The position numbers and the translations under genes were made by a program. The notes under the pieces were generated by a model. It saw only the letters and a list, made by a program, of their open reading frames with translations. It was not told the DNA's origin and ran no database searches. 32,282 bases of DNA. It comes from Pseudomonadota bacterium (GTDB lineage Bacteria; Pseudomonadota; Gammaproteobacteria; Steroidobacterales; Steroidobacteraceae). The DNA is taken from NCBI GenBank assembly GCA_963204795.1, contig CAUJHX010000281.1, positions 1 to 32,282 of the forward strand, written 5' to 3'. Shown one piece after another: positions 1 to 32,282 of this stretch; position 1 is the first letter of the stretch; each line of letters starts with the position of its first letter.

Positions 1-5
1 CGCCG

Positions 6-401
6 ATGATTTTCGGCATCGGGGTGGACGTGCTCGAGGCCGCGCGCGTGCAGCGGGTATACGAGCGATACGGTGGGCACTTCGTCGAGCGGTTGCTGAT
101 GCCCGCGGAGCGCGCGCAAATGGCGCTCACGAAGCGCACGGAGCGTTTTCTCGCGATGCGCTTCGCGGCGAAGGAGGCGATCGTCAAGGCGCTGGGCACC
201 GGCTTTGCCCACGGTGTGTGGATCCGCGATGTCGGTGTCGTGCAGAACGCCTGGGGCCGCCCCGAGGTCGTGTACTCGCCACGCGGGGATGCCGTGCGGC
301 GGGCACTCGGCGTCGGTGACGGCCATGTGACACTGACAGACGAGTCGGGCCTGATCGTCGCTGTCGCGGTGCTCGAGCGCGTCCCGGGGGTGGGGCGTTG
401 A
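6..401 (+). CDS. acpS: Holo-[acyl-carrier-protein] synthase AcpS
   Basis: Transfers 4'-phosphopantetheine from CoA to a serine of apo-ACP, activating it for fatty acid synthesis in the cytoplasm. The 131-residue length is normal for the family. The N-terminal GIGVD motif carries the metal-binding Asp8, and RFAAKEAIVKALGTG carries the second metal ligand Glu57; both signatures are intact. The ATG at 6 is the first codon that allows the complete N-terminal beta strand. In many proteobacteria pdxJ lies just upstream. The bases cgccgATGA would let an upstream gene end at TGA 7-9 in an ATGA overlap, but too little sequence is present to show this. The stop overlaps the TTG start of the next gene, so the two are probably translationally coupled. 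Confidence 0.96.
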   Translation: MIFGIGVDVLEAARVQRVYERYGGHFVERLLMPAERAQMALTKRTERFLAMRFAAKEAIVKALGTGFAHGVWIRDVGVVQNAWGRPEVVYSPRGDAVRRALGVGDGHVTLTDESGLIVAVAVLERVPGVGR

Positions 402-1180
402 ACGTACTCGTGTTCGACATCGAGACCGTGCCGGATGTGGCTCTCGGGCGGCGGGCGTACGGGCTCGAAGGGCTCGCCGACGCGGAAGTCGCCAAGGCGA
501 TGTTCGCGCGGCGTCGACAGGAGACCGGCAGCGACTTCCTGCCACACGAGCAGCACCGGGTCGTGGCGATTTCCTGCGCGCTGCGCACACGCGACCAGCT
601 GCGGGTATGGAGCCTCGGCGAGCCGGACGCATCCGAGGGCGATATCGTCGGGCGTTTCTTCGAGGGGATCGAGCGCTACACACCCGATCTTGTGTCGTGG
701 AACGGCGGCGGATTCGATCTGCCCGTGCTGAACTACCGGGCGCTCGCGGCAGGAATAGAGGCGCCGACCTACTGGGAAACGGGCGACGGCAATGCCGCAT
801 TCCGCTACAACAACTACCTCAGCCGTTACCACTGGCGCCACCTCGACCTGATGGATGTACTCTCCGGCATGCAGCCGCGCGCCCGTGCCTCGCTCGAGGA
901 CATGGCGCACCTCCTGGGCCTTCCCGGCAAGCTCGGTTTCTCGGGCGCGAAAGTCTGGGACGCCTGGCAGGCAGGGGAAATCCTCGCCATACGCCGCTAT
1001 TGCGAGACCGACGTGCTCAATACCTGGCTCGTCTACCTGCGCTTCGAACGGCTGCGCGGCCATCTGTCGCGGGAGCAGTACCTTGCCGAGGTCGAGCGCG
1101 TGCGCGCCTTTCTTGCGGCCTCGGGCGAGCCGCACCATGCGGAGTTTCTGGCGGCATGGACGACTTCGAGTCGGGCGTAG
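398..1180 (+). CDS. Predicted 3'-5' exonuclease, PolB-like (DEDDy superfamily)
   Basis: Protein of 260 residues resembling the exonuclease domain of family B DNA polymerases standing alone (the DNA_pol_B_exo2 type). All three exonuclease motifs are visible: motif I VFDIETVPD with Asp7 and Glu9, motif II SWNGGGFDLPVLNYRAL, and motif III YCETDVLNTW with the Tyr and Asp of the DEDDy class. It is therefore expected to be an active metal-dependent 3'-5' exonuclease. The substrate (DNA or RNA) cannot be read from sequence. Translation begins at a TTG that overlaps the acpS stop, and the 3' end overlaps rlmD by 25 bases. Neighbourhood with rlmD hints at a role in nucleic acid quality control, but this is inference. 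Confidence 0.88.
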   Translation: MNVLVFDIETVPDVALGRRAYGLEGLADAEVAKAMFARRRQETGSDFLPHEQHRVVAISCALRTRDQLRVWSLGEPDASEGDIVGRFFEGIERYTPDLVSWNGGGFDLPVLNYRALAAGIEAPTYWETGDGNAAFRYNNYLSRYHWRHLDLMDVLSGMQPRARASLEDMAHLLGLPGKLGFSGAKVWDAWQAGEILAIRRYCETDVLNTWLVYLRFERLRGHLSREQYLAEVERVRAFLAASGEPHHAEFLAAWTTSSRA

Positions 1181-2475
1181 TCCTCGCGCTCAATCACGAC
1201 GGCGACGGGATCGTGAAGGCGGGCAAGACGGCCTTCGTGCCGGGCGCGCTGCCGGGCGAGACCATCCGCTACCGGCGCACACGCCGCCATCGCCAGCACG
1301 ATGAAGCGCAGCTCGTCGAGGTGATCGTACCCGCCGCCGAACGCGTCGTGCCACCTTGTCCGCATTTCGGTGTCTGCGGAGGCTGTGCGCTCCAGCACCT
1401 TGCGCCGGCGGCCCAGCTTGCCGGCAAGGGCGCGGAACTTGCAGACTGCCTCGAGCGCATCGGACGCGTGGCGCCGCGTGAATGGCTCGCGCCGCTTGCG
1501 GGGCCGGCGTGGAACTATCGCCGGCGTGCGCGCCTGAGTGCGCGTTTCGTGAGAAAGAAGGGCCGCTCGCTCGTCGGCTTCCGGGAGCGTGCCGCGCCTT
1601 ACGTCGCGCAGATCGACAGCTGCCGTGTGCTCGCGCCGCCGTTCGATACGCTCGTGACGCCCCTGTCAGCACTCCTCACCCGCCTCTCGATCCGCGAGCG
1701 CATCCCGCAGGTCGAGATTGCCGTGGGCGACGGCGCCAGGGCCGTGATCCTGCGCGTGCTGACCGCGCCGTCGCCCCCGGACCTCGACACCCTGCGCGCA
1801 TTTGGCATGGCTCACGATGTCACGATGTACCTGCAGCCGGGTGGCCTCGACACGGTGGCGCCCCTGGACGGTGTGCCCGCGGCGCTCGACTACGCGCTGC
1901 CCGAATTCAATCTGCGTCTCGCCTTCGAGCCGGTCGATTTCATCCAGGTCAACGCAGCCATCAACCAGGCGCTCGTGGCGCGAGCCGCGCGACTGCTCGA
2001 CGCGGGGCCGGGCGATCGCGTGCTCGACCTCTTCTGCGGGCTCGGCAATTTCACCCTGGCGCTGGCACGTGGCGCAGGCCATGTGGTTGGTGTCGAAGCG
2101 GATGCAGGGCTGATCCGGCGCGCGCGGGCGAACGCGCTGCGCAATGACATCGGCAACGCCGAGTTTCATGTCGGTGATTTGGCGGCGTCGGATGTTGCGG
2201 GGAGCAGCTGGTGGGCGGGTGGCTTCTCGCATGTCCTGCTCGACCCACCGCGCGCGGGCGCGCGCGAAGCGCTGCCGGCGATCGCACGCCTCGCGCCGCG
2301 ACGCATCGTCTACATCTCCTGCCACCCGGGGACCTTTGCGCGGGATCTCGGCATTCTCGTTCATGAGCACGGCTATGCCCTGATGGCGGCTGGCGTTCTC
2401 GACATGTTCCCGCAGACGGCCCATGTCGAATCGATGGCGGTACTCGAACCAATCCACGATACTTGCCGGCCATGA
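1156..2475 (+). CDS. rlmD: 23S rRNA (uracil-1939-C5)-methyltransferase RlmD
   Basis: SAM-dependent enzyme that methylates uracil 1939 of 23S rRNA; 439 residues against 433 in E. coli. An N-terminal TRAM domain (about residues 5-60) is followed by the Fe-S cysteines Cys68, Cys74 and Cys77 in CPHFGVCGGC and Cys156 in DSCRVL. The C-terminal Rossmann fold has the SAM motif VLDLFCGLGNFTLALA, the LLDPPRAG motif and the nucleophile motif YISCHPGTFARDL. The open frame extends far upstream to 607, but those residues overlie the exonuclease gene. The ATG at 1156 places the TRAM domain correctly and overlaps the previous gene by 25 bases. Its stop forms an ATGA overlap with nagZ. Confidence 0.95.
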   Translation: MDDFESGVVLALNHDGDGIVKAGKTAFVPGALPGETIRYRRTRRHRQHDEAQLVEVIVPAAERVVPPCPHFGVCGGCALQHLAPAAQLAGKGAELADCLERIGRVAPREWLAPLAGPAWNYRRRARLSARFVRKKGRSLVGFRERAAPYVAQIDSCRVLAPPFDTLVTPLSALLTRLSIRERIPQVEIAVGDGARAVILRVLTAPSPPDLDTLRAFGMAHDVTMYLQPGGLDTVAPLDGVPAALDYALPEFNLRLAFEPVDFIQVNAAINQALVARAARLLDAGPGDRVLDLFCGLGNFTLALARGAGHVVGVEADAGLIRRARANALRNDIGNAEFHVGDLAASDVAGSSWWAGGFSHVLLDPPRAGAREALPAIARLAPRRIVYISCHPGTFARDLGILVHEHGYALMAAGVLDMFPQTAHVESMAVLEPIHDTCRP

Positions 2476-3524
2476 CACTCGGCCCGCTTATGGTCGACCT
2501 CAAAGGCCCCGAGCTCGACGCCGAAGAGCGCGAGATGCTGGCGCACCCGCTCGTCGGCAGTGTCATCCTCTTCACGCGCAACTACGTCGATCCGGCACAG
2601 CTCGAGTACCTGACGACGGCCATTCATGCCGTGCGCCAGCCGGCCCTGGTGGTTGCGGTCGATCAGGAGGGCGGACGGGTGCAGCGCTTTCGCCAGGGCT
2701 TCTCCCGTCTGCCGCCTGTGCATCGCATCGGCCAGGAGTACGATCTCGACAAGGCCCGCGGCCTCGAGCTGGCGCGCGAACTCGGCTGGCTCATGGCGGC
2801 GGAGCTGCGCGCCTGTGGCGTGGATCTCTCGTTTGCCCCGTGCGTGGACCTCGACTACGGCGTGAGCGAGGTGATCGGCGATCGCGCGTTTCACGCGCGT
2901 GCGTCGGCGGTAGCGGAGCTCGCCGTGGCTTACATGCACGGTATGCGTGACGCGGGCATGGCCGCGACGGCCAAGCATTTTCCGGGCCATGGCGCCGTCG
3001 TCGCCGATTCGCACCACGCACTGCCCGTGGACCGTCGCGCACTCGTCGACCTGGAGGATGACCTCGCGCCGTATCGCAGCCTGATCGCCAACCATCTCCC
3101 CGGCGTGATGGTGGCTCATGTGGCGTTTCCCGAGGTCGACGCGCAGCCTGCGAGCCTGTCGGCGCGCTGGATCCGCGGCGTGCTGCGCGAGGAACTGGGT
3201 TTTCGCGGCATCGTGTTCAGCGACGACCTTTCCATGGGGGGCGCGGCGGCCTGCGGCGATATCGTCGCGCGCTCGCACGCGGCGCTCGAGGCAGGTTGCG
3301 ATGTGCTCGCAGTCTGCAACGACAGGCCAGCCGTCACGACCCTGCTCGAGAGGCTGCGCGTCGCTCCCGATCCAGCGATGCACCTGCGGCTGGCGCGGTT
3401 GCGGGGCCGCGAGAGCCTGCCGCAATCCGCCCTGCTCGCATCGGACACGTGGCGCAGGAGCCAGCGGGCGCTCGCGCGCTGCATGGAGCGACCCGCACTG
3501 GAACTGACTGCGGGGCAGGCATGA
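2472..3524 (+). CDS. nagZ: Beta-N-acetylhexosaminidase NagZ
   Basis: Cytoplasmic glycoside hydrolase family 3 enzyme of peptidoglycan recycling. It removes GlcNAc from GlcNAc-1,6-anhydroMurNAc (peptides); in bacteria with an inducible AmpC the products control beta-lactamase expression. The 350 residues form one TIM barrel. Visible signatures are the substrate-binding KHFPGHG (168-174), the flexible catalytic loop DSHH (from Asp179) and SDDLSM (from Ser250) with the Asp nucleophile. Everything needed for activity is present. A TTG at 2463 is in frame, but the ATG at 2472 overlaps the rlmD stop as ATGA and matches family starts (MTLGPLMVDLKG). The stop overlaps the next gene, also as ATGA. Confidence 0.95.
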   Translation: MTLGPLMVDLKGPELDAEEREMLAHPLVGSVILFTRNYVDPAQLEYLTTAIHAVRQPALVVAVDQEGGRVQRFRQGFSRLPPVHRIGQEYDLDKARGLELARELGWLMAAELRACGVDLSFAPCVDLDYGVSEVIGDRAFHARASAVAELAVAYMHGMRDAGMAATAKHFPGHGAVVADSHHALPVDRRALVDLEDDLAPYRSLIANHLPGVMVAHVAFPEVDAQPASLSARWIRGVLREELGFRGIVFSDDLSMGGAAACGDIVARSHAALEAGCDVLAVCNDRPAVTTLLERLRVAPDPAMHLRLARLRGRESLPQSALLASDTWRRSQRALARCMERPALELTAGQA

Positions 3525-4450
3525 AAGACTGGTCGGCGCAGTTCCTGCGCAGCGTGCTCGATGTCGCACCCGAGGGCATCGTCATCTGCGAAGCAGAGGG
3601 TGATCAGCCGGTCGTCTACGTGAACGCGGCGTTCGAGTATCTCACCGGCCACGCGGCGGAAGATCTCCTCGGGCGCAATCTGCGCCACCTCCAGGGCAGC
3701 GATCGCGAGCAGGATGCCCGCTACCGGTTGCAGCAGGCGATCGAGCGCGGCGATTCCTGCCAGGTGCTGCTGCGCAACTACCGCAAGAACGGCGGTGTCT
3801 TCTGGGTCGACATCCAGATGCAGCCGGTGCGCGATCCGGCCGGGCGGGTCACGCATTTCATCGGCTATCACCGTGACGCGAGCGAGCGCCCGCGCACGGC
3901 CGCGAAAGCACTGGCGGGTCTGCCGGGCTGGATGCGTGAAGATCGCCTGACGACACTCACCACGCGCCCGTATTTCGAGGAGTTGCTGAAGCGGGACTGG
4001 GCCCTCGCGCAGCGCGAGATGCGCCAGCTCGGACTCGCGATTTTCGACCTCGACAGCCTGGGTGCCTACAACGACACGTATGGCCGGGCGGGCGGGGATG
4101 CCTGTATCCGCCGCACCGCGAGCCTCATTGCCGCGTCATTCCGTCGCGGCAGCGATCTGCTCGGGCGCTGGGACGGTGGCGGCATCGCGGTGCTCGCACA
4201 CGGCGCAAGCGAGGAGAAGCTCGGCGAGTATGCGCAGATCCTCGTGCAGCGCGTGCGGGACCAGCAGGTCCACCATCCACGCTCGGCCGCGAAGTTCGTG
4301 ACCGTGAGTGTCGGTATCGCGAGCTGCATGCCGATGCGCGATCAGCCGGTCACGCTGCTCGTGAACGCCGCTGAGGCCGCGCTCGGTCGCGCCAAGGCAC
4401 AGGGGCGCAACCGCATCGCCTTTGCCGCGAAAGGCGACTACAAGCCCTGA
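3521..4450 (+). CDS. LOV-like PAS / degenerate GGDEF protein
   Basis: A 309-residue two-domain signalling protein. Residues about 5-120 form a PAS domain of the LOV subtype: GRNLRHLQG (51-59), NYRKNGGVFW (86-95), VRDPAGRVTHFIGY (103-116). The position that holds the flavin-adduct Cys in LOV photoreceptors is Leu54, and the conserved Gln near the end of the domain is His117. Residues about 140-305 are a GGDEF fold: FDLD (175-178), NDTYGRAGGD (184-193), and a C-terminal ALGRAKAQGRNR helix. Its signature reads DGGGI (218-222) instead of GGDEF, so diguanylate cyclase activity is probably lost; a ligand-binding or protein-interaction role is more likely. It has no membrane segment. It is the last gene of the acpS run, coupled to nagZ by ATGA. 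Confidence 0.85.
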   Translation: MKDWSAQFLRSVLDVAPEGIVICEAEGDQPVVYVNAAFEYLTGHAAEDLLGRNLRHLQGSDREQDARYRLQQAIERGDSCQVLLRNYRKNGGVFWVDIQMQPVRDPAGRVTHFIGYHRDASERPRTAAKALAGLPGWMREDRLTTLTTRPYFEELLKRDWALAQREMRQLGLAIFDLDSLGAYNDTYGRAGGDACIRRTASLIAASFRRGSDLLGRWDGGGIAVLAHGASEEKLGEYAQILVQRVRDQQVHHPRSAAKFVTVSVGIASCMPMRDQPVTLLVNAAEAALGRAKAQGRNRIAFAAKGDYKP

Positions 4451-4467
4451 CGGGCTGCCAGCCGTGC

Positions 4468-5013
4468 TCAGCGCGCTGCGGTCACGATCGCGATCAGGCC
4501 GAAATCGGGGTTGTCGAAATAGTTCTTCTCGCCGAGGCGCACGCGCCTGATCTCGCTGATGGTCGCCCGGCCAAGAGTCACCGAGAAGCCAAGGTGCAGG
4601 TATTGCCCGCGCTCGAGAAAGGCAGTTCCCGCGAGGCCCTCTGCAGAGATGCCAAGACGGGCGAGCGGAAAGCCGCTGCGTGACCCCCAGGGACTGGGCG
4701 TCTGTGACCAGCCGGCATGCGCGAGCGGCCGGTAGGCGCCGCTCGCGCGCAAGCGCTCCACGATGGCACCAAGCTGCAGGCTCGTGGCGGGCATCGGCCC
4801 GATGAGCCGTGCAACACCACCGCCTCCGGCCACATCGGTGCTGTCGCTGCCCCCTGCAGGCCGATCACCCGGGATGCCTTCGGCGTCAGCCGAATTGCCA
4901 CCCGTGCGAAAGACGATCACTTCGATGTTGTAGGCGCCACCTCCCGTTTGCGGGATCGCGGGCGAGGTGAGGAAGGCGAGCAGCAGCGCGAGGCCGGCAG
5001 TCAGAGGTCGCAT
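4468..5013 (-). CDS. csiV: CsiV-family periplasmic protein
   Basis: Exported protein of 181 residues with a signal peptide (MRPLTAGLALLLAFLTSPAIPQ). The mature part starts with the YNIEVIVFR strand typical of the CsiV family and contains LRASGAYRPLAHAGWSQ, matching the family's conserved YRxLxHxxWxQ region. It continues with beta-rich sequence (GQYLHLGFSVTLG, IRRVRLGEKNYFDNPDFGLIAIV). In Shewanella, CsiV is an outer-membrane-associated peptidoglycan-binding partner of the LpoA/PBP1a synthase; whether this distant relative does the same is unknown. A Gly/Ser/Asp-rich, low-complexity stretch at about residues 39-68 separates two conserved parts. The gene follows mfd by 21 bases on the same strand, so it is likely co-transcribed with mfd, as in other gammaproteobacteria. 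Confidence 0.72.
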   Translation of the reverse strand: MRPLTAGLALLLAFLTSPAIPQTGGGAYNIEVIVFRTGGNSADAEGIPGDRPAGGSDSTDVAGGGGVARLIGPMPATSLQLGAIVERLRASGAYRPLAHAGWSQTPSPWGSRSGFPLARLGISAEGLAGTAFLERGQYLHLGFSVTLGRATISEIRRVRLGEKNYFDNPDFGLIAIVTAAR

Positions 5014-5034
5014 GCCGATAGTGTAGCGCGCCCT

Positions 5035-8000
5035 TTACGCTGCCCGAAGGCGGGCGAGCAGCTCGCTCGCGAAGTCGAACCGCTCATCTTCCTCCTCGAG
5101 GTCGCGCGCGACGCGCAGCTTGAGCGGACCGTCGAGCCGGTACTCGCGCGAGCCATCCTGGATCAGGCGCACGACCGCGCGGGGATCGACGGAGTTCTGC
5201 GCCTCGAAGAGCAGGTAGCCACCCTGCGCGCCGAGATCGAGCTTCCTGACACCGAGCGCGCGGGCGGCGAGCCTCAGGCGTGTCACGCGCAGGAGCGCAG
5301 CGGCCGGCTCCGGCAGCGGTCCGAAGCGGTCAATGAGCTCGGCCGTGAGATCATCGAGGGCGGGCTCGTCCATGGCCGCAGCGATGCGCTTGTAGAGCGC
5401 GAGGCGCACGTGCACGTCGCCGACATAGGTCTCGGGCAGGAGGGCAGGCAGGCGCAGCTCGATCTCCGTCGGCGCGCCGAGCGGCTGATCGAGAGCCGGT
5501 TCGCGCCCCTCACGCATGGCCTTGACAGCGTGCTCGAGCATGTCGAGGAAGAGCGAGAGGCCCACTTCGGTGAGCTCGCCACTCTGCGACTCGCCCAGCA
5601 GCTCGCCCGCACCCCGGATTTCGAGATCGTGAGTTGCGAGCACGAAGCCAGCGCCGAGCTCCTCCATCGATTCGATCGCCTCGAGGCGCTTGGCTGCATC
5701 TGCGGACAGCGCCTTGCGCGGTGGCGCGAGCAGGTAGGCATAAGCGCGATGGTGGGACCGGCCGACACGCCCGCGCAGCTGGTGCAGCTGCGCAAGTCCC
5801 ATGCGGTCGGCGCGGTCGATGATGATCGTGTTGGCGGTCGGCACGTCGATGCCGCTCTCGATGATCGTCGTGCAGACGAGCACGTTGAAGCGCCGGTGGT
5901 AGAAATCGACCATCAGCTGTTCGAGGTCGCGCTCACGCATCTGCCCGTGACCGACCCGTACGTCGGCCTCGGGAACGAGCTGCGCGATCGCCGCGGCGAC
6001 CTTGTCGATATCGCGCACTTCGTTGTGGACGAAGTACACCTGCCCGCCACGGCGCAGCTCGCGCAGCATCGCTTCGCGCAGGGCTGCGTCCTGCCACTCG
6101 GTGACGAAGGTCTTGATCGCGAGGCGCTCTGCGGGCGGCGTCGTGATCAGCGACAGATCCCGCAGGCCGCCGAGTGCCATGTTGAGCGTGCGCGGGATGG
6201 GGGTCGCGGTGAGCGTGAGGACGTGCACCTCGGCTCGCAGCGTCTTGAGCCGTTCCTTGTCGCGCACGCCGAAACGGTGTTCCTCATCGACGATGATGAG
6301 GCCGAGGTCCTTGATGCGCACATTCGCGTGCAGCAGGCGGTGCGTTGCAACGACGATGTCGACGGTACCCGCCGCGAGCCCTTCGAGGACCGCGTCGGAC
6401 TCCTTCGAATTGCGAAACCGCGACAGCCCCTCGATCCGCACGGGCCAGTCGGCGAAGCGGTCGCGGAAGTTCGCGACGTGCTGTTCGGCGAGCAGTGTGG
6501 TCGGCACGAGCACGACCACCTGCCTGCCGGCCTGCACCGCGACGAACGCCGCGCGCATCGCGACCTCTGTCTTGCCGAAGCCGACATCGCCGCACACGAT
6601 CCGGTCCATCGGTCGCGACGCACCGAGATCCTGAACGACCTTCGCGATGGCGTCGGCCTGCTCGGGTGTTTCCTCGAACGGAAAGGCATTCGCGAAGCTC
6701 TGGTACTCGAGCTCGCGCAGCGGCAGGGCGAGGCCCCGGCGCGCCTGACGCCGTGCGTAAAGATCGAGGAGCTCCGCGGCGACGTCGCGCACCTGTACAG
6801 CGGCCTTCTTCCTCGCCCGGGCCCACTGGTCGGTGCCGAGCTTGTGCAGCGGCGCCGTCTCGGGTGCGGCACCCGTGTAGCGGCTGACGAGGTGCAGGGC
6901 ATGCACCGGCACGTAGACCCGATCGCCGTCCCGATACTCAAGCACGAGAAACTCGCCGGCCTGGCCCGCAACCTCCATCACTGCGAGGCCGACATAGCGC
7001 CCGACGCCATACTCTTCGTGCACGACCGGCGCGCCCGGGGAGAGGTCGCGCAAATCGCGCAGGATCGCCTGGGGATCGCTCGCGGCGCGGCGGCGCCGGC
7101 GCTCCTGGCGGGCACGTGCGCCGAAGAGCTGCGATTCGGCGAGGACCGTGATGGCGGGCGAGGTGATCGTGAGTCCCTCGATTTCCGGCGCGACCGTGAG
7201 CGCGAAGCGCCCGGTGCCGCCGGCAAAGGCGCCCCATCCCTCGACCGGTGCGACGCTCGTGCGATGCCCACGCAGCATGTCGACGAGCACCTCGCGTCGG
7301 CCTGCCGAGTCCACGGCGATCAGTACACGGCCTGCGTAATTGGCCAGGAAGGCATCGAGCGGCGCGAGCGGCTCGTCGGCGCGCACGTCGAGGCGCAGCT
7401 CGCGGGGTGCGACCGAGGGGAAATTGCGCGAGGCGCCCGTCGCGTCAGCAGCGTGCTCGCTCTTTACGGCCTCGAGCGTGATCGAAGGGAAGGCCTGCAG
7501 GTGCGCGAGGACATCGCGCGGCGGGGCATAAACTTCCGCCGGTGCGAGCAGTGGCCGCTCGATGTCGTGTCGATGGGCCTCGTAGCGCGCTGCGATTTCC
7601 TCCCACGCGCGGCAGAGATCTGTCTCGAGGCCGGGACCCGCCACGAGCAGGGTGCCGGCGGGCAGGAAATCGGTGAGGATCGAAGTTGTTTCGTGAAAGA
7701 GCGGCAGATAGAACTCGATGCCGGGTGGCGCGAGACCTTCGCTGACGCCGCGATAGATTGCCGAACGCGTCGGGTCGCCCTCGAAACGGGCGCGATAGCG
7801 GCGGCGAAACGCGCGCACGGCGTCCGGATCGAGCGGCGTCTCGCGTGCCGGCAGCAGACGCACCGAATCGAGCGTGTCGAGCGAGCGCTGCGTGTCGGGA
7901 TCGAAGCGCCGGATGGCCTCGATCTCGTCGTCGAAGAGATCGATGCGCAAAGGCTGCGGCGAACCCATCGGGAAAACGTCGAGCAGGGAGCCGCGCAGTG

Positions 8001-8490
8001 CGAATTCGCCCGGACCGGTCACCTGACTGACTGCGACATAGCCCGATGCGACGAGGCGCGCGCGCAATGGCTCGAGCGCGAGACGCTCGCCGCGCGCAAG
8101 GCGGAAGCTGCGACCTGCGATGTACTCGGCAGGTGGCAGCCGGCCGAGCAAGGTGTCCGCCGCGACGAGCAGCACGCCGCCTCCCGCGACGGGCAGGTCG
8201 GCGAGTGTCGCGAGGCGCCCCGAGGTGATGTCCGGATGCGGCGAAAAGCGGTCGTAGGGCAGCACTTCCCAGTCGGCGAACTCGAGGATCGGAACGTGCC
8301 CGTCACTGTAGAAGCCGATTTCAGCGGCACGGCGCTCGACCTCGCGCGTACTGGCGCAAACGACGAGCAACAGCCCGCCCGCGCGCGCCGCTGCCTCAGC
8401 CAGCGCCAGGGATGGCGCGCTGCCGTAGAGCTGGTGCCAGCGGACATGCCGGCGCGAAGCGTCGGGAAGCAGGGGTTCGAACAGGCTCAT
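5035..8490 (-). CDS. mfd: Transcription-repair coupling factor Mfd
   Basis: ATP-dependent translocase that removes stalled RNA polymerase from DNA lesions and recruits UvrA; 1151 residues against 1148 in E. coli. Domain order is normal. The UvrB-like N-terminal module is followed by the RNA polymerase-interacting domain near residue 490 (VVHEEYGVGRYVGL). The helicase core has Walker A GDVGFGKTEVAM near 635, the DEEH box VDEEHRFG near 735, motif III TLTATPIPRT and motif VI QLRGRVGRS, and a C-terminal TRCF domain follows. An in-frame TTG at 8508 lies inside a 20-bp palindrome. The ATG at 8490 (MSLFEPLLP) is preferred, though no clear ribosome-binding site precedes it. The upstream neighbour on the same strand is the small exported protein, 65 bases away. 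Confidence 0.97.
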   Translation of the reverse strand: MSLFEPLLPDASRRHVRWHQLYGSAPSLALAEAAARAGGLLLVVCASTREVERRAAEIGFYSDGHVPILEFADWEVLPYDRFSPHPDITSGRLATLADLPVAGGGVLLVAADTLLGRLPPAEYIAGRSFRLARGERLALEPLRARLVASGYVAVSQVTGPGEFALRGSLLDVFPMGSPQPLRIDLFDDEIEAIRRFDPDTQRSLDTLDSVRLLPARETPLDPDAVRAFRRRYRARFEGDPTRSAIYRGVSEGLAPPGIEFYLPLFHETTSILTDFLPAGTLLVAGPGLETDLCRAWEEIAARYEAHRHDIERPLLAPAEVYAPPRDVLAHLQAFPSITLEAVKSEHAADATGASRNFPSVAPRELRLDVRADEPLAPLDAFLANYAGRVLIAVDSAGRREVLVDMLRGHRTSVAPVEGWGAFAGGTGRFALTVAPEIEGLTITSPAITVLAESQLFGARARQERRRRRAASDPQAILRDLRDLSPGAPVVHEEYGVGRYVGLAVMEVAGQAGEFLVLEYRDGDRVYVPVHALHLVSRYTGAAPETAPLHKLGTDQWARARKKAAVQVRDVAAELLDLYARRQARRGLALPLRELEYQSFANAFPFEETPEQADAIAKVVQDLGASRPMDRIVCGDVGFGKTEVAMRAAFVAVQAGRQVVVLVPTTLLAEQHVANFRDRFADWPVRIEGLSRFRNSKESDAVLEGLAAGTVDIVVATHRLLHANVRIKDLGLIIVDEEHRFGVRDKERLKTLRAEVHVLTLTATPIPRTLNMALGGLRDLSLITTPPAERLAIKTFVTEWQDAALREAMLRELRRGGQVYFVHNEVRDIDKVAAAIAQLVPEADVRVGHGQMRERDLEQLMVDFYHRRFNVLVCTTIIESGIDVPTANTIIIDRADRMGLAQLHQLRGRVGRSHHRAYAYLLAPPRKALSADAAKRLEAIESMEELGAGFVLATHDLEIRGAGELLGESQSGELTEVGLSLFLDMLEHAVKAMREGREPALDQPLGAPTEIELRLPALLPETYVGDVHVRLALYKRIAAAMDEPALDDLTAELIDRFGPLPEPAAALLRVTRLRLAARALGVRKLDLGAQGGYLLFEAQNSVDPRAVVRLIQDGSREYRLDGPLKLRVARDLEEEDERFDFASELLARLRAA

Positions 8491-8510
8491 CGTTGCCGCG
8501 GGCGGCAACG
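8491..8510. repeat. 20-bp perfect palindrome abutting the mfd start
   Basis: The sequence cgttgccgcgggcggcaacg is a perfect inverted repeat (8-bp arms around a self-complementary CGGG/CCCG core). It touches the ATG of mfd directly and occupies the place where a ribosome-binding site should be. It could be an operator, or an mRNA hairpin limiting mfd translation. Confidence 0.6.
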
Positions 8511-8555
8511 GGCCGCCGCGGAGCGCGGCAGCTTACCTGTCAATGGAGCGCGGCG

Positions 8556-8834
8556 CTAACCCGTGACGACGGCGTGAATGACCCGGTCGTTCTCGAAGAA
8601 CACCGAGAAATGGGCGTAGTCCCACCGCGTAATGGGCGGCTGGCCGACGGCGGCGTGCCTCGAATCCGGCGCACCGAAGCGCTGTTCGACGGCAGCCATG
8701 GTCGAACCGCGGGTGGGGCGTTCGACGTTCGTCTGGCGCACTGCGACCTGCCCATCGACGACGATGGTCTCTGCGGCAGCGGCGCCGGACAGGAGCAACC
8801 CGGCGAGCAGCCAGGACCCTGCGCGTGGGGACAT
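8556..8834 (-). CDS. Small exported protein, BamE/SmpA-like fold suspected
   Basis: A 92-residue protein of unknown function with a clear signal peptide (MSPRAGSWLLAGLLLSGAAAAE). The mature part contains GSTMAAVEQRFGAPDSR and then WDYAHFSVFFENDRVIHAVV. A 'G-x-T-M-x-x-V-x-x-x-FG-x-P' helix followed by strands is the pattern of the SmpA/OmlA/BamE superfamily, although there is no lipobox and the protein is shorter. It is probably a soluble periplasmic protein. The ATG at 8834 is chosen over an in-frame TTG at 8855 because GGGAGG lies 7 bases upstream. An extended -10 promoter lies about 30 bases further upstream. It precedes mfd on the same strand and is divergent from the lol genes. Confidence 0.7.
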   Translation of the reverse strand: MSPRAGSWLLAGLLLSGAAAAETIVVDGQVAVRQTNVERPTRGSTMAAVEQRFGAPDSRHAAVGQPPITRWDYAHFSVFFENDRVIHAVVTG

Positions 8835-8863
8835 ACGACACCTCCCGGAAAGCAAGCTCGTCG

Positions 8864-8872
8864 ACTATAGCA
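8864..8872 (-). promoter_or_regulatory. Extended -10 promoter for the small exported protein
   Basis: Read on the minus strand, TGCTATAGT is an extended -10 element (TG-N-TATAGT). It would start transcription near 8857, giving a leader of roughly 23 bases that contains the GGGAGG ribosome-binding site. No convincing -35 hexamer is seen, which is acceptable for an extended -10 promoter. Confidence 0.5.
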
Positions 8873-8946
8873 CCGGCGTTTCGTGTGACCCCCGTTTGCG
8901 GCGCAGACCTGCGATTTGTGTGAACTGCGTCATAATGCCCTGCATA

Positions 8947-10191
8947 ATGTTCCACCCGCTGTCTGTCTGGGTGGGCTTGCGCTACGTGCGGGCCCGCAGT
9001 CACAAGTTCTTCGTTTCCTTCATCACCTGGGTGTCGGTCCTCGGCGTTTGCGTCGGCGTCGCCGCGCTCATCGTCATCCTCTCGGTCATGAATGGCTTCG
9101 AGGGCGAGCTGCGCGATCGCCTCCTCGCGCTGTCCGCCCACGCCCGCGTGACACCCGCGCCCGACAGCACCGGCAACCTCGCAAGCCTCGCGGCGAACAT
9201 CATGACCGTCCCCGGTGTTGCGGGCGCGGCGCCGTACGTCGAAGTGCAGGCACTCGCCTTGCACACCCCCGAGATGCTGCCCATCGTGCTGCGCGGAATC
9301 GATCCGGGACTCGAGGAATCGGTGACCGAAGTCGCGCGCTCACTGCGGAGCGGCACCCTCGCGGCGCTCACGCCGGGCAGTAACCACGTGATCCTGGGCT
9401 CGGTCGTTGCACAGCGGCTCGGTGTCGGACCGGGGGATGAGGTCACTTTGCTCGTGCCGTCGATCGGCGCAAATGGCACGCCCGAGCCGCGGCTGCGGCA
9501 ATTCACCGTCACAGGAGTCTTCGAGGTTGGCCTGCAGGACCATGACGGCGTGCTGATGCTCGCCTCGCTCGCCGACGTGCGGGCCGTACTGCCGGAGGGC
9601 AGCCGCGCCGGCGCCGTACACGTGCGTTTCGACGACGCGCTCGCGGCGCCCGCGCGTGCCACAAGCCTGCGCGCTGCGCTGGCACCCGGCACGCAGGTGC
9701 GCGACTGGACGCAGGATCACGCCAATTATTTCCGCGCGATCCGCATCGAGAAGACCATGATGTCCCTCATCCTGATGCTGATCGTGGCGGTCGCGGCCTT
9801 CAGCATCGTGGCGATGCTCGTGATGGTCGTGACCGACAAGCGCACCGACATCGCGATCCTGCGTACCTTCGGCGCGGCCTCGCGCCGGGTGATGGGCATC
9901 TTTGCCACGCAGGGGCTCGTCATCGGCTGGTTTGGCGTGCTGGCAGGTGTCGCGCTCGGCATCGCCATTGCCCGCAATGTGACGCCCATCGTCGCGCTCC
10001 TCGAACGGGTGTTCGGCTTCCAGATCATGGACGCGGATGTCTACTACATCACGCGTATCCCCTCCATCCTCGACTGGCGTCAGGTTGCGTGGACGGGCGG
10101 CGCGGCATTCGTGCTGACCGCGCTCGCCACCGTCTATCCCGCGCTGCGCGCCGCGCGCGTCGCGCCCGCCGAAGCGTTGCGCTACGAGTAG
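8947..10191 (+). CDS. Lipoprotein-releasing ABC permease, LolC/LolE family (first copy)
   Basis: Inner-membrane subunit of the LolCDE transporter, which extracts mature lipoproteins from the inner membrane and passes them to LolA. Length is 414 residues. One N-terminal membrane helix follows FISFITW-like sequence (FVSFITWVSVLGVCVGVAAL, residues about 22-41), with the family motif [17 protein letters not shown] after it. A periplasmic MacB-like domain is followed by three C-terminal helices with the coupling motif TDIAILRTFGA and the ending VAPAEALRYE. The ATG at 8947 starts the conserved N-terminus; an ATG at 8935 (MPCIMFHPL) is also in frame, and neither has a good ribosome-binding site. LolC and LolE cannot be told apart confidently by eye, so no symbol is given. 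Confidence 0.9.
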   Translation: MFHPLSVWVGLRYVRARSHKFFVSFITWVSVLGVCVGVAALIVILSVMNGFEGELRDRLLALSAHARVTPAPDSTGNLASLAANIMTVPGVAGAAPYVEVQALALHTPEMLPIVLRGIDPGLEESVTEVARSLRSGTLAALTPGSNHVILGSVVAQRLGVGPGDEVTLLVPSIGANGTPEPRLRQFTVTGVFEVGLQDHDGVLMLASLADVRAVLPEGSRAGAVHVRFDDALAAPARATSLRAALAPGTQVRDWTQDHANYFRAIRIEKTMMSLILMLIVAVAAFSIVAMLVMVVTDKRTDIAILRTFGAASRRVMGIFATQGLVIGWFGVLAGVALGIAIARNVTPIVALLERVFGFQIMDADVYYITRIPSILDWRQVAWTGGAAFVLTALATVYPALRAARVAPAEALRYE

Positions 10192-10194
10192 CCG

Positions 10195-11442
10195 GTGACA
10201 CGTTTCTACGAATGGTGGATCGGCACCCGCTATCTCGGATCGACGCACCGGCGGGGCTTCGTGTCGATCGTTGCGCTGATCTCGGTGATGGGCCTCATGC
10301 TCGGCGTCGCGGTGCTGATCGTGGTGCTCTCGGTGATGAACGGCTTCGAGCGCGAGCTGCGCACGCGCATCCTCGCGGTGACCGCGCACGCGACCCTGAC
10401 GGGCCTCGAGGGGACCCTGGATGACTGGCGCGGCGCGCGCGCGGTCGCGCTGCGCACGCACGGCGTGCGCGCGGCGGTGCCCTACATCGAGTCGCAGTCG
10501 ATGCTCGTGCGGGGCGAGGCAATAGCCGGCGCCCAGGTGCGCGGCATCGAACCCGCCGAGGAACGCAAGGCGGACAGCCTTGCCGAGCGGATGCGCGCGG
10601 GCACGCTCGCATCGCTCACGCCTGGCAGCTGGCACATCGTGCTGGGCGATGCGCTCGCCGGGGAACTCGGTGCGACGGTCGGTACCAGCGTGGTGCTGAT
10701 TGCGCCGGAGGGCGCTGCGACGCCGACAGGCGTGATGCCGCGCATGCGTCGCTTCACCGTGAGCGGCATCTTCAGCTCCGGCATGTACGAATACGACCGC
10801 GGGCTCGCGCTCGTGAATCTCCATGATGCGGCACGCCTCTACCGTACCGGCGACCGGGTGACGGGTCTGCGCCTCGAGCTCGACGAGCCTTACGCAGCGC
10901 CGCGCATCGTGCGCGAAGTCGCGCTCGCGCTGGGCGGCGGCTTCTACGTGAGCGACTGGACGCGCAACCACGCGAACTTCTTCCGCTCGATCGAAATCAC
11001 CAAGTCGCTGATGTTCGTGATCCTCCTGATGATCGTCGGGGTCGCGGCGTTCAATATCGTCGCGACACTCGTGATGATCGTGAAGGACAAGCAGCCGGAC
11101 ATCGCGATCCTGCGCACGCTCGGGGCGGGCCCGCGCAATGTGCTCGCGGCCTTCGTGATCCAGGGTGTGCTGATCGGACTTGCGGGCACCGCGCTCGGCG
11201 CAGGCCTCGGTATCCTCACTTCGCGTCATCTCGAGTCGCTGGTACGCATGCTCGAGCGCGTGCTCGGCACGCAGTTTCTCGATGCGAGGGTCTATTACAT
11301 GAGCGACCTGCCGGCATTCGTCGAATGGCGGGATGTGGCACAGGTGTGCGGTGTCGCGTTCGTGCTGTGTGCTGTCGCGACGCTCTATCCTGCGTGGCGC
11401 GCCGCGCGGACCGCACCAGCCGAGGCCTTGAGACATGAGTGA
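10195..11442 (+). CDS. Lipoprotein-releasing ABC permease, LolC/LolE family (second copy)
   Basis: Second LolC/LolE-type permease, 415 residues, starting at GTG three bases after the first copy ends. It repeats the same plan: a helix in [20 protein letters not shown], then [17 protein letters not shown], a periplasmic domain (residues about 50-265), three C-terminal helices, [17 protein letters not shown] and the ending [10 protein letters not shown]. The two permeases clearly arose by duplication and presumably form a LolC-LolE heterodimer with LolD, unlike bacteria with a single LolF. The stop overlaps the lolD start by 8 bases. Which of the pair contacts LolA (the LolC role) needs an alignment of the periplasmic hook region. 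Confidence 0.9.
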
Positions 11443-12145
11443 TGCAATGAACGAAGCGGTGCTCGAAGCGCGCGGCCTGCGCCGGGAATTCAGGCAGGGG
11501 CCGGTGCTTCTCGAGGTCTTGCGCGGCGTGGATCTGACCGTGACGGCGGGCGAACGCCTCGCGATCATCGGCGCGTCGGGCTCTGGCAAGACGACGCTGC
11601 TGCAGGTGATCGGCGGGCTCGACCGACCCACCTCGGGTGCGGTGCATGTCGCGGGGCGCGACATCCACTACGTGGGCGAACGCGAACGTGGTGAACTGCG
11701 CAACCGCGCGATCGGTTTCGTGTATCAGTTCCATCATCTGCTGCCCGAGTTCTCCGCGCTCGAGAACGTCGCGATGCCGCTGCTCGTCCGCCGGGAGCCC
11801 GTAGCGGTGGCGCGCGCGCGCGCGCAGGCGCTGCTCGAACGTGTCGGTCTCGGGGCGCGCCTTTCGCACCGGCCGCATCAGCTCTCGGGCGGGGAGCGTC
11901 AGCGTGCCGCGGTGGCGCGCGCGCTCGTCACCGGGCCACGGCTCGTGCTGGCCGACGAGCCAACCGGCAACCTCGACGGTGCAAACGCCGAACAGGTCTT
12001 CCAGCTGATGCTCGAGCTGAACCGCGAGCGTGGCACGAGCCTGGTGGTCGTGACCCACGATCCGCGCCTCGCGGCGAGAATGGATCGTGTGTTGACGCTC
12101 GATGCCGGCAAACTCGTCCCGACGCCTCTGGCCCGCAGCCCGTAG
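11435..12145 (+). CDS. lolD: Lipoprotein-releasing system ATPase LolD
   Basis: ATP-binding subunit of the Lol exporter, 236 residues, on the cytoplasmic side of the inner membrane. Walker A is GASGSGKT (46-53). The LolD-characteristic stretch [18 protein letters not shown] follows, then the ABC signature LSGGERQR, Walker [13 protein letters not shown] and the switch His in VVTHD. The gene overlaps the second permease by 8 bases. Its last codons (Ala-Arg-Ser-Pro) already lie in the GCAGCCC-type heptad repeat that fills the following intergenic gap, suggesting the repeat has reached into the 3' end of the gene. An in-frame ATG at 11447 is a possible later start. Confidence 0.96.
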
Positions 12146-12198
12146 CGCACAGCCCGCAGCCCGACGCCCGCAGCCCGACGCCCGCAGCCCGCAGCGCG
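12131..12198. repeat. Heptad repeat tract at lolD 3' end
   Basis: Tandem seven-base units (GCAGCCC alternating with GACGCCC; complement GGGCTGC/GGGCGTC). The 14-mer gcagcccgacgccc occurs twice exactly at 12156-12183 and is followed by a partial copy. The tract starts inside the last codons of lolD and fills most of the gap to the convergent DUF2062 gene. The same heptad on the other strand follows kdsB at 19647. Confidence 0.8.
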
Positions 12199-12213
12199 CC
12201 GCTCCGCTGTCAA

Positions 12214-12237
12214 GGCGCCTTTCTGGCGAAAGGTGTC
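12214..12237. terminator. Bidirectional hairpin between lolD and DUF2062 gene
   Basis: A 10-bp imperfect stem (ggcgcctttc / gaaaggtgtc, with two G-T wobble pairs) closes a TGGC loop. It lies between two convergent genes, four bases past the DUF2062 stop. There is no U tract on either side, so intrinsic termination is plausible but unproven. Confidence 0.45.
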
Positions 12238-12240
12238 ACG

Positions 12241-12759
12241 TTACCGCCTCGCCCCCCACGCGCGCGTGCGATATCTCCTGCGCACGTTGTAGCGCCAGAA
12301 GAGCTCGAGCAGTCCCCAGCCGAGTACGCCGGCAACGATCGAGCAGACGAGGCAACCGATGAGGAACGGCTTCCAGATCGGCCCGAGGCCAAATTGCAGC
12401 CATGACCACGACAGCTCGAAGCGAAAGGGTTGAGGCACGTGGCCGAGCAGTGCAGCGCCCACGCGGTAAGCGAAGTAGTACACCGGCACGAACGTGAACG
12501 GATTCACGAGCAATACTGTAGCCACCATGACCGGCACGTTGATCCGCATCACGATCGCGACGATGGCCGCGAGCACGAGGTGCACCGGCAACGGAACGAA
12601 GCAGATGGCGAGGCCGGCTCCGAACGCGGCAGTGACGCCCCGGCGCTGCAGGGACCACAGCGCCGGATCGGCGATGCGCGTGCCGAAGGGTCGCAGATAC
12701 CAGTGGCTGCGTATCTGTTCTGGCGAGGGCGTGAACCTGCGGATGAGATGGCGCGGCAT
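12241..12759 (-). CDS. DUF2062 domain membrane protein
   Basis: Inner-membrane protein of 172 residues and unknown biochemical role. It begins MPRHLIRRFTPSPEQIRSHW, a typical DUF2062 start. It continues with LWSLQRRGVTAAFGAGLAIC and the hydrophobic hairpin FVPLPVHLVLAAIVAIVMRI, then the family hallmark NPFTFVPVYYFAYRVGAALL, and ends with a further helix (FLIGCLVCSIVAGVLGWGLL) and a basic tail. The frame is open up to 12795, but a start there would overlap the divergent comEC start; ATG 12759 fits the family. A DUF2062 gene lies between lolC and comEC in Pseudomonas too, so the position is conserved, although here it is transcribed against both neighbours. Only 34 bases separate it from comEC. 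Confidence 0.85.
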   Translation of the reverse strand: MPRHLIRRFTPSPEQIRSHWYLRPFGTRIADPALWSLQRRGVTAAFGAGLAICFVPLPVHLVLAAIVAIVMRINVPVMVATVLLVNPFTFVPVYYFAYRVGAALLGHVPQPFRFELSWSWLQFGLGPIWKPFLIGCLVCSIVAGVLGWGLLELFWRYNVRRRYRTRAWGARR

Positions 12760-12793
12760 GCGACGACTGCACTGTAGCAGGGCAGCGTGAGCC

Positions 12794-14845
12794 ATGACAC
12801 TTGCGACCGCGCTCGCCTTCCTCTGTGGCGCACTGCTTGCATTTGCGCCCGTTCAGCCCTATGGGGCCTTCGCCGGGATGGTGACGCTTGCAGTAGCGAG
12901 CGGCGCGGCCTTTGCGTGGAGTCGCGACTGCACGCGTGCCGCCTCGATGGCAGCGGCGCTGCTGACGGGCTTCGCCTGCGCCGCGGTGCACACGTCGGCC
13001 GCGATGGCTGCGCGCTGGCCGGTCACGCGCGACGGTGAGCGCGTGCTCGTCGAGGCACGTATCCTCACCATTCCCGTCGCGGGGGAATTCGGCACGACTT
13101 TCGATGCAGCCCTCGTGATCGACCCGCGCGCAGGTGGCGCGCCGCTCGCAGCCCGGCTCGTCTGGGCGCATCCATACCCGGCTCCGCAGGTCGGGGAAAT
13201 CTGGCGGCTCGTCGTGCGGCTACGGGCGCCGCGCGGCGCGCTCAATCCGGTCGGTCCTGACATGGAGCGGGTGTGGTTTCGCGAAGGCATCGATGCACTC
13301 GGGAGCGTCTTGCCCTGGACTGCGCTCAACGCCCGACTCGAGGAGGGAACTGCGCCGCTCGATCGCCTGCGGGCACGGATCGCGCGACACATTGCGGCGA
13401 CCGTACCCGACCGTGACGCAGCCGCGCTGCTGGCTGCGCTCGCCGTCGGGGTCACGGGCGAACTCGCGCGCGAGCAGTGGCGCGTGTTCAATGCCACGGG
13501 CACGACGCATCTCGTCGCGATCTCCGGAATGCATGTCACGCTCTTTGCGGTGCTCGCGATCGCCGCTGCGCGCCGGATATGGCCTCTGGCAGGGCGCCTG
13601 CACGAGTGGCTGTCGCGCGAGTCTTTCGCGGCCGTGCTCGGCATCGCGGCGGCCTTCGGTTATGCATTGCTCGCCGGCCTTTCGGTACCGACCCGGCGCA
13701 CTCTCGTCATGTTGATCGCGTGGCGGCTCGCCTGCGCAGGCGCGCGGGCGCAGGGTCTGCTGCAGGCCTTTGCCATCGCAATCGTGGTCGTGATCGTGCT
13801 CGATCCGTTTGCCCCGCTCGCGAGCGGCTTCTGGCTGTCGTTCGTGGCTGTCGCGGCAATCATGGTGACCGCCGGGGCCCGCATCGGTCGCACGCACTGG
13901 TGGCAGGAGGCGACGCAGGTGCAGCTTGCCGTCACGATCGCACTTGTACCGGTCACCCTCGCGGCATTCGGTACGGTCTCGCTCGCGAGCCTCGTGGTCA
14001 ACGTCTTCGCCATTCCGCTCTTCACGTTGCTGCTCGTGCCGCTGACGCTCGCTTCAACGGCCATCCTCGCCGTCGCCCCGTCGATCGCCGACATCGGCTT
14101 CGCGGCAGGTGCCCGGTTGTATGCGCTCGCCTGGCCGTGGCTCGAGGCAGCGGCAGCGTGGCCGCAAGCGCTCGTGACACTGTCACCGCCTCTCTGGGTC
14201 TGGCTCGTCATGGTGCCGGCAGTGGGCATTGCGATCCTTCCCTGGCCAGGCCGCCTGCGTGCCACAGCCATGGCCGCACTCATACCGCTCCTTGGCGCGG
14301 GACCAATTGCGCCCGCGCCCTCGCAGGTCGCCATCATGGTGTTCGACGTCGGGCGCGGGCAGGCGGCCGTGATCCGCACGCGGCGCGAAGTCATCGTTTT
14401 CGGGACCGGCGACAGCTTCGGCACGAATGGCCGGCGCATGGCGCGCGTCGTCGTACCCTGGCTGCGCTCGCAGCACATCACGCGGGTCGATCGCCTCGTC
14501 ATGCCGCATCTTCGTGGGGATCATGCGAGCGGGGCCGCCGAACTCGTCGCAGCGATCGCGGTCGAAGAAATTCTCGTGCCGCGCCCGTGGCCGGGCGGAC
14601 CGGAGCACGTCGCGCTGTGCGCGGACACCAGCGCGTGGACCAGCGGGCCGGCCCGGTTCACGATGACGGCAGACTGCGACCTGTCACTCTCGATCGGGCC
14701 CCGGCAATTCGCATTCGCTCGCCCCGCACGCTTCGATACCGCGCGTGGCGGTGCAATCAGCCTCATGATCGACGCTGCAAGCGGGGACATGGTGCAGTGG
14801 GCCGCCCGCGACGGCTATCCATGGCCGTGGCGCGCTCCGGTATGA
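12794..14845 (+). CDS. comEC: ComEC/Rec2-type DNA uptake channel with decayed MBL domain
   Basis: Polytopic membrane protein of 683 residues related to the channel that passes transforming single-stranded DNA across the inner membrane. The order is an N-terminal hydrophobic region, a DUF4131 OB-like domain (about 60-200), and the competence domain with the hallmark GTTHLVAISGMHVTLFAV followed by about eight helices (to about 510). The C-terminal metallo-beta-lactamase part is abnormal: DVGRGQ (518-523) for DVGQG, GTG (537-539) where the family has DTG, and HLRGDH (572-577) where HxDxDH is expected. The later motifs (NxxSCVL, LLTGDIE, the PHHGS-like His) are missing. Family members are usually 100 or so residues longer. 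The channel may still work, but the nuclease-like activity is probably gone. Confidence 0.85.
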   Translation: MTLATALAFLCGALLAFAPVQPYGAFAGMVTLAVASGAAFAWSRDCTRAASMAAALLTGFACAAVHTSAAMAARWPVTRDGERVLVEARILTIPVAGEFGTTFDAALVIDPRAGGAPLAARLVWAHPYPAPQVGEIWRLVVRLRAPRGALNPVGPDMERVWFREGIDALGSVLPWTALNARLEEGTAPLDRLRARIARHIAATVPDRDAAALLAALAVGVTGELAREQWRVFNATGTTHLVAISGMHVTLFAVLAIAAARRIWPLAGRLHEWLSRESFAAVLGIAAAFGYALLAGLSVPTRRTLVMLIAWRLACAGARAQGLLQAFAIAIVVVIVLDPFAPLASGFWLSFVAVAAIMVTAGARIGRTHWWQEATQVQLAVTIALVPVTLAAFGTVSLASLVVNVFAIPLFTLLLVPLTLASTAILAVAPSIADIGFAAGARLYALAWPWLEAAAAWPQALVTLSPPLWVWLVMVPAVGIAILPWPGRLRATAMAALIPLLGAGPIAPAPSQVAIMVFDVGRGQAAVIRTRREVIVFGTGDSFGTNGRRMARVVVPWLRSQHITRVDRLVMPHLRGDHASGAAELVAAIAVEEILVPRPWPGGPEHVALCADTSAWTSGPARFTMTADCDLSLSIGPRQFAFARPARFDTARGGAISLMIDAASGDMVQWAARDGYPWPWRAPV

Positions 14846-14880
14846 TGCGCACGGTTTGCACAGCTTCGAGGGCAGGACGG

Positions 14881-15510
14881 ATGTGGGAAATCGTGCGCGC
14901 GGGCGGGCCACTGATGTGGCCGATCATCCTGTGTTCCATAGGCGCCGCGGCGATCATCCTCGAGCGATTCTGGACCCTGCAGGACAAACGGGTGATCCCC
15001 CCCGATCTCACGAAGAAGGTCTGGGCGCTCATCGAGGGCAACCAGATCAACGACAAGGTCATCGCGGCGCTCGAGCAGAACTCGCCTCTCGGCCGGGTGC
15101 TCGCTGCCGGCCTCGCCAACCGTCACCGGCCCCGTGAAATCATGATGGAGCGCCTGCAGGACACCGGGCGCCATGTGGTGCACGAGCTCGAGCGGTTTCT
15201 CAACTCGCTCAACATGATCGCGGGCGTGAGCCCGCTGCTCGGGCTCCTCGGCACGGTGACCGGCATCATCAAGGCGTTCAACGCCATCCAGGCGGGCGGC
15301 ATGGGCGATCCGCGCATGCTGTCGGGCGGCATCGCCGAGGCGCTGATCACGACCGCCGCCGGGCTGACCGTCGCGATTCCATCGCTGATCGGCTTTCGCC
15401 TGCTGCGCGGCAAGGTCGATCGCATCGTGATCCAGATGGAGAAGGACGCGCTGCGCCTCGCTGATGCGGTCGATGCGGCGGCGGGCCGCGATCGGGCGGG
15501 GGCGGCGTGA
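14881..15510 (+). CDS. exbB: MotA/TolQ/ExbB-type proton channel protein
   Basis: Inner-membrane protein of 209 residues that pairs with the ExbD-like protein encoded next to use the proton motive force. Helix 1 is PLMWPIILCSIGAAAIILERFWTL-like sequence (residues 9-32); helices 2 and 3 follow NSLNMIAGVSPLLGLLGTVTG and EALITTAAGLTVAIPSLIGF, the strongly conserved TolQ/ExbB regions. MWEIVRAGG is the usual start in this subfamily. An in-frame ATG at 14842 would overlap the comEC stop and add 13 residues. The same exbB-exbD pair precedes lpxK in Pseudomonas, where no TonB is encoded nearby; the energised partner is not known here either. Confidence 0.88.
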   Translation: MWEIVRAGGPLMWPIILCSIGAAAIILERFWTLQDKRVIPPDLTKKVWALIEGNQINDKVIAALEQNSPLGRVLAAGLANRHRPREIMMERLQDTGRHVVHELERFLNSLNMIAGVSPLLGLLGTVTGIIKAFNAIQAGGMGDPRMLSGGIAEALITTAAGLTVAIPSLIGFRLLRGKVDRIVIQMEKDALRLADAVDAAAGRDRAGAA

Positions 15511-15938
15511 ACCTCAAGCCGCGCCGTACTGATGAGCCCGAGCTCAACCTCACCTCGCTGATCGACGTGGTGCTGCTCCTCATCGTGTTTTTCATGCTCT
15601 CTTCGACTTTCGTGCAGGAGGGGCGCCTGCGGGTGCGCCTGCCCGAGGCGCGCGATGTGCCGGTACAGCGCCCGGCGAAGGAGGCAATCGTCGTGACTGT
15701 CACGCAGGGCGGCGGCTATCGCGTCAACGAGCGCGACCTCGTCAATGCGAGCGCCGCTACGCTGCGCGCGGCGCTGCTCAAGGTCGCGGGCGATGAGCGC
15801 AGCGCGCCTGTGACGCTGCGCGCCGACGGCCGCGCGACCCACCAGTCGGTGGTCACCGCGATGGACGTGCTCGGCAAGCTCGGCTTCACGGAGATCAACA
15901 TCGCGACCGTCAGCGACGCGGGTGCCGCAACGCCGTGA
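15507..15938 (+). CDS. exbD: ExbD/TolR-type biopolymer transport protein
   Basis: A 143-residue protein with a short cytoplasmic N-terminus, one transmembrane helix and a periplasmic domain. The helix sequence LTSLIDVVLLLIVFFMLSST places the essential proton-carrying aspartate at Asp20. The periplasmic part ends with VVTAMDVLGKLGFTEINIAT, typical of the ExbD fold. It starts at GTG in a GTGA overlap with exbB, and its stop overlaps the GTG of msbA in the same way, so the three proteins are probably made in fixed proportion. The position beside msbA and lpxK suggests an envelope or LPS-related energising role, which is inference. Confidence 0.9.
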   Translation: MNLKPRRTDEPELNLTSLIDVVLLLIVFFMLSSTFVQEGRLRVRLPEARDVPVQRPAKEAIVVTVTQGGGYRVNERDLVNASAATLRAALLKVAGDERSAPVTLRADGRATHQSVVTAMDVLGKLGFTEINIATVSDAGAATP

Positions 15939-17692
15939 ACGTACCGGCGGCCCCGACCGTCATCGCCAGTCCCCGGCAGGTCTATCGCCGGCTGCTCGGC
16001 TACGCGCGGCCCTGGATCGGCACCTTCCTGATCGGCGTGCTGGGCATGGCGCTCTTTGCCGCAACCGATGCGCTGCTCGCGTACCTCGTCAAGGTCTTCC
16101 TCGGCGGTGCCTTCGTCGAGCGTGACCCGCGTGTCATCTGGCTCGTGCCACTCGGTGCGGTCGGGCTCTTCTTCCTGCGGGGTGTCGGCGATTATGTGTC
16201 GAATTATTTTCCGGCGTCCGTCGGGCGACGGATCATCAAGACGCTGCGCGGCGAACTGTTCGCGAAATACCTGCGGCTGCCCGTGTCCTGGTTCGATGCG
16301 ACCTCTACGGGGGAGATGCTCTCGCGCCTCACCTTCAATATCGAGCAGGTTGCCGAGGCGACCACCAATGCGGTCACGGTACTGATCCGCGACACGCTCA
16401 CGATCATCGCGCTGCTCGGCTATCTCTTCTGGATGAACTGGCAGCTCGCCGCCTTCGCGCTCGTGCTCGCGCCATTCATTTCGTGGCTGATCCGGCGGAT
16501 CAACAGTTCTTTCAGGCGCTACAGCGCGCGCATCCAGAACTCGATGGCCGATGTCACGCGCGTCGCGAAGGAATCCTTCGATGGCCAGCGCGTCGTGCGG
16601 GTATTCAACGCGCAAGCGCGGCAGGAGGCGGCCTTCGAGGTGGCAAACGAGGCCAATCGCCACAGCAACATGCGCCTCATCAATGCGCGCGCGATGAGCA
16701 ACCCGGTGGTGCAGTTCATCGCGGCGATCGGGCTCGCGGGCGTGCTCTATTTCGCGATCAGCCAGGTGCAGCGTCAGGAGATGCGCGTCGACGACTTCAT
16801 GTCGTTCCTGACGGCGCTGCTGCTGATCACGGCGCCGCTGCGCCGCCTCGTCAACGTGTTCGGGCCGCTGCAGCAGGGGATTGCCGCCGGTGCCAGCGTC
16901 TTCGCCGTACTCGATGCGGCGGGCGAGGACGAAGGCGGTCAGCAGCGGGTGGCCCGGGTGAAAGGCGACATCGAGTACCGCGGCGTGAGTTTCATGTATC
17001 GCGCCGACAAGGGCCAGGTGCTGCGTGACATCGACTTGCGCGTGCCGGCCGGGCGCACGCTCGCGATCGTCGGGCGCTCGGGCAGCGGCAAGTCGACGCT
17101 CGTGGCCCTGTTGCCGCGCTTCTACGATGCCGATGCCGGCAGCGTGCGGCTCGACGGCATCGACGTGCGCGACTATGCGCTCGCGAACCTGCGCGACCAG
17201 GTCGCGGTCGTGAGCCAGGAAGTCGTGCTCTTCAACGACACGATCCGTGCCAATATCGCCTTCGGTCATCCGGATGCCTCGCCCGCGCGGGTCGAAGCGG
17301 CGGCCGAGGCAGCCTTTGTGATGGATTTTGCGCGCGACCTGCCGCAGGGGCTCGATACGCTCGTCGGTGATCGCGGCGCGCTGCTCTCGGGCGGCCAGCG
17401 CCAGCGCATTTCGATCGCGCGCGCAATCCTGAAGGACACGCCCGTGCTGGTGCTCGACGAGGCGACATCGGCGCTCGATACCGAGTCCGAGCGGCACATC
17501 CAGGCGGCACTCGCGCGCCTGCAGTCGGGCCGCACCACCCTCGTGATCGCGCACCGGTTGTCGACCGTGGAGCAGGCCGACGAAATCATCGTCATGGACG
17601 AGGGTGCGATCGTCGAGCGCGGCGCGCACGCCGCGCTGCTCGCGCGCGACGGCGTCTACGCACAGCTGCACCGCCTGCAGTTCAGCGCCTGA
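15935..17692 (+). CDS. msbA: Lipid A export ABC transporter MsbA
   Basis: Half-transporter of 585 residues that flips lipid A-core across the inner membrane as a homodimer. The N-terminal type IV exporter fold has six helices (residues about 20-310), with conserved VSWFDATSTGEMLSRLTFNIEQV-region sequence. The nucleotide-binding domain follows with Walker A GRSGSGKST (380-388), Q-loop VSQEVVLFNDTIRANIAFG, signature LLSGGQRQRISIARA, Walker B VLVLDEATSALD and the switch IAHRLSTVEQAD. All catalytic parts are intact. It starts at a GTG overlapping exbD. Here msbA lies between exbD and lpxK, whereas in E. coli it directly precedes lpxK and in Pseudomonas I recall no msbA at this exact place. Confidence 0.94.
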   Translation: MNVPAAPTVIASPRQVYRRLLGYARPWIGTFLIGVLGMALFAATDALLAYLVKVFLGGAFVERDPRVIWLVPLGAVGLFFLRGVGDYVSNYFPASVGRRIIKTLRGELFAKYLRLPVSWFDATSTGEMLSRLTFNIEQVAEATTNAVTVLIRDTLTIIALLGYLFWMNWQLAAFALVLAPFISWLIRRINSSFRRYSARIQNSMADVTRVAKESFDGQRVVRVFNAQARQEAAFEVANEANRHSNMRLINARAMSNPVVQFIAAIGLAGVLYFAISQVQRQEMRVDDFMSFLTALLLITAPLRRLVNVFGPLQQGIAAGASVFAVLDAAGEDEGGQQRVARVKGDIEYRGVSFMYRADKGQVLRDIDLRVPAGRTLAIVGRSGSGKSTLVALLPRFYDADAGSVRLDGIDVRDYALANLRDQVAVVSQEVVLFNDTIRANIAFGHPDASPARVEAAAEAAFVMDFARDLPQGLDTLVGDRGALLSGGQRQRISIARAILKDTPVLVLDEATSALDTESERHIQAALARLQSGRTTLVIAHRLSTVEQADEIIVMDEGAIVERGAHAALLARDGVYAQLHRLQFSA

Positions 17693-17707
17693 AGCGCCGG
17701 CGCCGCC

Positions 17708-18724
17708 ATGGAGAAATGGCTGAACACGGTCTGGTACGGGCGCGCCTCTGGCGCGGCGCTGCTGCGCCCGCTCTCCTGGCTCTATGCCTTGATCGTCGGC
17801 GCGCGCCGGGGCGCCTATGCGGCGCGTCTCCTGCCGGTCACGAAGCTCGCAACACCCGTGGTCATCGTCGGCAATCTCACGGTGGGCGGCACCGGCAAGA
17901 CGCCCTTCGTCGTCTGGCTCGTCGGGGAACTCGCGGCGATGGGCCGCAGGCCCGGCGTCGTCTCGCGTGGCTACGGGCGACGCGGTGACGCGCCGCGACT
18001 CGTCGAAGCCGGTTCCCGGGCAGCCGAGGTCGGAGATGAGCCGTTGCTGCTGCGCCGACGCACCGGTTGTCCCGTTGCGGTCGGTCGCGAGCGCGCCGTC
18101 GCGGGGCGGCTCCTCGCGACGCAGAATGTCGATGTCGTCATCGCCGACGACGGGCTGCAACACCTGGCACTCGCGCGCGATTGCGAACTCGTGCTGATCG
18201 ATGGCGCGCGCGGCTTCGGCAATGGGTTGATGCTGCCCGCAGGCCCGCTGCGGGAGCGCGCCGGGCGCCTGCGCACGGTCGATGCGGTGATCATTCTCGA
18301 CGGCTCGCGCGAGCGCAGCCTCGCCGGGCGGCCTGTGTTTCACATGCGGTTCGAGGCGGCGGGCGTGCTGCCGCTCACCGGGCCGCGCGAGGCTGCGCTG
18401 CCGCTCGCGAGCCTGGCGGGGCAGCGGGTGCACGCCGTGGCCGGCATCGGCAATCCGGAACGATTCTTCCGCCTGCTGCGGGCCGCCGGCCTCGACGTGA
18501 TTCCGCACCCATTCCCCGATCACCACGCCTTTACGGCCGCTGACCTCGCCTTCGAAGACGGTCTGCCGGTCCTCATGACGGAGAAAGATGCCGTAAAATG
18601 CGCGCCGTTCGCGTCGTCGCGACTGGGATACGTGCCCGTCACCGCCGCGTTCAGCGACGACGATGCGCGCGCGCTGCTCGCGATCGTTACGGCAAGGATC
18701 GATCCGGCCCGAACCGGCCGCTGA
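17708..18724 (+). CDS. lpxK: Tetraacyldisaccharide 4'-kinase LpxK
   Basis: Inner-membrane-associated kinase of lipid A synthesis that phosphorylates the 4' position of tetraacyldisaccharide-1-phosphate to give lipid IVA. The 338 residues match family length. A membrane-anchoring N-terminal helix (about 16-35) precedes VVIVGNLTVGGTGKTPFVVW, whose P-loop GGTGKTP lies near residue 60. SRGYGRRG, GDEPLLLRRRTGCPVAVGR, VIADDGLQHLALARD and the C-terminal LMTEKDAVKC are the other conserved blocks. It begins at ATG 17708, 15 bases after msbA. The next gene starts 8 bases beyond its stop, with the ribosome-binding site overlapping the stop region. Confidence 0.95.
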   Translation: MEKWLNTVWYGRASGAALLRPLSWLYALIVGARRGAYAARLLPVTKLATPVVIVGNLTVGGTGKTPFVVWLVGELAAMGRRPGVVSRGYGRRGDAPRLVEAGSRAAEVGDEPLLLRRRTGCPVAVGRERAVAGRLLATQNVDVVIADDGLQHLALARDCELVLIDGARGFGNGLMLPAGPLRERAGRLRTVDAVIILDGSRERSLAGRPVFHMRFEAAGVLPLTGPREAALPLASLAGQRVHAVAGIGNPERFFRLLRAAGLDVIPHPFPDHHAFTAADLAFEDGLPVLMTEKDAVKCAPFASSRLGYVPVTAAFSDDDARALLAIVTARIDPARTGR

Positions 18725-18732
18725 GGAACCAC

Positions 18733-18921
18733 GTGGATACGCGACTGCTCGACATCATCGCCTGCCCGCTCTGCAAGGGGCCGGTGGTTCACCAGCGCGA
18801 GGAGGCAGTACTTGTCTGCCGCATCGACCGGCTCGCTTATCCGATCCGCGACGGCGTGCCGATCATGCTCGTGGAAGAGGCACGGCAACTTGCGGCGAGC
18901 GATCCGCTGCTCGAGCGCTGA
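18733..18921 (+). CDS. Trm112 family (UPF0434/YcaR-like) small zinc protein
   Basis: A 62-residue protein collinear with E. coli YcaR. It starts at GTG (MDTRLLDIIACPLCKGPV) after a GAGGA ribosome-binding site overlapping the lpxK stop. Cys11, Cys14 and Cys29 match the CPxC...C pattern of the Trm112 zinc-ribbon family, and LAYPIRDGVPIML is the other conserved block. Eukaryotic Trm112 activates methyltransferases; the bacterial proteins lack a settled function. Placement between lpxK and kdsB is conserved in gammaproteobacteria. Confidence 0.92.
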   Translation: MDTRLLDIIACPLCKGPVVHQREEAVLVCRIDRLAYPIRDGVPIMLVEEARQLAASDPLLER

Positions 18922-18935
18922 GGGGGCCCGCGCGC

Positions 18936-19646
18936 ATGTTCCGCATCATCATCCCCGCGCGCTACGAGTCGACACGTTTCCCCGGCAAGCCGCTGGCCCT
19001 GATCAGCGGCCGGCCGATGATCGTGTGCGTCTACGAGCGGGCGCGTGCCACGAGCGCGCGCGAAGTCATCGTGGCGACCGACGACGAACGGATTGCCGCC
19101 GCAGCACGCCTCGCGGGCGCCGACGTGTGCATGACAGCGGATTCACACGCCTCCGGCACGGATCGCATCGCGGAGGTCGCGCGTCTGCGCCGGTTTGGCG
19201 CGGATGACATCGTCGTCAACCTGCAGGGCGATGAGCCTCGCATGCCGGCGGCCCTCATCGAGCAGGCGGCTGCGGCGCTTGCCGCGCACCCGTCCGCGGC
19301 CATCGCGACCGTTGCATCGCCGCTCGGCTCGCACGCGGAATTTGTCGATCCGAATGTCGTCAAGGTGGTGACTGATCGCGGGGGCAGGGCGCTCTATTTC
19401 AGCCGCGCGCCGATTCCGCATGATCGTGATGGCACGGGCCACGAGGCGCTGCGTCACATCGGGCTCTACGCGTGGCGTACGCGCGCGTTGCTGCAATTCG
19501 CGTCTCTGGCGCCCACACGACTCGAGTCGCTCGAAAAGCTCGAGCAGCTGCGCGCGCTCGAGCACGGCATGGAGGTTCGTGTGGTCGCGGCCGCGGAGCC
19601 GCCGGGTGCGGATATCAATACGCCGGAGGATCTGGCGCGGCTTTGA
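18936..19646 (+). CDS. kdsB: 3-deoxy-manno-octulosonate cytidylyltransferase KdsB
   Basis: Activates Kdo with CTP to CMP-Kdo, the donor for the first inner-core LPS sugars; cytoplasmic, 236 residues (E. coli 248). The N-terminal nucleotide-binding loop IIIPARYESTRFPGKPLA, VIVATDDERI, NLQGDEPRMP with the catalytic region, YFSRAPIPHDRDG and HIGLYAWRTRALLQF are all present. The family's INTPEDL close to the C-terminus is also intact, so the enzyme should be functional. ATG 18936 is 14 bases after the Trm112-like gene. An AGGGGG sequence just past the previous stop can act as ribosome-binding site. A heptad repeat tract follows its stop directly. Confidence 0.96.
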   Translation: MFRIIIPARYESTRFPGKPLALISGRPMIVCVYERARATSAREVIVATDDERIAAAARLAGADVCMTADSHASGTDRIAEVARLRRFGADDIVVNLQGDEPRMPAALIEQAAAALAAHPSAAIATVASPLGSHAEFVDPNVVKVVTDRGGRALYFSRAPIPHDRDGTGHEALRHIGLYAWRTRALLQFASLAPTRLESLEKLEQLRALEHGMEVRVVAAAEPPGADINTPEDLARL

Positions 19647-19701
19647 GGGCTGCGGGCTGCGAGCTGCGAGCCATGGGCGACGGGCTGCGGGCTGCGGGCC
19701 G
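19647..19701. repeat. Heptad repeat tract after kdsB
   Basis: Begins at the base after the kdsB stop. Three seven-base units (GGGCTGC, GGGCTGC, GAGCTGC) are followed by a 14-base spacer and two more GGGCTGC units. The unit is the complement of that in the lolD tract at 12131. The rest of the 168-base gap to the flgN 3' end holds only a weak 7-bp hairpin (19743-19760) and no recognisable gene. Confidence 0.8.
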
Positions 19702-19814
19702 GAGGCGCCACGTCACAACTATCGCGCGTGTGCTTGCGCATGTTGCCGGTTTGCCGACAAGGGGGCGGTACCCTGCCGGGATGCGCTGGGCCGCCAAAAA
19801 TACGGCGCCGGATC

Positions 19815-20303
19815 TCAGACCCGGGCGGTCAGGAGGCGCCCCGTGGGTGTCGCGCGGGCGGCCCCATGCGGAGAGTAAGTGTCCCGGCGACGTTCCGCGC
19901 CGCCCGTGAGTGCCTCGAGCCGGCCCGTCACACTGCGAAGCTGCGCGGTGGCAAGTGCGCCGTTGCGGTCGTTCAGCGTGCGACAGCGGCGCGTGAGTTC
20001 GGTACAGCCCGTCCAGCGATTGGCGAGGTGACCGTCCGGATCGCACCAGTGGAGGAGCTTGCGCATGCCGTCCGCATCGCTCGCGTACCCAAGCATGCGA
20101 CAAAGGGATGTGCGCTCGCCGTCCACCCGCAACAGGGTTCCCACGCAGTTCTGTCGCTCGCGCCCCGCGGCCGCCAGTGCCTCGATGTCGCGCGCGACGA
20201 GCAGACCGTGTTCGCGATCCAGCAGTTCTTCCAGCCGTGCGAGCGCGGTTGCCTGATCGGCGATGAGCCGCTCGAGCGTTTCGCGGGTGAGGGCGGGGTC
20301 CAT
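19815..20303 (-). CDS. flgN: Flagellar export chaperone FlgN
   Basis: Cytoplasmic chaperone of 162 residues that keeps the hook-junction proteins FlgK and FlgL unfolded and delivers them to the flagellar export gate. The sequence is mostly helical: TLERLIADQATALARLEELL then DREHGLLVARDIEAL, the typical FlgN N-terminal helix-turn-helix, with a variable C-terminal tail. The frame is open upstream, but the ATG at 20303 (MDPALTRETLERL) lies 10 bases after the flgM stop and fits the family. Both genes share the sigma-28 promoter before flgM. FlgN is poorly conserved, so the call leans on position next to flgM as well as on the helix pattern. Confidence 0.85.
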   Translation of the reverse strand: MDPALTRETLERLIADQATALARLEELLDREHGLLVARDIEALAAAGRERQNCVGTLLRVDGERTSLCRMLGYASDADGMRKLLHWCDPDGHLANRWTGCTELTRRCRTLNDRNGALATAQLRSVTGRLEALTGGAERRRDTYSPHGAARATPTGRLLTARV

Positions 20304-20313
20304 GTGCGGGGCG

Positions 20314-20643
20314 CTAACGGGCGGAGCGCACGAGGCTCGCGAGGTCGTGTTCGAACACGAGCAGTTTCGTGGCCGTGGCCTGCGCATCGACGGTGTAGCT
20401 GCCATCCTCGATGGCCTTGCGGATCTTCGCCACGCGCGCTTCGTCCACCTGCGAGAGGCGGCTCAAGGTCGCTTCGAGCGCGGCCAGCTGACGCGCGCTT
20501 TCGGTAATCTGTACGCCTCCTGCAGGACTGGGCTGCGGGCGGCCTCCGGTTTCACCAGCGGTGGAAGAGCGGGCACGTGTCACGGCCGCAGGTTCAGACG
20601 CCCTGACAGGTTTGCCATCCAATCCATTGATTTTATTAGTCAT
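20314..20643 (-). CDS. flgM: Anti-sigma-28 factor FlgM
   Basis: A 109-residue protein that binds and blocks the flagellar sigma factor FliA until the completed hook allows FlgM to be exported. The N-terminal half is polar and probably disordered, starting MTNKINGLDG. The C-terminal half carries the FliA-binding helices: VQITESARQLAALEATLSRL, RVAKIRKAIEDGSYTVDAQA and ATKLLVFEHDL, all typical of the family. A GTG at 20646 is directly before the ATG at 20643; GAGAGGG upstream could serve either. A close match to a sigma-28 promoter lies upstream, making FlgM subject to feedback by the factor it inhibits. flgN follows in the same transcript. Confidence 0.93.
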   Translation of the reverse strand: MTNKINGLDGKPVRASEPAAVTRARSSTAGETGGRPQPSPAGGVQITESARQLAALEATLSRLSQVDEARVAKIRKAIEDGSYTVDAQATATKLLVFEHDLASLVRSAR

Positions 20644-20673
20644 CACAAAGCCCTCTCGTCCGTGTCATGAGGG

Positions 20674-20700
20674 GTATCGGCCGCGCGCGCCATTTCTTTA
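20674..20700 (-). promoter_or_regulatory. Sigma-28 (FliA) promoter of flgMN
   Basis: On the minus strand TAAAGAAA, 11 bases, then GCCGATAC. This matches the FliA consensus TAAAGTTT-N11-GCCGATAA at the -35 core and at seven of the eight -10 positions, with exact spacing. Transcription would start near 20667, about 24 bases before the flgM ATG, and lies in the 85-base gap after flgA. Confidence 0.9.
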
Positions 20701-20728
20701 GCAGATTCCGCGACGGGGTGCACAGCGT

Positions 20729-21436
20729 TCAGGGCGCCACCCGTACGCTGGAAGCGTTTTCGACCACGCCCTCGACAACCTTGAGCGAGGACAGGTTCTG
20801 CACTCGCACGCGCTCATCCTGCGCGCCGTCGCCCAGGGCGCGCCCTGGCGCGCGCACGCGGATGCCGCCGGCCGAGGCGATGAGGGTCACGGTCTGGCCA
20901 CGCCTCACGATCTTGTCCGCGGCGAACCAGGTTGCGGGGAGCGGCGCTCCGGCGGGCGCTGAACGCTCGAGGTGCCGACCCGCGAGTTCATCGAGGGTCC
21001 GTATATAGAGGTGCGCGAGTCCCTCCACTTCGATGCGCCGGCTCGTCACATCAGCCGCCGTCAGCGATCGGCCGCGTGACGCGGGCGCCTTCAGTACCAG
21101 GACATCGACTTCGCTGCGAATCGTGACCGGCACATTGATCCGCCACCGCGCACCCTCCGTGCACGTGACGACGACCGAGGTGCGCGCGCCCGGTGCCGCG
21201 CCCGCCGACCATCTTGCGACGAGCGGCGTCACGCAGCGCGGGAGTCGCAGGCGCTCATCCAGGCGTGCAGCGTGGATTCGCACTGTTCCGTGCGCGCGGG
21301 CGGGGGTTTCCCTGCGCACGAATGCCTCCGCCGCGCGAGCGATGCCCGCGGGATCCTGGATGGGCTGCGCGCAGGCGCGGTTCGCGCCGGGCAGCACGAG
21401 GCCGAGGAGGATGAAGGTGTGCAGCGCTTTCAACAT
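20729..21436 (-). CDS. flgA: Flagellar P-ring assembly chaperone FlgA
   Basis: Periplasmic protein of 235 residues that assists polymerisation of FlgI into the P ring. A signal peptide (MLKALHTFILLGLVLPGANRACAQ) is followed by an N-terminal domain with two cysteines (LPRCVTPL and VVVTCTEG), as usual in FlgA. A C-terminal SAF-like domain follows: VLVLKAPASRGRSLTAADV, RTLDELAGRHLERSAPAGAPL, and the ending RVRVQNLSSLKVVEGVV. The frame runs open to 21529, but only ATG 21436 begins a signal peptide. A sigma-54-like site lies so close to this ATG that the mRNA could be nearly leaderless. It is divergent from flgB and separate from flgMN. Confidence 0.93.
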   Translation of the reverse strand: MLKALHTFILLGLVLPGANRACAQPIQDPAGIARAAEAFVRRETPARAHGTVRIHAARLDERLRLPRCVTPLVARWSAGAAPGARTSVVVTCTEGARWRINVPVTIRSEVDVLVLKAPASRGRSLTAADVTSRRIEVEGLAHLYIRTLDELAGRHLERSAPAGAPLPATWFAADKIVRRGQTVTLIASAGGIRVRAPGRALGDGAQDERVRVQNLSSLKVVEGVVENASSVRVAP

Positions 21437-21448
21437 GCCCCTCTGCGC

Positions 21449-21464
21449 TGCAGTTTGCGTGCCA
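21449..21464 (-). promoter_or_regulatory. Possible sigma-54 promoter of flgA
   Basis: On the minus strand TGGCACGCAAACTGCA matches the sigma-54 consensus TGGCACG-N4-TTGCA with one mismatch, and the GG and GC elements are correctly spaced. Predicted transcription start is near 21438, two bases from the flgA ATG, so either the mRNA is practically leaderless or the site is not used. Confidence 0.5.
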
Positions 21465-21615
21465 GCGATGCGCCGTATCGGGCGCCGATAAATGTTGTCC
21501 CGCAGCCCGAGGTTTGCCGGGCGCGGCAACCCTTTGCCGCCCTCGTGTGATCAGCGTCACGCCGCAGACCACGCGCTCCGCGTGAATCGGTCGCGATTCC
21601 CCGCAATGCCCCTCG

Positions 21616-21631
21616 TGGCACAGCGCTTGCT
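21616..21631 (+). promoter_or_regulatory. Sigma-54 promoter of the flgB operon
   Basis: TGGCACAGCGCTTGCT is a near-perfect -24/-12 element (TGGCAC-N5-TTGC). It predicts a start near 21642 and a leader of about 29 bases before flgB. In polarly flagellated gammaproteobacteria this class of promoter is driven by enhancer-binding proteins such as FleQ or FleR; the binding sites of such an activator could not be recognised. Confidence 0.88.
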
Positions 21632-21644
21632 CTGTTCTCACGCA

Positions 21645-21658
21645 GTCAGATTTCTGAC
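21645..21658 (+). promoter_or_regulatory. Small hairpin in flgB leader
   Basis: gtcagatttctgac folds into a 5-bp stem with an ATTT loop immediately before the purine-rich GGTGGGA that precedes the flgB ATG. It could hinder or time ribosome access. It is short, so chance is possible. Confidence 0.35.
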
Positions 21659-21670
21659 GGTGGGACCGAC

Positions 21671-22075
21671 ATGCGATTCGATCTTGACGCTTATCTCGGA
21701 GTGCACCAGCAGGCGCTGCTGCTCGGCGCCAGGCGTACCGAAGTGCTCGCGAACAACCTCGCGAACGCGGACACGCCCGGCTTCAAGGCCCGCGACATCG
21801 ATTTCAGGGCGGCGCTCGCGGCCGCAGGCGAGGCCGGTGCACCGCTGCCGATGGCACAGACCTCCTCTCTGCATCTCGCCACGAGAGGCGTCGAGGGAGA
21901 CGCGTCTGGAGCATTGCGCTATCGCACGCCGCTCGCGCCCTCGCTCGATGGCAACACGGTCGAGCCGCAGCTCGAGCAGGCGGCGTTCGCCGAAAACGCC
22001 GTGCGCTACCAGGCGACGCTCAGCTTTCTCAATGCGCGCTTTCGCAGCCTGATGACCGCGATCACGGGCCAGTAG
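21671..22075 (+). CDS. flgB: Flagellar proximal rod protein FlgB
   Basis: Periplasmic rod subunit of 134 residues exported by the flagellar type III system. The conserved rod/hook N-terminal pattern is visible in LLLGARRTEVLANNLANADTPGFKARDIDF-region sequence, with ANNLANADTPG as the signature. The C-terminal helix ENAVRYQATLSFLNARFRSL is the usual FlgB end. It is the first gene of a 10-kb run of flagellar genes and lies 40 bases after a sigma-54 promoter. flgC begins 13 bases beyond its stop. Confidence 0.96.
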   Translation: MRFDLDAYLGVHQQALLLGARRTEVLANNLANADTPGFKARDIDFRAALAAAGEAGAPLPMAQTSSLHLATRGVEGDASGALRYRTPLAPSLDGNTVEPQLEQAAFAENAVRYQATLSFLNARFRSLMTAITGQ

Positions 22076-22088
22076 CCACAGGAGTCAC

Positions 22089-22523
22089 ATGATGTCTTCG
22101 TTCAGGACTTTCGATATCGCAGGCTCGGGCATGGCGGCCCAGTCCGTGCGACTCAACACGGTGGCGAGCAATCTCGCGAACGCAGACAGCGTGGCAGGCA
22201 GCGCGGATGCCGTGTACAAGGCGCGCCACCCGTTGTTCGAGGCGGTGAGGCAGGCAATGTCCGGGCCGCAGGCAGTAGCCACCGGCGCAGGTGCCGCCGT
22301 GCGCGTCACGGGCATCGTCGAGAGCGACGCGGCGCCGGTCGCGCGCTACGAGCCGGGCAACCCGCTCGCGAACGCGGAGGGCTATGTCTACGCGCCCAAC
22401 GTGAACGTGGTCGAAGAGATGGTCGACATGATTTCGGCGTCGCGCTCCTACCAGAACAACGTCGAGGTCATGGATACCGCCAAGACCATGATGATGGCCA
22501 CCCTGAGGCTCGGACAGTCATGA
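22089..22523 (+). CDS. flgC: Flagellar proximal rod protein FlgC
   Basis: Rod subunit of 144 residues. The N-terminus FRTFDIAGSGMAAQSVRLN with VASNLANADS is the rod-protein signature. The C-terminal block NVVEEMVDMISASRSYQNNVEV is the FlgC/FlgG-type helix that packs in the rod core. Two consecutive ATG codons (22089 and 22092) follow an AGGAG ribosome-binding site; the first has the shorter spacing of five bases. The stop overlaps the flgD start as ATGA. Confidence 0.96.
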   Translation: MMSSFRTFDIAGSGMAAQSVRLNTVASNLANADSVAGSADAVYKARHPLFEAVRQAMSGPQAVATGAGAAVRVTGIVESDAAPVARYEPGNPLANAEGYVYAPNVNVVEEMVDMISASRSYQNNVEVMDTAKTMMMATLRLGQS

Positions 22524-23206
22524 GTACCGTACAGAACGACAGGACCACGAATCCCTACGCCGGCCTCGGCTTCGGCACCACCGGCGCGCGGGTGGCGGGC
22601 AAAGGTGATGACACGCTCGACCAGCAGGACTTCCTCATGCTGCTCACGACGCAGATGAAGAACCAGGACCCGCTGAAGCCGCTCGATTCCACGCAATTCG
22701 TCTCGCAGCTCGCGCAGTTCAGTCAGGTGTCGGGCGTGCAGGAGATGAACGCGTCGCTTGCGGCCCTCAGCACCAGCATGAAGAGTTCGGCCGTGCTCGA
22801 TGGTGCCTCGCTCGTCGGGCGCTACGTGCTGCTCGAGGGCGACCGCGCGGCGCTCGCCACCGATGGCACGATCGTCGGCGGTGTATCGACACCGGAGGGC
22901 GCCACGTCGATCACGGTGAACGTGCGCAACGAGGGCGGCGAGCTCGTGCGCTCGATGCAGCTCACGCCGACCGCGGGCACGACGCTCTTCAGCTGGGATG
23001 GGCTGGCCGCCGACGGCACGCAAGCGCCCGCCGGCCCGTACACGATCGACGCCGCCGCCGTCGTCTCTGGCGCGAGCCAGGCGGCCGACACGTTGATCGC
23101 CGATCTCGTTGCGAGCGTCAGTATCGAGCCCGGCACCTTTGCGCTGAGGCTCAACACCCCGGGCGCCGGTGCCGTGACCCTCGCCGACGTACGCCAGGTT
23201 TTCTGA
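22520..23206 (+). CDS. flgD: Hook-capping (scaffold) protein FlgD
   Basis: Cap protein of 228 residues needed for polymerisation of FlgE at the hook tip and later discarded. The N-terminal export region contains DDTLDQQDFLMLLTTQMKNQ followed by DPLKPLDSTQFVSQLAQFSQ, the strongest FlgD signature. The C-terminal part has the FlgD Tudor-like and fibronectin-type folds: LVGRYVLLEGDRAAL, and LFSWDGLAADGTQAPAGPYT, where the W-D-G-x-x-x-D-G motif is typical. It overlaps flgC by four bases and ends 31 bases before flgE, the largest gap in the operon. Confidence 0.95.
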   Translation: MSTVQNDRTTNPYAGLGFGTTGARVAGKGDDTLDQQDFLMLLTTQMKNQDPLKPLDSTQFVSQLAQFSQVSGVQEMNASLAALSTSMKSSAVLDGASLVGRYVLLEGDRAALATDGTIVGGVSTPEGATSITVNVRNEGGELVRSMQLTPTAGTTLFSWDGLAADGTQAPAGPYTIDAAAVVSGASQAADTLIADLVASVSIEPGTFALRLNTPGAGAVTLADVRQVF

Positions 23207-23237
23207 AACAGATTCCGACTGCAGGAGCATACGCACC

Positions 23238-24449
23238 ATGCCATTCACGATCGCACTCAGCGGACTCAATGCCGCATCGGCCGATCTTGCTGTTACCGCG
23301 AACAACATCGCAAACGGCTCGACCTCGGGCTTCAAGAGCTCGCGCACCGAATTCGCCGACCTTTTCGCCGTCACGCCCTTCGGGGTTTCGAGCACCGCGA
23401 CCGGCAACGGCGTGAAAGTCGCGTCGGTGGCCCAGCAGTTCACGCAGGGCAACATCGATTTCACCGACAGCAACCTCGATCTGGCGCTCTCGGGCGATGG
23501 CTTCTTCACGCTGAGTGATGCGGGCTCGCTCGCGTACTCGCGTGCGGGGGCTTTCAAGGTCGACAACCAGGGCTATGTGGTGAGCGGGACGGGCGCGAGG
23601 CTGCAGGTGTTTCCGCCACTGCCGAACGGTGGCTTCAATACCGGTGGCCTCGCGGATCTGCGGCTCATGACCAACGAGAGCGCACCGCAGGCAACCTCCA
23701 CTATCGACATGACGCTGAACCTGCCTGCCGATGCGACGGCGCCGGTGACGGCTTTCGACCCCGCCGATGCGTCGAGCTACAACCGCCAGACCTCGATGAC
23801 CGTGTATGACTCGCTGGGCGCCGCGCACACGACCAGCTTCTACTTCGTCAAGGGTGCGCTCGCCAATGAATGGACCGTGCAGGCCTATACCGACGGCACC
23901 GCCGTGGGTACGCCGCAGGTGCTGACCTTCAACAGCAGCGGCGCGCTCGTCACCCCCGCCGCGGGCACGATCGCCTTCCCGCCGTACACGCCGGCGACCG
24001 GTGCCGCCCCGCTCGCACTGACGCTCGATGTCGCGGGCGCAACCCAGTACGGCAGCGGCTTCGGCGTGCAATTCACGCAGGACGGATTCACGACAGGCGC
24101 GCTTTCCGGGATCGACGTGGATCCAACGGGAGTCGTGAGCGCTCGCTACACCAACGGCCGCTCGATTCCGCTGGGTCAGGTGGCGATCACGAACTTTGCG
24201 AACGTGCAGGGCCTGCAGAAGCTCGGGGACACGCAGTGGGGCGAGACCTTCACTTCGGGCGGGGCCCAGCGCGGTACGGCCGGCAGCTCGGGCTACGGCC
24301 AGATCCAGTCGGGCGCGCTCGAGGCGTCGAACGTCGAGATCACGCAGCAGCTGGTCAACATGATCATCGCGCAGCGCAACTTCCAGGCAAACGCGCAGAT
24401 GATCTCGACGGCCGACCAGATCACGCAGACGATCATCAACATCCGCTGA
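23238..24449 (+). CDS. flgE: Flagellar hook protein FlgE
   Basis: Structural subunit of the hook, 403 residues, close to the 402 of Salmonella FlgE. The N-terminus (ALSGLNAASADLAVTANNIA then STSGFKSSRTEFADLF) and the C-terminus (SGALEASNVEITQQLVNMI then AQRNFQANAQMISTADQITQ) form the core coiled-coil D0 domain. Between them lie the D1 and D2 beta domains, with SLAYSRAGAFKVDNQGYVV and the SMTVYDSLGAAHTTSFYF block. AGGAG lies 10 bases upstream of the ATG. The stop and the flgF start share one base (TGATG). Confidence 0.96.
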   Translation: MPFTIALSGLNAASADLAVTANNIANGSTSGFKSSRTEFADLFAVTPFGVSSTATGNGVKVASVAQQFTQGNIDFTDSNLDLALSGDGFFTLSDAGSLAYSRAGAFKVDNQGYVVSGTGARLQVFPPLPNGGFNTGGLADLRLMTNESAPQATSTIDMTLNLPADATAPVTAFDPADASSYNRQTSMTVYDSLGAAHTTSFYFVKGALANEWTVQAYTDGTAVGTPQVLTFNSSGALVTPAAGTIAFPPYTPATGAAPLALTLDVAGATQYGSGFGVQFTQDGFTTGALSGIDVDPTGVVSARYTNGRSIPLGQVAITNFANVQGLQKLGDTQWGETFTSGGAQRGTAGSSGYGQIQSGALEASNVEITQQLVNMIIAQRNFQANAQMISTADQITQTIINIR

Positions 24450-25186
24450 TGGACAAGTACCTCTATGTGGCGATGTCCGGCGCGAAGGAGACCCTGCGCG
24501 CACAGGCCGTCAACAGCCACAACCTCGCGAACGCCAGCACGACTGGCTTTCGTGCCGACCTCGCCGCCTTCCAGACGCGCGCGGTCGACGGCACCGGCTT
24601 CGCCTCGCGCGCCTACGCGACAAACGCCACGATCGGTTGGGACACGACGACGGGCGCGCTGCTCTCCACCGGGCGCGACCTCGATGTCGCGGTGAACGGT
24701 GAGGGCTGGATCGCAGTGCAGTCCGCCGATGGGAGCGAGGCCTACACGCGCGCGGGCGACCTGCGCGTCGACACGAGCGGCACGCTGCGCAATGGCGCGG
24801 GCGATATCGTGCTCGGCGACGGCGGACCTGTCACCGTGCCGCAGAGCAATTCGGTGCTGGTCGGTGCCGATGGATCCGTATCGATCGTGCCGCTCGGGCA
24901 GGGCCCCGAGACGACCGCGGTGATCGGGCGGATCAAGCTCGTCAAGCCGCCGGTGGACAGCCTCGAGCGCGGCGTCGACGGACTCTTTCGCATGAAGGAC
25001 GGCAGTCAGGCACCCGCCGATGCGTCCGTCCAGCTCGCCTCGGGCGTGCTCGAGTCGAGCAACGTCAATGCGGCCGGTGCGATGGTCGAGATGATCGAGC
25101 TCGCGCGCCGCTTCGAACTGCAGGTCAAGGCCATACGCACCGCGGAGGAGGACGGCGCCACCGCCGCCCGCCTGCTGCGCGTGTAA
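24449..25186 (+). CDS. flgF: Flagellar proximal rod protein FlgF
   Basis: Rod protein of 245 residues. The N-terminus [19 protein letters not shown] is diagnostic for FlgF, followed by [20 protein letters not shown]. The middle domain has [20 protein letters not shown] and [11 protein letters not shown]. The C-terminal helix [20 protein letters not shown] is the shared rod signature. The frame is open far upstream over flgE; the ATG at 24449, overlapping the flgE stop, is the start consistent with the family. flgG follows after 13 bases. Confidence 0.96.
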
Positions 25187-25199
25187 CGGAGGATATCTC

Positions 25200-25985
25200 A
25201 TGAACTCAGCACTCTGGGCGGCGAAGACGGGCCTCGATGCGCAGCAGACGCGCATGGCGGTCACGTCGAACAATCTCGCCAACGTCTCGACCAACGGTTT
25301 CAAGAAGGGCCGTGCGGTCTTCGAGGACCTCATGTACCAGAACGTGCGGCAGGTCGGCGGCTCGACCTCGCAGGACACCGAAGCGCCGTCGGGCCTGTCG
25401 CTCGGCACGGGCGTGCGCATCGTCGCGACCGAGAAGCTCTATACGCAGGGCAGCTTCGCCAATACCGGCAATCCGCTCGATGTGGCGGTCAGTGGCCGTG
25501 GCTTTTTCCAGGTGGACTTGCCCGATGGCACCACAGGCTACACACGCGACGGTGCGTTCCAGCTGAATGCGCAGGGCGAGCTCGTGACCTCGAGCGGCTA
25601 TCGCCTGCAACCCGGCATCACGATTCCGGACGGTGCCCAGTCGATCTCGATCGGCAGCGACGGCGTCGTGTCCGCGCTCACGGCCGGACAGACTGCGCCC
25701 GTGCAGGTGGGAACGCTGCAGCTCGTGGATTTCGTCAATCCCGCGGGCCTGCAGCCGCGTGGCGAGAACCTCCTCGTCGAGTCGGTCGCGAGCGGTCCGC
25801 CGCAGGCCGGCACGCCGGGCCTCAACGGCCTCGGCACGGTGGTGCAGGGCTCGCTCGAGGCATCGAATGTCAATGTCGTCGAAGAACTCGTCAACATGAT
25901 CGAGACGCAGCGGGCGTACGAGATGAACTCGAAGGCGATCTCGACGACCGACCAGATGCTCGCGTACGTGACGAACCAGCTGTGA
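25200..25985 (+). CDS. flgG: Flagellar distal rod protein FlgG
   Basis: Distal rod subunit of 261 residues, within one residue of the Salmonella protein. It begins [20 protein letters not shown] with [20 protein letters not shown]. The FlgG-specific block [20 protein letters not shown], which stiffens the distal rod and is missing from the hook protein, is present. It ends [20 protein letters not shown] and then [18 protein letters not shown] strong GGAGG ribosome-binding site precedes the ATG. The stop lies within a GTGA that could also start flgH. Confidence 0.97.
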
Positions 25986-25990
25986 TCACC

Positions 25991-26662
25991 ATGACAGCGC
26001 TCGCCCGTTCGTTGCTGTTGACTGTGGCCGCCGTCGCCGCGGGTTGCGTGTCCGCGCCCGATGATGACGCCTTCGGCGCCTGGCAGGACGAGGATCCTGC
26101 CATGGCGCCCGCAGCGAACGGTGCGATCTATCAGGCGGGTCGGGACGTGGCGCTCTTCGAGAACGCGGTTGCGCGCAATGTCGGCGATCTCGTCGTGATC
26201 CGTCTTGCCGAGCAGACGCAGGCGAGCAAGAGCGCGACGACCAGCACCAAGAAGTCGACCTCGGCAGACCTTCCGGGCCCCACGATTGCAGGCCGGCCGG
26301 TCACGGTCAACGGCACCCAGGTATTGCAGATGGGCATGGAGAACGAGACGGAATTCAGCGGGTCGGGCTCGAGCGCGCAGAGCAACCGGCTTTCCGGCGA
26401 GATCAGCGCAACAGTGGTCCGCCGGCTCGGCAACGGCAACCTCGTCGTGCGCGGCCAGAAGTGGCTCACGCTCAACCAGGGCAGTGAGTACGTGCGCGTC
26501 GAAGGGGTCATCCGGCCGATCGACATCCAGCCCGACAACACGATCGAATCGTGGAAGGTCGCCAACGCCCGCATCGGCTACGGCGGACGGGGCTCGCTGG
26601 CGTCGGCCAACAAGCCCGGGCTCCTCGCGCGGTTCTTCAATTCGCCCCTGATGCCGTTCTGA
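25991..26662 (+). CDS. flgH: Flagellar L-ring lipoprotein FlgH
   Basis: Outer-membrane lipoprotein that forms the L ring around the distal rod. Starting at ATG 25991 it has 223 residues with a lipoprotein signal peptide ([19 protein letters not shown]), Cys19 being the lipidated residue. The mature protein shows [40 protein letters not shown] and [20 protein letters not shown], all FlgH hallmarks. A GTG at 25982 overlapping the flgG stop is an equally possible start and adds only Met-Ile-Thr; neither has a clear ribosome-binding site. As a lipoprotein it depends on the Lol system, also encoded in this window. Confidence 0.94.
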
Positions 26663-26664
26663 CC

Positions 26665-27765
26665 ATGCACAAGCTCATTGCCACATTGCTGCTTGCCACC
26701 CTTGCCGCCGTGCCGGCCCACGCCGAGCGCGTCAAGGATCTCGCCTCGGTAGCGGGCGTGCGCTCGAACCAGCTCATCGGCTACGGCCTCGTCGTTGGTC
26801 TCGATGGCACGGGCGACCAGACGAGTCAGGCGCCGTTCACGATCCAGAGCATCCGCACGATGCTCGCGAAGTTCGGCGTGACGATTCCCGACAACGTGAA
26901 CCCGCAGCTGAAGAATGTCGCGGCCGTCACGGTGACCGCGGATCTGCCGCCGTTCGCGAAAGCGGGGCAGAGCATCGATGTGACGGTCGCCTCGATCGGC
27001 AACGCGCAAAGCCTGCGCGGCGGCACCCTCATCATGACGCCACTGCGCGGTGCCGATGGCCAGGTCTATGCAATCGCGCAGGGCTCGATGATCGTCAGCG
27101 GCTTTGGCGTATCCGGCAAGGATGGCTCGCGCATCGCAGTCAACGTGCCGAGCGGTGGACGCATCCCGAATGGCGCCACTGTCGAGCGCGAAGTCGGCAA
27201 CAGCTTCGGCACCGAGCCGTTCGTGATGCTGAACCTGCACACTCCCGATTTTTCGACGGCCGCGCGCCTGGCAGACGGCGTCAACCACCTGCTCGGCCCT
27301 GGCACGGCCGAAGCGATCGACGCCGTGTCGGTACGCGTCGCCGCGCCGAAGGAACCAGGCCAGCGCACGCCCTATCTCGCGGCGCTCGAGGAGATCGATA
27401 TCCAGCCCGGGGACGCTCCCGCGCGTGTGATCGTCAATTCGCGCACCGGCACGGTAGTGATCGGCAATCGGGTGCAGGTGCGGCCGGCCGCGGTGGCCCA
27501 CGGCTCGTTGTCGGTCACGATCACCGAGCGGGTCGATGTCAGCCAGCCCAATCCATTCGGTCGGGGCGAGACGGTGGGCGTGCAAAGGAGCGAGCTCGAT
27601 GTCTCGCAGCCTGAGGCGCGGATGTTCGTGTTCGACGCAGGTGTCAACCTCGACGAGATCGTGCGCGCCGTCAATCAGGTCGGCGCGGCGCCCGGCGACC
27701 TCGTCGCCATCCTCGAGGCGCTCAAGGCCGCCGGCGCGCTGCGCGCCGAGCTGATCGTGATCTGA
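26665..27765 (+). CDS. flgI: Flagellar P-ring protein FlgI
   Basis: Periplasmic protein of 366 residues forming the P ring in the peptidoglycan layer. The Sec signal peptide [20 protein letters not shown] is followed by [20 protein letters not shown], then [19 protein letters not shown], the strongest FlgI signature. Further conserved blocks are [40 protein letters not shown] and the C-terminal [18 protein letters not shown]. The frame stays open upstream to 26551 over flgH, but only ATG 26665, two bases past the flgH stop, gives a signal peptide. Its chaperone FlgA is encoded divergently at the start of the operon. Confidence 0.97.
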
Positions 27766-28607
27766 TGAGCGTTGCACCCGCCGTCGGCAGCACATTCGGC
27801 GATGCGGAGACACTCGCCTCGCTCAAGCGCGCGGACCGCTCGCAGACGCCGGAGGCGCTGCGCGAGACGGCGCGCCAGTTCGAGAGCCTCTTCACGCGCA
27901 TGCTGCTGAAGTCGATGCGCGCGACCTCCTTCGATGACTCCATGACGGGGCAGGGGGAGGGCTTCTACCGCGACCTGTTCGATGACCAGCTCGCGATCGA
28001 ACTGTCGAAAGGCAAGGGACTCGGGCTCGCCGACATGCTGGTCGAACAATTGAAGCGCGCCGGACTGACGCAGACAGGCAATGCAGCACCCCCTGGCGGG
28101 ATGCCTGATGCGGTCGATGCAGTGAAGCACCGGTTCGTGCAGGAATTATGGCCGCATGCCGAGGTCGCGGGCGCGGAACTTGGCGTCGATCCGAGGACGC
28201 TCATTGCGCATGCGGCACTCGAGACTGGCTGGGGTCGTCATCTGCCGCAAGGCGAGAACGGTCGCCCGAGCCACAATTATTTTGGCATCAAGGCGACAGC
28301 GTGGAACGGCGCGAGCGTCGAGGCAGGCACCACCGAATTTGCAGGTGGTGTTGCACACGAGCACACGGCGCGCTTTCGCGCCTACGGATCGCCTGGCGAG
28401 AGCTTTCGCGATTATGTCGCGTTGATCCGGGACAACCCGCGGTATGCAGGAGCGAAAGGCACGGGTGCCGACACCGCCTCGTTTGCACGTGCCCTGCAAG
28501 CCGGAGGCTATGCCACCGACCCCGACTACGCCGCGAAACTCGCACGGGTCGCGAGCGTGCTCAAGTTCACACCGGCCGCGCCGATAAGCGGCAACCTGGA
28601 GACCTGA
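27765..28607 (+). CDS. flgJ: Rod-cap / peptidoglycan hydrolase FlgJ
   Basis: Two-domain protein of 280 residues. The N-terminal rod-cap domain (about 25-105) includes ALRETARQFESLFTRMLLKS and DLFDDQLAIELSKGKGLGLA. The C-terminal domain (about 120-275) is an N-acetylglucosaminidase of the GH73 type that opens the cell wall for rod growth. IAHAALETGWGRHLP carries the catalytic candidate Glu153, followed by NYFGIKATAW and ARFRAYGSPGESFRDYVALI. The fused dual-domain form is that of beta- and gammaproteobacteria. The start overlaps the flgI stop by one base (TGATG). Confidence 0.95.
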   Translation: MSVAPAVGSTFGDAETLASLKRADRSQTPEALRETARQFESLFTRMLLKSMRATSFDDSMTGQGEGFYRDLFDDQLAIELSKGKGLGLADMLVEQLKRAGLTQTGNAAPPGGMPDAVDAVKHRFVQELWPHAEVAGAELGVDPRTLIAHAALETGWGRHLPQGENGRPSHNYFGIKATAWNGASVEAGTTEFAGGVAHEHTARFRAYGSPGESFRDYVALIRDNPRYAGAKGTGADTASFARALQAGGYATDPDYAAKLARVASVLKFTPAAPISGNLET

Positions 28608-28613
28608 TCCACC

Positions 28614-30500
28614 ATGGCAGACGTCATGTCCACTGCCGTCTCGGGCCTGCTCGCATTCCAGCGCGGGCTCGATACGACGAGTCAGAACATCGCCAATGCA
28701 GCGACGCCCGGCTACAGCCGCCAGCGCGTCGAGCTCGCGACCCGGCCAGCGCAAGCCTACGGCAGCGGCTGGATCGGCTCGGGCGTCAAGGTCGCCACCG
28801 TTGCGCGCGTCCATGACACCTACCTTGCAGCCCAGGTGCGCTCGAGCGCCTCGAGCCTTGCGCGCTACGACACCCTTGCGACCGAGGCGGGGCGCCTCGA
28901 CAACGTGCTCGGTGATTCGTCAGCGGGGCTCGCGACGGCGTTCCAGGGGCTCGTCAACGCCTTCCAGGAAGTCTCGAACGATCCCTCGTCGGTGACGGCG
29001 CGGCAGGCGTTGCTGTCGCGGGCGAGGATATTCACGGACCAGCTGGCAGGATACGACAGCCGCCTGCGCGGCTTTGCCACGGAGGTGAATACGCGCCTGC
29101 AGTCCGGCACCGCCAGAGTTTCCGCCATCGCGGACAGCCTCGCCAAACTCAACACCCGGATCGTCGATGCGTACGGGCGCACCGGACAGCCGCCGAACGA
29201 TCTGCTCGACCAGCGCGATGCCCTGGTCGGTGAGCTCGCCTCGTACATCGACGTGTCGGTCGTCACGCAGGACGATGGCTCCGCGAATGTCTATATCGGC
29301 ACGGGCCAGCCGCTCGTCGTCGGCAATACCGCAACAGCGCTCACCGTGGCCCCGGACCCCTTCGATCCGGCGAAGCTCAATGTGGCGATCCGCTCGAACG
29401 GAGCGACGGTTGACGTTTCCTCGCAGATGTCGGGCGGCAGCCTCGGCGGGCTGCTCGAATACCGCCGGGAGATCCTCGATCCCGCCCGCGACGCCCTCGG
29501 GAAAGTGGCCGCTGGCGTCGTCGCCATTGTCAACGGGCAGCACACGCAGGGCATCACGCTCTCTGGCGCGCTCGCCACGGACTTCTTTTCGATGGGCGGT
29601 CCTGCCGTGCTTGCCTCGTCGGGCAATGGCGGCAATGCCACGGTGACTGCCGCGATCACGGACGCGCGCGCCCTGACGGGTCACGACTATCTGCTCGAAT
29701 TTGCCGGCAGCTGGCAATTGCGCGATATCACGAGCGGCGCCTCCGTTCCGCTGTCGGGTTCCGGCACGGCAGCCGATCCCTTCATCGCCGACGGATTGTC
29801 ATTCGTCGTGGGTAATGCTGCCATCCCGGGCGACAAGTTCAGGATCGAGCCCACCCGCGATGTCGTCAGCGGCCTGCGACTCAATCTCGATGATCCCGCC
29901 TCGGTTGCCGCGGCATCCCCGGTCCGCACGTCCGTCGGCATCGGCAACACGGGTTCGGGCTCGATTTCGCCACCGACCGTGACGGATGTCGGCAATCCTG
30001 CGCTGCGCAATCCGGTCACCATCGAGTTCACGTCGGCTACCACCTACTCGGTGAACGGCGCAGGCTCGTTTGCCTTTGCGCCGGGTGCCACCATCGCCGT
30101 CAATGGCTGGAGCGTGCGCATCGATGGCGCGCCCGCGGTCGGCGACCGGTTCACCGTCAGCGACAACTCGAGCGGCAGAGGCGACAACAGCAATCTCCTC
30201 GCCATGCTCGGTGCGCTCGATGCGCCATCGCTCGGCAATGGTACGGCCTCGATTGCCGACGCGGCGACGCAGCTCGTTGCGCGCATCGGCACCCAGACTG
30301 CGCAGGCACAGGCCAATCGCGATGCGTTCGCCGTGGTGCACGACCAGGACGTCGCCGCGCAGCAGTCGGTATCCGGGGTCAACCTCGACGAGGAGGCCGC
30401 CAACCTCATCATGCTGCAGCAGGCCTATCAGGCATCCGCGCAGCTCATTGCGGTGGCACAGTCCATGTTCGACTCGCTGCTGAATGCCACGAGGAGATGA
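28614..30500 (+). CDS. flgK: Hook-filament junction protein FlgK (HAP1)
   Basis: First hook-associated protein, 628 residues (Salmonella 553). The N-terminus MSTAVSGLLAFQRGLDTTSQ then NIANAATPGYSRQRVELATR and the C-terminus SGVNLDEEAANLIMLQQAYQ then ASAQLIAVAQSMFDSLLNAT are the D0/D1 signatures. NDLLDQRDALVGELASYIDV is also conserved. The extra length lies mostly in the middle, which holds two similar beta-rich modules at about 358-415 and 466-521, each ending in a GDKFRIE/GDRFTVS strand. A related module occurs in FlgL. FlgN should be its export chaperone. The stop overlaps the flgL start as ATGA. Confidence 0.95.
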   Translation: MADVMSTAVSGLLAFQRGLDTTSQNIANAATPGYSRQRVELATRPAQAYGSGWIGSGVKVATVARVHDTYLAAQVRSSASSLARYDTLATEAGRLDNVLGDSSAGLATAFQGLVNAFQEVSNDPSSVTARQALLSRARIFTDQLAGYDSRLRGFATEVNTRLQSGTARVSAIADSLAKLNTRIVDAYGRTGQPPNDLLDQRDALVGELASYIDVSVVTQDDGSANVYIGTGQPLVVGNTATALTVAPDPFDPAKLNVAIRSNGATVDVSSQMSGGSLGGLLEYRREILDPARDALGKVAAGVVAIVNGQHTQGITLSGALATDFFSMGGPAVLASSGNGGNATVTAAITDARALTGHDYLLEFAGSWQLRDITSGASVPLSGSGTAADPFIADGLSFVVGNAAIPGDKFRIEPTRDVVSGLRLNLDDPASVAAASPVRTSVGIGNTGSGSISPPTVTDVGNPALRNPVTIEFTSATTYSVNGAGSFAFAPGATIAVNGWSVRIDGAPAVGDRFTVSDNSSGRGDNSNLLAMLGALDAPSLGNGTASIADAATQLVARIGTQTAQAQANRDAFAVVHDQDVAAQQSVSGVNLDEEAANLIMLQQAYQASAQLIAVAQSMFDSLLNATRR

Positions 30501-31696
30501 CCGTGCGCACATCGACGATGGGAATGCACTACAGTCTCGTCAGCCAGATGCAGCAGCGGCAGTCGGGCATGGCGCAGGCGCAGTTGCAGGTTTCGTCCGG
30601 CAGGCGCGTGCTCACACCTGCGGATGATCCAGTCGCGGCGGGGCGCATCCTCGCACTCGAGAACCAGCTCTCCGCCTGGTCGCAGTACGGGCGCAACGCC
30701 AATGCGGTGCAGACGCGCCTGTCGATCGGAGAGCAGGCGCTCGCCGATGCGGGCAAGCTCCTGCAGCGCGTGCGCGATCTCACCCTCGCGGCGAACAGCG
30801 GCACGCTCGACGACGAGGCGCGCCGGGCGATCGCGACGGAGGTCGCCGAACGCGGCGCAGAATTGCAGGCGATCGCGAACCGTCGCGATGCCGCCGGTGA
30901 GTACCTGTTCGCCGGCAACAGCGCGCATACGCAGCCCTTCGTCCGCACGGCAGGCGGCATGAGTTACGCGGGGGACCAGGCGACGCGCGCCGTGCAGGTG
31001 AGCCCGACCCAGTTCGTGAACGTGGGCCACAGTGGTTACCAGGTCTTCATGAGTGTCCCGGAGGGCAACGGCGTCTTCACGGTCGATACGGGCGCCGCCA
31101 ACGCGGGTTCCGGCTGGATCGCGCCGCTCTCGGTCATCAACCCTGCAGCCTGGAGTGGTGACAGCTATACCGTACGCTTCGTCGATTCGGCGAACTACGA
31201 GATCCTCGACTCCTCGAATGCGCAGGTGGCGTCCGGAGCCTACGTCCCGGGTGATCGCATCGAATTCAACGGCGTGAGCTTCGCGATCGCCGGAGCACCG
31301 GTGGCAAACGATACCTTCCTTGTCTCGCAGGCAGGGCGGCAGGATGTCTTCGCGACACTCGATGCGCTCACGGCGACCTTGCGTGCCCCGGTTGACACGG
31401 ACGCAGACCGCGCGCGCTTCACCACGGATATCACGGGCGCGCTCGCGCAGATCGACGGGGCGATGAATCATCTGCTCAACGTGCGCTCGGAGGTCGGTGC
31501 GCGCCTCAACGTCCTGGACAACGTGAATGCCTCGCGCGAGTCCCTCGAACTCGAGTTGCAGACAGCCGCCTCGAAGCTGCGGGATGTCGACATGGTCGAG
31601 GCGCTCAGCCGACTCACGCTCGAACAGACGGCGTTGACGGCTGCGCAGAAGTCCTTCGCCCAGCTCGCGCGCCTGTCGTTGTTCGACTATCTGTGA
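30497..31696 (+). CDS. flgL: Hook-filament junction protein FlgL (HAP3)
   Basis: Second junction protein, 399 residues (Salmonella 317). N-terminal signatures are TSTMGMHYSLVSQMQQRQSG and SSGRRVLTPADDPVAAGRIL. The C-terminal flagellin-like helices include HLLNVRSEVGARLNVLDNVN and MVEALSRLTLEQTALTAAQK. The extra length is a beta-rich module at about 220-278 (from SYTVRFVDS to DTFLVSQAG) that resembles the two modules in FlgK. ATG 30497 overlaps the flgK stop and follows a GAGGAG ribosome-binding site. This is the last gene before the fliC promoter region; no strong hairpin terminator is seen after it. Confidence 0.94.
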   Translation: MTVRTSTMGMHYSLVSQMQQRQSGMAQAQLQVSSGRRVLTPADDPVAAGRILALENQLSAWSQYGRNANAVQTRLSIGEQALADAGKLLQRVRDLTLAANSGTLDDEARRAIATEVAERGAELQAIANRRDAAGEYLFAGNSAHTQPFVRTAGGMSYAGDQATRAVQVSPTQFVNVGHSGYQVFMSVPEGNGVFTVDTGAANAGSGWIAPLSVINPAAWSGDSYTVRFVDSANYEILDSSNAQVASGAYVPGDRIEFNGVSFAIAGAPVANDTFLVSQAGRQDVFATLDALTATLRAPVDTDADRARFTTDITGALAQIDGAMNHLLNVRSEVGARLNVLDNVNASRESLELELQTAASKLRDVDMVEALSRLTLEQTALTAAQKSFAQLARLSLFDYL

Positions 31697-31733
31697 CGGC
31701 CGTCACAACCGGCGCATGGCGGCCCCGGCGCCC

Positions 31734-31760
31734 TCAAGCTTGCGCGGCGGGCACCGATAC
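31734..31760 (+). promoter_or_regulatory. Sigma-28 (FliA) promoter of fliC
   Basis: TCAAG, 14 bases, then ACCGATAC matches the FliA consensus TAAAG-N14-GCCGATAA, with exact spacing and one -35 and two -10 mismatches. Transcription would start near 31767, giving a leader of about 94 bases before flagellin. Flagellin promoters of this class are expected to be silent until FlgM has been exported. Confidence 0.75.
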
Positions 31761-31779
31761 AGGGCATGTCACGGGTACC

Positions 31780-31794
31780 GGCGCAAAAGGCGCC
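31780..31794 (+). promoter_or_regulatory. Hairpin in fliC leader
   Basis: GGCGC, loop AAAAG, GCGCC gives a 5-bp GC stem close to the predicted fliC mRNA 5' end; GTAC copies at 31775 and 31801 could add an outer stem. It may stabilise the flagellin mRNA. It has no following U tract, so it is not a good terminator for flgL. Confidence 0.4.
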
Positions 31795-31860
31795 CAGGCC
31801 GTACAGGAATCACGCTTCGGGCAGGTGCCCGCAGCCAGGCAACTACAGGAGTAATCGGTA

Positions 31861-32282
31861 ATGGCACTTGTCATCAACACGAACGTGATGTCGCTCAACG
31901 CGCAGCGCAACCTCACGACCTCGGGCAACCAGCTCGCCACGTCGCTGCAGCGCCTGTCCTCGGGCCTGCGCATCAACAGCGCCAAGGACGACGCTGCGGG
32001 TCTTGCGATCTCGGATCGCATGAGCGCGCAGATCAACGGTCTCAACCAGGCGGTGCGCAACGCGAACGACGGCATCTCGCTCTCGCAGACGACGGAAGGC
32101 GCCCTGCAGGAAGTCACGAACAACCTGCAGCGCATCCGTGAACTGGCCGTGCAGTCGGCCAACGCGACGAACAGCGACAGCGACCGCGCCGCACTCGACC
32201 AGGAAGTGCAGCAGCGCATCGCCGAGATCGAGCGCATCGCGAGCCAGACTTCGTTCAACGGCCGCAAGGTGCTCGACGGTTC
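31861..32282 (+). CDS. fliC: Flagellin, 5' part (cut by window end)
   Basis: The first 140 codons of a flagellin, the filament subunit. The start [20 protein letters not shown], then [20 protein letters not shown] and [20 protein letters not shown], is the canonical D0/D1 region, followed by [20 protein letters not shown]. The frame is still open at the last base, so the gene runs off the window. AGGAG lies nine bases before the ATG, and a sigma-28 promoter lies about 100 bases upstream. Whether it is the only flagellin gene cannot be seen here. Confidence 0.96.

Follow-up and report, generated by a model that had tools for sequence, protein, structure and literature searches.

LadC is a LOV-activated diguanylate cyclase in which a LOV domain with an adduct Cys and a late Gln is joined by a coiled-coil linker to a GGDEF domain with a GGEEF A-site and an RGSD I-site, and this I-site helps to form a contact with the LOV dimer in the dark state (PDB 8c05; PMC12805367). 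GGDEF domains bind c-di-GMP through the I-site (PMC3974145, PMC3509222), whose RxxD motif is carried by 44-57% of them (PMC3974145), and among the PopA/SgmT-type receptors with degenerate GGDEF domains, SgmT has a GGGVF A-site and an RHPD I-site through which c-di-GMP is bound (PMC3509222). LOV domains without the standard residues are also described. Cys-less LOV domains, for which Yee et al. list Ala, His and Pro as replacements, can signal through flavin photoreduction, and in VVD without its Cys a Gln to Leu change blocked dimerisation (PMC4682037), while LOV domains in which the late Gln is replaced, with His among the residues seen, are likewise able to signal (PMC9098866).

Within the window, the 32,282-nucleotide stretch of DNA analysed here, a gene overlapping the end of nagZ has the same domain order and the same RGSD I-site as LadC, which is its best full-length match by sequence (E 2.5e-50) and by fold; however, the Cys, Gln, GGEEF motif and coiled-coil linker of LadC are all lost or altered. 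It resembles SgmT and PopA in combining a degenerate A-site (DGGGI) with an intact RxxD, but SgmT has GAF, kinase and receiver domains, whereas here the input differs, there is no output domain and c-di-GMP binding is a prediction; SgmT is the nearest functional model. RmcA shares a LOV-like PAS domain without the adduct Cys (PASd) in a c-di-GMP protein, but is a phosphodiesterase (PMC8846402), while here the output appears non-catalytic and the Gln is lost as well. The Leu at the Cys position is not one of the residues named by Yee et al., and the His at the late Gln position is as in the Gln-less receptors, although the Gln-less LOV-GGDEF protein that was tested is a working cyclase (PMC9098866), unlike what the residues here suggest.

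The coordinates and residues given for this gene in a preliminary description all proved correct when the letters were read directly and aligned. Orthologs were gathered within the genus, family and order, giving 55 family rows and 90 rows for the degenerate clade (~56 effective at 70% identity, with a few near-duplicates among them). K332 and R390 are residues in PleD numbering. The features are as follows:

2463-3524, forward strand: nagZ (beta-N-acetylhexosaminidase; NF003740, 440 bits, cut-off 207), with its stop within ATGA
3521-4450, forward strand: LOV-like PAS plus degenerate GGDEF gene, 309 amino acids
3569-3886, forward strand: PAS/LOV-like domain, residues 17-122 (Pfam PAS_9 E 1e-17; PpSB1-LOV E 4.5e-31)
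3680-3682, forward strand: Leu54 at the adduct Cys position (Leu in 51/55 family rows, Cys in 0/55)
3806-3808, forward strand: Val96 at the flavin-contact Asn of FWN (Asn in 37/55 family rows, Val in 6/55)
3869-3871, forward strand: His117 at the late Gln position (His in 46/55 family rows)
3887-3940, forward strand: short linker with a helix-breaking GLP (residues 133-135) in place of a LadC-type coiled coil
3941-4414, forward strand: degenerate GGDEF domain, residues 141-298 (PF00990 E 3e-30, 105.6 bits, cut-off 23.8)
4061-4063, forward strand: Gly181 at the phosphate-binding Lys (PleD K332) of the FK..ND motif, by alignment
4145-4156, forward strand: intact I-site R209-G-S-D212 (RxxD in 88/90 clade rows; identical RGSD in LadC 8c05)
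4172-4186, forward strand: DGGGI (D218-GGG-I222) at the GGEEF A-site (GG(D/E)EF in 0/90 clade rows)
4250-4252, forward strand: Arg244, candidate third c-di-GMP-contacting Arg (PleD R390), by alignment only (Arg/Lys in 79/90 clade rows)
4468-5013, reverse strand: csiV-like gene, a conserved convergent neighbour (PF10972 E 3e-13)

The gene start was chosen from the ATGA at 3521-3524 (forward strand), where the ATG sits within the nagZ stop, and this overlap is conserved in relatives. Residue-by-residue alignment with LadC (8c05) and PpSB1-LOV (3sw1) confirmed that Leu54, His117 and DGGGI occupy the Cys, Gln and GGEEF positions, and placed Gly181 at the phosphate Lys. Both halves are without their textbook chemistry, as had been proposed. 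The Leu54, His117 and DGGGI substitutions are not due to chance, because the same ones recur in orthologs at 82-90% identity within the genus and at 40-58% across most of the family; close orthologs with a Cys and an intact GGDEF motif were looked for among these sequences and none was found. Within the genus, dN/dS was 0.08-0.16 for the gene and 0.03-0.13 for its LOV-like half, compared with 0.11-0.12 for nagZ. Since these values are low and similar to those of nagZ, decay is excluded; the gene is intact and under purifying selection, and its coupling to nagZ, also noted in the preliminary description, is seen in most relatives. A recent mutation or a pseudogene is ruled out by the orthologs together with dN/dS. 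An AF2 model built from a 16-row alignment was confident in the GGDEF half and of low confidence in the LOV half (pLDDT about 50). Using Foldseek, the best match to this model was LadC, followed by the PAS-GGDEF-EAL protein PA0861 and the GGDEF structures of WspR and DgcB, which the modelled GGDEF fold matches.

An active diguanylate cyclase carries GG(D/E)EF and the phosphate Lys, and this protein has neither. Position 181 over the 90 clade rows is Gly in 39, Asp in 29 and Ala in 7, with Lys not among the residues listed, and the A-site columns rank 84th to 109th in conservation of the 162 GGDEF-domain columns, with the final one 55th. Guanine-contact residues N184 and D193 and phosphate residues K292 and R296 persist here, and GTP might still bind weakly. 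In a GGDEF-domain tree computed without the signature columns, all degenerate rows lay on one side of one branch (SH-aLRT 99), with the canonical LOV-diguanylate cyclases L071, L073 and L075 of the same order on the other side, together with all remaining rows. By this tree the degenerate family has one origin. Its losses are ancient and order-wide, since the family spans the order and keeps its genomic slot. A sparse class-wide sample of 369 genomes had degenerate nagZ-linked members in this order only. L071, L073 and L075 have the Cys and GG(D/E)EF, and nagZ was not matched in the stretches retrieved for them.

The I-site, which the preliminary description had overlooked, lies ten residues upstream of the A-site glycines. 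R209 is invariant in all 90 clade rows and D212 is present in 88, the two other rows being RxxE from one gene fetched twice, and these columns rank 4th and 6th, respectively, of the 162. The motif is dispensable for the fold, since 44-57% of GGDEF domains generally, and 6 of the 10 other readable GGDEF domains in the same genome, have it. Canonical rows from the same homology search are also RxxD-rich (28/30); the ancestor therefore had RxxD, and the comparison is one of retention and not of gain. Furthermore, Tyr183, Arg165 and Pro253 are fixed and His251 nearly fixed specifically in the clade, which makes a remodelled surface on these proteins likely. Two features of an I-site receptor, namely a GGDEF fold with a degenerate A-site and an intact RxxD, are found here.

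We consider that the protein is probably, at somewhat better than even chances, a cytosolic receptor for c-di-GMP, non-catalytic and of the PopA/SgmT type, which derives from a LOV-activated diguanylate cyclase like LadC. The ancestor would have been a light-switched enzyme making c-di-GMP, which lost its light-reactive residue and active site and kept its c-di-GMP site, and a receptor of the signal is for this reason more likely than a maker. This reading is favoured because GG(D/E)EF is absent throughout the clade and the phosphate Lys is gone while the fold-dispensable RxxD is retained; because the I-site persists even in families whose PAS domain has lost the LOV motifs; because the gene is constrained much as nagZ is, in a genome with a c-di-GMP system; and because SgmT is a precedent for c-di-GMP bound via the I-site beside a degenerate A-site. 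That system comprises 16 GGDEF, 11 EAL and 2 PilZ matches, which makes it likely that this cell both produces and uses c-di-GMP. The nucleotide would reach the I-site (R209, D212 and probably R244) from the other cyclases of the cell. The LOV-like domain would add a second input, most likely through the redox state of a flavin or its photoreduction to the neutral semiquinone, or alternatively through simple ligand-modulated dimerisation. Acting together, the two inputs would determine the conformation or the state of dimerisation, and a partner protein may sense this by direct contact.

The LOV-like half has neither of the residues that mark a LOV photoreceptor, the adduct Cys being replaced by Leu54 and the late Gln by His117, substitutions shared by most family rows. 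Most FMN contacts are preserved within the family by alignment, which makes flavin binding plausible there, and this Cys-less, Gln-less sensor is probably a flavin/redox sensor in the family. Within the genus the other contacts (N53, R55, Q58, R62, R67 and N86) are present and the FWN Asn is Val96, a change specific to the genus, whose rows are the six with Val; because of it, a flavin role in the genus is uncertain. The LOV motifs are lost from the PAS domain, and the I-site is kept, in several more families of the order. The redox or flavin function put forward in the preliminary description is therefore not established: the pocket is largely intact in the family, has lost one further Asn in the genus and is gone in other families that keep the gene. 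By length and sequence, a LadC-style coiled-coil linker between sensor and effector is absent, and since the linker is 19 amino acids with a conserved GLP here versus 29 amino acids in the canonical L071, L073, L075 and L108 (a comparison of length and sequence only), the protein probably does not work by the coiled-coil mechanism of LadC. A GLP.W motif is conserved in this linker (3887-3940, forward strand) in many family members.

The main rival to the receptor reading, which we judge unlikely but worth keeping in view, is that RxxD forms a structural or protein-contact surface and that the GGDEF domain is a docking module in a flavin/redox or light switch. The receptor reading is weakened by the fact that in LadC the inhibitory interface between LOV and GGDEF includes the I-site region (PMC12805367), so that RxxD could serve protein contact; in addition, the LOV-like half has the lowest dN/dS within the genus, and flavin photoreduction can drive signalling in Cys-less LOV domains (PMC4682037). 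However, LadC needed the architecture and not particular residues, whereas in this clade these very Arg and Asp residues hardly vary, even without a LOV-like PAS, and with the shortened GLP linker the LadC interface is unlikely to persist.

Less probable again is a FimX-like sensor that would take up GTP in its degenerate GGDEF domain, leave it uncyclised and report on the guanine-nucleotide state of the cell. FimX is a precedent for GTP sensing by a degenerate GGDEF domain (PMC8846402), N184, D193, K292 and R296 are present, and the purine salvage genes hpt and mtnP adjoin the gene in other families, but the metal-binding Glu and phosphate Lys are gone and, unlike the I-site, the positions for guanine and phosphate contact vary across the clade (N 49/90, K 42/90, R 25/90). 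A still-active cyclase with an unusual A-site is very improbable: some degenerate A-sites, AGDEF and SGDEF, are active (PMC3974145), but these retain the metal-binding acid and the next Glu, both of which are Gly here, and Lys is changed to Gly too in all sampled genus members, and on these residues we reject it. That the gene is decaying and simply carried along in the nagZ operon is barely credible; both signature chemistries are gone, but dN/dS is nagZ-like, the frame is open in nearly all relatives and the slot is fixed across the order.

This slot has the order rlmD-nagZ-[hpt-mtnP]-gene-csiV-mfd. The family repeatedly shows rlmD-nagZ-gene-csiV-mfd, most members having start and stop codons overlapped as xTGA, and several other families of the order have nagZ-hpt-mtnP-gene-csiV-mfd. 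The place between nagZ and csiV is therefore old and fixed, and nagZ is not an obligate neighbour. A dedicated NagZ partner is unsupported, and the peptidoglycan-recycling link suggested earlier is weak, given that hpt and mtnP intervene in other families, although the nagZ-csiV slot is old. We hold as unlikely the more ambitious proposal that a dual-input receptor, with c-di-GMP at the I-site and flavin redox in the Cys-less LOV domain, contacts cell-wall recycling or septal functions on the NagZ or CsiV side and couples c-di-GMP to peptidoglycan turnover order-wide. For the motility link that had also been suggested, we found no evidence beyond flagellar genes on the same contig (flgF, flgG, flgI, flgK and flgL, 23238-31696, forward strand, NCBIfam), ~19 kb from the gene. 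A cell-envelope block with a lolCE-type permease, a TolQ/ExbB-like domain, msbA, lpxK and kdsB occupies 9100-19646 on the forward strand.

A literature search by titles and abstracts, combining nagZ and GGDEF, found no description of this family in those texts. The locus represents a natural, order-wide case of a light-switched signalling enzyme apparently turned receptor, in which catalysis, photochemistry and linker are lost or altered and the product-binding site is fixed. Because the order still contains canonical LadC-type relatives, this conversion is open to comparison and to ligand-binding study, and a concrete candidate c-di-GMP receptor can be named for Steroidobacteraceae and relatives. 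The LOV Cys occurs in one of the 90 clade rows, L036, which has GQNCRFLQ, a degenerate DAETF A-site and RxxD; its retrieved stretch gave no match to nagZ. Members L035, L088 and L089 of family f14 have Pro at the Cys position, their retrieved stretches likewise gave no match to nagZ, and L088 is preceded by a HutI-like gene.
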